Shown in pieces: positions 1 through 64,000 of a stretch of 64,000 bases of DNA (its first letter is position 1; every line of letters starts with the position of its first letter). This stretch comes from Favolaschia claudopus (lineage: Eukaryota; Basidiomycota; Agaricomycetes; Agaricales; Mycenaceae), in NCBI GenBank assembly GCA_037176885.1, contig JAWWNJ010000004.1, positions 2,914,001-2,978,000 on the forward strand. Reading direction: 5' to 3'. The position numbers were made by a program, and so were the translations under genes. The notes under the pieces were generated by a model. It made no database searches. It worked only from the letters and a program-made list of their open reading frames with translations, and was not told the origin of the DNA.

Positions 1-157
1 TCCTAGACCAACCGTCCTTGAAAACTAAATCAAGGCTGACACAATAAAGACTTGTTGCCATGTCTGACGATAGCTTTGTCGTAGTGATGAAGGTTAATTG
101 GAGAGACCTGAGATAGAGGTTTTCTACATCAATTCCTATGACCCATAGAGCAGAAAT

Positions 158-2050
158 TTACTCTGTAACATGTGGTAGTGGGCCCTGGGGATCACAAAAT
201 GCTTTAATGACACTGACAGCCAGAAGGCTCCTAGCAATGTCATTGGGGTAAAACTCTCCTGCACGTTCCGGGTTGTTCAAGAAATCAGGAAACGATGCAT
301 GGTACCAGCTAAAGAGTTCCCGTTTGCTATCTGTTTCTGGGAGCGAGATCACAGAACGCAACTTGCGAAGAGTCAGATGGATATTCGCAGGTGTCGTTTG
401 GAGAATTTCCGAGATGTTGTCAACGGAGAAATAGCCTACTCTCCACATTTCTTTCTTCGCAGAGGCAATTCCCAAGATTTGCCGTAGTCGGGATTGACTC
501 GGGACAGCCTTGAGGATTTGGATGTACAGTTGATCGAGCGTAGCGAAGGGCGAATTGGAATCGGGATCCGATTCCTTGAGTCCCATGACAATATTCAGCT
601 GTTCGAGGGGGTTCCAGTCTCTGTCTTCGATGAACCTGATAATTGTGGCAGCATAGATGAAATGGCCAGATGACTTGTAAACGAGCGTGTTGATCTCGTC
701 GTATTCCGGCCAAGGGTGGCTGACTTCCAGCATCGCTTCGTGAGTGATGTGAATGCGTTCAAATTCAGCGACGAGATACCGCCGAATGTCCGCGAATGAC
801 CCTTCAATAACCACTTGGTCAAAAGACGTTGGAGGCGCCGCGGCCTGAATGTGAGATTCCGGTCTGCTGACAATCAGAAAGCGAAGGCCAGACGAATGTG
901 CTTTCAGAGCGCAACCCATGATCTGCCGCTGCAGGTCTTCGCCGTTGCATTCATCAAGACCGTCTATCACCATCACAAAAGGGTGATTAGAGGCAGCCTC
1001 ATGATACGGCTCCAGAATGAGTGTTTGCAGCTGGATCGACAGTGATTTTCCGACCAAGGCAGGATCGTTTGCCACACGTGTGGCGAGGGCGGCCTTGAAC
1101 TCTGGACAGACAGTAGCCAGCTGATATGCCAGGGTGGGGAATAGTTTCTGAGTATTGCTGCGAGACGGATGGCCTCTTTTGAAAAAGAATCCGCCCCCGA
1201 GACAGCCCCGAGCATGTACTTGTTCGCAGAAGGATTGGGCAATCGCCGACTTGCCAGTACCTGCAGGTCCGCACATCCAAAGCGGCTTCGAGTCATCGGT
1301 TGCGCATGACCATGCGTCAAGACGATCTAGATATTCCTTTCGCGTGTCTCGATGGCACGGCGGGCGACCGTAACTTTCTCCCGAGTCATGAGAAGCCTCG
1401 TTGGCAGCAGCCTCATGTAGGATTCGCGTTGCGTCTATGTTGGCGATGAGAGACAGCATGGAAGATCGGGGGATATGAACAAACCAGCCTCCACCTATAC
1501 AAATCGCGATAGATGAGGGAACAACGAGTTAGGATGCTTAAGTAACCTACCTGCTGCTCCGAAGTGTTTGGATGATGGTTATGGAACACCGGGCCCTGAC
1601 CGTAACCCCCTTGACCACCCTGACCATTTCCAGTACCGCCGCTTCCACCAGTGCCACCTGCTCTGAATGTTATTGTCCAACATAGTGAAGATTTGATATT
1701 CATGGCGCACCAGAAATATGCCAGATGTTGTAGATATTTGAATCGAGTCGTGTAGATAACGAACTCGAATGAGATTGACCTAAATACGGGATAATGGACG
1801 ACATGGGGTCGTGTTGCCCCGAAGCAGTGTTATTTGAGACGTTAGGAATATGCTGAGGCACGCCTGGCAAGGAGCGATACCGCTTCGCCCGTCCCTGCAC
1901 ACTTGATTCACTTTGGTCTGAGCCCATGTAGGAGATATCTGGTGGTAGAGTTCATGAAGATTTACTAATCAGCATATTGCCATGTTGCGTACCTGTCACT
2001 GCAGTTTCCCGGGCCCTCTTTCTGCGATCGTGCCGTGGCTGAAAAGTCAT
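158..2050 (-). CDS. NACHT-domain STAND ATPase, NLR-like (paralogue 1), C-terminus cut by a stop
   Basis: NLR-type signalling ATPase; such proteins are thought to act in non-self recognition or programmed cell death in fungi, but the ligand is unknown. The main exon (from about 1434 down to 158) shows a Walker A motif GPAGTGKS, a Walker B-like stretch VIDGLDEC and a following SRPESH segment, the usual NACHT order. Upstream exons are visible: ATG at 2050, exon 2050-1993, exon 1917-1711, and a Gly-rich exon 1657-1551 (GGTGGSGGTG...GPVF), all with GT..AG borders. The phase of the junction into the main exon is not resolved. Compared with the paralogue at 50.6-53.5 kb, a TAA at 158-160 falls where the other copy has Glu. 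Codons to the left of it stay similar to the paralogue (VIGI..ENLYLR..LTFITTT), so this copy is probably prematurely stopped. The window edge hides the rest. Confidence 0.8.
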
Positions 2051-2579
2051 TGAGGAAGTGGGCGACGAGGGAAGAGGGAGGGTATCCTTCCGCACGCAAA
2101 ACACGAGGCAAGTGCAATTTTAGGTCGACATGCGGGATGACAATTAACAGCAGTCGAATTAGAAATCTCTGCGCGCCTAGATATCGGCCTGAGTTCTGAC
2201 CTCAGTCAACCAAAGAAACGAACGTGACACAAGCACTTAACGAATCGCCGAACAGCCCAAAAACTCTCGCAACTCGAATTTGACTCGAATGTGCGGTGAC
2301 AACGAAGTAACGTCGAGATTGGGATTTAGTGTCATTGCGAATATTTGTGGTCTAGAGCCAGGCCAGGCATGTACAGTATACGGTGAGCGAGACTGAGAAG
2401 GAATCCAGGATGGGATCATGGTCGTTGAAAGCAAAAGGCAGCGGCATAAGAGCATCACATCACGTCTCGGCTAGAAACCTGCCGGCGACCCGGTCATGTC
2501 TTGGCTCGGAAATTCCCACCGTTGAAATTTGTTTTCGCTTCGAAGAAAACGACAATCAGGAGTTGAGGTTACTGTACTA
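2051..2579. other. intergenic, no gene seen
   Basis: Open frames here are short and unconserved in character. I see no exon chain, RNA gene or repeat apart from the MITE that begins at 2580. Confidence 0.4.
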
Positions 2580-2817
2580 TTCCGACCGGTTGTTCACTGG
2601 GTGTTACGCGTTAGCCTATTTGTTCACTGGAAACATTGTTCACCGGCCGGCAATCAAGGAAAAATTACCATATATGGTGCTCCGGCGAATGCCGGAGCGA
2701 AAATTTTGACATTTTCTTGCCTTTTTGGGCAGAAAAACTCGCTGTTATGCGTTACGGGGACCAAAATTGTTCAGTTCACAACCGGCCGTTACCCGTTATG
2801 TGAACAACCGGTCGGAA
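2580..2817. mobile_element. MITE-like inverted-repeat element, 238 bp
   Basis: The left end starts TTCCGACCGGTTGTTCAC and the right end is its exact reverse complement (18 bp), each flanked by TA (2578-2579 and 2818-2819). The interior holds further GTTCAC and ACCGGCCG motifs in both orientations, so the whole unit can fold on itself. It has no coding capacity. TA flanks suggest a Tc1/mariner-type non-autonomous element, but a 2-bp duplication is weak evidence and the superfamily is uncertain. Confidence 0.6.
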
Positions 2818-3182
2818 TACACCGCCATTTTGAGATGATGTCGACTGGACATCCGGGCCCGGCGCTCCGAGGAGCTCGCCTCGGCGATGTCCCTATGATG
2901 TGCGGTGGTCAACATCCCATCAACCTTCACAGAATGTTTTGAGAACATCCTGGAATGCTCCCCCGACATCCTGGTCTGGCCTCTGACGACTCTCCCGTGT
3001 TTGGGCCAGCTCTTTCGAAAATTTCTAAGTCCCTCATCAAAGCATTACCTCACACCTTTCACTCCTCGGCAACATAAAATGGCACCACTTTTCCGCCACG
3101 TCACATTCACCCCTTTGCCTTCTCCCACCTCATCGCACCCGGGTACAACAACATCCGGCACGACACACCCCTTTGGGAAGGC

Positions 3183-3262
3183 CGGCACATCGCATCAAAG
3201 GCGGCACATCTCAATCAAAGGTGGCACATCTCATTCTAAGGCGGCACACTCAGCACATCTCC
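3183..3262 (+). repeat. short tandem array, about 20-bp unit
   Basis: About four degenerate copies of a unit around GGCGGCACATCTCAATCAAA. Further GGCACAT motifs follow to about 3300. Similar GACACATTC/GTGCCG motifs occur in the opposite orientation at 41,840-41,965, on the other side of the MULE-like gene, so these could be subterminal repeats of a DNA transposon. Confidence 0.5.
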
Positions 3263-3455
3263 TGACACAACTTGTTACAGCCGGCACATTTCTCGGCAGC
3301 CCGAAATCCCGCGCCGCACCCTCCGGTTATGACAGGTATGACGAAATTGCTATTGAGTAGAAGAACTTTGTAGCATTTGCGTCATCGAAGGCGATTGTAA
3401 ACATTAAAATGAATTATTAAACTACTTTCAAGTTGAATATAAGCAGCATTTTCAA

Positions 3456-6400
3456 TCACTCATCGACACCTAGCGGGAAATCAGTCGAAGCAAGTAAACA
3501 CACAGTGGTTAGCTCACCCTCAGGCTGACCATCACCGCGCACTTTTTTGGGTTTGTTTGCACCAATCGCATTGTCGGTGGAGCGCGTTCGCTTGATGCGA
3601 ATGCGACGCGTAGCGAGATTGTTGCTCTCGTCAACCTCCTGTCTCCGAGAACGAGGTTTTCCCTGCGCACTGTTCGCCGTCACCGGTGGCTCTGCAGACA
3701 CTGGATCTGCTGGCGACAATTCCCGAGGAGCTGGAAGGGAATATGAGGAAAACCAGTCGTCAGAGAAAGCCGATGAAGGTGCGGCTTCCCTCTGTGCCGT
3801 GAACAAGGAGGTATGATCAACGGGGTGATGCATATTTGCAAACGGCGCCAACACATCGGCCGCTCCATCCCCTCCAGCCGGCGCGTATTCAAAGTCCGTC
3901 ATCAGTGAGTCATTGCCAGAGAACGCAAAAGAGGTGTCGTAGTTGAACGTGGGATACAACGGGAAAGCGTCAAGAGCATGTTGAGGAGCCGATGGGAAAA
4001 GGAAATTGAACATGCCTGGATCATGATTCATCGACGTATGGCAGGGCGGAAGAAGACTGGGTAACCCCGGCACAAATTTTGGATAGGAATTCATCGAATT
4101 CAGGGGTATTGGCAGGAAGCGAGGGATCGGGTATCGCGTTGGGGGAGAGAGAAATGTCCATAGTGGTGCCAGTAGAAGTCGTGAAGTCGATAATTAATTC
4201 GCCGGGAGCCGTACTGGAGGTCGCAACTAAATGATCCTCATGAGTAACGATACATGGGATAAAGTAAAGACATACCTTCATTATTTACGACGTCGGGTTC
4301 CGATGCTAGCAATGTGATGAGCTTTTGAAAATAATGAAGATAAATGAAGACGTACATTTGTCACCGGCATCCGCGTGAACTTGGGTAGTCTTTACCCGCC
4401 CACTGGAGCTAGAAGAAACGACCACCGACTTCGTACTTTTGCGCTGAGTCGTCTTATTACCCTTAGCCGCCTTCAACTCAGCCTGAAGCTCTTTCTCCAT
4501 CGCCATTGATTCCTTGCGCATGGCTCGACTCGCATCGAGTTTTGCTTGAAGTTCGGTGACTTGATCTTCCTGCTCGTGAGCTTCCCGAATCTTGCGAGCT
4601 GCAGTCGATGCGCGACTGTTGTTTCGAACTAGACGGTGATATTGGGTGTTGTTGGTGTTGAGTAGAACACCGGAATTGGTCGAAATCTCGAGTTCGCGAA
4701 CAGTTTTGTAATCGAGTTTGCGGGCGCTATAAATGACGGTAATGAGCAAGAAACCAGTTAATATACAAATATAAGATGTACCCTTCCATACCATCCACAA
4801 GCGCAAGATTTATACCAGTCGCCCTGTTAGTCCATGCATGCATTCCTTCACCGATATTTGTATTACGCGCTGTGCGATCCCAGTGATGGGGAAAGATATT
4901 GGATTGCGACTTGATCATGCATTTTGCGATGTATTTACTGGTGAGCTTGTGGCCCCACCAGTCTGAACTCCAGTGAGCGAGCGAGAATCACAGTGGAGAA
5001 CGCGCACCTGAAATCTTCTTTATCCCCAAAGCGGCGACAAACTGAGTGAACTCCACCACCGCATCATGGGATTCGAGATGCTGAACGTTTTGGAGGCGTC
5101 GAAAATCTGCTTCCGAGACCATTCCCCTAAAATCATTGATTCCGCTGCGGAAATTCAGTATTTAAGAACAGCAGTGTTGAAAAACCAACTCACCGGAGAA
5201 CGTGAACAGAGCAGAGCTTGACGAAGTACGTAGCAAACTCCGCCGGGTCCTCGGTATGGATGCCGCTGTACTTGGGTTGGTTAGTTTTGAGAAGAGACCG
5301 CGACGCGCCCAGGATCTGGGCAGCCTCCATATCAACAACCATCACAAGAAGGTTACCATCCTGTACGAAGCGTTTTTGAAACGGAGGTCCTTGCCAGTCA
5401 CCTGACGCTTCAATTCGCGTAGAGTGTCGAAGATCCACTCGAAGACGTCCGTTGTCTCACGATTCGTGTAGACCCGCGCGAGAATAAGCGCTAGAAATGT
5501 GTTAGAAAATTATAGCGGCCAGTACCCGAGGCTCACCGCGTTGAAGGACCTTGTAAAAGATAACGAGTTTCCATTCATTCAAATCACGAAGTCGTTTGAA
5601 GGTGGTATCATCTTCAAACGACTCGACACCGGCGTCATCGAGCAGAGCTAACATTGATGTGTAGCAAGCAAAGATAGCGACACCGTTGTCAGGGAACTCC
5701 TGCCAACGATGATAGTATTTCGTCGGATCTGACGCTTCTTTGCCTTTATTGTTGAGGTATAATTGGTACGCTCCTGCGCACAACATCAAATCTGAATGTA
5801 AAATTATATCGTCACAGAAATAGTCTGACCTGCGAGTCCGACGCCAGCCGGATGTTTCTTCTTTTTCTCTTCAACAATGATGTCGGCCTTGATACGGGAG
5901 GGCATGGCAAGTACATTCTCGCCCATGATCGAAGATGTCGAGGGAGCTAAAATATCATGAGCTACAAGCGAGACACTGAGAAGAGAGATGACAAATAAAT
6001 ACCTCTATGACTTGGATTAGGCCTCTTCGAGGCGGGTGGCTGAACCTGGATTCGACCGAACAAATAGTTGAATTTCACGTTGAATTCACGGCGAGGCACA
6101 AGCATTGCCACTGGCCAGTCGCGACTCGCGCCTTAAAGAACTCACAGCTTTTGAGAGGGCGGATACTATATGCAATTTTGCATACAAGATATGAATCTCT
6201 TGGTTTTGCTAGAGCTAGGAATATGTGTCTGCAAAATTACTGGCAACTGAACATGGTCAGGCTCTTGAATTCACTGCAGTCTTCGGAATACGGCTCCAAA
6301 GCTTTGTCTCCAGGAATTCCACAGCAACTGCTATACAATCTGGCTTTCAAAATGGAAGAACCATTCACGATGCATGCTTGCGCGTCTCTCAAACTCACAC

Positions 6401-8325
6401 ATACATTGTTAACATAGCAGAGAAAGACATGGAACGAAGAAGAGGGAAATGCCCAGCACGCAACTCACGTAATGATTGGTTTAGTCTTCGGCTTCGGACC
6501 GATGCATGACACAGAGCAGGAATGAGCAACCAAATGTTCAGACGTTCTTTGGCTGGTGTTTATGGTGCTGAAAAAGCACTGGTTGAGGTGTACATCGCGG
6601 TTTAACGTAAATAGATGGAAGTGTCTTCCGAATTAACATGACACATCAGCAATGACTAAATCGTTGTTTGCACTTGTAGAAAAACAGCCCAATGTCCCGT
6701 TTCCTCCACAGTCACTAGGTATATAAGTCACCTAAAGGTTCCCCAAGTACAGTACACACAAGCTGTATTTATTTTGGCAGCAATACAATGTCGAGGAATC
6801 CAGAAAATACAAGCTCGTAAAAGAGATGACATTCCCATCATGCCCATCTGATCATCATGTTGCCTGAAGTTCATCTTCCCCCACACGTAAATAGCTAAAC
6901 CTAAAGGTTCAGCCAATCAACGCCGGAAACAGTTGCCCCTTCGATTCCATTCGCGTTGACGCACTGGCGATAGAAATTGCGCTGCAGTTGCGAAACTTTG
7001 ACAGGGGTAACAGGGGATGATTGTGCGGTACAAAGCCAGGGTGAAAAATGACAACTTTACGAATGGTGTCATCGACCGGAACGAAATACGTCCGTTTACT
7101 TAGGCACTTGTGCTTAACGATTGGTGACTCAACCGACGTTCCGTTCACCACATGGGCATACGCTAGCCAAAGCAGATCAGCACAATTCAAGCGAATAAAC
7201 GGAGTGAGCGTAGCCGTGCATGGATACTGACGAAGCAGTTTCATGAATCTGAAATAATTTATGAGCGACATGCGGAAGAAGAAAAACAGAAAGATGAGAA
7301 ACAAAAACAAAATTGGCATACAGTGCGAGCGGCCCAGTATCCCCACTGCCATCCTTCCTCCGAGTCTCGCGCTGCGCCTCAAGAAGAGTTTCACGGGAAT
7401 CCGTTTCCAAATCGTAACGAACGACATTGATCAATTTTCGGTCAAGCAGGTCGCAAAAATAGATGCCGCCGCAGTCTGCGCGGACACGGTAGCACTCTAC
7501 AGGATCGGCTTCGGGCTCGAAAGTAACCTGAGCCCGCGAATCACCTCGACCCGAACCGCCGAGCCAAGATTCAATGTCCTATGCGAGTCAGAAATGAACG
7601 AAGAATTTGTAGAAACGACCCACCACGTCTTTGAGAAGATTGTCAATGCGACCATTTGCTGCTGCCAGCGATTCGTCCCAGATCGAGTCGCTGAAGTCGA
7701 GAATATATCCGGTCGGAATCTTCTGTACTGGCCAACAAGTTGGAATTTGATTGTCGAGATATTCGAGCCGATGTACGCGAGTTGATTTGTGAGTTGTGAA
7801 TTGGTGGGTGATGACGCGGACCTGCGACGAAATGTCGGGGTCAAGCCACCGAGTATCCGAGTCGTGAAGCTCCGTCGGATCTAAATTAATTCGGAGTCAG
7901 CGACTTGGAATTCTCATCGAAAAAATACCAAGATATATACCTGTCATCATGTTCAATGAAGGAGAAGGCGAAACTGGCCCAGTTGTTGAGTCTTCGCTCC
8001 ATGGAAGGGGGACATTTCCAGGTGGGTCACGTTCGTCGTCTGAAGACGAGGAATAAACCGAAATTGCCAGACGAAAGAAGGCAGGGTAATAAACCTACCT
8101 GATGGCGACAAGTCCTGCCAATCCGTCGAATCCACAGCTAGTGAATGATTGCACAAATTAGAAAAGATCAGTTAACACAATTACGACGCACCTGTAGGGC
8201 TACTAGCAGCCGAATTATCGTCCGCAAAACCATGGGCATTGTCGGCTTCGCCGTCCGAACCGTCATCAGAGTCGGATAGGATGTCGATTACATCTCTTCC
8301 GTTCTCCCGAACGACGCGTGTACGA
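3456..8325 (-). pseudogene. MULE-like transposase-type gene, main part, broken
   Basis: Downstream part of a multi-exon gene whose first exons lie at 41,331-41,720 beyond element E1. Reading the minus strand: acidic segment (DVIDILSDSDDG, about 8300); exon with DTRWLDPDI (about 7850); CGGIYFCDLLD cysteine motif (about 7480) followed by LEAQRETRR; a VPVDDTIRK...HNHPLLPL segment (about 7070); NANGIEGATVSG (about 6950); FEDDTTFKRL and NEWK (about 5610); MVDMEAAQILGA (about 5330); KSQSNIFPHHWDRTARNTN..GE (about 4900); a coiled coil (4750-4450); a disordered tail. This order matches, from memory, a large unnamed Agaricomycete family. The spaced Asp, Asp and Glu (DDT, VDMEAA, NTNIGE) suggest a DDE transposase fold. 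One-base shifts are likely near 7000 (HNHPLLP to VSQLQRNFY) and near 4070 (FDEFLSK to FVPGLPS), and a stop follows near 6895. It is a decayed copy. The MULE assignment is inference. Confidence 0.65.
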
Positions 8326-9213
8326 TGTCAAGTGTATAATGTGTTATACGTGAGGTCCTCTGGAAGTGACTTTATTCGAGAGTTTCTCAAGGTGCGAGTA
8401 TGGTTGATAGTGTTATGAAATATAAAGAAAATCCCTATATGGTTAGTTAGAATCCCAAAGAGGAAGGTAGTGGTTTGTGAGTGTTACGTAAGTGGAAGAG
8501 TCTAAGAATGTGTTAGTAAAACAATAAGGAGCAAGCCTAGGGTGAAATCAGTTGACAGTGTTTCGGCAAACAAGTCTGTGCGTGGAATTGGTAGCAGCAA
8601 TTAACAAATGCGGCTTGTAATATGGTTCAGCAAGAATGCGCGGTACGGATACGGCCGGTGCGGTATAGATACGGTGCGGTGCGGATACGGTTCGGATACG
8701 GTGCGGATACGGTTCGGTGCGGTGCGGATACGGTCCGGTGCGGTACAGATACGGTGCGGATACGGTTCGGTGCGGTTCGGATACGGTTCGGTGCGGTGCG
8801 GATCAGACGGAAGGAAAAGAGAAGTAAAGTGAATTAAATTCTTAACTACGAACAATTGGGCTTTTATACCTACTGGTGCATAGCCTTAAGTCTACTTAGT
8901 CGTTCGTATCTATGGTGCTTGGTAATTGCACAGTCGTGCACAGTTGCTGATTCGTCCGATTCGTAAGTTGCACAGTCCGAGCACAGTTGATGTATAAGTG
9001 CACAGTCGAGCACAGCTGCTGACTCGTATGATTCGTAAGTGCATAGTCCGTGCACAGTTGCTGACTCGTTTCATTGCTTGAGCACTGTTTTGCACAGTCC
9101 GTCTCCGTGGTGAGCATTGGCTGTGTGTTATGCCGATTTTCCCATGATTCCCACCTGATCCTTTCACATGACGTGTTGGCTATCTTATCTCCAAACACTT
9201 TTGGAGGATGACA
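8326..9213 (-). repeat. E1 3' LTR (888 bp)
   Basis: Matches 40432-41330 throughout except for one missing 11-bp unit (GATACGGTTCG) in its internal minisatellite. Begins TGTCAAG and ends GGATGACA on the plus strand, giving the TG..CA and inverted TGTCA/TGACA ends of an LTR. Confidence 0.92.
8640..8804 (+). repeat. minisatellite inside E1 LTR (left copy)
   Basis: Interspersed units GGTGCGGATAC and GGTTCGGATAC in an array of about 165 bp. The array is open in several frames on both strands, giving RIRFGAV-like artefact peptides that should not be taken as genes. The right LTR holds one more 11-bp unit at about 40,745-40,920. Confidence 0.85.
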
Positions 9214-9232
9214 TCCGCGGGGAACGAAATAG

Positions 9233-9248
9233 CGACCGTCCTCGGTCG
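9233..9248 (-). promoter_or_regulatory. LTR-proximal hairpin of E1
   Basis: CGACCG-TCCT-CGGTCG on the plus strand: a perfect 6-bp stem with a 4-nt TCCT loop, starting 19 nt inside the 3' LTR. The same architecture with different stem bases occurs in E2 (18101-18118), inside E2 (23759-23776) and in E3 (21767-21784). The 19 nt between LTR and stem (9214-9232) would be the polypurine tract region, but here the sense strand is pyrimidine-rich, unlike E2 and E3. Confidence 0.7.
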
Positions 9249-9419
9249 AAACTTCCAATGCAGAATGGAAAGGATTGTGAGATTTCAAGCTACTAGGGTA
9301 AGCGAGAAATCGAAAGGTGCCACATAGAGAGGGATTTGAACGAACGGTGCTGCAATGTAGGTATATGGAATGGTAGGGAATGTGGATACGTTGTTCGTAA
9401 GCAGAAATTGTATATTTGT
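9249..9419. other. E1 3' untranslated region
   Basis: Lies between the hairpin and the end of the last sense ORF. No other feature recognised. Confidence 0.4.
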
Positions 9420-10277
9420 TTAGACTGCAAAGGGGGCGGCGGGGATGAACGACTCCGGTTTGAGAATGGGTATGGAAGGTGCGGCTCCCCGGACACGGAA
9501 GCTCCGAGCCAATGCCTTGCCAAACTTTTGAATCGAAGCGCGGAACTTTAATGAAGCCGGGAGCGGATGGAAGTAAGTGGCGGGAAGTTTAGCATAAATA
9601 AAACGGCGGTCGATATGGCGTTCCATGCGCAGATATACCCACTCCTGAGGGTCTGCCTGGCTCAGGAATCGCATATTGTGGACGCGGCGCACATCGTCGG
9701 TGATCTGCCAGCGCCCGGACAACGCCCCAAAGCATTCTACCTCGTCTCCAGCCTTCAAACGATGTATCATGCGGTCACGAACTTCGACCACATGCTCTTT
9801 GGCGCTCGGCCAGAAAAAGATTCGAGGGGTGGAGTCGGAGTGGAATTGCGACGCACGCCGGTTGTATTCCTGGTCATCGACCCAAAGCTTGTGCGACTCG
9901 ATGAGGTGGAGGCGAAAGTTTGGCACTTTGGGGAGGGCAAGATAAGGATGCAGGAAAGTGTAGCCTACGGCCGGTTGGTTCTCGACAGGAATCCAGTTGG
10001 CGGCGGAGGTTACCGGTGTCGTGGGGGTCAGACAGATATTATCCAAGGTGGGTGTCAACTGGTCAAAGTCGGAGGTGCGCTCAGGGCTTGCCTCCTTAGA
10101 TGTCTGTGGTGGTGTAGGCGGAAGTGACTCTAAAGAAGAGTTCGTGCTGAACACCACCACACTCTCGGAGAAGCTGAGATTTCGGGTGCGAGCGCGGGTG
10201 GTACGAATGTTAGGAAGGGACCGGAGGGCGCTGGTCCGCCATCCTAGTGAAGGTGCCACAATGTGCATGTCATTCAT
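9420..10277 (-). CDS. E1 ORF5, unknown protein downstream of pol
   Basis: Sense-strand frame of about 285 codons from ATG 10277 to the stop at 9420, the last ORF before the 3' LTR. The N-terminal half is low-complexity and Ser/Thr/Pro-rich. The C-terminal half looks folded, with WVYLRMERHIDRRFIYAKLPATYFHPLP-type composition and a basic tail (GKALARSFRVRG). I do not recognise the family. Position after integrase is where some Gypsy elements carry env-like or accessory genes, but I see no signal peptide or membrane segment, so an envelope role is not supported. A preceding frame (10461-10270, ..NNNKHICIHDNHDRHD..) overlaps its start and may be a 5' exon. Confidence 0.45.
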   Translation of the reverse strand: MNDMHIVAPSLGWRTSALRSLPNIRTTRARTRNLSFSESVVVFSTNSSLESLPPTPPQTSKEASPERTSDFDQLTPTLDNICLTPTTPVTSAANWIPVENQPAVGYTFLHPYLALPKVPNFRLHLIESHKLWVDDQEYNRRASQFHSDSTPRIFFWPSAKEHVVEVRDRMIHRLKAGDEVECFGALSGRWQITDDVRRVHNMRFLSQADPQEWVYLRMERHIDRRFIYAKLPATYFHPLPASLKFRASIQKFGKALARSFRVRGAAPSIPILKPESFIPAAPFAV

Positions 10278-10904
10278 CACTCGGTAACGGGGGTCGGGAT
10301 CCTGGTAGTGCCCAGCCCCATTGACCGTTAATGCCTATAATGTCGTGTCGGTCATGATTGTCATGAATACAGATGTGTTTATTGTTATTTTTCGAGGCTA
10401 CGCACCGAATTACTGACGGATCGTCGAGGAAGTGGTTCTTCATAGCGAGGCTGGTTTCCAATGAAGTGGTGGTCCATAGCGCCTTTGTCTTTTATGGATT
10501 ATGTACAGGTTTCAAGGTACAGAGGAGAGCAGGGGCGAACAAGAGCCTCGCTTCCTTTACCTCTTGTCGTTATATATTATGGGTGGGTGGTCGGGCAGGC
10601 TGCGACTTTCTGACATTTCCCTGCATTCTGTCATTTTGGTTTTGTTCAGGCGATCCTCTCCCGACAGATTTGAGATTCTCGGTGGTGCAGATCGTGTAAT
10701 CATTCCTGGAACACTATTCTAGATTCGCGAAGTCCCCGCTTTGATGCCTCGTTCTGATGTTTGATACCGAAGTTCGAGGATTTTTAGGAAGAGACGGAGA
10801 CAATTTTGGAGGTTCGCATGGAAGAAATCGATTGGTAATTCACATTTTTATGTATCGGCTGAGGGGAGGGGGTAACGAATAATGAAAGTTCGAAAGGACC
10901 GTTC

Positions 10905-11900
10905 CTAGGTATAGTATGCCATCTGGGAATAGTGAACGGGCTCGTAGTAGTAGACTCCCTCCTCTTCCTCGTAAACGGTCGCCATGTCCGAGTCCTCCTG
11001 GAAATAAAATTTGGCAGATCCTTCTACCAGCTGTGTGGTTAAGAATTGAACGTCCAGGCTGGGAGGTGGCATGTCGACGCAGAAGGCTGGGAACGCCACA
11101 GTGCACGGATCCTGATGAACGCTTTCGCGGAACAGGAGGAGAACAAATCCGTCCCACGACCAAAGCCAGCGCAAGGCCACCCATTCGCCCACAAGCGCAC
11201 GAGTGAAGGCGAACTTTGATCCTACAGAAATAGGACGCCGAAAGTCGAAGGGCGCGACATAGCTGTAGAGACTTCCACACAGAAGACGAATGCTGATTTC
11301 GACGGGGGTAGGATCGACTGGCTGGATGTCGGCCCAGTGCTGGGCTAAGACGTGGTCGGGAAGGTGGATCGGGTGTCCAGGGGGAGGAGAATGGATTTCG
11401 ATGGGATGAGTGTGGACTGGGTGATAGGTCGTGTCACCATTGTGAGAGGACGTGATGGCCGAATTGTCTCCTGCATTACTTTCCAAGTCCATATCGGCCT
11501 CACCATCGTCATCCTCGCTGCAAGTCTCGTACTCCCCATCGGTGTCGGAGTCGGTAGTATTCGGGTCCGTGGTGTCTGTATGGCGGTCCGGCTCCGAGAT
11601 ACGCACCCCCGGGCCTGGGTGCAGCGATGGCCATTGGTCGAGAAAGTCCGCAGCGCTAATGCCGGTCGGGACAGAGGGCGGGGTCGCTGGCGGACCTTCG
11701 GCGTCGGACACCATTCGACCTTTAGCTTGAGAGGATAGTCGGAGAGCAAGGACGGGATCGTTATTGACATGTCTGCGCAATGCTGCTGGCAGATGCGCAT
11801 TGTCTTCAGGGCTCGGCTGGAGCGATGAGGCTTCTAGGCCAGTGTTGGGAGCGGATGGCAACTGCAGGGTTGCAAAAGGTTCGAGGTCAAGTAGATCCAT
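10905..11900 (-). CDS. E1 ORF4, unknown acidic protein downstream of pol
   Basis: Sense-strand frame from ATG 11900 (MDLLDLEPFATL) to the stop at 10905, about 331 aa. The first half is acidic and disordered (SDTDGEYETCSEDDDGEADMD). The second half has a globular-looking segment with many aromatic residues (ALRWLWSWDGFVLLLFRESVHQD), ending in a Tyr-rich tail (EEEEGVYYYEP). It lies 108 bp beyond the end of the pol frame, in the same orientation. No family recognised. The TE context suggests an accessory protein, which is inference from position only. Confidence 0.45.
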   Translation of the reverse strand: MDLLDLEPFATLQLPSAPNTGLEASSLQPSPEDNAHLPAALRRHVNNDPVLALRLSSQAKGRMVSDAEGPPATPPSVPTGISAADFLDQWPSLHPGPGVRISEPDRHTDTTDPNTTDSDTDGEYETCSEDDDGEADMDLESNAGDNSAITSSHNGDTTYHPVHTHPIEIHSPPPGHPIHLPDHVLAQHWADIQPVDPTPVEISIRLLCGSLYSYVAPFDFRRPISVGSKFAFTRALVGEWVALRWLWSWDGFVLLLFRESVHQDPCTVAFPAFCVDMPPPSLDVQFLTTQLVEGSAKFYFQEDSDMATVYEEEEGVYYYEPVHYSQMAYYT

Positions 11901-12008
11901 GGGATCTGGGAGCGTATACGGAAATCGATTCTGATTCTGGAAGCTTTTATAGAGAGAGAGGCAGCGCAATCTGCCATGGCGAAGTTGCTGTGGATCCTGG
12001 AATAGCTC

Positions 12009-15000
12009 TTACATTCCCTCGTCTTCCGTGGTGTCCGCAGAATCCTCTGACTCAGAGCTAGATGATGTTTCAGACTCTTCGGTGGCTGCTTCATCTTCGT
12101 CGTTTCCCATGTATCCCATTTTCATGAACCAATGGTCTCGAGTGATGAACGGAAGAAGCCGAAAGGCAGCGGCGGGGTTACGTTTGAACATGGTGCCGTC
12201 CAATTCCTTTAAAGTGTAAGCGCCTCCTTTAGTCTTTCGGTGTACCTCATATGGTCCCAAGTATCGGTCGTCTGTTTTGTGGGTGATACTGTAGGTGGTT
12301 TCGTTTTTAGTGTTTCGTAATAGCACCAGCTCTCCTGGCGTGTAATCTGCCTTTACCAGTCTTCGCTTGAAACGTTTCTCGAATTGTGCCTTGGAAGCGA
12401 ATCTAGACTTTCGCAACGTTTCTGCTGCTCGTTCTATGTCGGCAGGGTGCATGCGTAGCTGGCGAATGCGTAGTGCTAATAATTCGGTGGTGCTCATGCC
12501 AGAGTAGAACCCTTCCACAAGAAATGTGGCTTCAGTCAAATCCATAGGCAATAGGGGCTGGGTGGCATGCAAGAGCTCAAATGGGGAATAACCAGTCACA
12601 CTGCTGACCGTGATTCGATCCGCAAATACCGCCGCTGGCAACAGATCGGGCCATCGTGTCAATTTTCCTTGACATGCCCTTACCAGGGCCTCCCTAAGAG
12701 TGAAGTGGCCGCGCTCGACAACTCCGTTCGCATGCTTATTATAGCGTGAGATTCTGATCTGCGGAATATGCAATCGCTTCATTAATGATTCGAAGGCCGC
12801 GGCTACCTCTGATCCATTATCAGTGGTTACCTGGAGAGGGCATCCGTAGCGGCAGTATATGTTGGTAAAGAAAAAGTCAGCCATGGTAGAGGCGTTCTGC
12901 GTGGCCAAAGGTCGAGCCTCACAAAATCCAGTCAGGTCATCTCGTGCTGCTACAATCATGTTATAGCCTTTTGCCGGAGGCATTCGCATGACGTCAATGT
13001 AAATCTTGCTAAAAATAGTGATTGGTAAGGATACTGTCGGCGGAATCTCCATTTTCTTTGTAGAGCGTACTTGGCAATTTGGACAGGATGCTACATGATG
13101 CTGAACATCCGCTCGTAAATGTGGCCAAAAGAATCGCGGTTTCAGATGATTCCACACAGTATCTGCACCTTTGTGCCCTAAGTTCTCATGCCCTTGAGTG
13201 AGGACTGTTAGGCGAGAATTTGGTTCCATGATGACAAGCTGAGGAGCTTTATCGCCGTTACGCCTCCAAATCTTCCCATGCTTTTCGAAAAACTTTGTGG
13301 CTTTTGAAATGAATCGCCTCTGTCTTTGTGCGGAACTGAAATTAGGCATTTCTAGAGTTCGCAAAAATCGAATGATGTCTTCCATTTCGTGTTCTTGGGC
13401 TCGGCGAGTCATTAATACCTGGAGTCGCTTCTTGATGACCTCCTTATATCCGCAAGTCTCGAAATACTGTCGTATGGGTGCGAAGTATCGCGGTTGTTTC
13501 ATTCCAAATAAAACAATCTGATCGAGCCATTCATCATCATCGTCTGGGGCCTCTTCCCCATCTGCGCGTGATCGCCGTGATAAGGCGTCAGGTCCTTGGA
13601 ATTTGGTAGCGGGAACATGGAGTAGTTGGAAGGTAAACATTAGGATTCCTTGAATCCATCGATTTACTGCTGCATCAGGTTGCAAATCGGGATTGTTCAA
13701 GAGTCCTTGAATAAACTTGGCATCAACTTCTACGCGGAATGTTTTAATTCCAATGATGTATAAGCGCCAATGACGAAGTGCTCGGTAAAGTCCGAATAGT
13801 TCCAGCTTTGGCTGGGAATATCGTGACTCGCGGTCACTCATGGGGATAGAGCCATATCTGGCAATTCGCCGTCGGTTCCGCTCATCTAGCTGTGACAGAA
13901 TCATTCCAGTGGCAATCTTGCTTGAGTCTACCGATAGGTACACGGCCAGTTCTGATTCATAGTCGATGGGCCTCAGCGCAGGTGGCGAAACTAGGAGTTG
14001 CTTGAGAGCTATAAAAGCCTCAGCTCGGCGTTCGTTCCAAATAAAGAGTTCGTTCTTTCGGTATAGTTCCGTAAGTGGGCGTATGAGTCCTGAATAATTG
14101 GGAATCCATATCCGAATGGTTCCGCACAGCCCTAGAAATCTCCTGACTTCTTGCGGATTAGTCAATATGGGCCAGTCCAAAATAGCCGATAGTTTCTTGG
14201 GGTCAGGAATGCGCCCTGCAGCATTGCATGTCTGTCCTACGATCAAGACCTCAGAACGGCATATCTGAGTCTTCATTCCAGAAACCGTGGCTCCCGCACA
14301 CTTCAGTTTATGTAGAATGCGGTGGACATCCTGAGCATGTTCCCAGATGAAACGGCGGATATCGGAGTTTCCAGAAATAGTTTCTGGTTTACCATTTTTA
14401 TCCAGATACTGTGATTTTGGTCCTTTGATTGGTAAGTCATCAATGAAAATGTTGGCGATATGCGGAATTTCATCGTGTAACACGAACACCATACATTTTT
14501 GAAATTCTGCAGGCGAGTTGGTGAATCCAGTGGGCATTGATGCAATTCGAAGAAGTCCTAACGGGGTCATGAATGCTGTCATGTCTCTGCTTTCGGGATC
14601 CATTTGTCGGGCGTCGAACCCCCAATACAGGTCAAAAACCGTATAACACTGGCGTGCTGCAAAACCCTCAACGAAGTCATCAAGAATTGGAAGCATACCC
14701 GCGTCCCGAATGGTGACTTTGTTTAATGGCTGCAAATCATGTACAATGCGTAGCTTTCCGTTTTTCTTCAAGACACAAAACCATCGTGAGCGATAGGATG
14801 ATTGGCAGGGTTCGTAGACACCTGCCTCCATTTTGAGTTTGAGAACTTCAATGACTTTGGTTAGAATTCCGGGCGGTATAGGAATATTTTTGTATTCCCA
14901 TGGTACATGTGGTACCGTTGAAATTTTGTATGGGCTAAAATAGGTTTCTTTGAAGGTGCCCCTTTCGGAGTCCTCAAAGGCAATAGCTTCCTCGTTCGTT

Positions 15001-15476
15001 TTGAGGATGAATTCAAATAGACGGGTTTCAGACTCGGTAAGAAATCCCTTAGTGTTCAGTTCTAAGGATTCTAGTCGTGACTGGGTTAATCGCTGTCCGG
15101 GGGTAAATTCGGGTGGATCCGTAGGCAGCGGTGGTAGTGATTTCAGTGGGTCCTCTGGAATTGTTCGCCTTACCGCGTAATCAGGCGAAAAGGTAGTCGA
15201 CACAGGACGCACCTTTTTGTCCACTCGTTTGTACATCGTGAAAGCCTGATAACTTTCTCCTTTCTCATCGCACATTTCTACCGGGTAGAAGATGAACTCG
15301 TCATCTTCTTCCAGCGCAAATTCGTCTTCTTCTTTTTGTAGGTGCGTAGAGCGAGGTTCTGCATAAAACCTGGCCGTATGCAACGCAAGTACATAAGGTT
15401 CGGATTCTCTCTTCATTTTAAAATCCGGCTTATGGTTGTTAGAGTTAACGGACTGGGCCAAATACGATCGAAGCAT
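12009..15476 (-). CDS. pol: E1 Pol: reverse transcriptase, RNase H, integrase
   Basis: Single intact frame of 1155 aa. Order along the protein: linker; RT (about 190-440) with IVHDLQPLNKVTIRDAG, DLYWGFDARQ and the catalytic box FIDDLP; RNase H-like domain (about 505-630) with SVDSSKIATGMILSQ, HWRLYI and VEVDAKFIQGLL, ending HVPATKFQGPDALSRR; integrase zinc finger (HENLGHKGAD...CPNCQ); DDE core with YIDVM, TDNGSEV and NGVVERGHF; and a GPY/F module (RYLGPYEVHRKTKGGAYTLKELDG). There is no chromodomain. The protease is not in this frame but in ORF2 upstream, so expression needs a separate start, splicing or frameshift. All catalytic positions I can check are present, so the enzyme could be active. 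RT resembles E2's, including an insertion after the IDD box ending IRRFIWEH. Confidence 0.93.
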   Translation of the reverse strand: MLRSYLAQSVNSNNHKPDFKMKRESEPYVLALHTARFYAEPRSTHLQKEEDEFALEEDDEFIFYPVEMCDEKGESYQAFTMYKRVDKKVRPVSTTFSPDYAVRRTIPEDPLKSLPPLPTDPPEFTPGQRLTQSRLESLELNTKGFLTESETRLFEFILKTNEEAIAFEDSERGTFKETYFSPYKISTVPHVPWEYKNIPIPPGILTKVIEVLKLKMEAGVYEPCQSSYRSRWFCVLKKNGKLRIVHDLQPLNKVTIRDAGMLPILDDFVEGFAARQCYTVFDLYWGFDARQMDPESRDMTAFMTPLGLLRIASMPTGFTNSPAEFQKCMVFVLHDEIPHIANIFIDDLPIKGPKSQYLDKNGKPETISGNSDIRRFIWEHAQDVHRILHKLKCAGATVSGMKTQICRSEVLIVGQTCNAAGRIPDPKKLSAILDWPILTNPQEVRRFLGLCGTIRIWIPNYSGLIRPLTELYRKNELFIWNERRAEAFIALKQLLVSPPALRPIDYESELAVYLSVDSSKIATGMILSQLDERNRRRIARYGSIPMSDRESRYSQPKLELFGLYRALRHWRLYIIGIKTFRVEVDAKFIQGLLNNPDLQPDAAVNRWIQGILMFTFQLLHVPATKFQGPDALSRRSRADGEEAPDDDDEWLDQIVLFGMKQPRYFAPIRQYFETCGYKEVIKKRLQVLMTRRAQEHEMEDIIRFLRTLEMPNFSSAQRQRRFISKATKFFEKHGKIWRRNGDKAPQLVIMEPNSRLTVLTQGHENLGHKGADTVWNHLKPRFFWPHLRADVQHHVASCPNCQVRSTKKMEIPPTVSLPITIFSKIYIDVMRMPPAKGYNMIVAARDDLTGFCEARPLATQNASTMADFFFTNIYCRYGCPLQVTTDNGSEVAAAFESLMKRLHIPQIRISRYNKHANGVVERGHFTLREALVRACQGKLTRWPDLLPAAVFADRITVSSVTGYSPFELLHATQPLLPMDLTEATFLVEGFYSGMSTTELLALRIRQLRMHPADIERAAETLRKSRFASKAQFEKRFKRRLVKADYTPGELVLLRNTKNETTYSITHKTDDRYLGPYEVHRKTKGGAYTLKELDGTMFKRNPAAAFRLLPFITRDHWFMKMGYMGNDEDEAATEESETSSSSESEDSADTTEDEGM

Positions 15477-15920
15477 TGCATTGATTTGGTTCGAGAATAC
15501 AGGCGACGACTCGTAAGATGATGAGGAGGAAAAACATATACAGAATGCGTAAATTTCGTCGAGTGGAATGTATCGTATCGTGGAGTTCAGTTGAAATCCA
15601 CGCCGCTACTCGGAAGAAAACCAAGGAAATACCTGTCAAATTTCGTCGAGCGTATCGTAGCGTATCCTCGTATGATGGCGAGGCTGCAGCTCGGAAGGAA
15701 CTGTAACAAACGGAAGAAGGCGGGGGAAGGATGGCTAACAGAGGGGAGACTCGTACAGGTTCGTAATTTCGTAAGGGAGTCGTTAATAGTAACGGGTCGT
15801 ATGTTCGTAAGTGAGTCTGCAAGGAGGAGAAGAAAGATATGATTCGAGGTCTTGATGCGCTGAAGACATTCAACGCGGCAGGTGTCCAAGTCGAGTTGCC
15901 AGGTTGTTGTTGTGTGTAGA
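15477..15920. other. E1 spacer between ORF2 tail and pol
   Basis: Contains repeated CGTATCGT/GTTCGTAA motifs and an open minus-strand frame of about 169 codons (15954-15445) with no recognisable features. Probably untranslated leader for pol. Confidence 0.35.
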
Positions 15921-16655
15921 TCAGTCGTCGTCCCAGATCGCCCAAAAGTCCCAACGCTCCACTATTGAGTCGTGGTATACCCAGAAGGGAAATTCGGTGT
16001 GGTAGGGTCGCTCGCCAGGTGCGTAATCTATCGCGTTTGAGAACGTCCGCGGGGAACGAAAGAAATTGGGACTTACTGCGCTCATACGGCCACCAGTCAT
16101 TTACGAAGGCGTAATACCATGTTCCGCCCTCCCCGGGAGGGTCCAGCAGACGGTGTATTTCCAGAACGAAATGAAGAAATAGGGGGACTCACGGAACCAC
16201 GACCCACGGGAGGACTAGGGTGCCGATCCATAGGCGTTCCAGTTCGGCTATAAGAATGCACGCGACGACCCCTGGCGGGAGGTAGTCGCGTTCCTCGACT
16301 CGCACTATTTGAGCGAGGATGGGGTTCTCCAACTCCCTGCGATGGTGTTCCGTAAGCTTGCGGACGAAAAAGAAAGGAAGGATGGCTTACGTCCAGATGG
16401 GCTCGAGCTCCCGCAGAACGACCAGCAGCCCGTGGCGCGGGTACGGCTTTTGCAGGGGTAGGAGTAGCGACGATGCGGGTGGAACTAGGTGTGGCGACGT
16501 CTGGCGTCTGGTGGTTGAAATCGAGCATTCCCCCGTGAAGGAGATTAAGAATCACCTGCGTGTCGCGGAAACGAAGGCTGAGCATGTCGTGAATGACGTC
16601 GACCACGCGATGATGACCGTGGCTTTGATGGACTTCGCTGAGAAGGCGGAGACGG
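15921..16655 (-). CDS. E1 ORF2, 3' part (after E2), probably spliced
   Basis: Continues the 33887-38836 frame once E2 and one ACGG are removed (..EQNR-LRLLSEVHQSHGHH..). After about 50 codons the coding potential hops between frames through short segments with plausible intron borders: LLVVLRELEPIWT ends at a GTAAGC donor, LTEHHRRELENPILAQ follows an AG, LVLPWVVVP ends at GTGAGT, TWYYAFVNDWWPYER ends at GTAAGT, and the last exon runs PYHTEFPFWVYHD...WDFWAIWDDD to a stop at 15921. It is Trp/Tyr-rich and resembles nothing I know. These introns are on the element's sense strand, so full-length unspliced RNA must be what is reverse transcribed. Confidence 0.45.
16046..16061 (+). repeat. second copy of the E1 LTR-adjacent 16-mer
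   Basis: TCCGCGGGGAACGAAA is identical to 9214-9229, the bases directly inside the 3' LTR. This copy sits in a candidate intron of ORF2 and is not followed by a hairpin. Confidence 0.6.
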
Positions 16656-18081
16656 TGAAACGCTTGCTATTGGTTTACTGTATAACTTTATTCGTAGAGA
16701 TAATAAATCCCTTCAAACAAAATCCACACAACTTCAGCTTCGCGTGCGAGTCGGGGTTCCAGTAACGTATCTACTGTGGCAATCTGACTATATTCCTCAA
16801 TCCGAGGATATATGTTATACAATTCAAGGTGTCTTGACTCGATTAAACTTGCTTTGAGTTGGCGCGACTCAATCCTATTTGAGCCTTTCGAACTCAGGAC
16901 TTAGTTTTTCGCAATGTCGGTTGGTTGTAGGAGTCTAGGTAATTTATCTTGTTCGAGTTTCCTTTCAATCCGATGGAATATGGCACTTGACTGTTAAGTC
17001 GCGCTTAATCCCTTGTACTCGCGTTTTCCTTTATCTCAGAATTCCGTTTCACGCGTCTGATTCCCGTTCAAGTTCACTTAGTTCACGCGTTTAACAAATC
17101 TCTGATCAAATCACAAGTCCAATTTATAGATTGAAAACAAAACAGAAAACTAGTTAAGTTCCCTGGGTTGTCCCACTGGATGTGAACACTTCTTACTGAA
17201 CGTGCGGCTGATAGCTTACACGTACAATCAAGGAGGGAGCAATCCACTGGAGCCCAGCTAATAATTTACAGGCTTTATATACTACGCTCGAATAAATATT
17301 TACATCTTAATTGGGTATCTACCTACGTGTCCTGGTACGTGTATTGTCCTTATTTAGCAGACGAGGCTGTTAAGTCACACCTGTGTGTCGTGGTTGCACG
17401 CGCGAGTAACGTGTAAGTACACGAGGAGTCACTATCGCATTTATCGCGTCGATCCCTCGTGATGGTCACGTGTGCGTGATGGATCCTCCGATCCTTGACT
17501 CGATACTGGCTTCTATCCCACTCATCGCGGCTAGCCTTTCGAGGATACGAATGTTCCTGCTACGTGCCTCGCCTCGAGGTAAGGTCCTTCCGGTCCTTGC
17601 CAGAACTTCTAATTCGCCCTGAGTAGAGAAATCTCCTCAAGATCATTGATCCTATGATGATCCGCTCTTCGGCATCTTCGGCAATCCTTCTGCCGCTACT
17701 CGGTCTCCCTTGGTTCGTCGTTCCGTGACTCGAATCCCTTGATCTTGGTCTAGACGCGCTGCCTAAGTATTCCTCCAATGTTATCCCATGTTCCTTGATG
17801 TCCCCTTAGGTCCCAATTCAATTGGTAGAATGGTTAGACTTAGAAGAGGGATTGATATCCTCGACTACCGTGTACGAGTACCCATTTCTGGATAATCATA
17901 AGTCGTAGACAAGTCTAGCTTTCCTTGCATCATTTAGTTAACAGCGCGGGTACGCTTTAACCCTCTGAGATATATTCCAAGAGATGTCCATATATTCCTC
18001 TTAGTTCAAACACGCGTTATATAATATTAAACATGTTCAAAAATTGAGAAAACACGGGGTGTTTTCATCCCAGGTCTATCA
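16656..18081 (-). repeat. E2 3' LTR (1426 bp)
   Basis: Near-identical to 32461-33886. Begins TGAAACGC and ends CAGGTCTATCA on the plus strand. No credible ORF: the 72-codon minus frame found in both copies is only LTR sequence. Confidence 0.95.
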
Positions 18082-18099
18082 TCTCCCCATTTCATAAAT
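18082..18099 (-). promoter_or_regulatory. E2 polypurine tract
   Basis: The sense strand reads ATTTATGAAATGGGGAGA directly before the LTR start TGATAGAC. A purine-rich run at this place is the expected primer for plus-strand DNA synthesis. A 17-nt identical copy lies at 23741-23757. Confidence 0.8.
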
Positions 18100-18100
18100 C

Positions 18101-18118
18101 TCGAGCGTCCCCGCTCGA
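18101..18118 (-). promoter_or_regulatory. LTR-proximal hairpin of E2
   Basis: TCGAGCG-TCCC-CGCTCGA on the plus strand: a 7-bp perfect stem and TCCC loop, starting 19 nt inside the LTR. On the element's RNA the loop is GGGA, a GNRA tetraloop. Confidence 0.75.
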
Positions 18119-18583
18119 TTCTGCACGCGCGCTATCCCAATCTCGAGGACGTAAGTTTGATTACGTCACGGCTGACACTCCTGAGGTTACCCGAGCGGAA
18201 CTATTTCTCACTTTGATCTAGTTACTATTATGGTAATCCTCGTCTCGGTTAATCCCAATTCTTTATCCTTCAACGCGGAACGACTCTTTATCAAGGTAGA
18301 GCTACTTAAGAGCCACTGCTGCCCTTATTGTCATTGAGATGACTAGTATTCACGTGTTTGACATGCGTCCGCGCTGATTTTGCCCTTTTCTAGGCCAGTT
18401 TTGGAATTTTCCTCGACATATTCATTTGTCGCGGCTTCGAAGAAGCAGCGCAAATTCGGTGAGAATCTGGGCTTGAGACTTCTTAGAGCTTATCATTTCC
18501 GTGGGAGATGGTCCGTGCGCGACTGTATTGGCTGCGCAACTAAGGACAAATTCCCATCTTTTTCTCTCTTCCTTTCCACCACC
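18119..18583. other. E2 3' region, likely promoter of antisense gene A
   Basis: No ORF of note. It lies between the hairpin and the ATG of the plus-strand gene and should hold that gene's promoter and 5' leader. Confidence 0.35.
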
Positions 18584-21537
18584 ATGGACCTCTCCGACAA
18601 GTTCCCTGCTATCCGCGACCTGGCTCGTAGGAAGTTCGGCCTCCCACCGTCTTACGGCGCGAGCTCCCCTCCTCTTTTAATCACCGAAGATCACGTCAAG
18701 ACTCCGCCTAAGACACCGTACTATCCTCTACACTCTGCCGAGGCTGGCCCACCGCTTCCTCTTTCGAAAGACGACCTCGAAGCCCTAGCTTACCTCGAGC
18801 ACCCAACGGTCATCCGCTTCTTGGGTTTCCTCAAGGACCGTAGTCGCATTCTTCGCGCTAGTCCGGCTTTCTTGCAAGCTATTACCGACGACATTCGTCC
18901 CGTCCTAGTAAGTCGTCTATTCTCTTTTGTTCCCCTTTGCTTTTGGAAGCTCATTCGCTCTTTCTCAGACCAACTTCCGCGAAAATCACTTCAACTCCGT
19001 GCCCTTGACGCCGCTCTTGCGTAGGGTTTTGTGCGGTATCGCGCAGGTTGTCGAGATCGGTCGCGTCAACAAACTTGTGACGCTTCCAATCGAGTCCAAG
19101 TTTTTGCTTCCCGCCTCTCTTCGCGACGATACTCAACGCCCGTGGATTAAAGTGAGTGTTGTGCCTATTTCTATATTCCGCTCCTGAAACCGTTATTTAG
19201 GAGGGGACTCTCCCAATGAACTTCCAGTTTGCACACTCCTTCAATCATTACCGAGATCATCTTATCGAAGACCCTTTGTTCTCTCCGGCTGAACACAACC
19301 TCCTCTTCGAGGCTAGAACCGAGGAGCTGGACGAGCTGTGCCTCCTTCACGACGAACTCGTCCCTCTCCGTGCTGAAAACGTTCCCGTGGCCGACGACGA
19401 CCTTCCCCGCGTTGTCAAAGTACTCGACAGGGCTGCCCCCGATTTCGTGAGTTTGACATCTCGATTCCTAGATTTTGATACTCATGCCACCTTTTTCTAG
19501 CTCGAGATTATCGAACACATCAACAAGGACACGCCCTTCACCCGCCGCTTTACTAACACGATGCTTTCTCTCATAGACATCGTTCCCGAGGACCATCACC
19601 CCTATGGTTGGAAGTACTGTTTTAAGGCACGCCCCGCTCAGGTATGTCTCTCCAGGTTTTTCTCTACGCCAACTTATTCCCTTTTCCCTTTTAGATGACC
19701 GAATTCTTGCCCGTCGGTTTCCGGTTCCCTACCACGAAGTTTGGTTATAGCCGTGAACCGTTTCCACTGCTCAACCTGAAGGATCACGGCGACCCTATCG
19801 CGGATGCCTGGATCTTTCATTGCGACGAGGCGCGCCGTGAAGCCAAACCCCCTAGTCCACCAGCTACTCCCACCAAACGCAGCAAAGGTCGTTCCCGTCA
19901 TTCTTCCGCTCATCCTGAGCCGCCTTCGCCCGCGTCGATAGCTATGAACTTGAAGATCCAGAAAGACGAGCTCCTTCGCGCCTCGGAGAAAGAACCTCTC
20001 TTTCTACCTTCGGATTCCCCGGTGTCCGACCATGCTCCGGTCGAGGAGGACCCCCTTTTATTGCAGGTGCCTCAACCTCCCGTTGTCGTGGTGGTCCCAG
20101 CGCTCCCTCGTCCTGGTTCCACTTCTGGAACCCCCAGGTCGATCCTAAAGGTTCGTTAATTTTCTACGTCCCCGTTTTTATCATGTTTTAATTTCTTCTT
20201 AGAAATCCGCCGTTCCTGCGCGCCAATTCTCTGTTCCTCCAGTGGAGACAGAGATTTCCTCGCCTCAGGACGACGCTCCCCGTAATCCTAAAAAGCGCTC
20301 CTCCTCGCTGGTTTCAACCGTGAGTAGATCTTGCAGATCCCGTTTCCGATCAAATTTTCTTATCTAATCTAAACTTCTCCAGCGTCCTCAAATCAACATG
20401 TCCTCGCGCGATCGCGCTGAGTCCGTCGAGGTTGGTTTGGACTTCCCAAACGGTCCCGCAGAAACCGCTTCGTCACCACCTGCCGATCTCGAGGCCTCCG
20501 ATGGTGAAGACGAGCTTTCAGATAACGACCGCCCTCAAAAACGTCAGAAGATGTCGGCTCGCGGCAGCACGTCCACTCCGTCTCCCTCGAAGAGGGGACG
20601 CGGCAAGGCCGCTGCCGTTCCTGAGGAGACTGTAATTCTCTCGGACGGCAAGCTTATTGCCAAGAACCCAGAGTCATTCTTTCCTCCATCCTCGCGCGTT
20701 CATCGTACTGGTAATACTGGACCTCTCCTTCCTGCCGGCGCCGAACCGATCAAGGTCGAAAAACTCTCGAACGTCCTGACTCTAGCCAAGTCGGATAATC
20801 TCTTGGTAAGTTCTTCTATTTAATCGTTTTCAACTCGCGCTAATCCTTAATTACTCTTAGCTCAACGGCCCTTGCCTCCCCTGCCTTCAGAGCACCCGCG
20901 ACTGCGAACACGGCATGTTCGTTCGCTGTGACAACTGCGCCAAGAAGCATGGTTCCCACTGCAATCATAGCTTCACCGCTAAGGAGCAGAAGGGTTTGGC
21001 TCGCGCCCTCGAACCATATTCAAGATTATCGATGAACCGTATGTTGTTCCCTTTAAATTCCTTTATTTGTCATTTCTGACCCAATCCTCAGGCGTAAACT
21101 CGGAGATCGACGCGTTTTCGGACGCGTTTGAGATCTACGAGGGCCTTCGAAAACCGTTCCTCAAGGCGCGTGAGCTGGTGATCTCGCTTGGGGCGACCGT
21201 TGGGGCTCGCCTTCGCGAGAATATAACCGCATACGGCCCAGAGAACGTGCCGGGGCTCGAGGATTTGTCGGATGAGAACCGCGAGGCGGTGATGCGTGCC
21301 TGGGGAGAAGGTGTAAACCTTCTCGCGCCAGAGGCCGAAGTTTCCGGACATTCTTCTCCAATCAACGTCGAAGACGACGAGGAGGATGTCGAGGAGTTGG
21401 CTCACGCTGCTGAAGAGTCGCGCCGTTCTCATCGTCGCGCGCAGGGTCCCGTCTCTGACCCCGGCGCTGGTTCTTCTCGTGGTCCCATCCGGATTTCGCC
21501 GCGCAGGAACAAGGGGATGAAGGAGGACGAGAACTAG
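18584..21537 (+). CDS. E2 antisense gene A: 837-aa protein with Zn2Cys6-like cluster
   Basis: Nine exons join without error: 18584-18907, 18969-19151, 19201-19446, 19501-19641, 19695-20150, 20203-20319, 20383-20805, 20861-21038 and 21092-21537 (2514 nt, 838 codons). All introns are GT..AG and about 50-60 nt. The start sits in CACCATGG. Exon 1 begins MDLSDKFPAIRDLARRKFG. The middle is a disordered Pro/Ser/Lys-rich region with a basic patch (PQKRQKM, SPSKRGRGKA). Exon 8 encodes C-X2-C-X6-C-X7-C-X2-C-X7-C followed by His, close to the fungal Zn(II)2Cys6 spacing. The C-terminus has a helical stretch and an acidic segment (NVEDDEEDVEEL). Family unknown. A DNA- or nucleic-acid-binding role is suggested by the Cys cluster and basic patch only. 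It is transcribed against the retrotransposon, so its introns survive reverse transcription. Confidence 0.8.
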
Positions 21538-21602
21538 TCGCGTTGGTGAATTTTCGCGTAAGTCCCGTTTTCCTTTCTTCATTTCTTTTCCCTTTAACGC
21601 GT

Positions 21603-21748
21603 TAATGTGCATGTGATCGTGCCAGCTTTGAAAATACAAGATAAAAGAGTGATTCCACTGGGATTCGAACCCAGGACCTCTCCAGTTTCCGTCTGGATAT
21701 TGTTCTGATGCTCTACCACTGAGCTATGGAACCGACGCCAGTCTATCA
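21603..21748 (-). repeat. E3 LTR, left (3') copy, 146 bp
   Basis: I see no difference from 22060-22205. More than half of it is the tRNA-like unit. Confidence 0.93.
21650..21733 (-). tRNA. tRNA-like Pol III unit in E3 left LTR (isotype unassigned)
   Basis: 84 nt. A 7-bp acceptor stem (GGTTCCA with TGGAATC, one G-T pair) and A at position 73. D arm TA-GCTC-AGTGGTA-GAGC contains the A box TAGCTCAGTGG. T arm CTGGG-TTCGAAT-CCCAG contains the B box GGTTCGAATCC. A TTTT run follows 5 nt after the 3' end, as in a Pol III terminator. The anticodon region is abnormal: 34 nt between position 26 and the T stem, with a good hairpin TCCAG-ACGGAAA-CTGGA offset by 11 extra nt and no T at position 33. It is either a tRNA with an unusual intron or, more likely, a tRNA-derived promoter module that is no longer a working tRNA. 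Confidence 0.65.
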
Positions 21749-21766
21749 TCTCCCCTTTTTCAGAGA

Positions 21767-21784
21767 TGTGACGTCCCCGTCACA
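21767..21784 (-). promoter_or_regulatory. LTR-proximal hairpin of E3
   Basis: TGTGACG-TCCC-CGTCACA: a 7-bp perfect stem with TCCC loop, starting 18 nt inside the 3' LTR. Same loop and position as in E2, different stem. Confidence 0.75.
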
Positions 21785-22039
21785 CTATTCCCCTTGTGAA
21801 CATTGTTGATAACAACCCACTTTCCCGTTCTAGCTTATCTGGATTGCGTGCACTCGCTTGTACAGCTGCTCACACGACTCCACCAGACCCGAACTGCCAG
21901 AAATGGACTGCTTATCAAATTGGATCACAACACAGAACAGTGATCAGAACACTCAATCACTTGATTTCATCGCTTTTACAATCACACAGTTCAATTTGTT
22001 TTGCTTGGGCAAACAGGGACAAATTTCTTTGTTTGTTTG

Positions 22040-22057
22040 CCCTCGCGGTGGGCTCCA
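22040..22057 (-). promoter_or_regulatory. E3 primer-binding site
   Basis: The plus strand reads CCCTCGCGGTGGGCTCCA, so the sense strand begins TGGAGCCC, complementary to a tRNA 3' end with T at position 73. Two nt (TC) separate it from the 5' LTR. Confidence 0.85.
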
Positions 22058-22059
22058 GA

Positions 22060-22205
22060 TAATGTGCATGTGATCGTGCCAGCTTTGAAAATACAAGATA
22101 AAAGAGTGATTCCACTGGGATTCGAACCCAGGACCTCTCCAGTTTCCGTCTGGATATTGTTCTGATGCTCTACCACTGAGCTATGGAACCGACGCCAGTC
22201 TATCA
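22060..22205 (-). repeat. E3 LTR, right (5') copy, 146 bp
   Basis: Direct repeat of 21603-21748, ending in CTATCA at 22205 and followed by the GCGT duplication. Confidence 0.93.
22107..22190 (-). tRNA. tRNA-like Pol III unit in E3 right LTR (isotype unassigned)
   Basis: Second copy of the 84-nt unit, same sequence as 21650-21733, with the TTTT run downstream. In the 5' LTR it could drive a short Pol III transcript that would stop inside the LTR unless the terminator is read through. Confidence 0.65.
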
Positions 22206-22594
22206 GCGTCTTAGTAGAAATTTATAAATAGCTACTGCCGTCCGTCGCGCGCATCTTTTGCGCTAAAATTTTTCTTTTACATGTACCGCTGCTCTCCACG
22301 ATGAATACATTCCGTGGATATTCCATAGTATTTTGTACGCGCGTTCGCGCAGGCCGAACAATACACGGTATTGCCTGCAAACTTAAAGTGTGAGATCGAG
22401 ATTATCTTAAGTCAATTTTTAGCCGCTCAAGATAATCAGCGCGCCAACTCGCGTGTTTGATTATTGATGACGTTTGACCCATCAAGGGAGCAACCGGTCC
22501 AATTGTTCCGAGTACTCCTTTGAGAAAAGATTCACACGATCACTCATATTTAAGTTTTGTCTCGACTTGATTTTCCTTAGGCTTGTAATCCTTC
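22206..22594. other. E2 3' region between E3 and antisense gene B
   Basis: No feature recognised. Probably 5' sequence of gene B, with the displaced 3' end of gene A on the far side of E3. Confidence 0.3.
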
Positions 22595-23259
22595 ATGATC
22601 ACCCCCAATACGCCCAACATCTTCGACGCTACTACTTCGCCTGGTTGCTGGCCTATGGCCCATCCTGCTGCCTATAAACGCGCTCCAGACTTCTTGAACT
22701 ATATGAAGATGCTCGCGCTTAATGGCGTATGTTCTCTTCAAGATTTCCCTCTTTGCGACGAGGCTAACATTACTCCAGTTCTTTCGGAAGTGCACGAATT
22801 GTCGTCGCTTCAAATTGGTTTGCCAAAACGAAGGCTGGGGCAAACCATGTCTCGAGTGCACGACTACTGGAAATATCTGCCCTCTCGCAGAACGCTCTGA
22901 ATTCGTATGCCACATCAAGATGGAGCGCGAGAAATACCTCCATAATTTCTGCGGTCCTGGTGCGTCTCCCCTTGACTCTTTCTTGAGTCGTTCTAACAGT
23001 AATCAATTCAGACCGCGAGGAGGGTCTTATCCAGTTCTACGCCAATGCCCTTCAAGCTTTTATGGCGTTCGATAAAGCGGCCAACCCTGAGGCCAAGAAC
23101 TTTCGTCGCGACGGATTTGTAGGACACTTGTCCTTGATTTCCGACCCTTGGGCTGTTCAGTTCCTCGTTGATCATGTTGATCATCCTGACTTTGATTTTA
23201 CTGTGGTAGAGAGACAGGCTATTATGTTCCAAGCCTCCCTTGTTTCTGTACCTATGTAG
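22595..23259 (+). CDS. E2 antisense gene B: 186-aa protein with Zn2Cys6-type cluster
   Basis: Three exons, 22595-22726, 22779-22959 and 23012-23259, join in frame (561 nt) with GT..AG introns of about 52 nt. Exon 2 encodes a cysteine cluster C-X2-C-X6-C-X8-C-X2-C-X6-C (KCTNCRRFKLVC...CLECTTTGNIC). This fits the spacing of the fungal Zn(II)2Cys6 binuclear cluster, including the basic RRFK between Cys 2 and 3. The remainder (MEREKYLHNF, then an acidic-aromatic C-terminal domain) is not recognised. It could bind DNA as a small transcription factor, or be a nucleic-acid-binding retrotransposon protein. The first reading follows from the motif, the second from context. Confidence 0.75.
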
Positions 23260-23740
23260 ACCTGTACTTTTCCTTAGTACACGATACACCTTAAATCTAC
23301 GTCTCGCGACGGAATTTCCTTATTGATCTTGTTATGACAAAATTGACGTGTGAAGTCCGATCGAAGTCATGACTTAGTCGATCTCTCGTGACTTTGTCGT
23401 GACTTTTTATGATCGAGTCGCGCCAATTCTGTCTTCTTAGTTCAATCGGATTCCTTCCCGCGTGTAAATCTACGACAACCGATGTCCAGATTGCGTGTCC
23501 TGGGCTTAAGTCACGCGAGATCCTTGATGTATCACGTTTTCTTCCCTTAGGCGGTATATTCTTCCGCGTAGGCAAAGGAAACTCGTGACTTTTGATCGCG
23601 GTCACGTTTCTCAGGAACCCAGTAATTACGCGCGAGTCGAATCTCGACTCTGTATCCATAGGCTTCGTGCCACGTCTTCTTACGTGTCTAGAGAATAACC
23701 AATGAAGTCTCGCCTGACTTTGACGCGATTTACTAGTCCC
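23260..23740. other. E2 spacer between antisense genes B and C
   Basis: Rich in CGCG and TCGTGACT motifs. An open minus frame (23659-23297) has no recognisable content. Nothing else seen. Confidence 0.3.
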
Positions 23741-23776
23741 CTCCCCATTTCATAAATTTTAACTGTCCTCAGTTAA
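23741..23776 (-). promoter_or_regulatory. internal copy of the E2 PPT plus hairpin (possible central PPT)
   Basis: 23741-23757 is identical over 17 nt to the PPT at 18083-18099. It is followed, at the same spacing, by a hairpin TTAACTG-TCCT-CAGTTAA (23759-23776) whose stem differs from that at 18101-18118 but pairs perfectly. It lies 5.7 kb from the 3' LTR and directly upstream of antisense gene C. Confidence 0.7.
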
Positions 23777-23781
23777 CACGT

Positions 23782-25245
23782 ATGGCACCCGCTCCTTCCT
23801 ATAAAGAGTTCGAGTTCTTTCGACCTTTCACCAGTCTTTTCGACGACTATCCTTCTCTAGTTGCTTTAACAATGTCTCCATCTATTCGCGCTCACCTCAC
23901 CACCGCTCAATATGAAACCCTTATTTCAATTGGGGACAAGGTTGCCGCGACTCGCTACCCTGATCGTACCAAGCAGCGCGCCTTCCTGGACCAGCAAACC
24001 GTCCTCTTGGTGCGTTTGCTTACATCCTAGGATTCGCATTGTTGCTGATTCAATTATTCTTCAGGATAGTATGTCGGCTCTCCTTCCTGAGATTGCCAAG
24101 GAAAAACCGCTCTACGACACCTACTTCGCCGTCAAGAACAGTTACCACCAGTCCGCTACCAATCCCAACGGTGCCATCGGTGGCCGCTACCCCGTCATCT
24201 TCGACCTCTGCGCTCGCATCAAGTACGAACACGACCATCTTCGTTCCGGCACAACCTCTAGTCAACAAGCTCATCGTACTGAGCTCGAGGAAGCGCGCGC
24301 TGTCGCTGAGGAATTAGAGGCTAAGTCCTCTAAGAAAGGCAAAGGCAAGGGGAAGGTGAGTTCCGAATTAATTCTTGTCGCGTTTTGTCTAATAATTCAG
24401 GCAAAGGCGAAGAAGTCGAAAGCAACCGTTGAGGATCCCAACGATTCTCCCTTCGACGATTCCGAACTTCCTCTCCCTACCGGTGAGCTCGACGATGTCA
24501 TGATTGTCGATACTGAGCCGGTATGTACCTAGGTCTCGCCTCTCGACTCGAGGTTATTGACCAACTCTGCGATGCTCTTCGCGCTTTCCAGGTCGAGGCT
24601 ACTGCGCCTGGTTCTCGCTCGACTCAGTCTTTGGACGAGCGTCCTCATGTGAGCAACCCTCTCCAAACTTTGAAAATCCTCGGGCAATTTGCTCGATTAA
24701 TTCGTCGGGACAGCGTGCCTCTCAGTCGAGTAGTGCGCGCCCTTCCTCGGTACGCCTCTCATTTTTAAGAATGAAGGGTTTTGACCGAAGGGCTCCCCCT
24801 TATCTCAAGGCCATGGCTGTTCTTGCCCGTACTGACCCCGACTCAGTATCTGGACCCGTTCACGAGGACTTCCCGGTCCCACCACCTCGCAAGCGATCGC
24901 GGCCGTCCAACTTTGCCTATGAGGATTCCGCAGAACAGTATACCGGTGCGTTATCATCTTACCCAGATTTAAGTCGCGCTTATTTATTATTTAGCGACCG
25001 AGCTCGCCACTAACGGCGAAGCAGTCCAGAAAACTGTTGCCGAAGCTACTAAGCTCGTTGAAGCCAGCTCCTCTGATGATAACCTTGGATCCCTTCGACT
25101 ACAGGAGGCGGACCTCAGGAGCCGGATTGGATTTGCCAACTCGCAACTTCGATACACTCTCAATCACCGACAGCTCCTCGTCGATGAGCTCAAACGAGTT
25201 CTTGACCTTCAACACGACCGCTCCGCCAAAGCCCCCTCGACTTGA
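23782..25245 (+). CDS. E2 antisense gene C: 383-aa unknown protein
   Basis: Seven exons join in frame: 23782-24009, 24065-24355, 24401-24520, 24592-24648, 24714-24749, 24777-24945 and 24995-25245 (1152 nt, 384 codons), with GT..AG introns. The N-terminal part (FEFFRPFTSLFDDYPSL, MSPSIRAHLTTAQYETL) looks helical. It is followed by a Lys-rich patch (SSKKGKGKGK, AKAKKSKA), an acidic segment, a second basic motif (PPPRKRSRPS) that could be a nuclear signal, and a C-terminal coiled-coil-like helix (LRLQEADLRSRIGFANSQLRY). No Cys cluster and no known family. It overlaps nothing on the sense strand and stops about 420 bp before the end of integrase. The 24749/24777 intron is only 27 nt, so that junction is the weakest part of the model. 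Confidence 0.65.
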
Positions 25246-25664
25246 GATCCTCGAACGTCCTCAGAACCCAAAGTTCGTTTATTATTCGGGCTTTAGCTTT
25301 TCTGCGATTTGCAGCTGATTCTAGTTCTTTCGAATTAGCATCGAGTCCCCCAATCGCACCCATCGTCGTACTTCCAAGACTACTCATTGTCCTCATTGTG
25401 ACACATCTCGCCATCACCTTGCTTTTTGCTAGTAATTTATTTTAGACGCCTCGAGTTTACCTATGCAAACCCTTCGCCCAACTCCTATTACTGTCTTTAC
25501 TTGACCTCCTCGAGCAGTCCTATCCCCTTTGATACGCCCAACTCGTGATACGCACACTCTTTCACCTCTGTTTCATCCCTTTATGCCTTATGCCCTATGC
25601 AATATATGTCTTTACCGCGGTACTTTGCGTTTGAACCGTTCTCGGCAATCACCGCTAAGTTATC
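25246..25664. other. E2 spacer between gene C and the integrase end
   Basis: Convergent 3' ends of gene C (plus) and pol (minus). No other feature seen. Confidence 0.3.
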
Positions 25665-27335
25665 TCACGGTTGAACCTTTCTCCGAGATGACCGACGAGG
25701 CTGATCTTCGTACGAGACTTCCTTTCGAATCTCGTCTAAGTCCAGTTCCTCGACTTGGTCTTCCTCGAATTCATCTTCCTGTTCTTCCCCATCGTCTTCG
25801 TCCTGTAGCTCCATCCTTGACTTAACGTGAACTTTACGGAACTGTAAATCTTGACCCGAATATTCATCTGAGTCCTTCATCGCAGCCAGTTCGTCAAGTT
25901 TTTGCGGAGACAAGTCGATTAAGTCTAGGATAGTTCCTGGCAGCTCGAGTTTCTCTCTTTGTTCAAAAGGTATCACTCGGAATTGAGCTATTTTGCCTTG
26001 GAAGACTGAACCGTCCAGTTCGCAACATATATATGCACCGCCTTTGGCACGTCTAACTACTATCATGGGTCCTAAGTATCGAGGGTGCATTTTCCTGTTC
26101 AGCGACTTCTCAGTAGTTGTGTTCCTGACTAGGACCAGATCGCCTGGTTGGAAGTTATAATCTTTTATCTTCCCGCGATTTTCCTCCTCGTACTTTTTGA
26201 CCATCTTCCGTTTCTCCTCACTAACTCGTTCACGCATTTCCTCCACATGTACTGAATGCTTGGCGAGTGCCTTAGCCCTCAAACCAATTAGTTCAGCGGT
26301 GGAAATTGGCGCGCCTGGGTATTCTACCAACCAGGTTGCTTCCTCGATGTCCAAAGGTAATATTGGATGGGCACCACATACTGCGAAGAATGGAGAACAC
26401 CCCATTCCTCTTCTTACAGTTATACGGTCTGCCCATAATACCTGAGGGAAGAACCAATACCATTTCTTAACATCACCGCCGGTTGCCTTGTACAATGATT
26501 GCCGGATATCCCAGTGCCCTCTTTCCACAGTTCCGTTCGCCTGGGAATTGTAAGCCGAGATTTTAATTCCAACTACCCCGTACTTCGAGTTTAACCATTT
26601 TAGCGCGGCAATGAACTGCTTGGCATTATCAGTTACAATCCATTCAGGACATCCCCAACGACAGATTACATCCTCGAGTAAAAACTTGCCGATAGTTTCG
26701 GCATCCTCGGATCTCATCGGCCGGCCTTCAACATACCGCGACAAGGAATCCCTCGCCGCTATTGAATACCTGTGACCGTTCGAGACTTCACCCATTATCA
26801 TGACATCGGTGTGTATCTTCTGGAAGATGCTTGGAGTCAAGGTAGGTCTCGGCGGGATTTTCAACAGAGCTTTCTGCCTTTGCTGACATATTTTGCAGGT
26901 ATTGCAAAACCAAGTCACATCGCGTTCAAGTTCTGGCCACCAAAATCGAAGCTCGATCTGAGAACGAGTCGCGTATATTCCTCGGTGCCCCAAGGCATTA
27001 TGCGACGCCCTCATCATGTACATTCGATGTTCCTTCGCGACTACCAATTTATGCATCGAACCTTCTCCTTTCCTATATAACTTTCCACCCTTGCTCAAGA
27101 AGAAGTATCTGGCAAATTTCATGAATTTCTTGAATTCCTTGTTATCCATTCCAGCAGGTCTAACAAGAGGACTCTTTAGCCATTCCTTCACAATCTCGAT
27201 TCTCTCGTCCTGGGCTAATGCTGCCCCGGATCGGTGATCCTCGACATATTTCTCTCGCTTGTCTGGGTTGTTTCTAAGTTCTAGGTCTGGAAGTAACGGT
27301 TCTCCCCCTTCCACCGATACTATATATTGCGGCAT
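25665..27335 (-). CDS. E2 integrase (3' part of Pol, frame-shifted from RT)
   Basis: The open frame runs from about 27335 to the stop at 25665. The integrase zinc finger reads HNALGHRG...CKICQQRQ. The DDE core shows HTDVMIM, VTDNAKQF and NGTVERGHW. A GPY/F module RYLGPMIVVRRAKGGAYICCELDG follows, then an acidic tail with a basic end (RRSSRRKVQP). No chromodomain. The frame differs from that of RT at 27274-29151, and the RNase H domain and linker that E1 has between them are missing, so as it stands the protein cannot be made as a normal Pol fusion. Catalytic residues are intact. Confidence 0.88.
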   Translation of the reverse strand: MPQYIVSVEGGEPLLPDLELRNNPDKREKYVEDHRSGAALAQDERIEIVKEWLKSPLVRPAGMDNKEFKKFMKFARYFFLSKGGKLYRKGEGSMHKLVVAKEHRMYMMRASHNALGHRGIYATRSQIELRFWWPELERDVTWFCNTCKICQQRQKALLKIPPRPTLTPSIFQKIHTDVMIMGEVSNGHRYSIAARDSLSRYVEGRPMRSEDAETIGKFLLEDVICRWGCPEWIVTDNAKQFIAALKWLNSKYGVVGIKISAYNSQANGTVERGHWDIRQSLYKATGGDVKKWYWFFPQVLWADRITVRRGMGCSPFFAVCGAHPILPLDIEEATWLVEYPGAPISTAELIGLRAKALAKHSVHVEEMRERVSEEKRKMVKKYEEENRGKIKDYNFQPGDLVLVRNTTTEKSLNRKMHPRYLGPMIVVRRAKGGAYICCELDGSVFQGKIAQFRVIPFEQREKLELPGTILDLIDLSPQKLDELAAMKDSDEYSGQDLQFRKVHVKSRMELQDEDDGEEQEDEFEEDQVEELDLDEIRKEVSYEDQPRRSSRRKVQP

Positions 27336-29187
27336 TACAAGTCCTTCGGCCTTGTAAGTCTGAACAACCTAAAGGTTTCAGAGCGGGACATACTTTTATC
27401 GCTTCCTTGAGTGCATTCATAGCCGCGACTTGTTCTGGACCCCATACGAATTCAACATCATTCCTTAATAACTTCGTAATAGGTCTACAAATTTTTGCGT
27501 ATCCGTCTATGAACATTCGCAGAACCCCAGTTGTACCTAGGAATTGCCTTACGCCAGAGACATCCTCGAGAGGTCCCCATCGAACAATAACTCCAATACG
27601 GTCAGTTCCTGGTCTTCTGCCTTCAAACGAGCAAATGTGTCCAACTACCGTGAAGACGTCCCAACATAGTATACTCTTCATACCTGAGAACGTTCCTCCA
27701 CTATACTTGAGTCGCTGAATTACGCGATTCAGGTTCAAGAAGTGTTCCCAAATAAACCTCCTAATTCCGGGGTTCTCGGGTATAGTTTCATAATTTCCGT
27801 CTTTATCCTGATATCGAGTTCCCCCTCCTCTGATTGGTACATCATCGATGTAGGGTATCGTTACATGCGGGATTTCATCCCTTAGAATATACGTGACGTC
27901 GTCATGAAATATTGGAACCGAGTTTGTCCACCCTTGAGGAAGCTTGACTAAACGAAGCGCGCCAAAAGGCGTTTGGAACGTTGTAAAGTCCCTCGATCCT
28001 TCCGCTATGTCTCGATGGTCATATCCTGAGTACAAGTCGAGGCATCCTCCACATGCTCTTCCAGCGAAGTGGTCTGCCAATTCATCTGTCGCGGGAGGCA
28101 CCCCCGAGTGAGCAATGGTTACCGCGTTTAGCGGTTCCAAGGCATGTACTAAGCGAATGCTCTTCCCATCCTTCTTTACTACTCCGAAGAATTTACTCCG
28201 GTACGAGGAATTTGAAGGCTCATAGACTCCAGCGTCTAGCTTCTTCTTTATAACCTTACAAAATTCCTCGAGTTGTCCGCGCGGAATTGGGATACTTCTT
28301 TCTACCCAAGTCTCGTGCTCGATTACAGGAAACTCGACTGGAGGGAAGAATTCATGTTTGAAACTGCCTCGTTCAGAGTCGTCCCAAGCGAATCCCGCCT
28401 CTTGCTTCATCATTAAATCGTGCATGAGCTTCCGCTCTTCCTCCCAAAGGAAATCCCCTTCATGCTGCTTATCTATCATCTCCTTCCTTTCAGCGGTATA
28501 CCTCCCAGTAGGTACGAAGTCCGCTGGTTTCGGATTTAATGGCGGCATGTCCGCTAGAGGATCTCCAATTATCTCGCGCTTGATTCTATATTTCTCCGGA
28601 AGCTCTGTATAGACTGGCCGGATTTTCAATCCGACTGGTTTATATTTCTTGCCCGCGAGAACCGAAACTTTTGGTACTTCTTCCTTGATTTCCTCGGAAC
28701 AAGTGCTACAAGACTCTGGTGATATAAAATCCGCCGAGGCGCAACATCCACACCTTACTCCTTGCGTAAAGGAGTGTACTTTCCTTATCTCGACAGGTGT
28801 TTTAGTGCGCGGGCCTTCTTCGGGCTTCTCGGGGATGTTCGGTTCCCCTTGTACCTCGATTTCCGGTCCTTCCCTGGTACTCCAAGTAAAGACACCGTAT
28901 TTCTTGGTTGTCTTATTCTTTTCAAGCTTCTTACCCTTGCGGGTCTTCTGCCTAAATTCTTGGAACAAGGTCTGCGCCCTTCTATCTCTCTTCATCGATC
29001 TCGACCCAGTTGACGCACTAATATACGCCTCCTGAATCTCTGTCTCATCAAATGTAAGCCCTCTCGGCTTAAAATATCCCTCGATCTCTAACTCCTTATT
29101 CTCATTAAACCCAAGTTTTAGCGCCACTTCTCCTCGTTCTTGCAAATGCACTAAGTCATCGAAGTTAGGCGAAAAACCTGCTCCGCT
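27274..29187 (-). CDS. E2 reverse transcriptase (RNase H lost)
   Basis: RT domain with LVHALEPLNAVTIAHSG, DLYSGYDHRD, catalytic YIDD (TIPYIDDVPIRGG) and the thumb region VRQFLGTTGVLRMFIDGY; the homologous part of E1 Pol is intact. The frame opens at 29187, overlapping the end of the protease frame by about 36 nt in the -1 frame, and has no good ATG, so frameshifting is likely. After VCPALKPL (about 27375) the sequence passes straight into GCSDLQG.. where E1 has the RNase H start, then reaches a stop at 27274. By comparison with E1 about 550 bp are missing. The upstream part (28650-29100) carries a C-X-C-C..C motif (RCGCCASADF) of unknown meaning. Confidence 0.85.
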   Translation of the reverse strand, partial: SGAGFSPNFDDLVHLQERGEVALKLGFNENKELEIEGYFKPRGLTFDETEIQEAYISASTGSRSMKRDRRAQTLFQEFRQKTRKGKKLEKNKTTKKYGVFTWSTREGPEIEVQGEPNIPEKPEEGPRTKTPVEIRKVHSFTQGVRCGCCASADFISPESCSTCSEEIKEEVPKVSVLAGKKYKPVGLKIRPVYTELPEKYRIKREIIGDPLADMPPLNPKPADFVPTGRYTAERKEMIDKQHEGDFLWEEERKLMHDLMMKQEAGFAWDDSERGSFKHEFFPPVEFPVIEHETWVERSIPIPRGQLEEFCKVIKKKLDAGVYEPSNSSYRSKFFGVVKKDGKSIRLVHALEPLNAVTIAHSGVPPATDELADHFAGRACGGCLDLYSGYDHRDIAEGSRDFTTFQTPFGALRLVKLPQGWTNSVPIFHDDVTYILRDEIPHVTIPYIDDVPIRGGGTRYQDKDGNYETIPENPGIRRFIWEHFLNLNRVIQRLKYSGGTFSGMKSILCWDVFTVVGHICSFEGRRPGTDRIGVIVRWGPLEDVSGVRQFLGTTGVLRMFIDGYAKICRPITKLLRNDVEFVWGPEQVAAMNALKEAIKVCPALKPLGCSDLQGRRTCNAAIYSIGGRGRTVTSRPRT

Positions 29188-30398
29188 TTATCTGGGTCAG
29201 CAGTTCCACCCGATTCCTCATCCTCGACTTCCTCTACCGTGACTCGAGATTGCTTTGTAGAGCTTTTCTCTCGTCCACGAGGAAACGTAGGCATCGAACA
29301 CCTCTTTCCTGTGTTGGGATCTTTCAAGGTAACCGTCTGAGAATCATTCCTGCCATTATTTACTTGGCATTCAGTCAGAATCTCAAAGGGCCTTCCCAAA
29401 AGAACCTTATACGCCGGACCTCGAATTATATGTACTTGTAGATAGACAGTCATGTCCCCGAATTTGAAGGGAACATTCTTGGCTAAACCAACCGTTCGCT
29501 CAATACTTTTATTCGCGCTTTCCATGTGTACAATAATGTCTGGGTCCCAGGATAATTTCAACAGATTAGCCGTCTCGAGAGACATTGACACAACCTGCGA
29601 TCCCGAGTCCATAACACATTCTACTCGCGCTTGCTTATTTATGGTCGGGAATATTACCCTTAAATTGGCAGAGTCGCGCGCTACGAATATTGGCCTCTTC
29701 TCGTCTGTATAGATTTGCCTAGGCCTTTCACCTGGCTCGAGATTCTCCAAATATTGAAGGTAGGGGTCCAACACAGTGACCGCTCCTTGTGGTACTTCTT
29801 CGGTGGTCTGGTTTTGAATAAACACAGAGTTCAACGGAGGTAGTTCGCTCAGGCTAAGTGCGTCATACTCCAGTCGCGGTTCCTCTTCCTCATCCTCGAA
29901 AGGTAGGGCCTGTTCAATTTCATCTGCGAACATAACTTTCTTAACCGCGTCCCTAGGAACTGGCTTTCTAACTTTAGTTACGTCGCGTTTAATATTTGCC
30001 CTGACTTCCGGCGAAACTCCCACTAAGTCTCGCACATCCAAAGTTACTTCTGTACGAAGTATCTTATCAGCGACCTTCCTTCCTAGACCTTCTCTCTGGA
30101 CAGGGGCCCTAACTTGATACTCCCGCGGCTCGACTTCCGTGGTTTGTTGTTCTAAATCAACCAGTTGATTTTCTGTTCGATTTCTAACCGGCGGAACCGA
30201 TACATAAGGAAGTTCGACATAAGCCCTGTTTTCTACGGGCCTCTTGTCTTTGTCGCGCCTATCTTCAGACTCGACTTCCTCAGCCGCTTTGCTTCTCCAA
30301 TCTTTGTCTTTATCAGCCCGACCTTTTTCTTTCCGGCTCTCAAGGGGCTTAGCACTGTCGGATTTTTGATGGCTCGCCCCTATCCCTGAGCTCTTCAA
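29151..30398 (-). CDS. E2 aspartic protease (Pro)
   Basis: About 415 codons. The retropepsin-type active site is visible as CVMDSGSQVV (DSG), with the partner motif KVLLGRPF about 75 residues later, as in Gypsy proteases. The flanking regions are charged and disordered. The frame starts at a TTG within the gag stop region, not at an ATG, and lies -1 relative to gag. The overlap contains A-AAT-TTT-TGA read in the gag frame, which fits the X-XXY-YYZ slippery pattern, so a -1 ribosomal frameshift is the likely route. It ends TAG at 29151-29153. Confidence 0.8.
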   Translation of the reverse strand: MKSSGIGASHQKSDSAKPLESRKEKGRADKDKDWRSKAAEEVESEDRRDKDKRPVENRAYVELPYVSVPPVRNRTENQLVDLEQQTTEVEPREYQVRAPVQREGLGRKVADKILRTEVTLDVRDLVGVSPEVRANIKRDVTKVRKPVPRDAVKKVMFADEIEQALPFEDEEEEPRLEYDALSLSELPPLNSVFIQNQTTEEVPQGAVTVLDPYLQYLENLEPGERPRQIYTDEKRPIFVARDSANLRVIFPTINKQARVECVMDSGSQVVSMSLETANLLKLSWDPDIIVHMESANKSIERTVGLAKNVPFKFGDMTVYLQVHIIRGPAYKVLLGRPFEILTECQVNNGRNDSQTVTLKDPNTGKRCSMPTFPRGREKSSTKQSRVTVEEVEDEESGGTADPDKAEQVFRLTSMT

Positions 30399-31900
30399 AA
30401 ATTTGGTCCGGGCTTTCCTTGACTCTGATTCCTCGTCTGAGCAAATTGCTCTTGAGTCGCGGGAAGTTCTCCCGCTTGTAAACCTCTCATTATCAAGGTT
30501 TGAAATATCCCGTTCATGTCGAGATTATTCCCGGCCAAAGGCATTGTCTGACTTTGGGCCATATAGGTGGGTTGAACCACCTGTGGGACTTGATTTTGAC
30601 CAGTAAGCTGTTGTTCAGCTTTCTGAAGTTTTACTTTCAGAGTCTTTATCTCGTCCATAGCCAACTCTTGGTCCCATCCGGTAGAGGTATCGTTCTCGGA
30701 ATTATAGAACGATTCATAGGTAGCTTGCCAGTTTTGGCCAACCGCCTTGTTCTTCCAATAATTCTCTACTCTCTGTTTCTGACTTCCTTGTCCGTGAGGA
30801 ATGAAGTTCCCGTCCCCAAGCTTATGGCTCCCGTTTTCTATTACTAGATGCCCCTTCTTGATGTGTTCATCTTTGTACGGGCAATCTCGTGAATAGTGTC
30901 CGGTTTCCTCACAATAGAAACATTTCGCTTCTCCTCTGCGTTCCTGTCTATCACCCGGTGGACCTTGTCGAGATTGGTTCTGCGTGTTATACGCGTAACT
31001 CTGTCGCGGATATTCGCGTTGAGTCTGATGCGGAGGAGGATCTTTAACAAAATTTTGCAAAGTCTTTAACACTTCATCGTGCCGCAATTCTCCTGACCTC
31101 TGTATGAGAGCATATTGATCTCGGAGTTGAGCAATCGCTCCATTAATTTCCTCGATCTTTTCTTCATACGGTTCGACTTTGACCATTGGTGTTATCGCTG
31201 TTTGCTTAGCTTCCGAGTCTATTTTCAACGACGGAGCTTTGTGCTGTTTAGAGGCCAGAGTTTCGGCGAGCTTTATTAACTCTTCCAATTTTATTGGATC
31301 CTCCTTGCGATCATCACTGTCCTTGTCCGCGACTCCTGCAAGCGCTGGGAATTGAGTCTTAATTAACATAGTACTGTCAATTGACCCTCGAAGAGTCGTA
31401 GCAAAACTTGACTCCAGAGTTCCCAAATACTGCTCACATGCGACCTGGTTAGTCATTAACGCAGGCGCGACATATAATTTCTTGACCTCTCTCAAGAATT
31501 CTATGCCGAATCTTCTAAGACGTCCTTCTTCGGTAACCGCTATCCCACGGTTGCGTCGACATAATTGCCTCAAAAGTTCAACAGTCCCAGCGCGCTCCGA
31601 TTTGATTTCTGGATAACTGAGATAAACTTCACTAAGGAAGTCATCGTAGGTACCAGTCTCATATTTACTGAGCGTCCGCCAGACGTCTTTCTTTTTCTTA
31701 GGCAAGTAATTGGTGATCTGGAGTTTCTTTTCCTTATCATCCGTGATTCCTCCTAACTCGAAGATTTGTCCAACATGATCCACGAAGGTCATAAGATCCT
31801 CATAGTCGTCTGTTGTAAATTTCGGAGCATTGGAATCCCAGGCATGAGGGACTTTGAAACTCGCGATCCGTCTTTCCGTTCTATCTTGTTGATCCGCCAT
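30395..31900 (-). CDS. gag: E2 Gag with CCHC zinc knuckle
   Basis: ATG at 31900, 501 aa. The capsid-like helical region occupies about residues 25-200 (FTTDDYEDLMTFVDHVGQIFELGG and onward). A single zinc knuckle C-X2-C-X4-H-X4-C (CFYCEETGHYSRDC) is at about 325-338, preceded by a Gln/Arg-rich linker, and a coiled-coil segment follows (IKTLKVKLQKAEQQL). It forms the virus-like particle and binds genomic RNA in this class of element. It ends in KPGPNF with a slippery AAATTTT at the stop. Confidence 0.85.
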   Translation of the reverse strand: MADQQDRTERRIASFKVPHAWDSNAPKFTTDDYEDLMTFVDHVGQIFELGGITDDKEKKLQITNYLPKKKKDVWRTLSKYETGTYDDFLSEVYLSYPEIKSERAGTVELLRQLCRRNRGIAVTEEGRLRRFGIEFLREVKKLYVAPALMTNQVACEQYLGTLESSFATTLRGSIDSTMLIKTQFPALAGVADKDSDDRKEDPIKLEELIKLAETLASKQHKAPSLKIDSEAKQTAITPMVKVEPYEEKIEEINGAIAQLRDQYALIQRSGELRHDEVLKTLQNFVKDPPPHQTQREYPRQSYAYNTQNQSRQGPPGDRQERRGEAKCFYCEETGHYSRDCPYKDEHIKKGHLVIENGSHKLGDGNFIPHGQGSQKQRVENYWKNKAVGQNWQATYESFYNSENDTSTGWDQELAMDEIKTLKVKLQKAEQQLTGQNQVPQVVQPTYMAQSQTMPLAGNNLDMNGIFQTLIMRGLQAGELPATQEQFAQTRNQSQGKPGPNF

Positions 31901-32440
31901 TCTGCCTCGACTTAAATCTTCTGAACCTAGAGTCTGAGAACTGTTCTGCGAGTCGAGATTATCTCTTCTCTCAATGGTAGATTCCTGGCTCGTTTGTGGT
32001 TGTGAAGAAGAAGCCGTGCTTATTTCTTGATACGCTTTTGCTCGAGCAGAGGTTTTGCTTTTAACTTCGGCTCTACCTTGTTCAGCAGGCGTTTGTGATT
32101 TTGCCTTCCTCTTTGAAGGCAGGCGAGGTAACTCTTGTGGAGTTCTATGCCTGTCGGAACGTCTGTGTAGTGGCTTTGGAAAACCAGTTGAAGATTGTTC
32201 CCCGTCTCCCGAAATCTCGAAAGACTCCAGTTACAAAGTGTCTGTGTTCTAGTTTTACTGAATCTAAGATCCAGTTGCGACTTCTCTTGTCTAAGTCGCA
32301 CTTCGAAGCCTAAAGAGCTCTTCGAAGTATATGCCCGAGTCGCGGCTAGAATTTAGCGCGCCTTTGTAGCAAATCTAGTTCCAAAAGCCAATAGGCCTTG
32401 AATGTATAAATTACTTCTATGAAGTAATAGCCAAATGAAC
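31901..32440 (-). other. E2 5' leader between PBS and gag
   Basis: 540 nt with a short open frame (32301-32020) of no recognisable content. Expected to hold the RNA packaging signal. No specific structure identified. Confidence 0.4.
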
Positions 32441-32458
32441 CCCTCGCGGTGGGCTCCA
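32441..32458 (-). promoter_or_regulatory. E2 primer-binding site
   Basis: CCCTCGCGGTGGGCTCCA on the plus strand, identical to the E3 and E1 sites, 2 nt from the LTR. It fits the last 18 nt of a tRNA with CTCGC in the T stem, GGTGGGC acceptor strand, T73 and CCA. I cannot name the tRNA. Confidence 0.88.
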
Positions 32459-32460
32459 GA

Positions 32461-33886
32461 TGAAACGCTTGCTATTGGTTTACTGTATAACTTTATTCGT
32501 AGAGATAATAAATCCCTTCAAACAAAATCCACACAACTTCAGCTTCGCGTGCGAGTCGGGGTTCCAGTAACGTATCTACTGTGGCAATCTGACTATATTC
32601 CTCAATCCGAGGATATATGTTATACAATTCAAGGTGTCTTGACTCGATTAAACTTGCTTTGAGTTGGCGCGACTCAATCCTATTTGAGCCTTTCGAACTC
32701 AGGACTTAGTTTTTCGCAATGTCGGTTGGTTGTAGGAGTCTAGGTAATTTATCTTGTTCGAGTTTCCTTTCAATCCGATGGAATATGGCACTTGACTGTT
32801 AAGTCGCGCTTAATCCCTTGTACTCGCGTTTTCCTTTATCTCAGAATTCCGTTTCACGCGTCTGATTCCCGTTCAAGTTCACTTAGTTCACGCGTTTAAC
32901 AAATCTCTGATCAAATCACAAGTCCAATTTATAGATTGAAAACAAAACAGAAAACTAGTTAAGTTCCCTGGGTTGTCCCACTGGATGTGAACACTTCTTA
33001 CTGAACGTGCGGCTGATAGCTTACACGTACAATCAAGGAGGGAGCAATCCACTGGAGCCCAGCTAATAATTTACAGGCTTTATATACTACGCTCGAATAA
33101 ATATTTACATCTTAATTGGGTATCTACCTACGTGTCCTGGTACGTGTATTGTCCTTATTTAGCAGACGAGGCTGTTAAGTCACACCTGTGTGTCGTGGTT
33201 GCACGCGCGAGTAACGTGTAAGTACACGAGGAGTCACTATGGCATTTATCGCGTCGATCCCTCGTGATGGTCACGTGTGCGTGATGGATCCTCCGATCCT
33301 TGACTCGATACTGGCTTCTATCCCACTCATCGCGGCTAGCCTTTCGAGGATACGAATGTTCCTGCTACGTGCCTCGCCTCGAGGTAAGGTCCTTCCGGTC
33401 CTTGCCAGAACTTCTAATTCGCCCTGAGTAGAGAAATCTCCTCAAGATCATTGATCCTATGATGATCCGCTCTTCGGCATCTTCGGCAATCCTTCTGCCG
33501 CTACTCGGTCTCCCTTGGTTCGTCGTTCCGTGACTCGAATCCCTTGATCTTGGTCTAGACGCGCTGCCTAAGTATTCCTCCAATGTTATCCCATGTTCCT
33601 TGATGTCCCCTTAGGTCCCAATTCAATTGGTAGAATGGTTAGACTTAGAAGAGGGATTGATATCCTCGACTACCGTGTACGAGTACCCATTTCTGGATAA
33701 TCATAAGTCGTAGACAAGTCTAGCTTTCCTTGCATCATTTAGTTAACAGCGCGGGTACGCTTTAACCCTCTGAGATATATTCCAAGAGATGTCCATATAT
33801 TCCTCTTAGTTCAAACACGCGTTATATAATATTAAACATGTTCAAAAATTGAGAAAACACGGGGTGTTTTCATCCCAGGTCTATCA
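32461..33886 (-). repeat. E2 5' LTR (1426 bp)
   Basis: Same length and, apart from G at 33241, same sequence as 16656-18081 as far as I compared. Followed by the ACGG duplication that re-enters E1 ORF2. Confidence 0.95.
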
Positions 33887-36800
33887 ACGGTTCTGCTCGG
33901 AGTTGAGTAGGAAGGGAAGGGGGTAAGGTGCGGGTTCGTGCAATACAGCCATGTCGAAGGGCCAGTGGCGACGTGCGGTGACGAGTGAAGCACGCCGAAT
34001 AAACTCGAGGTAGAGGGCGCGGATTTCCGTAAAGAGATTAACATCACGCAAATTCTGCGTAACGAACAACGCCAGCGCATTGCGGAAGACGGCGCCTTGA
34101 TTCTGCGCATACGCGCTGAAACGACGTGGTTGGTAGCCTGCTGGATCGAGGGGAAGGTCTGGGGATGAGTTGATCTTCCGCGCGCCGGGCCCGACGACGG
34201 TGGCGAAAGATCTAAACACCTCGACGTCGATGGAACGGATGGAGCTCGCCTGTCGTAAATGCTCGACATCCTCCAGTTCGCGCTCGATGCGCATCGCAAG
34301 CTCCTCGTGGTCGAAGAGCTCATGACGCGCCACGGCCTCGTGATCAACGTGGTGGCCGAGTTTGCTGGCGATGATCTTGAGCGCCTCCAAGGCAGGCTGC
34401 AAGACCTCCTCGTCTTCCCACAAATCGATGCGTACCTGGTAATGATATAGGTCGTTATTCCAGCGCTGCGTTTGAACCCAATCAAGACCACGTACGCATT
34501 CGTCAACAGCCGGCCTCGGGACAACGCAGTAGAGGTCTTGGAGGGCGGTGACCAACGCTTTGGACTGGACGATCACAAAACCGTCTTCGTCGCCTGAGTC
34601 CTCACGGCCTGTGTCGTAGGTGCTAGTGCCTCCATTGGTAGCAGGCGTGGGCGGCGGTTCGCTGGATGTGGAGTCGTTATTGGCGGTGTGATACATGCTG
34701 CCCGCGGCTTCGTCTTCGGAGTCCGAGTCTGGCGCTAAGATGACTTCTCCGCGATACGGCGGCAAGTCAGCGATAGGAAGCGTAGCGGCGTTGGGGGTGT
34801 TCACCGCGTCTCCCGGTCGGGTGCCATCCAAGTACAGAAGCTCCGGCATATCTTCGTCAGAGTCGGGGGCTAGAATCTCCCCTTGGTCGGGTGCGGCAGC
34901 GGTGAGTTGGAGCGGGGGAGGCGTCGCTTCTGCGCTGACAGGGCGAAGGACTGGTGAGGGCGGGGGTTCAGTCAAAGGTGAGTCTTCCCTTACTGTGATT
35001 CCGATCCCACAATGCGTTCCGTCGATCTCCACCCAAGTGCGTCCATCTTCATCCGTGGCTTCCTTGTCTGCGTCTTGTTTTTCGACAACTTCGGCCGCTT
35101 CTGCGAGCAAGAGCAGGTAAGAAGTGGGTTCGCTGTAGTGAGATCCACGCATCCGTTCGTCGTTGTCAGAAGAGGGCGTGGACGCGATGGAGCAGGTGGG
35201 GGAGATGAAAGTGATGGCAGGAATATCGCAGGAATCTTTGTCATTGGTTGTGGCGGGAACGCGTTTGGGGCTAGCAGGCGCCAAGTCGTCTTTGGGTGTA
35301 GCGGCAGGTTGGGTAGACGTCGGGGACAAGCTGGTAGCGCCGTTTAGGCCAGCGGACGAGCCACTGGGAGTAACGGTCGTCTTGGGAAGAGTTTTTGCTG
35401 CGAGAGTCGTCGAGACGTTGGGAGCGAACGTGGAGCCATCGTCGTTGAGTAGAGGGAGAATAGAGCGCGGGGGAGGGCAATGGCGTTGTCGGTAGGCGTC
35501 AGCGAGACGGCGGTTGACCTCCACAAGCTGGTCGTGAGGAAGGCGAATCTGTGGTTCTCCGTCCCACTGATCTCGGCCTTTCGTCGGTCCCACCTGGATA
35601 TCGGCCGATTGCTCCGTGTTCGGTTTACCGGAGCGAACTTCCGCCATCGGATCGTCGGTGCGTTCTTCCGTGATCGGCGCGGAACTCGGCGTGTCGTTGT
35701 GTTCCGTTGCAGCGATCATTTCCTCCACCTCCATGTCGTCGTTCTCGCGGCTGCTTTCCGCTTCAGCACGGTCAACTTCTGCATTCAAACAGGCGACATA
35801 CCATGCAAGCTCGAAGGACCGTTCGCTCTGGGGGCTGGGGGAAGGTGGCTGAATGAATGGGACAGTTTCAGGGCGCTCTGTGAATAACGCAAAAGGTGGG
35901 TGCGGAGTGCCCGGGCGGTTCAGCTTCCCCTGGAGCCGCGTAACTTCGTCCGTGTCTACACGGTAGACGACGTTTCGCTTGTCTTTGGTGAGTCCAATCT
36001 GTGTCATATTCGAGGTGTCGCAGGGAGAAGGAAGGCCGACGGGGTGGGTGATATAGTGCGCGTCGTCGGTGGTGCGTTTGCTGATTTTGTTCTTAGACAG
36101 GATCTTCATTTTGCTGGCAACGCGATTCTTCAACGCCGGCGTCTTGGATCTCGTCAGGGGAGGAGTGTAGGTGCTTCCGCCAGCGTCGCGTTTCTGGTGA
36201 CTTTCGGTAAGTCGACGTTTCTTTTGTACGAGTTTTTGTGAAACCGTTACCTGAGCTTCAGCTTTGGCCTCTGTAAGATAACGATGAAGGCGTTGTTGGG
36301 AGGGGAAAGGCATGTGAATTTTCCATTTCTTTCGCTCGTGCGGGTCGACGTAGAGGTGTCCGAATAGGTGTCCGCTCTTGGTTCCGTATTCCCCAGTCGC
36401 GGGGTCAAGAACTTCGACGCGCGTATTCATGAACGCAACGCGCTGGACCTCCTGTCCGTCGCGATGCGCGTCTTCACCAAGATAGAAGACCTGGTCGGAT
36501 TCCATACGACCGGGCCGCACGTGAATTTGGCGTCCTTCGCGAAACGCTGCCTCTTGTCCCCTCGCGATCGCCTGAACGGCGTGTAGCGCGGAGGCAGTGG
36601 TGCGTTGGTCGACGACGCCAAAGCCGGTGTTGGGAACGATAGGGCGATGATCGTACTGTTCAGCCTCGAGACGGTTGATGGTACGCTGAATAGCGTCCAG
36701 ATGTTCTTTGTACTTTTGCAGGTGGATGTCGGGCGCGGATGGGGGATTGGGATCGTGTTCCATGTTGTGAGGGCGGAAATTAGGGCAAGTAGAGAGTTCG

Positions 36801-38836
36801 TGAACGTTGTGATAGCAGGAGTGTAGCAGTTGGGTGGTTGCTGCTCCTCCGTCGTCTTCTTTTGTTCTTTTATCTTTCCCGTTGCTCCGCTGATTCATAT
36901 GTCCATTTTCAGCCGTCTTCGTTGTTTCTCCAGCCGGGGCGAGCGCAGCAACGTTGGAGGTTCTCGCTGATTCGCGCTGCGGGCTTCCTGGACACGTCTG
37001 GGTCGTTTTCGACGCGTCTTTGTTGCTCCACGGCTGCGAGCAATCTGTCAAGTCAAGGGCCGTAAGGCTGCCACATCTGCATCGCGGAATTCCGCGAGAA
37101 GCCGCGATCGAAATTTCAGGTAAGTCTCTTTCCTTTTCCTTATTTCTTCCGGTGCTAAAATCTTCAGCGGCGCCAATATCTAGGGTCAAGCGGGGCTTCT
37201 CTTTCCCGGGGCGTTTGTCGACGAAAATTGCTAACGAGCGTGCAACAGGATTTTTAATGCACAAGACCTCGCTGGTTGCTTTGTGAGGGACGGCCATAAG
37301 CTCGTAGCGAGGCTGACGAGTCTCCCGGTCTTTGAAAATCAAGTATGTACCCTCGTCGCGTTCGTCAATCGTGACTAAATTGTTTCTTTGCCACGGCCGT
37401 CCGAGAAGTAATTCAAACGGCGCTGATTGTGATACCCAGAGGCTCGTCTTGGTGAGGACACCTCCACAGCTGAGCTCCACTTCTTGGATGAAACCCCGCA
37501 GCTGACCGCGGCCGCCATTCGCATCATTCATTCCAGTCGTCTTCGTCATGTCAACAGGTCGGTGGAGGACCAGCGCAGCAACATCAGCTCTCACCACATC
37601 CAGCTGGGAGCCTGTGTCAATAATAGCGACAACTTGTCGTCCGCCGATCTCCATTTCAGCTCGAATCAAAACCCCTTCGGAGCGAGGCCAAGTCCACGGT
37701 GCGGATTGTGCTCCTGCTAGCACGCTTTTTACATTTTTGAGTTTGATGACTTCTTGTAGATTATTTCTTATCTCTTTCGACGAGACTAATACTTCCCGGA
37801 CTGACATTGGAACCTCCAGGTCCAATATTCGCTCCACAATTTTCGGGAGGCTTACTGACGCCTGTATTTCAGATTGTCGCCCTGGCGGGGCGTGTTTCTC
37901 CGCCGATTCCGTGGATCTCGATGATGCCGCGCGATGGGTTGGTGGAGCTGTTTTTACGGCTTCATCCTCCTTCCGCCGTTTGTTTGTGGCTGCGGTATGT
38001 TTTCCCGGGGCTTCCGCATCTGGCATCTCAACATCTTGGGTTTTAGATTCTCGTGGGGCGCGAGCATCGTAAGGTTTGACATCGTTGAGAATGTCGCGCA
38101 TGGTACCAGCCGGTGTTTTCGGTTTAGAACTGAGTGCACGCTCAATGATGGGTCTTGAAGTAGAGGACAGGGGTACCCCAGGAACCTTTGGTGGAGGCGT
38201 CGTTTTTGTTTCTTTTGCGATTGAAACTTTCTCTCGACGCGGGACGTGCACGCCATCAAAAGCTGACCTTCGAGCAGCTTTTGTGCTGGGAACAGTTCGA
38301 TCGGCTGCATGTACTCGATACTGGCGCCTGGGTATAGACAAATACACCTCTCCTTCGTCTTCAGATTCTTCAATATCAGATTCATCGTCGGAGTCGCCCT
38401 CAAATTCCTCAATCCGGGAACTCTCAAACGAGCTTTCAATCTCTTCATCTTCGTCCTCCTCCGAACTTTCGCTAAATTCTTGAAAGGCTACATGAGCTGA
38501 GTGATAGGTGGAATAAGGAAGTTCTTCCTTCCCGGCTGCATCAATTATTCCAAACATTACACGCGGACCTCCTTGACGCCGAGCTGCTTGCGCCAAATGC
38601 TCCCCGTACATTCTTCTAATAGGTGCGCCGTCTTTCATGCATAAACGCCCTGTTTGGTCATCGTTTTTAACGATTCCGTCATTAAAGAGTGATTGAATTT
38701 CCGGGCAGTCTCTCATACGGTGGTCATCTTTTCCACATCCAAAACAGTTTGGAACTGTACGAACTGCACCTGCCCCGGTTCCGACAGGAATATTGTTCGG
38801 ATAAGTAGCTGGTGTGGTTATTGCAGGTGCCGACAT
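33887..38836 (-). CDS. E1 ORF2, 5' part: zinc knuckle, aspartic protease and about 1,100-aa unknown extension
   Basis: ATG at 38836, overlapping the gag stop by 19 nt in the -1 frame; open for about 1650 codons until E2 cuts it. N-terminal zinc knuckle C-X2-C-X4-H-X4-C (CFGCGKDDHRMRDC, about residues 31-44), an acidic Ser/Glu region, then a retropepsin at about 400-510 (VVAIIDTGSQLDVV with DTG; FELLLGRPW). After the protease come 1,100 residues not normal for a Gypsy element: two Pro/Ser/Asp-rich disordered stretches around a segment with VEVLDPATGEYGTKSGHLFGHLYVDP, and a C-terminal helical region (LVTALQDLYCVV, HELFDHEELAMRIERELEDVEHLRQ, NALALFVTQNLRDVNLFTEIRALY). It continues beyond E2 at 16655. 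RT, RNase H and integrase are in a separate ORF. Confidence 0.8.
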
Positions 38837-40338
38837 AGGTGGGGAGGTTCGCGCAGAGCAGGTCGAGGAGTTTGGGGGCGGTTAGGGGTCCACTGCATGG
38901 TGGTCTGGACTTGTGGGGGTTTGACGCATTTCGATGCTACTCCCGTAGTATCCAGTGCGAGGATAGAATAGTACGTTGGGGCATATTCTGCATCGTCTAG
39001 ACTCATTTTGTTAATTTTTCGTATGAGGTCTGTAACCTCCGCAGCAGATCCTGTGGGTTTAATGATAGTGGTGCGCTCGTCACCTTTCGATTTGGAGGAT
39101 AAATGGTCTGTGGATCTGCTCTTGCTTAATTCGCGGCGACGCTTTTTGATTTTATCTTTCTCCTTTCGTGCCTTCTTCTTTTCACGATGTTTTCGGCGAT
39201 AACTATCATAGTCAGAATCATCAGATTCTGAATCAGCATCTGAATCATCCGAAGATTCACTGTAGCCATCATCGAAGTTTATATCGTAATCTGCAGCATT
39301 CATAATCATGGCCTCTGCTCGGTTGCGACGGAAGTACCATTCGGCAGCTTGGTTGATTTCATACATGCTGTAATATCCTGAGTGGCCTGCTCCTCCATTA
39401 GGAGGTGTCATCTGAAGGATGCGGTTTTCAAGAACCTGTCGTAAGTCCTTGTGTATTCCTAGCCAGAAATATGTATCAGCACTGGGACGAGTGATCTGGT
39501 TTTGTTGTATGAGTGTGCCTGACATGGTTTTGTACCGAATATAGTATTTCTTCCACATTGATAGGTTATGAATAACCTTCTTATTAGTTTTCTGTGTGTA
39601 AGCAGTAATGTCTCCTGGGCGATACTGCGCAGTGGCACGGTCCACGTCATAGCATCGTAGTATTTCACGACGCAGTCGGGGCCAGTCTCTTTTCTGGAAG
39701 AATTCTGAGGCTTTTATAAAAGCCTGTACCTCGGTAGAGCAATAGTCCAAAATGCAGTAACATTGGTCCTTTGGTTCGTCAACGTTGTATTTAAGGAGCA
39801 ATCGGTCATAGTGTTGGATGAAGTATTGGACCTCGCTCCACTTTCCTTTGAATGTGGGCGGTGCCTCTCGACCATGTCGAAGGGGCATGTCCATGACTGT
39901 TTTACCAGGAACACCGCTTGACGTGGGAACCGAAACGGGTGCTGCCTGCGGGGTAGGCTTATTTGGTGTCTGTGTAGAAGTGTGATAGTGTGAACGAGGT
40001 TGGGGAGAATGGGGGGAGCGAGGTGAGGAATCAGGGTCATCGGAATCATACACATTACGGGCTCTGTAATGATTCTCATTTTCATCCTCAGTAGTGTACC
40101 GTGGCTGCTGCCTGTGCGAGGTACTGGCCTCACTAGGCGGAGCATCTGGGTCGCGGTAAGGGGGATTGGCAAAAATAGGGGGTGCACGAGGTCCAGTTGA
40201 TGTATCACCGTCTTGTGGTTGATACCTATAAGAATTGTCGGCTTCATTGAGCGGGACATGTGCATCAGGATAAGGTGGATTTACAAAAGTGGGGTGTGGA
40301 TGAGATCCAGATGATGTTGGGTCGTTAGGTAGATGCAT
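38818..40338 (-). CDS. gag: E1 Gag
   Basis: ATG at 40338, 506 aa. Pro/Ser/Tyr-rich repeats at the N-terminus (two related ..HPTFVNPPYPDAH.. and ..PIFANPPYRDPD.. units), then a capsid-like region with the Gag-typical PPTFKGKWSEVQYFIQHYDRLLLKYN and W.RLRREILRCYD motifs, then a charged Lys/Arg and Ser/Asp-rich tail. There is no zinc knuckle here; it is at the start of ORF2. It lies about 70 bp inside the PBS. Stop TAA at 38818-38820. Confidence 0.82.
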   Translation of the reverse strand: MHLPNDPTSSGSHPHPTFVNPPYPDAHVPLNEADNSYRYQPQDGDTSTGPRAPPIFANPPYRDPDAPPSEASTSHRQQPRYTTEDENENHYRARNVYDSDDPDSSPRSPHSPQPRSHYHTSTQTPNKPTPQAAPVSVPTSSGVPGKTVMDMPLRHGREAPPTFKGKWSEVQYFIQHYDRLLLKYNVDEPKDQCYCILDYCSTEVQAFIKASEFFQKRDWPRLRREILRCYDVDRATAQYRPGDITAYTQKTNKKVIHNLSMWKKYYIRYKTMSGTLIQQNQITRPSADTYFWLGIHKDLRQVLENRILQMTPPNGGAGHSGYYSMYEINQAAEWYFRRNRAEAMIMNAADYDINFDDGYSESSDDSDADSESDDSDYDSYRRKHREKKKARKEKDKIKKRRRELSKSRSTDHLSSKSKGDERTTIIKPTGSAAEVTDLIRKINKMSLDDAEYAPTYYSILALDTTGVASKCVKPPQVQTTMQWTPNRPQTPRPALREPPHLCRHLQ

Positions 40339-40409
40339 TGTATAGTTGGGCGTGAGTTTTCAAGGTTGTAATAAAATTTGGGAATAGAAGTATTTCTTCA
40401 CTAAAATTG

Positions 40410-40427
40410 CCCTCGCGGTGGGCTCCA
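40410..40427 (-). promoter_or_regulatory. E1 primer-binding site
   Basis: Identical 18-mer to the E2 and E3 sites, separated from the 5' LTR (starting at 40432) by 4 nt. Confidence 0.87.
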
Positions 40428-40431
40428 ATGA

Positions 40432-41330
40432 TGTCAAGTGTATAATGTGTTATACGTGAGGTCCTCTGGAAGTGACTTTATTCGAGAGTTTCTCAAGGTG
40501 CGAGTATGGTTGATAGTGTTATGAAATATAAAGAAAATCCCTATATGGTTAGTTAGAATCCCAAAGAGGAAGGTAGTGGTTTGTGAGTGTTACGTAAGTG
40601 GAAGAGTCTAAGAATGTGTTAGTAAAACAATAAGGAGCAAGCCTAGGGTGAAATCAGTTGACAGTGTTTCGGCAAACAAGTCTGTGCGTGGAATTGGTAG
40701 CAGCAATTAACAAATGCGGCTTGTAATATGGTTCAGCAAGAATGCGCGGTACGGATACGGCCGGTGCGGTATAGATACGGTGCGGTGCGGATACGGTTCG
40801 GATACGGTGCGGATACGGTTCGGTGCGGTGCGGATACGGTCCGGTGCGGTACAGATACGGTGCGGATACGGTTCGGATACGGTTCGGTGCGGTTCGGATA
40901 CGGTTCGGTGCGGTGCGGATCAGACGGAAGGAAAAGAGAAGTAAAGTGAATTAAATTCTTAACTACGAACAATTGGGCTTTTATACCTACTGGTGCATAG
41001 CCTTAAGTCTACTTAGTCGTTCGTATCTATGGTGCTTGGTAATTGCACAGTCGTGCACAGTTGCTGATTCGTCCGATTCGTAAGTTGCACAGTCCGAGCA
41101 CAGTTGATGTATAAGTGCACAGTCGAGCACAGCTGCTGACTCGTATGATTCGTAAGTGCATAGTCCGTGCACAGTTGCTGACTCGTTTCATTGCTTGAGC
41201 ACTGTTTTGCACAGTCCGTCTCCGTGGTGAGCATTGGCTGTGTGTTATGCCGATTTTCCCATGATTCCCACCTGATCCTTTCACATGACGTGTTGGCTAT
41301 CTTATCTCCAAACACTTTTGGAGGATGACA
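40432..41330 (-). repeat. E1 5' LTR (899 bp)
   Basis: Pairs with 8326-9213. Carries one additional GATACGGTTCG unit in its minisatellite (about 40,745-40,920). Followed by ACGA at 41331-41334. Confidence 0.92.
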
Positions 41331-41720
41331 ACGAACAGCCTGAGAAGCAGAGGGAATGTCAAAGGAAGAAGGCTCCATCTTGATGACCGGCATAGTTGCC
41401 TGAAACCGCGGAGAACAAAAGAGAAAAACATCAGCTACACATTCACAGTGGACAATCTGATTGCGTACCAGGCCTGTGGGCGTCGAGTTTTTTCTCAGGT
41501 AGTTCCGTAGCGCGTCGGGATCAATCCAGGAAGTCTGGACCAGCTTGGAAGGATTTGAAGCGGCAAATCCATCACCGTACATCTAAAACGCGTCAAGAAG
41601 GACGGATTGGGAAAGAATCGAGCAGCTCACATGGTCGCAGAACCCCATGAGCTGCCGCAATAACAGCCCGTCAATGAGAGCCGTGTCACTGGCCGGATCC
41701 GACGGTGTGGACGCCATCAT
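41331..41720 (-). pseudogene. MULE-like transposase-type gene, N-terminal exons
   Basis: Start region ATGATG at 41720-41715 (MMASTPSDPASD). Exons inferred: ..LLLRQLMGFCDH with a GTGAGC donor near 41630; MYGDGFAASNPSKLVQTSWIDPD after TTTTAG at 41582; VRNQIVHCE; then after TTTCAG near 41396 the segment MPVIKMEPSSF...SQAVR. The last codon abuts E1, and the frame resumes at 8321. SNPSKLVQTSW and the CE..MPVIK order agree, from memory, with the same Agaricomycete family as the 3.4-8.3 kb part. The exact start is uncertain. Confidence 0.6.
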
Positions 41721-42848
41721 CGGGGATGGAATGCAGAGAAGAACGGGTCGTTTGAGCAAAGAGGGAGCAAGAGGAAGAAAAAAATCGGCAGACGCGTCGC
41801 TTACGCTGGGCCGTCACGTAACTGCCCAAATCGGGTATGTGTCGGCCTTCGAGTCACTCTCGACACATTCCTTCACGTACCCGACACATTCCTTCAGAAT
41901 GTGCCGCGCATTGTTCAATGTGTCGGCTTTGGAAGAATGTGCCGTCTGTCCCAATTAGGTGTGTCATGTCGCCCGTTGTATATACTCCATCGCACCTCCT
42001 CAACCTTCTCGACTGCCTCCGCGCTTCACAGCTCAAGTACGCCCTCCGCAGGTGCGTTGCTTTTTTCTCAAGTCTTTTCACGCTGACGTTGGACACTGCA
42101 GATAGTGTTACTTCTCTCGCATGGACCTCGCACGGTGGAGCATCTTCTGGTGAAAGTGAAGGTGCGTGTTTTGCATTCTCCCCTCCTTCTCAAATTGACA
42201 CCACATTCCGCAGGGTACTGGCTCCCATCCTATGCGTCCTCGTCCTCTCGAACGAAGAGATGCCGAGAACTACCCTATGCGACGCAGGTGAGGGAACTGC
42301 CTTTCTTTATCTCCATTTTCTCATTATCATCGTCCAAGTGCTTTCCTCTGCTCCGAGTACGAGGCTGTGGTTCTGGTCTGGGTTAGCATGAGGGCTGGTC
42401 GTGGGCTGTTGATGCGCTGATGCTGTGGTACGTCCGGTGCATCTGGTTTTCTGTATATTGTACATTCGTGGCTTCTATGTACACCTTAGATACACCCATG
42501 TATCGTACCCAGCACAATACATGGTTTCCCCTGCATATTTTTGTATCCTGAATGGTCGCGCTGAAAATGTGCCCAGCAATAAGAATATTAAATAATATAT
42601 AAAGGTATGTGGAGGCTTCGAGAGGAGGTCAGCACAACATACAGCTGGGAGCTCCTTGGGAGCCTGACGCATACCGAGTGGATGCGAATCGATTTCTGGA
42701 TGTTCAGATGAGCTCCGCGGGAGGTCACCCAACATCCGGCGGCTTCTCTTCCGAGATCATTCGGCTGAGCTCCTGTCAAGCTCCTTTCAAAACGGCGGTG
42801 TAGTACATTACAGGCTATGATGACATGTTATATTCTATCCGAAATATT
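41721..42848. other. intergenic, with GACACATTC/ATGTGCC motifs
   Basis: 41,840-41,965 holds repeated GACACATTCC, GAATGTGCCG and ATGTGTCGGC motifs, inverted relative to those at 3,100-3,300. Beyond 42,000 open frames exist on the plus strand (to 42,391) but show no family signature or clear exon chain. Nothing else recognised. Confidence 0.35.
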
Positions 42849-42890
42849 AACTTCGCGTCAAAAAAAAGTATAGAACCGCAAATACAGTAA
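42849..42890 (+). repeat. 42-bp direct repeat, copy 1
   Basis: Starts AACTTCGCGTC, contains A8, ends AATACAGTAA. No difference seen from 43985-44026, 1,136 bp away. Confidence 0.9.
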
Positions 42891-43124
42891 CGGTGTGGAC
42901 AGACGGAGCAGGATGATTGTAAGACATTGCGTGACGCGAAGAGTTGCCTCGGCACAAAGTCAAAGAGTGTGCGAAGAGCAGTTGTCGCGGTGCAAAGGAA
43001 AGGCGTATTTGTTATCACCAACCAAGGCAAACAAAGACGAGGTGTTTGAAAGCGGCTTCGATGCCGAAAAGCCAATGTCATTATGCATGACAAACTAATC
43101 AATTTGATCCACTATCAAGGAAAA

Positions 43125-43925
43125 TCAAGAGGTGTCAGATCCAAGGGGTGAGCGATCTCTGGATCACCCAATATATCCCACGACCCACCCCCCCCAGAAA
43201 AGGGAATGATCATCAGTTGCCATCAACCATCACCTCAAGCAAATTGTCCTTTCTACAACGTTTTCGCGTTCGCTGAGGCTGCCAGTGGGTAGATTGTTCT
43301 CAGAGTAGTCCTACTACCCTACTATGGCCCTGCTTCCTCCATTTTCAGCAAGAAATTCAACACACCCAGGCACTAGATAATTCTATTATTAGGACGACTA
43401 TACAAAGAAACGAAAAAACTGCAAATAACCTTGGTGTGGGTCAGCAAATGTCACTTCCCTCCAACTTCCCTCAGCTACCACTGCACATCTTGCCTCAGAC
43501 TCGGTTTTCCTGCAAATACACCGCGAGTTGGAAGAGACCAGTGGGAGATCACTGATCTCGCTTATGCCGACATCAAATTGACAGATCCAGAGATCGCTCA
43601 CCTCTTGGTCAGATCCCTGGATCTGGACCCCCATCAACCTCACGTGTTTGACGTCGCTTGAGAGGGGGCCAAATATTTATATTTGGTTGGTCGGCAGCAT
43701 CAAAAATGAGAACACACCTGCACAATCCATTTGAGACAGGTTTTGGTACCCAGAACCCTCCGGACAGCCATACCTTACATTCTCTAGGACGGATTTAGGC
43801 TACAGAGATTTATTCACGACGATTCACGTCCGCATCAGTGCCCAAACAAATAATAATATTTTGCCCCCCTTCCGATGCACGTGCTAATGATGGGGGTTCA
43901 GATCCAGAGATCTGACACCTCTTGA
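43125..43925. mobile_element. 801-bp non-autonomous inverted-repeat element
   Basis: Terminal inverted repeats TCAAGAGGTGTCAGATC (17 bp, exact) with a 6-bp duplication GGAAAA directly outside (43119-43124 and 43926-43931). GATCCAGAGATC-type motifs recur inside. No coding region. Superfamily not assigned. Confidence 0.65.
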
Positions 43926-43984
43926 GGAAAATTGACGGTGACACCGAATTAATGATTCCAGACCTGGTTCACTCTGTAACCAGG

Positions 43985-44026
43985 AACTTCGCGTCAAAAA
44001 AAAGTATAGAACCGCAAATACAGTAA
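43985..44026 (+). repeat. 42-bp direct repeat, copy 2
   Basis: Second copy of the 42-mer at 42849-42890. It ends 34 bp from the inferred 3' end of the secreted-protein gene. Confidence 0.9.
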
Positions 44027-44060
44027 GTTCTCAACAGCCTCCAAAATTCAAATTGAATAT

Positions 44061-45171
44061 TCAGACACCGGCACATTCAAACCTCTGCCAAAGCAGAATG
44101 AATTTGGTATCAGCGTCTTTTCAACATGTCAGAAACCATCTATATGATACTCACGGCTCGGTTTGCGTTAGGGGTAACCAGGGATCTACCCGTCAGGCGG
44201 ATGATAACACCTGAAATAAACTTGAATTGACACCTTCTGGGAATTAGATACTTGAAATATGAGCTCCTACCGTTTGGCATGACATCAACATTGAGGTTGA
44301 TCATAGTACCGTCAGGGTTGACCCACTGGGGGGTGAGTATCTGGATTCCCACATTGTACGACCAGATGGCCCACTCGAAGAAGCCGTTCGTATATGTTGG
44401 TGGCGTATCGGAGGGTGGGTCGAGGGAGGTAAGCGTGACATAGCTGTGAGATAGGACTTAGATTCGGGATCGGGGACGCAAGAAATGAGAGAGATGCAAA
44501 CGTGGATAGGCCGTTCGACATTGGCTGATGGGCAGAGGTAGTCGAAACTAGAGAAAGAGAAAAATGGTTTGGTATCTAATGTGGTGACATTTTAAACGAA
44601 AAAGAATCACTTACGGCCACCCAAAACAAGACCACTCGACATATCGTATACCAGCATCCCGCTTTGAGATGTTACCCCTACAGGAATCTTGAACGCGCCG
44701 ACCAGCGCGTTGACGGCTGAAGTCTGTACCGTTATCGCGTTCCTCGATGTTGCTGGAGTGAGATAGCCCATGAATTGGTTGTTGTTGATTTGACGGACAC
44801 CGATGAGGCAGGGATATCTAAATTCGTAAATCAATGGAGTCAGTTTTCCCAGAAATGTTTTTAGGGTTCAGCGAAACTTGCGTGAGGAGGGGTATGGGAG
44901 ATGAGCCGGAACGCGGGGCTACTTGACGCGGAGTAGCAGCTATATATAGGCATGAGAAACCAATACCAGGAGGGTGGAACATTATACACACGACGACGCG
45001 GAGGGAGCGGAGGAAGTCCGAGGGCAAATCTTTTGGCATTGGTGAGAGCCACAGCGGGAGATTGGTCCGCGCGGATTTTGGGAGGCGAGTTGGAGGCGAG
45101 TCAGCTATAGCGTTCGTGCTGAATCCCAGCGCCCCAAAGAATAGTGCGACGAGGAGCCGTCGAAGGAGCAT
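44061..45171 (-). pseudogene. small secreted protein gene with an 11-bp frameshifting duplication
   Basis: ATG at 45171 opens a typical signal peptide (MLLRRLLVALFFGALGFSTNAIA). The motif LTNAKRFALGLPPLPPRRR follows in another frame. Later exons give IGVRQINNNQFMGYLTPATSRNAITV (about 44,800), PPTYTNGFFEWAIWSYN..TQILTPQWVN-like sequence (about 44,400-44,290) and a short last exon (VIIRLTGRSLVTP) ending near 44061. I recall this layout (signal peptide, GLPPLPP linker, two repeated beta-rich halves) from many unnamed basidiomycete secreted proteins; function unknown. The frame change coincides with a tandem GGAGGCGAGTT/GGAGGCGAGTC at 45081-45102; with one unit removed the signal peptide and GLPPLPP would be in frame. 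Exon limits are approximate. Confidence 0.6.
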
Positions 45172-46429
45172 GATGGGGGCAGAGGTGGATTTTTGTGACC
45201 CTTCGATACATAAGTACAGGGGCGAATTTGAATTGAGGGGAAAATTGAGTGGCATTTCAGGGCAGGCGTCACAGCGTTGCGGTTATAAATACACTACAAG
45301 TAGTGGGCGTAGGCTTTAAATGAGGGTTGCGGAAATCTCACTCACTCGAGTAATATGCCCTCCGCTGGAAAGTCCGCTGGCGGACAACGTTGGACAACAC
45401 TGGACACTGGCGGACGTTGTTAGGTAGTGTTTCCCACCGGCGGCGTCCAAGGCCGCTGATGTCCGGTGCTCCGCGGTCCTGCCGATGGGATCCGTTGGAA
45501 TCCGCTGGAGTTCAGTGGAAGTCAGGATCTAGAAAAATGATTTCAAGGGCCAAAGGGTCATTTGAGTGAAATTCAAGGAAATGTTATCTCATTGTACGAT
45601 ATTTGTGCAATGAGATCCAGAGGCAATTCCAATTGAATGCCCAAGTCTTGAGCTACAGAAATTGAATCAAGTCAGTACTATCCGCCCAATTTGCGATCAT
45701 CCTTTCGAGTTGAACTGATAAACAGCTTCGAGCTCCCTAAAAGCCTTCAGGCGCGCTTCATGACCACCTAAACCATCAATATAGTTATAGCAAATGATTC
45801 TATACACCACACTCATCAATATAAATTCTCTGAACACACCCGGTTGAATAGGACACCCTCCACAGGTATTTTTCTGGGTCAATTTGAACTCCCCGAATGC
45901 AACAAACTTGTTTGATCGACATTCAATATTGTCGTCGAGTTCAAAAAACCTTCAGAAGATAAAGTGTTGAGCAGTTTCAGTGGATGGCAGGGAAATCCGC
46001 TGGATTCCGCCGGAAATCTTTCTCACCGGATTCCAATGGAATCCGCTGGCCTCCGTTGTAGTCCAACAAAAACCATGAAGCCACATCGGAATACGTTGCC
46101 GACTTGCCGGCACGCAGTGGAATCCGGCAATCAACATTGGAATTCAGCCGGTTGCAAGCTCCGCGTATATTACTGCTCACTCAGAACCTCCAATGCCGAT
46201 AGATGCCGCTGTTTGCCATCCGTGGCAATCGCAGGATCGGTAGACGGCGATCACGTTGCCGCCACTTCGGCGCCGGCGGCGGAGAGCCGCAATGGTCCGA
46301 ATTTAGTGGGAAGGCGCTCGATTCTGGAGAATTCATAGTAGAAGGCTCGAAATCAGGGCTGTAAGCGGAGGGACAACTTTTCGGATTTCGGCTGGATGGC
46401 GTAGCTATAGCATGGTCAGGAATTCAATG
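45172..46429. other. intergenic with TCCGCTGG-rich degenerate repeats
   Basis: 45,355-45,535 and 45,965-46,280 contain many TCCGCTGG, GGAATCCG and inverted CCGGATTCC motifs able to form imperfect hairpins. They may be ends of a decayed DNA element, but I could not define terminal repeats or duplications. No gene seen. Confidence 0.35.
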
Positions 46430-47820
46430 TTATACTGGTAAGTAAGCTTGAGCTGATAATGCATGAAATTCAATCGTACCACCGTCTGCGTCGTGATTCA
46501 CTGTTATTCCTGCCGAGAATTGAGTTTGAGTTTGTTCGATGTTGAGGATCATACATAGGCACCGTGGGCTTTTTTGTCGATGAGTTTTGCGTTTTGCGTT
46601 TTGCGGAGTGGACGTTGGTGTAATGTATGTGGAGGTTGCATCTGAAACATGGGATGTGATGAGCTTGAGTTGGTTATGGGAGTAGATGCTTTGCGAAGAC
46701 GTACCCGCACAAGTATGATTCATTGCCGACCGCTAGATCGCTCCAAGAAAACCAGATTTCGACGTCTACTTCCGAATTAATTAGGAATAGATACTTAATT
46801 ACTGACATTGCTCGTGGGGCGAAAATGCGCGGGGAAGAGAGGCGCTGGTTCCTGGATCGGATATTGGATAATTGGATAATTAAAAGGGAGTCTGGTCAGT
46901 GACGTGAAGCTGAAAAAAATCGAGGATTGAAACCAATCCCAGCCTCCAGGAAGCGAGGTGCGGATCCTACATTGACAGGAAAGTACTCGAAACCGGAAAC
47001 CCAGAGAGGTATTATACACACCTTTGTCAAACTAAGTCAAATCGCCTGTAATGCATCCCTGAAACGGAACGCCGTTTGTGTTTAGCTCTGAACTGCGAGA
47101 GATAGAATGAGATAGATGTCACGACAGGCTTCAACTTACCAGATGAATACGAGGGGAACAACGTGAAGCCGAGCTACGGGATATACTTACTGCGATAAAA
47201 GATTGCCGATGAGTCGTAGAGGTTGGATCACCTTTTGACTTTGAGGAATCACAAGTGCGGTAGTGCCTGATACCGCCGAGCGAGTGTTAGTGAGGTCAAA
47301 GCTGAAGCAGGAGGAATACTTCGTTACCGTGTTTCACCGTTATCCCTGTCGGAGTTTGAGTATGTTTTTCGATTATGACTTAATTATTACGCACCACGGT
47401 CAGTCTGGCACCGGCAGAGTGCCAACTAAAATGCGTCTTGAGTTGGAAATACATGTTGTTTGGTTGCGTCAGCCGCGTGATTAGCCTCTGCCCTCGAACG
47501 ATTTTCAGATTCTCTGGTGAGGTCTGGCAGAGAGCACTTACGAACGTCGTCGTCGTCGAAGAAACCACTTGTTGATTTGAAAGGAATGCTCAGGCGTCAA
47601 GACTTTGTTGCGTGACTTTTTTTTTGTGAGAACAGATCGCTTACCCGCCAGATATCCGAGTCAATTGTATCAAGCCGAATTGGCGGCCGTTTCGAGAGTT
47701 AGAATCTCTGAATTGGCGAGCAGAATATTCATGATTTTATGTGTGCGCCGAGTGAGATTGAAGGGGACTAGTACTCCGAATCCATGAGAGTGAAATTGAG
47801 CGATCTGGAGTAAGTATTAT
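46430..47820 (-). other. possible multi-exon gene remnants, unrecognised
   Basis: Short minus-strand segments look coding but do not join confidently: GVLVPFNLTRRTHKIMNILL (about 47,770), FVSALCQTSPENLKIVRGQRLITR (about 47,520), TTALVIPQSQKVIQPLRLIGNLL (about 47,240) and ILNIEQTQTQFSAGITVNHD (about 46,530). A GITV..H motif appears in two of them, suggesting an internally repeated domain. No family recognised. Could be one gene with small exons or a decayed one. Confidence 0.25.
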
Positions 47821-48116
47821 TGAGAGGCACTGTGTATAGTATCTTCGAGGTGGAAGCCAGGGAACTCGGTCTCGCCCACAGAAGTTACCGCCCGTAAGTA
47901 CTGTTTTCGAACGAGGCGACTAGTAAGAGGCAAGTTTGGGCAAATGACTTGCAAGTCAAAGGCAAGTGCGAGTTCAATGAGCGCGAGAAGTTAGGACCCA
48001 GTGAGCTTGGCGTTCTCGGACTACGTGTTGTACGGGTATAAGAGACAGGTACTGCGTCTTAGGGCCTGTTCTAAAAGGATTTTGCAATTCGTTGGTGAGG
48101 TTGGGAGAGAAACCAT

Positions 48117-48512
48117 TTGTTTGCCCCTGCTTTCGCTTGCGGTGCTTTGTACAACAAAGCCAAATACTCTCCTCCTCCCGCCCTTCGTCGGCGTCCTCCG
48201 CTCTCCTCCAACAGCCCTCCCGAGTCGTCTGGATTCACCGGAATGGTGCTCAATATGTTGGCGGCTGCGGCCGACCGCTTCCCAACGCAGTCCGCGTTCA
48301 CCCGCGTTGGCCTCGCCCCCTTCTTGAAAACTGTGCATCTCCACGTACATCGACTCGCTGCGGTCGACGAGAACTGACTGATTGGCCGCCAATCCCCGCA
48401 CCGACACCTCCTTCTCTAACCCCCTCCTCCTCCTCACGAAGAGCGCGTCCGCAAGTATGCAGAGTATATTGCATATGTTATTTTCTGCCGACGCCGTTTA
48501 AGGTGGGTTGGC
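48117..48512 (+). pseudogene. truncated copy of the SDR-like gene
   Basis: 48117-48282 matches the first exon region of the gene at 54.8 kb (GGTGCTTTGTACAACAAAGC onward; encoded YSPPPALRRRPPLSSNSPPE in both). A short divergent stretch follows and then a match to the exon ending LFLPTPFK (about 48,440-48,510; ATATTGCATATGTTATTTTCTGCCG against its counterpart). The whole 840-bp central dehydrogenase exon is missing. A short tail of the same repeat type as the 56.3-58.7 kb intron follows directly. Not functional. Confidence 0.7.
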
Positions 48513-49760
48513 ATCCTTGTTTCCTCTTTTCTTCCTTTCTCGCGCGTATGGAGAACTGGAGTGCGGAGGAGGTACAGCGGTGGAGGAGTGAGGCGTGCAG
48601 AGGAGCGGTAACACGCTGGCGCCGTCTTCGTCGTGACACGTCGATGGTGGTAGTGCGTTGTGGAACTGGAGAGATGCGGCGGAGAGGTCTGCGGGACCGC
48701 TGGGATGTCTTCAGCGCGTCGGCAGCGTCCGGCGGCGATGCAAATTTAGGCGGCGGTGTCGCACTCGTTAGTGGCTGGTGCGGGCACCGTCGCGACTCAC
48801 CTATGTGGGTGGATGTCGTTGGGAGGAGTGAGATGCGTTGCCGCTGACGAGGGAGGAGCGGGGCGTCGCCGCTGCGTTTGTTTTCGTCGTGACACATTGA
48901 TGGTCGTTCGTTGTGGAGAGCGCCTCCTCGTCTTCGAGGGCTCTGGATAGACCTGCACCCCAACAATAGCTATACGACGCCTTCATGGTGCCCGCGAACG
49001 ACGTCTCATTTGTCCATCCTGCCTTCTCCTCGCGACCGTTCTGCGCACCTGGGGATTGGAGTGCGGCGGAGGTGGGAGGAGTGAGACATCGCCGCTGACG
49101 AGCGGAGAGAGGAGCAGGGCATTGCCGCTGCCGCTTTGTCTTCGTCGTGGCACGTTGATGGTGATGGTGATTCGTTGGAAGATGGGATGGGGCCGAGGAC
49201 GTAGGCGGGCGATAGTACCCTGTCACCGCTGACGCCGTCCTCGTCGTTGATGGTGGGCCCGTTGCGGAGAGATCGGCGGGGTGGAGGAGGAGATGTCTGC
49301 GGCGACGTCTTCTCGTCTTCGATGGCTCTGGCGGGCGAGCGGAAAACACTCACCTGTAACAGTCTGAGAATAAGGATAGTGCGGTAGCGCATGCGGTGAG
49401 TCGAGTACGGTGGAGGAGTGAGACGAGGCGCAGGTTGGCATTACGCTTACGCCATGACTGCTGGCGCCATCTTCGTCTTGACGCGCGTAGGGTTGGTCGG
49501 CCTGTCGTGGAGATATGGGCTTGGGCTGAGCTCTGTGGGATGTCTGCCTCTTCGCCTGCTCCGTTGTGGGCTTTGTGGCGAGGGGGATATGCCCTGACCC
49601 CCAAAGGCGGTGGTGTGGGTTGAGGCATTTAGTGTCTCCTCGCGACCGACGCATGTGTATTGGAGCGCTGAGGCCTGGTGGAGGTAGGTAGAGGTGGAGC
49701 TGTGGTATCGACATCGAGCTGGTTTGGAGGTACCGCGCTATCACGTTCGTTGTCATTGGT
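48513..49760. repeat. long-period degenerate GC-rich repeats (copy beside the pseudogene)
   Basis: Recurring blocks such as GGGGATTGGAGTGCGG, GAGTGAGACGTCGCCGCTGACGAG, GTCTTCGTCGTTGATGGTGGT and GAGAGATGGG..GATGTCTGCGGCG, the same as in the 56.3-58.7 kb intron. Open frames on both strands here are by-products of the repeat. Confidence 0.65.
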
Positions 49761-50579
49761 CAATATCGGATGTTACATAGAATGCTACAGCTCCTTGAAG
49801 AGGGCTCGTCTACGCACCGTATGATTGTGCTTTGAGCCATGGGTAGAGATTACTTGACCTCGAGGAAGGAGCAATTCATCCATTCATTCACTCGTTCGTC
49901 GGGCGGCGTTCTCAGCCAGTTTTTTGTATTTTGTCTCGGTGTCTCTCTGTGTTTCTGTACATGAACATTATGGCTCAAAAACAATTTCGCCCACACTTCC
50001 ATCGAGTATGGGTTCCATCATCGATATCCTTCAAGTTATTCCGCCGTTGCCGATGTCCGTTGCGTCCCCTTTCATTCAGAAGGGGCCGTTTAGGCTCGCC
50101 ACCTTCAACGGCGAACGCCCTTTTATGGGATGCAGCAAAGGAAATGAATGCATGAATACCTCTCGGAACGGCTGAGGGTGCCTGTCGGCCCCCTCGGGGA
50201 GAGATAATACTGGCAAGAGTTTTTCATGCTACTTAGTACTACGACTCGCCGACAGCCGTGAAGATAATCGTCATTTGACAGGTAGTGGTCGAGCCGGTCA
50301 AAGTTCATTCAACTTCAACCGTCGGAAGGTTCGCATCAAAATTACAAGAGGCGATGAGTTTCTTGGTTGAACTAGAGAATTTCTCTTCAGTGCATCCGCG
50401 ACAAGTGTCAATTCGCCACGTGCACGGGCGGGCATACATCAGTAATTCATTTTATCTCGTTCTACAAATCCAACTCGCTGTCTCCATTCTATCCAATACC
50501 CTTCGTAAAACTTCTCATCTTCATAAATTTTAACTGCGCCCAATTTTTCGAGGATATCTAAATGAGGGCTGGGGCAGTG
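49761..50579. other. intergenic, no gene seen
   Basis: Small open frames only, with no motif, repeat or exon chain that I can support. Confidence 0.35.
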
Positions 50580-50582
50580 ACT

Positions 50583-53524
50583 CTAAACGGTGTAGTTAGC
50601 GATTGAATTATTGCTGCAGCGGAGCAACTCGCCCTCAGCCAAGCACGGGTATGGTAAATATGGTGCTAATTCGAATTTTGAGCACAGAACACACAAAAAT
50701 AAACCAGCACTGACATGAGCAATGAGGTGACGGTCATCGAAGAAATTTGTGTCCATAACGAGTAGGCGTAGTGCATCCATAAGATTTTCTGTGTAGGGGC
50801 AAAATCTGAGTATGTAGCTCCACGGCTCACTCAACCTGCAATCGTGGTAATCACCACCTCTTCAGATGGAAACTAACATCACTGGCAGACTCACCGCGAA
50901 ACCCATGGACACTCGGCCAGTAGCAGTAGAAAGCGCTTGGCTAGTAGTTCGAGGGTTGCCTCAGCATGTGAGTCTCGAATACGACATATTTTGACGCCAT
51001 TGAGAATGAGTCTCAATGTGTCGTGATTCAGGTCTTCCCCGGTGTAGCGACGAAGAGTAGCAATAGAAGCCAACATTTCCTGCCAAGAAATATTCAACAT
51101 CCAACGAATGTATCGGATATAGTGGTATTCCCCTCCACTGGCATCAAAATCGAAGAGGATGTAAACCTGAATGATGTCTAGCAGTCGAGAAGAAACACCA
51201 TTAATATACTGCAACTCGTCCAATTGCATTTCGTGTGGGGTATCGGTTAGACAGTATTTCGTCAAGTAGAGGTCGAATTTGACCGTGTAGACGATGTCCT
51301 CCCATTGCCGAATCAATTTCGTAGGTGCGTCCTGGAACTTGGCCATCATCTCAACATGCGAGTGCAGAAACAATGTTATCCCATTTCATACCTTCAACCA
51401 GCCTTTTAGAACATCTCGTGTCTGCACACGGTGACTGGTTATGTCGCCGCCACCGCAGGTGAAAATGAACTCCAGGTTGATACAGTCAAGACTTTTTGCC
51501 ATGTCGGCCGACAGATTCGTCGTGGTAATGAAGGTTAATTCGAGGTTCCTGAGATAGAGGTTTTCTTCAGTAATCCCTATAACAAGGAGAGGAGGAACTT
51601 CCTGCGTAATGTGTGGCCTGGGCGGAGCTGAGCGCGGGGAGTCACAGAATGCTTTAATGACATCGACAGCCAGACTGCTCCTAGCGATGTCGTTGAAGTA
51701 GAACTCTCCTGCACGTTCCGGGTTGTTCAAAAAATCAGGAAACGACGCATGGTGCCAGCTAAAGAGTTTCTGTATGCTATCTGTTTCTGGGAGCGAGATC
51801 ACAGAACGCATCTTGCGAAGAGTGAGATGGATATTCGTGGGTTTTATTTGGAGAATTTGTGCAATGTCATTAACAGAGAAAGAGTCTAAACTCCACATTT
51901 CTTTTTTCGCAGAAGCAATTCCCAAGATTCGCCGTAGTAGGGATTGACTCGGGACAGCTCTGAGGATTTGGATGTAGAGTTGATCGAGCGCTGCAAAGGG
52001 CGAATTGGAATCAGTATCTGGTTCCCCGACTCCCATCACGATATCTAGACGGTCAAGGGGATTCCAGTCTCTGTCTCCAATGAATCTGATCAGTGTGGAA
52101 GGATAAATGAAATGGCCAGATGACTTTTCAACTAGCGTGTTGATCAAGTCATATTCCGGCCAAGGGTGGATGACTTTGCGCATCGCTTCGTGAGTGGTGC
52201 GAATGTGTTCGAATTTATCGACGAGATACCGCTGAATGTCTGGAAATGACCCTTCGATAATCAGGTGGTCAACAGACGTCGGAGGTACCACGGCGTGAAT
52301 GTGAGATTCCGGTCTGCTGACAACCAGAAAGCGAAGGTCAAACGAGTGCGCATTCATAACGCAAACCATTATCTCCTGCTGCAGGGCCTCACCGTCGCAT
52401 TCATCGAGACCGTCTATCACCAGAACAAAGGGGTGATTAGAGGCAGCATCGCGATACGGCTCCAGAATGAGTGTCTGCAGCTGAATTGACAGTGATTTTT
52501 TGACCAAGGCAGGATGTTTTGCTACACGCGGGGCGAGGGCAGCTCTGAACTCTGGACATATAGTAGCTAGCTGATATGCCAGAGTGGGGAATAGTTTGTG
52601 AGCATTTTCGCGAGACGGATGGCCTCTTTTGAAAAAGAATCCGCCGCCAAGACAGCCACGACCATGTAGTTGTTTGCAAAAGGATTGGGCAATTGCCGAC
52701 TTGCCAGTACCTGCAGGTCCGGACATCCAAAAAGGCTTGGAGCCTTCGGTGGCGCATGACCAGCCGTAAAGATGAGATATATATTTCTTTCGCGTGTTTG
52801 GATGGCACGGTGGGCGGCCGTAGCTTTCTCCCGAGTCATGAGAAGCCTCGTTGGCAGCAGCTTCATGTAGAATTCGCATCGCTACGTCGGTGAATGAGTG
52901 GGGACAGAAGCGAAGATCAAAAGAATGCGAGACAGACCAGCTTCAATCTATACGAATCACAATAGATGAGAGACAAAGCAGCGAGTACGTTCGAGCAACT
53001 GTAACGTACCTGCAGCTCCGAAGTGCTCATGTTGTAATTGTTGTTAAACACTGGGCCCTGTCCTAAACCCCCCTGACCACCCTGACCATGTCCACTACCA
53101 CCGCTACCACCGGTGCCACCTGACCGTGATGTTATTATCCAACATAGGAGAGACTTCGTCGTATTCATGGCTCACCAAGGATATTGATATTGTAGACGTT
53201 TGAATCCAGTTGTGTAGACAACGAACTCGACTGAGATTGACGAAAATATGGGATAATGGACGACAATGGGTTGCGTTGCCCCGGAGCAGCACGATTTAAG
53301 ACGTTGGGAATATGCTGAGGCACTGCTGGCAAGGGGCGATATTGCTTCGGTTGTCCCTGCGCGCTTGATTCGCTTTGGTCTGAGTTCATGTAGGAGATAT
53401 TTGGTGGTAGAGTTCGTGAAGATGTACTAATCAGCATATTGCCATGGACGTATAGCTGTTGCGTACCTATCACTGCAGTTTCCCTGGCCCTCTTTCTGCT
53501 ATCGCGCCGTGGCTGAATACTCAT
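50583..53524 (-). CDS. NACHT-domain STAND ATPase, NLR-like (paralogue 2)
   Basis: Closest relative of the 158-2050 gene, better preserved. ATG at 53524 (MSIQPRRDSRKRARE), an exon with DQSESSAQGQPKQYRPLPAVP, a Gly-rich exon (GGTGGSGGSGHGQGGQGG...GPVF), then the NACHT exon (about 52,870-51,386) with Walker A GPAGTGKSAIAQSF, Walker B VIDGLDEC and SRPESH. It reads through the point where paralogue 1 stops (HITQEVPPLLVIG). Further exons 51,350-50,891 (AKFQDAPTKLIRQWEDIVYTVKFD...LLLLAECPWVSR) and 50,834 onward (LSEPWSYILRFCPYTENLMDAL) give a helical C-terminus. No WD40 or ankyrin repeats visible, so the sensor type is unknown. A minor uncertainty is the phase of the Gly-exon/NACHT junction. Probably intact. 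Confidence 0.8.
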
Positions 53525-54689
53525 TGGGGGAAGTGGGCGACTTGAGGTAAGAGGGAGAAGAGGGACGGTCTCCTTCCACATGCAAAACACGAGGTAAGTG
53601 CAATTTTAGTTCAAACATCAACATGCCGCACGTCAATGAACAGTCGAATCAGAAACAAGACCGGCATCCGCTTCGCTCCGGCAGCGGGATATACAAAGTG
53701 AACCTAAAAATTCGGGGCTGACTTAACACCAATAACTTAGCGATAAATTTTAGTGTAACGATTCGCACCTAGGCCTACGCTTCGTTCCGCAAAACTGATC
53801 TCGAATCTGTCAGCCAGAAAATTAATCCTCTTGAAGAGGACCAGATAAAAAATTCGACGCCTAATTCCGAATTCATTAGGAATTGATGTTCAACAGTATT
53901 GTTACTGTAACCTGTTGGTCGTGTGAGTGGTTGGATGCCATGACAGTTCAAAAATTAACATACGCTTACACAAGACTTCCCGGTTCGTGGCTTTGGCTTC
54001 GAAATTCTTGAACCGGAGCCATAGCTTTCAGGTCAAGGCAAGGCAAGAAAATCACTATTTGAATATTCTGACAGTGAGGACGGAGGAGAGCAACTTACGA
54101 CATCTGAAGGCAGGGAAGAGATTCGGAGGTGCTAGATCGGATATAATATATTCGATAATATGATTGGATAAAGCGAGTCTGAATTTTGAAAGTCTGTCAA
54201 TTAGCCACGGCAAAGGGAAGTGGAGGCGACTTAACGTTGCGGATGGCGACGATTTGTTGAGCGGCTGCTCCTCTAGACGGTGTGTGTGAGCGTTCAATGA
54301 AATTCGATAGAAATTAGCGAAGATACGGGCCGGCGGCGCGTGGCTAGCACTCCAGGTCACTATGTACCTACTCATGACGCGGGTCGGCCATAGAATAGAT
54401 GAAACAAGGCTTCAAAATCAAAGAGCTTACCTGTGTTAGGAAAATTAGCTCAGAGTGGTCGGAGATAGAGTGAAGTGCGCGCGCCGTGGCGCGAGAAGAT
54501 TTTTGAAGTTGGTGTTAAGTGCTCCGTAAGCGCTCGAGTGGGTGTACGGTGTAGACTACTGGCCTTTCAACGCCTCAAAGTTCCCGAGCAGAAATCAAGC
54601 CAAAAATGAATAGATGACGGCGAGGAAACAATTTTACCAAATTTTGACGGAAAATTAGGCACAAGACTGGAAATTGGGCAAAAGTAATA
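53525..54689. other. intergenic, no gene seen
   Basis: AT-rich stretch with short open frames on both strands. No family motif or repeat identified. Confidence 0.35.
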
Positions 54690-57600
54690 TGGGGCTGGCG
54701 CTCGGATTCCGAGTTGTTGTACGAGTATCTGAGCCAGGAGCTGCTGGCGAGGTTGGGCAGACACGGGGGGTTTTACGGCGGAAGACAAGGAGAAACAACT
54801 TGTTTGCTTCTGCTTTCGCTTGCGGTGCTTTGTACAACAAAGCCAAATACTCACCTCCTCCCGCCCTTCGTCGGCGTCCTCCGCTCTCCTCCAACAGCCC
54901 TCCCGAGGCCTCTGGACTCACGGAGATGGTGCTGAAGATGTTGGCGGCTGCGGCCGACCGCTTTCCGAGGGAATACACGGCCCACGTCGTCGCCGCCCTC
55001 ATCGCCCTCCTCGCCACCCGCCGCATCTCACAAGGCCGCCAAACGACGCGAGAAAGAGACATGCACGGACGCGTAGTGGTCCTCACCGTGCGTACCCTCT
55101 TACCCCCACCTTCATTCCGTTATATCTCATCAGAATAACTAACTAAACTCCCTCGACGACGCAGGGCGCTTTCACCCCCGTCGGGCTCACGCTCCTCGAG
55201 AACCTCGCCCAACGGGGCGCCCACGTCATCGCCCTCACGCCCCGCCCTGTCGACTCCGAACACGTCTCCACCTACATCGACTTGCTACGTTCGACGACGT
55301 CCAACGAGAATATCTACGCCGAACGCTGCGACCTCGCCTCTCCTTCCTCCATCCACCAATTCGCGGCGCGTTTCTCCTCTGGGGGTGCCGGGGAAGAGGG
55401 ACACCGCCTACCTACGGCGCCTGACCCGCGCATCGACGCGCTAGTGTGTGCGCATGAGTATCCTACAATCGGGGCGTTAGCTTTATTCTCTTCCAAGCGG
55501 GGGAAAGCGAAGGAGGAAGAGGAGGAAGGAGAGCAAAGAACCCGAGACGAAAACGCCCTAGCAACCTTTCTCCTAATCACCCTCCTCCTCCCGATGATGC
55601 TCACCGCCCCCGTCGAGCGCGACATCCGCATCGTCAATGTCGTTAACCGGTTCTACCCCGCCGCCGCGCCTGGGTTTTTCAAAGCTGAGGGGGCGTATGC
55701 GTTTTCGTCCGTTTCCCGTCCTCCTCTTTCGGCATCTGCTTCCGCACCTACATCTTCTTCGACCCTCCTCCTCCCCGAAGCGACCCGCGCCCTCCGCACC
55801 GTCCTCCTCACGCGCCACCTCCAACGTATCCTCGACGCCTTACCCTCCGCGCCCGTTCCCTCCACATCTTCTTCCTCCAAAACCACATCTACCTCCTCCT
55901 CGCAGAAACAGAAATCCAACATCGTCGCCGTCTCAGTCTCCCCCGGCCTAAGCCGCTCCGAAACCGTCGCGCCGTTGTTTGGTGGGAGTTTGTTCGGTAG
56001 GATAATGTGAGTGTCAAATTCCGTTTGCTTCAATCTTCAATCTTCGTACTATCTTCCTCGTCTTCGATCCTGTCTCTTCGATCTTCGTTTTTTATTTGCT
56101 TCTTTCGGACTCTTTCCATCTACATTCTATCTTTGTTTCCTTCTATTTCTTCGTTTTTGCTTTTGTGCATTCATTTATCTTCTTCGTCTTCGTGTTTTGC
56201 TGGAGTTGATTGACTAACCGCAATCGCAGATACCTCCTCCTCTACCCGCTCCTCCTCCTCCTCACCAAGAGCGCAAACGCGAGCGTGCAGAGCGTGCTGC
56301 ATGTGTTGTTCTTGCCGACGCCGTTTAAGGTTCGTCTCGTTGCCTCTTCTCTTATTCTTTCGGTCTTTCATTCCCATACACTTCTCTTTTCTCTTTTCTT
56401 TTTTCTACCTTCGTCTTTTGTTTATCTTGTCTTCCTTCGTATATCCTCTCCACGCCCACATGTCCCAGCCCTGGGGCAGAGATTCGGTAGAGAGGAGATT
56501 CGGCGGCGATGCGTTGCGTGGGATCGGAGTGTTGGGACGGCGGCCGAGGAGTGCGACGAGGCAGGGGAGCGGTAATACGGTGGCTCCGTCTTCGTCTTCG
56601 TCGTTGATGGTGGTGGTGGTCCGTTGTGGAGAGCGACGGTGGGCTGAGAATACTTATCTTACTCGATTCGGCGGACATGCGTGGGCGGGTGGTGGTCCGC
56701 CTTGTTAGCGGCAGTGTGCGCTCGGCGGACGACGATGATGTGGGTGCATCCAGGGTCCCCTCGCGATTGACGTGCGCATTTAGGGATTGGAGGGCGGTGG
56801 AGGTCGAGGTCGAGGTCGTTGGAAGAAGTGAGACGTCCTCGTCGTGACACGCTGTTGGTGGTGGTAGTCCGTTGTGGAGCAGAGAGATGGGGCCGATGCC
56901 GGAGAAGATGTCTGCGCGATGTCTGCGGCGCCGTGGGGGAGAGATTGGATTCAGTGGCAATGCGAGGGTGGGCGGTGGTAGTGTCCGCTTGGAGGTACGG
57001 GCGGAGAACGAGGATGGTGCGGGTCTGGGCCGCCGCCTGCGCATCCCCTCGCTCCCCGCGCATGTCGGGATCCGAGTGCGGTAGAGTGAGAGGAGGCACG
57101 GGAGTCGTAGTACCTCGCTGTCACCGTTGGCGCGGTCCTCGTTGTTGATGGTGGGCCCGTCGTCGTGGAGAGATGGGCTTGGGTCGAGGTCTGCGGGATG
57201 TCTGCGTCTCCGCCTCCTCCATCGACGGCTCTGGCGAGCGGGAGTAACCACAGTCTGAGAACGCGGGTCGTGCGAGCGCCTCCATTTGGCGTTTCCTCGC
57301 GGTGGGAGATTGGAGGTACATTCGGCAGACATTCGGCGGCGACACTAGGCGAGATTAGGCGGTAGGCGCCCTCGTTAGCGTTATGCGTTAGTGTCCGATC
57401 GGAGTACAAGGATGCTGCAGCCAGCGTCCCCTCGTGATCGACCTGCGTGTGGGGATTGGAGCGCGGTGGAGGTGGTGAGGAGTGAGGCGTCGCCGCTGAC
57501 GCTGACGACGGCCGGCACTACGCTGTCCCCGCTGGCTTCGTCTTCGTGGTGGGTACGCGCAGTCTGTCGTGGAGATATGGGTGGGGCTGCGGTCTGCAGC

Positions 57601-59152
57601 GATGTCCGCTTCCATCGTTCTCGTCTTAGCACGGAATATACCCTGACCTCCAAGCACAGTCTTATCAAAACTCTACGACGCTGCACTTGTGTGATTTTGC
57701 GGCGATGCGCGGCGGTGGGCGCTCTCGTTGGTGCTGGTCTTGGTGTCCGCTTGGTGCGGGTGCTGCATCCAGCGTCGACTCGCGACCTGCGCTGGTGGGG
57801 ATTGGAGTGTCTGGACAGCTGGGAGGAGTGCGGCGTTGCCGCTGCCGCTGACGAGGCAGGGGAGCGGTAATACGCAGTATACGCTGTCACCCCTGGCGCC
57901 GTTTTCGTCGTCCATGGTGGTGGTGGTGGTGGTGGAGAGATGTGGTGGGGCCGAGGTCTGCGGATGTCTGCGGAATGTCTGCGGCGATCTTCGACGGCAC
58001 TGGCGAGCGGGAGTAACAACAGTTTGACAACGAGGATGGTTCGGGTGGAGGCCGCCGCCTGCGTCTAGATAGCGCCCCCTCGCTCCCCGCGCACGTGGGG
58101 ATTGGATTGAGGTGGTCTGGAGGAGTGGTGGAAGAGTAAGGCGTCGCCGCTGTCTTCGTCGTTGGGGCGTAACGCTAGTTGGTCCGTCGTGGAGAGATGG
58201 GAGTGGGGCTGAGGAGGAGATGTCGGAGGCGACGTCTCCAGCGCTGTGTGGAGAGAGATCCGGCGGTGATGCTAGGCTAGGCGGTGGTCACCTTCGTCGC
58301 TCTCGTTCGCGTTAGCGTTTGCTTGGTGCGGGTGGAGGCTACCAGCGTCCCTTCGCGACCGACGTGCGCATGTGCGGATTGGAGTGAAGTGGAGGTGGAG
58401 GTTGTTCTGAGGAGCGAGACGTCGCACCTGGCTTCGTTCTCATCGGGACGCCTAGAGTTGGTTGGTCCGTCGTGGAAAAATGGGCTCGGGATGAGGACAT
58501 TATATCTGCCTCCGTCGTTCTCGTCTTCGACGGCTCAGACCTGCAACAATAGTCTCATGAGAGCTCTACCTCTACCGCCTTTACAGTACCCGCGGCGACT
58601 ACATCTCATCCGTCCATACATGCTGTCTCTTCCCCCGGTCTCGCTTCTTTTTTCCTTTACTTTCTTTGTTCTTTGCTCTGCTCTCTGCCCTCCTCGTTCT
58701 TCACGCTCATACTGATCACAATTTTTTTCCCTCAGATATCACAATCCCAATCCCAATCCTCTCCTTCCGCCCGCTCCGCCTCCGTCCCCTCCTCCGCCTC
58801 TTCACCCGATACGAAACAACCGGCACCCCGAGACGCCGAGCCAGAAGAAGCGTTGAAGCCCGGGGCGTTGTATGCGGAGTGTGCGGTCGTCAAGCTCGAT
58901 ATCGATGTTAGTGGGGGGTATTTGGCTTCGCTAGACGATGTGTCGTCGGGAGAGGAGTCGAGAGCTGAGAAGCGGGGGAAGGAGGGAGAGAAACAAGGGA
59001 AGGAAATCCCAGACGACGGCGAGCTGGGCGGGGAGCGGGCGGGGCGGGCTGTGTGGGAGGCGTATGAGGTTGGGGTGAGGGAGTGGGAGGGGAGGTGGAG
59101 GGAGCGGCAGAAGGAGGAGGGGGAGATGGGGGAGGGGGAGAAAGCAGGGTAG
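54690..59152 (+). CDS. short-chain dehydrogenase-like NAD(P)-binding protein with a giant intron
   Basis: Exon 1 ends at 55087 (GRVVVLT), exon 2 is 55165-56006, exon 3 is 56230-56329, exon 4 is 58736-59152. Borders are GT..AG and phases agree. Exon 1/2 gives a Rossmann start (VVVLT-GAFTPVGLTLLENLAQRGAHVIALT), with a shortened glycine motif compared with classical GxxxGxG, then DALVCAHEY, ERDIRIVNVVNRFYPAAA and VAVSVSPGLSRSETVAP, in the place of the usual SDR steps. The Tyr-X3-Lys is not obvious, so activity is doubtful. Exon 3 is hydrophobic (YLLLYPLLLLLTKSANASVQSVLHVLFLPTPFK) and likely membrane-associated. Exon 4 has LKPGALYAECAVVKLDI and a charged tail. I recall similar unnamed basidiomycete proteins. 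The start is uncertain; another frame around 54,714-54,790 (YEYLSQELLARLGRHGG) looks coding and may be a real first exon. Confidence 0.65.
56330..58735 (+). repeat. 2,406-bp intron filled with long-period degenerate repeats
   Basis: Lies between a GTTCGT donor and a CTCAG acceptor in the SDR-like gene, about 40 times the usual intron length here. GGGGATTGGAGNG anchors recur at about 56,784, 57,446, 57,796, 58,100 and 58,376, giving a period of roughly 270-370 bp (with a fainter block between the first two). Each period carries GTCGCCGCTGACG, TTCGTCGTNGATGGTGGTGGT, CCGTNGTGGAGAGATGGG and GATGTCTGCGGCG blocks. Related blocks are at 48.5-49.7 kb. Confidence 0.7.
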
Positions 59153-59173
59153 GTAGGTAGGTAGGTAGGTAGA
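59149..59173 (+). repeat. (GGTA)n microsatellite
   Basis: About six GGTA/GTAG units directly after the stop codon of the SDR-like gene. Confidence 0.85.
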
Positions 59174-59708
59174 CGTAGACGTAGGCCTAACTGTTACATA
59201 CTATGCTTTGTTAGCTGACGAGAGGATAAACTTTTACGATTTTATAGCTGCGCTGGGAAAGTTAGGGGATACATATCTCCTGGGCAAAGATGCTAAAGAT
59301 ATCTGAAGAATAGTTTCGAAACAGCGTTAACGCCGAAATCGCTTCTTGACTTGGCCACGCCCGCACCATGACGACCAAGGCTTTGTACTCAGGATTCAAT
59401 TTTAATCTCTCAGAGCCTTACTTGCAATCTGGGCCAGCAATTTCGAGCCATCGTATCTTCTTTATATTTTCATGGCTCCCAACGAAGATCTAATTACCCC
59501 CGAGATGGACAGATCGCGGACGTTGAACTGCTCTCACAAACTATCCGCAAGTGCCTGGAGCGGTTCGTTGATTGGTCAAAAAACAATAGCAAAAAACGAG
59601 CAATTGCAAAGACAGCGACCTACCCGCCACCGCGCCGCAAAGGAAAGACGATCATCCTTTAGAGTTCGAAACTGGGATACATAGCTTTCAGTCTCCCCAA
59701 AAGAAGCT
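59174..59708. other. intergenic, no gene seen
   Basis: Probable 3' flank of the SDR-like gene and of the F-box gene, which converge here. Confidence 0.35.
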
Positions 59709-61585
59709 TCAGATCGCAAACAAAACACGAACCAAGTTCCGTGCACCTAGCCTCGGGAACCACTTCCACAGATCCTCATCGAATGGGACACCACAGATTT
59801 TATCACCATCCTTCCTCCAATCCCATTCCCACGCTTGTTCCAGTGTCACAGCAGATAGAGCTGAAAATGGCAGAGTCGTCAAAACTGCATCTATTTCAGC
59901 ACACACGGCCTCCGTCAGCTTGGAACGTTGGGTGCGGATCTCGACGGTGTGCAGACGCTCGCATGCAGCAGCTGTGCGCAGGGTCGGGATGACCATGGAG
60001 ACCATCGTGTTGTCCCACCGTCCGGAAATCCGAAGGAACCGAAGGTTCGAGAATTCGGAGAGGTCGAAGGTGGAATAATTCTGATTGTATTAGCTCATTG
60101 ATATTGAGTCGCCGGGGTTTATCATTTTGAACACACTCACCATGCCACGCTGCGGTGTATCTAGGTCAAGAGCCTGTATGTTTGCTTTGGGTATGACGTG
60201 CCACAGCGATGAGGTGAAGCTGCTATCGAGGGCGAGGGCTTTGAGGCGTGAGAGAGCCAACGGACGCAAGGCTTGACAAAAACGCTCCACCCATGCGTGG
60301 TCTTCGGTGATTTTTGTTGAATATACTTTGAGGGAGGTGAGATGGATAGTCTCTGCAATGGGGCACGGGGTTGGTCGAGAACCATCATCAGACAGATCTC
60401 CGTCAGAGAATAAGGTGAGGTGCCGAATTTCAGGGGAACAGCGTTCAAAGAAACGCAGCGATGGCAGTAGGCGAACGGAGTAGAAGGTTAACCCCAGATT
60501 CCGGAGACTGGGGAGGGACATGAGCGATTGCAGAGCGTTCACCACCTTCGTCTTCGTTAAGTTCGGCAACTCCGCCCTTAGAGTCTCCAGCCGTGTGAAA
60601 GCACTGGACGATAGAGTGGTCGACAAGGACATGAAGGCGCTGGACTCTATGACCCGAGAGTCGAGGTAAAGATCCCGCACAAAACAAACGAGACGCGGCG
60701 AGGCGGTGAGGGCGGAGTGGAATTTTTCTACCACATCGATCTCAGTAGCGAACCGTTTATTGGTAGCCTGAGGACATAGGGCTCTTCACCGGCCGTACCG
60801 TATACGGTACGGTCAATTTTTGCCGTGATACGGCTACGGTAGGCCTACGGTACGGCCGTATCTGCTGGTCTCCGAGGCTTGACGGTACGGTACGGCCAAA
60901 ATACGGCCGGAATACGGTTACGGTTTGGTTACGGTCGGTGCCGGAGTGGTTTGCGGTTCGAAGCCTTTGTGTGGGGTGCAGTAAGTGGTTTAAATAGCTC
61001 GGTATTGTTGATAATCACCCAGATTATTGGCTCGTGGGCTCAAGAGGACACTGAGTCCCTATTTCAAGTGAAGTTCGAGCATCTCTTCCCGATTTAGTCA
61101 ATTCCGAATTGGGACGCGCTTCCTTTGCCGACCGCTTACGGATCGCCACACGTTGATTTCAGACGGCAATTTGTTCACTGTTGTGAGGGGGTGGCACCGC
61201 GGAACATTCGGACGCTCACCGGTGCGTCAAAGCCTGTGATACCTGATCAATTTGAGTGTCCCGCGCAGGTACCGTATCATTCCGTATGTACGGCCGTAAC
61301 CCCGTATACGGTACGGCCAAATACGGTGTTCACCGTGTGCCGCACGGTACGAGCAAGAGTCCACCCAGATCGTCCCGGTACGGTACGGTTACCGTACCGT
61401 ATGACCGTATCCGTATCGATACGGTTACGGTGAAGAGCCCTATGAGGACATCGAAAGAGAGCTGCCTGCGCTGCATTCACCCAGGACTGAGCGACGAGAG
61501 AAGATGAAAGGAGGTCCGAGGGTGAGCTCGCGAGAAAAGAGATACAGAGATCCAACACGTCTGGCACGTCCAAGGGACTTTCCAT
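59709..61585 (-). pseudogene. F-box/LRR-type gene split by a hAT-like MITE
   Basis: ATG at 61585. The N-terminal F-box-like segment reads MESPLDVPDVLDLCISFLASSPSDLLSSSLVAQSWVNAA. Then come leucine-rich-repeat-like stretches (LRNLGLTFYSVRLLPSLRFFERC, IRHLTLFSDGD, LKALALDSSF, IQALDLDTP) and a second exon (NYSTFDLSEFSNLRFLRISGRWDN). Exon pieces: 61585-61443, then 60768-60141, intron with GTGAGT donor, 60080-59709. Removing the MITE and one TGAGGACA makes 771 + 372 nt, 381 codons without a stop, so the reading frame is otherwise intact. Such proteins usually act as substrate adaptors of SCF ubiquitin ligases; the target is unknown. With the insert present the frame enters MITE sequence after about 48 codons. 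Confidence 0.72.
60777..61442. mobile_element. non-autonomous hAT-like element (MITE), 666 bp
   Basis: Inverted ends TAGGGCTCTTCACCG and its exact complement, with an 8-bp target duplication TGAGGACA (60769-60776 and 61443-61450). TAGGG ends and 8-bp duplications are typical of hAT elements. Subterminal zones are packed with TACGG/CCGTA motifs in both orientations, as expected of transposase-binding sites. No transposase encoded. Confidence 0.85.
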
Positions 61586-61859
61586 TCGGTCAGGCTGCGA
61601 AGGTGGTGGAATGAGACGAAGATGCGCTTGCCAGTGTGACTTCGGAATCGTGTGTGACCGAGCTGCCGGAACTATATTATTACTATTAGTCTATTATTAG
61701 GCTTGGCATGATTTATGAAAGTCTCGATAATTTATTTGGCATTGTGAATCCTACCAAAATATGCTTCCACTTGGGTCAATCCCCCTGACCCAATTCCCCA
61801 CTTCGAGCTATCGAATCAAACAATTCTTCTTCCACCAAAAAAGGCGTTCCGCCGAGCAT
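61586..61859. other. short intergenic gap
   Basis: 274 bp between the F-box ATG and the NmrA-like stop. Nothing recognised beyond likely promoter and terminator sequence. Confidence 0.3.
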
Positions 61860-63267
61860 TCAAGCAAACCGCGGAATGACCTCCTTCTGAATGAACTCGT
61901 CCAAAGAATCAAACTTGGCTCCGAGGGCGACGAGGTCCGGGTTGGGAACCGGAGTGTCCTTGTAGGAACCAAATTTCGCTTGAAGGAGGAACTATTTTGA
62001 ACAGCGGTGAGATGTTGTTACAGTAAATGCAGAGAAGAGAAGATGGCAAGAAAGAAAGAAACAGAGCGGCCTACCATCTCATCAAGCTCCTCAACCCCAG
62101 CCGTGGGTACTGGCACGAAGGTCACTTCTTTCTTGATAGCTATAAGAAACCGTAGGTCAGAGTCTCCAAACGAAGCGTCAAAAAATTGAAATCTTAAAAG
62201 ACCCACCTTTGGCAATCTTCTCCGCCAACGCGGGATACGTAAACCGCGCACTTACAACGGGGAACCTCTTCCCGATAACACCCTTGCTCGTATCCTTGTA
62301 GTTTTTTAGCAGGGCGAGAGCAGCAATACCGATGTCCTTCGTATGTGTGCCGGATTGTACGTCGGTGGCGGCGAATTTGGGGATCGGGATGATGTAGCCG
62401 GTTTCGGTTTTTTGCATGGAGCCGAGTCTGCCAGTGGGGGAGAGAGGTGGGTGAGTGAGTGAGGTGAAAAGGATAGCATTGGGAGGGGAGGGAGGATGAA
62501 AGAGGTGAGGATGAGATGAGACGCACTTCCACAGGTTGTCGAGGAACCAGCAGGTGAGGAGAGTGGCGAAGGGCACGCCGGATTCTCTGAGGTACTCTTC
62601 AATGCGGACCTTATCTGTATGAAAAACGAATAGTTAGATAGTTGCACTCAGAAAAATTCAAACAAAAGGAAACGCACTATCGCAGAGGTACACACGGGTG
62701 TAGAGTCCATTAGAGTCCTTCGTGGCGTCCTGTAGGGAGCTTGAGATGACTGAGTAACGACTGATATGAAAAAAAAAAGAGAAGCATACGTCCAGATGAA
62801 GAATTTGACACCGACTGCCTTGGCGGCGTCGACGAGGTTTTTGCCCTGGGTAATTTCTCCGGTGCCTTTGGGATCAGCGGGGAAGACTTCGGGATCCCAG
62901 AAGTTGGTCATCTGAAAAACCTAGATATCAGAACGCTACCCATTGGAAATACTTAGACTGAGTGAAGACGCACCCCGAAAACGACCTCGCTTCCTTGCAT
63001 AGCCTTCTTGAGCGAGTCGACGTCCCAGAGGTTCCCCACAACGACCTCGATGCCCTTGGCGAATAAGGCCTTGCTGCCATCGGACTCGAGGTTGCGGGTG
63101 ACAGCGCGCGGGGTGTATGTACCGTCAGCGAGAACCGATTGAAGGATAGCGCTTCCTTGGGAGATAAGTAATTGTCAATGTGACTCTGTGAATCCATGCA
63201 AAAACGAAAGGTTCGTAAGAGACCGACCCTGCGATCCATTAGCCCCAAAGATAGTGATGATGGGCAT
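61860..63267 (-). CDS. NmrA-like NAD(P)-binding protein
   Basis: ATG at 63267. Exon 1 (63267-63228) [13 protein letters not shown] joins exon 2 (63155-62974) [53 protein letters not shown], the N-terminal GxxGxxG nucleotide motif and second half of a Rossmann fold. Further exons: [28 protein letters not shown] (62911-62790), [88 protein letters not shown], then [17 protein letters not shown], and a last exon [38 protein letters not shown] ending TGA at 61860. The whole matches NmrA/HSCARG-type proteins, redox-sensing regulators or isoflavone-reductase-like enzymes. There is no catalytic Tyr-X3-Lys, as usual in this family. Appears intact, with seven or so short introns. Confidence 0.85.
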
Positions 63268-64000
63268 GTTGCTTGAGTTGGGTGTTGAGGTGGTGAAGGG
63301 CGGGGCGATGTTACTGCCAGTGGTCAACCGATTCGGCCATCGAAGCGTTTATAGGTATTACCGTGAGCCGCTAGAAGCCACCTAGCGACTCAAAGGCATG
63401 CGCTATGGAAGCAGGTACGTCATATTGTGCTTTGAGCGGCTGACTGGTGGCTGTTTGGCGATTCAAAAGTTTCAAAGCCTTCGTCTTATTTCAGCAAGGG
63501 AATGCGGAAAATTGGTACTTATGGTGCTCATACTCAACCCATCGCAGACCGGTCACGCAAGCAGTCACTGGCAGAGGAATTGGCAGCTTGTTTGTCGAGA
63601 AACATAGTGAAGCGGGGCGAAGGGCAAGTTCGACGAGGTGGTCAAAAGCAGACAGTCACGATCATGGAACGGTGATTGCCGAAGCTTCCCACGATCCCAC
63701 TCTTGCACCGAACCACCATCATCAATGCCCAATTTCCCTAGAAATCCTGGTCCCAATTATTCTCAAAAATGGTTACCCTCTGGCGCTCGGGGGCTTATAT
63801 CTTAAATCTGATGTTTCGCTCGGGAAACTCATACTACTCATCGGACAATGACTCAAGTGTTACTTTCTGGCATGTATGATGTCAAGACTACTCCTTCGTG
63901 ATCTTTTCTCGGCCCTGCAACTTCTCACTCGATGACATCTGCACGCCTGGAATTAGCGATGGAATACTGTTCTTCCTTCAGGTCACTGGGGTAAGAGCTA
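63268..64000. other. no gene seen up to the window end
   Basis: A plus-strand open frame (63,447-63,851) has no family signature. Likely promoter side of the NmrA-like gene and flank. Confidence 0.35.

Follow-up and report, generated by a model that had tools for sequence, protein, structure and literature searches.

A covarying RNA hairpin beside the 3′ LTR of Ty3/Gypsy retrotransposons, with a possible role in plus-strand initiation

RNase H must choose one polypurine tract (PPT) from a hybrid as long as the genome, and the available part of PMC5371799 attributes this choice chiefly to the geometry of that tract and of the sequence flanking it. Further cis signals lie 5′ of the PPT beside U3 and are thought to help define the primer, namely the U-box/T-box and the TCTT that precedes the PPT in Tf elements of fission yeast (PMC10085805, available part). 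The hairpin described here shares this location; however, those signals are sequence motifs, whereas ours is a hairpin whose stem covaries and whose loop is conserved. Comparing our spacers with the U-box/T-box, we found the GATTTATGAAAT-type partly T-rich and the GAGCAAAGAAT-type not. Fungal GalEa Copia elements carry a Conserved Hairpin Site (CHS) behind the 5′ LTR and have no PBS (PMC5445492, as excerpted). Both hairpins are conserved across LTR retrotransposon families, but the CHS keeps its stem letters and not its loop, and here the loop is conserved and the stem letters are not. Our hairpin also stands before the 3′ LTR of elements with a PBS and the Gypsy domain order, and thus does not qualify as a CHS. 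The SL2 and SL3 psi hairpins of HIV-1 (GGUG and GGAG) likewise are short genomic-RNA stems capped by a G-rich tetraloop and possible zinc-knuckle ligands, but they lie in the 5′ leader, with no tie to a PPT in the available sections of PMC7599994. An internal second PPT copy, present here in the E2 and TTGAGTG families, is shared with the central PPT of retroviruses and Ty1, but here every PPT copy has its own hairpin, a difference from the central PPT as covered in that part of PMC5371799. LINEs and SINEs share a 3′ RNA stem-loop proposed as a reverse transcriptase (RT) target, but theirs is a target-primed non-LTR system (PMC5135761, in part). In the accessible main text on Helenus TRIMs (PMC10886601), no hairpin or palindrome appears, and the one mention of a stem-loop is in the title of a reference. 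Our literature search found no such hairpin element among the matches listed. We know of no such element described for Gypsy retrotransposons, as the preliminary description of this locus also held, and of no LTR-element example of structure-guided plus-strand primer choice.

We analysed a window of 64,000 nt, the whole stretch of DNA under study, which holds the elements E1, E2 and E3. Their parts are as follows.

8324..9213, minus strand: E1 3′ LTR, 98.8% identical to 40430-41330
9214..9232, minus strand: E1 spacer and putative non-canonical plus-strand start tract, not polypurine, CTATTTCGTTCCCCGCGGA
9233..9248, minus strand: E1 terminal hairpin, CGACCG-AGGA-CGGTCG (sense), 6 bp
12009..15605, minus strand: E1 pol open frame with RT, RNase H and integrase (domain matches)
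40410..40427, minus strand: E1 PBS, TGGAGCCCACCGCGAGGG
40430..41330, minus strand: E1 5′ LTR (LTR pair comparison)
16656..18081, minus strand: E2 3′ LTR, 99.93% identical to 32461-33886
18082..18100, minus strand: E2 spacer and PPT, GATTTATGAAATGGGGAGA
18101..18118, minus strand: E2 terminal hairpin, TCGAGCG-GGGA-CGCTCGA, 7 bp
23740..23758, minus strand: E2 internal PPT and spacer, AATTTATGAAATGGGGAGG
23759..23776, minus strand: E2 internal hairpin, TTAACTG-AGGA-CAGTTAA, 7 bp
25665..30524, minus strand: E2 pol open frames, three overlapping frames with weak protease and RT matches and an integrase zinc domain
32441..32458, minus strand: E2 PBS (sequence match)
32461..33886, minus strand: E2 5′ LTR (LTR pair comparison)
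21603..21748, minus strand: E3 3′ LTR with tRNA-Ile-like sequence
21749..21766, minus strand: E3 spacer and PPT, TCTCTGAAAAAGGGGAGA
21767..21784, minus strand: E3 terminal hairpin, TGTGACG-GGGA-CGTCACA, 7 bp
22040..22057, minus strand: E3 PBS (sequence match)
22060..22205, minus strand: E3 5′ LTR with tRNA-Ile-like sequence

E1 and E2 show the protease-RT-RNase H-integrase order of Ty3/Gypsy between LTRs, together with a PBS; no RNase H match in E2 stood among the domain matches listed, and E2 was assigned through 42% and 36% identity to E1. The E1 protease and rve matches and the E2 RT, rve and protease matches lie under the Pfam curated cut-offs. The best solved relative is Ty3. Since the RTs of E1 and E2 are 42% identical, the hairpin feature is old. 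E3 has the Helenus TRIM features of small size (603 bp, below 1 kb), tRNA-Ile in both LTRs, a PBS and a PPT; its target site duplication reads by eye as 4 bp (ACGC) against 5 bp reported for fungal Helenus, and we therefore term it Helenus-like only. Scanning 8000-42000 with Rfam at gathering scores, we obtained the two tRNA-like sequences of E3 and nothing else. No tRNA gene whose acceptor stem is perfect and fits the PBS was matched by a genome pattern covering Watson-Crick pairs and introns up to the length of its gap. An internal tRNA-Ser fragment was also considered as primer and gave three matches, by eye not tRNA-like. The hairpin carriers appear to be a Ty3/Gypsy LTR lineage together with one or more kinds of TRIM that share its PBS. 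Genome size, introns and element types suggest that they are fungal, probably from a basidiomycete. A polypurine tract precedes U3 in E2 and E3; E1 and the L007 family have TTTCGTTCCCCGCGGA and TTTCGCGTGCCCCGCGGA instead. The E1 tract was identical in 13 loci matching the E1 query, which included it. The predicted tract/LTR junction of the E1 type is CCCCGCGGA followed by TG, and that of the PPT type GGGGAGA followed by TG.

The preliminary description had reported four perfectly paired hairpins, three with stems 18-19 nt inside the 3′ LTR and a fourth at the internal PPT copy of E2, all with TCCC or TCCT loops. All four are present as written, with 19, 19 and 18 nt between stem base and 3′ LTR in E1, E2 and E3. 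Because the PBS of all three elements lies on the minus strand, the loop in RNA is GGGA or AGGA (RGGA). On the window's sense strand, perfect tetraloop hairpins with an RGGA loop and a stem of at least 6 bp number exactly these four, against 0.2 expected (Markov mean, 40 versions). With any loop, there were 31 such stems against a first-order Markov mean of 16.4, so the window is hairpin-rich anyway.

We then considered one genome of 264.6 Mb, which contains 682 copies of the PBS. Picking four further LTR families by their LTR ends and ignoring the hairpin, we found it in 43 of 44 fetched LTRs (13/13, 27/27, 2/3 and 1/1 by family), so the earlier concern that most members might lack a pairable stem was not borne out. 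The single miss, L134, is a solo or truncated L006-type LTR with neither PPT nor hairpin. As a control, the 5′-LTR flanks showed no RGGA hairpin (0/9). The hairpin preceded a PPT or its substitute in all 12 LTR-start types read, several of them found with the loop inside the search pattern; for the pattern-found families L060, L070, L076 and L106 the common PBS is presumed. Pairing was kept in 13/13 E1 matches (E1 included; one via G-U), and the E2 terminal hairpin was perfect in 29 of 30 loci read (E2 included) among 38 matches to a query that held the hairpin; within-family copies are nearly identical, so these copy counts are non-independent tests. The E3 stem recurs in a TRIM-like stretch within L012. 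E1 relatives and the L007 family, in which the PPT has given way to a pyrimidine-rich tract, have the hairpin too.

Pattern searching, with no more than 100 places listed per pattern, gave 189 matches; 30 were extracted and 29 loci were read. Twenty-three were LTR ends, 22 with a perfect stem and one (L074) with one mismatch; the other six (L059, L067, L068, L073, L081, L082) were by eye not LTR ends and had no full stem. L058 has a 5-nt loop, and L108 and L109 match the pattern without a stem. Among 75 distinct 60-mer junction strings, 50 held an RGGA hairpin with every stem position paired, in two cases by way of G-U, and three were decayed LTR ends (L021, L074, L058). The remaining 22, further occurrences of the strings that by eye are not LTR ends, had no hairpin (9) or weak non-matching stems (13). 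In the window, LTR-start-like copies of TGATAGAC at 962 and 52412 lie in gene-like sequence without a hairpin, and the copy at 30946 within E2 has none either.

Aligning 20 distinct hairpins, we observed compensatory change in 7/7 stem pairs, a count that related rows raise. The covariation score was reached by 0 of 500 shuffles, and paired cells made up 95% in the true register versus at most 34% in slid controls. Stems in this genome thus covary as the preliminary description supposed; the RNA hairpin structure is near certain, and selection on it is supported. Its view that the stem sequences are unrelated holds in part: they differ by compensated pairs, but across families most vary around NNRACYG. 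A covariance model trained on the four window hairpins (R1) has window matches of no independent weight. A second model (R2), built without window sequences but with E1 relatives, placed three of the four window hairpins at the top of its ranking across the 64 kb and missed E3 at E<=1. On the 29 loci, R2 gave 10 matches, of which four (L053, L060, L070 and L076) had served for its training and two (L014 and L044) correspond to E2 and E1 of the window; the E3-type hairpins of L009, L012, L013 and L063 were missed. A chance palindrome inherited by related copies could draw on the near-identity within families and on the inflation of counts by related rows, but the between-family compensation in every stem pair and the R2 ranking, despite the E3 miss, leave it a practically negligible explanation.

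Perfect stems can fold in both DNA strands, and the decayed E2 copy L021 keeps a pair only as wobble on the opposite strand, as would fit a signal at the DNA level, whether a cruciform or palindrome that integrase recognises or a site that ends displacement synthesis of the plus strand. Against it, the one-sided changes in L054 and L138 pair only as G-U in sense RNA, and the hairpin lies inside the element, whereas integrase acts on LTR ends. We consider such a signal very improbable.

Measuring distances, we find the RGGA loop 24-27 nt from U3 (sd 0.9, 14 terminal types) and the stem base 17-21 nt from the U3 border. The computed stem energy spreads almost threefold, from -4.5 to -13.0 kcal/mol. 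Loop and position are thus held while stem strength is free, and GGA hardly varies within the loop. The spacing of HIV-1 RT is 17-18 nt, close to the stem-border distance, which would suit a mechanical pause: minus-strand RT would stall at the hairpin with RNase H parked over the PPT/U3 border, the loop serving fold stability. Such a pause would also explain why E1 and L007 elements lack a polypurine tract. We judge it quite unlikely, as the polymerase-RNase H site spacing of Ty3 RT is ~13 bp (PMC5371799, in part), stability varies while a -4.5 kcal/mol stem stays intact in 17/17 fetched E2-type copies, and stability alone does not explain the near-invariant GGA.

That weak stem, TTAACTG-AGGA-CAGTTAA, belongs to the internal copy of the module. 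Hairpin and PPT are repeated ~5 kb upstream at the internal PPT in two families, which extends the earlier report of a fourth hairpin. The internal hairpin was perfect in 20/20 fetched matches, of 40 listed for a query that held it. Seventeen had the PPT letters of E2, either ATGAAATGGGG or a single variant that contains GGGAAG; the other three had the TTGAGTG-family letters ATGAAAAGGGG. By sequence, this second copy resembles a central PPT. Plus-strand open frames between and beside the E2 hairpins could suggest a control element (promoter, 5′ UTR or terminator) for antisense frames between the two E2 PPTs; the 603-bp TRIM E3 is too small for such genes, and the PPT-facing distance is near-constant in all families, so this is a far-fetched reading.

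Because the hairpin also occurs at the internal PPT and where no polypurine tract exists, we favour, from the earlier list of possible roles, positioning of the plus-strand primer. We found nothing that favours integrase recognition or an identity tag, since the internal stem TTAACTG is common to two families and the two stems of one element differ. We tentatively propose that the hairpin may well act in cis as an RNA element at the site of plus-strand initiation, with a loop that an element protein recognises. In this module the hairpin would come first, then a spacer of 17-21 nt that includes the PPT, then U3. The stem, of 6-7 bp, would be a mere scaffold, its letters drifting through compensated changes, and would hold the loop ~24-27 nt 5′ of the point where plus-strand synthesis starts. 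The protein, either RT/RNase H or Gag-NC passing the RNA to RT, would grip the loop on genomic RNA, and RNase H would then cut the PPT/U3 border, leaving a primer with defined ends. The second module would give internal, central-PPT-like plus-strand starts. This priming role is itself equally tentative. By the time the primer is cut, the genomic RNA is paired with minus-strand DNA; an RNA hairpin would therefore have to act before or during minus-strand synthesis, which counts against this role. So do the departure of 17-21 nt from the ~13 bp of Ty3 RT, L134, and the decayed copies L021, L074 and L058.

The hairpin stands near both PPTs, in PPT-less elements and in the 603-bp parasite E3, which points to a structural determinant. 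It is possible, if somewhat doubtful, that the RGGA hairpin is the primary determinant of the plus-strand start in place of polypurine resistance to RNase H. If so, its primacy let E1-like and L007-like elements swap the polypurine for a pyrimidine-rich tract, and its guidance let other elements add a second, internal start.

Loop kissing with a UCCY in the 5′ leader was also considered. GTCCC occurs near the PBS in the E3 and L012 leaders; in the leaders of E2, of L003 (a copy from the E2 family) and of L006, neither TCCC nor TCCT occurs within the first 420 nt, and we rejected kissing as a general rule.

The conserved loop on a free stem, and its retention in TRIM E3, would also suit a packaging signal, in which a Gag zinc knuckle binds the exposed Gs of the RGGA loop and selects genomic and TRIM RNA. 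A CCHC knuckle is found in the E2 gag-side frame, and the chimeric L012/L013 leader suggests co-packaging of TRIM and autonomous RNA. HIV-1 NC binds GGAG and GGUG loops, but exchanging the GGAG loop is reported to cause no significant change in packaging or replication (PMC7599994, available part). Six E1 frames tested gave no CCHC match at E<=0.01, and a packaging signal needs neither a near-fixed distance to U3 nor a repeat at the internal PPT. We regard packaging as unlikely. The hairpin also serves as a marker by which 3′ ends can be located, and TRIMs related to their hosts, in genomes of this kind.

The window (C4:2914001-2978000) holds three nested LTR elements, E1, E2 and E3, with one PBS per element on the minus strand. 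They carry four hairpins with the loop RGGA (GGGA or AGGA), sense on that strand.

LTR elements of the window
8324-41330, minus strand by PBS: E1, outermost LTR element
16656-33886, minus strand by PBS: E2, nested in E1
21603-22205, minus strand by PBS: E3, nested in E2

Hairpins of the window, in RNA sense
E1: CGACCG-AGGA-CGGTCG
E2, terminal: TCGAGCG-GGGA-CGCTCGA
E3: TGTGACG-GGGA-CGTCACA
E2, internal: TTAACTG-AGGA-CAGTTAA

On the sense strand of the window, an RGGA tetraloop on a perfect stem of at least 6 bp occurred at these four sites and nowhere else, against 0.2 expected from 40 Markov versions; tetraloop stems of all kinds were also enriched in the window (31 vs. 16.4 in Markov versions). 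Three of the four were the best matches in the 64 kb to a covariance model built from non-window loci only, and the E3 hairpin was not recovered by it at E ≤ 1. By eye, a second inverted repeat was seen just inside U3 in several LTRs, not of every family (E1, 9189-9206, CTCCAAA-AGTG-TTTGGAG; E2, GAAAACAC-CCC-GTGTTTTC; also loci L076, L112 and L092).

Searching the genome with a loop and PPT pattern that did not require the stem, we obtained 189 matches, compared with 0 in the control. At the LTR ends among the loci read, the stem was perfect in 22 of 23 and had one mismatch in the other; TTGAGTG, TTGACCG and TAGACCG were new stems. The relatives of E1 carry CGACCG, GCGACCG, GCGACTG (with G-U), GCAACCG or CAACCG, paired in 13/13 including E1 itself. 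We also performed a hairpin-blind test, in which LTR starts were taken from PBS-anchored copies, two were searched, and the bases before the LTRs were fetched. The L007 family, with pairs picked by 9.8-18.8 kb spacing on one strand and a subset of them fetched, showed CAACCG-RGGA-CGGTTG in 13/13. TCAACTC-GGGA-GAGTTGA, in which the closing pair itself is flipped to C-G, was present in 27/27 of the L005 family (from the first 100 of 224 LTR places). The L006 family had CTGACTG-GGGA-CAGTCAG in 2/3, the third being without a PPT, and the L001 family had TAGACCG-GGGA-CGGTCTA in 1/1 (L088). These blind samples uphold the expectation of the preliminary description that other members would mostly have a pairable stem. 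The RGGA hairpin was absent from all nine 5′-LTR flanks examined (seven distinct); a 6-bp stem in the flank of locus L149 is unrelated to it.

Covariation was scored in a set of 20 distinct hairpins (A3), including the decayed copies L021 and L074 and the L005, L006, L007 and L001 stems from the blind test. In this set, 95.0% of cells were paired, a value favoured by the picking of rows as hairpins; sliding the partners by 1-3 columns left at most 33.8% paired. Both-sided change occurred in 7/7 stem pairs and in 32 cells vs. 8.4 in shuffles, counts inflated because the rows are partly close relatives. The covariation score (0.668 vs. 0.216 in shuffles) was equalled in 0/500 shuffles, and the number of pair types in 1/500. 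Sets of nine and eight sequences concurred, except that the pair-type number of the latter was not beyond shuffles (178/500). The stems thus covary above chance, as the earlier reading of compensatory change had proposed, and the hairpin structure is almost certainly under selection.

Measured from U3 in 14 terminal types, the base of the stem is at 17-21 nt and the end of the loop at 24-27 nt (s.d. 0.9); the loop is 28 nt away in L144, a copy with a longer G run. The computed stem energy of all 16 listed types ranged from -4.5 to -13.0 kcal/mol. Stem strength is under looser constraint than loop and position. Within the loop, the first base can be A or G, varying even inside families (L076/L088, L092/L101). 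In loci L054 and L138, one-sided changes leave a pair solely in the sense RNA, as G-U, and a one-sided change in decayed L021 (loop GGAA) points the opposite way. At the U3 border (slash), the sequence is TTTCGTTCCCCGCGGA/TG in E1 and its relatives, TTTCGCGTGCCCCGCGGA/TG in the L007 family, and GGGGAGA/TG or AGGGAGA/TG in other families. The hairpin distance of E1-like and L007 elements equals that in PPT-bearing families. In these E1-like and L007-like Gypsy elements, a pyrimidine-rich tract ending CCCCGCGGA/TG replaces the polypurine tract (9214-9232 in E1; loci L044-L056 and L092-L105).

A genome search with the internal E2 module (hairpin, then spacer with PPT) gave 37 full-length and 3 partial matches (40 scored of 83 candidates); TTAACTG-RGGA-CAGTTAA was found in 20/20 of those fetched. 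E2 copies have two module sites ~5.0 kb apart (e.g. on contig C5), and the E2 PPT is ATGAAATGGGG at both the terminal and the internal site. The 3 partial matches sit with the TTGAGTG family and have its PPT letters, ATGAAAAGGGG; two of them (C7, C66) precede the terminal PPT of that family by ~5.5 kb. Hairpin and PPT are thus one unit at both presumed plus-strand starts. The two PPTs of an element resemble each other, and its two stems are different.

In our judgement, a role in plus-strand initiation is the leading candidate, held tentatively. The near-constant distance to both PPTs, and the presence of the hairpin where the PPT differs, favour it over the alternatives: a packaging signal, which we think rather unlikely; a mechanical RT pause site, which is doubtful; and a DNA signal, which is highly improbable. 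In the L005-family leader of L012 and L013 (~1503-1870 in PBS orientation), a TRIM-like stretch lies between two PBS copies and includes a hairpin, a PPT and a tRNA-like LTR. This leader looks as if TRIM and autonomous RNA had been joined by template switching, and its chimeric sequence suggests co-packaging of the two. No hairpin of this kind was described among the listed matches from one literature collection (for one search, 12 of 1,462). Passages of PMC10085805 place U-box and TCTT motifs before PPTs, and passages of PMC5445492 place the GalEa Conserved Hairpin Site behind and adjoining the 5′ LTR; the word hairpin is absent from the text of a plus-strand synthesis review (PMC3185511).

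E1, E2 and E3 have the PBS TGGAGCCCACCGCGAGGG in common (40410, 32441 and 22040), which occurs 682 times in the 264.6-Mb genome vs. 0 in the reversed control; two sequence patterns found no primer tRNA for it. E1 is a Ty3/Gypsy element by its Pfam RT, RNase H and integrase zinc domains and Ty3 as best solved relative. E2 gave weaker Pfam matches of the same kinds (identity to E1: RT 42%, integrase 36%). The RT active-site stretch reads FIDDLPIKGP, followed by YLDKNG, at 12009-15605 and YIDDVPIRGG, followed by YQDKDG, at 27274-29187, contexts unlike the one known from Ty3. E3 is a 603-bp TRIM with a tRNA-Ile (AAT)-like sequence in each of its two identical LTRs, and so resembles Helenus as portrayed in part of PMC10886601. 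Read by eye, all three elements have 4-bp target duplications. Between its two PPT modules (18119-23740, ~5 kb), E2 has open frames running antisense to gag-pol, and the four tested gave no Pfam match; these frames are reminiscent of the antisense genes of plant Retand elements, as sketched in sections of PMC11963269. A duplicated gene-like stretch, 81% identical, occupies 19-2165 and 51460-53655, with an IDGLDEC motif that appears NTPase-like by eye.
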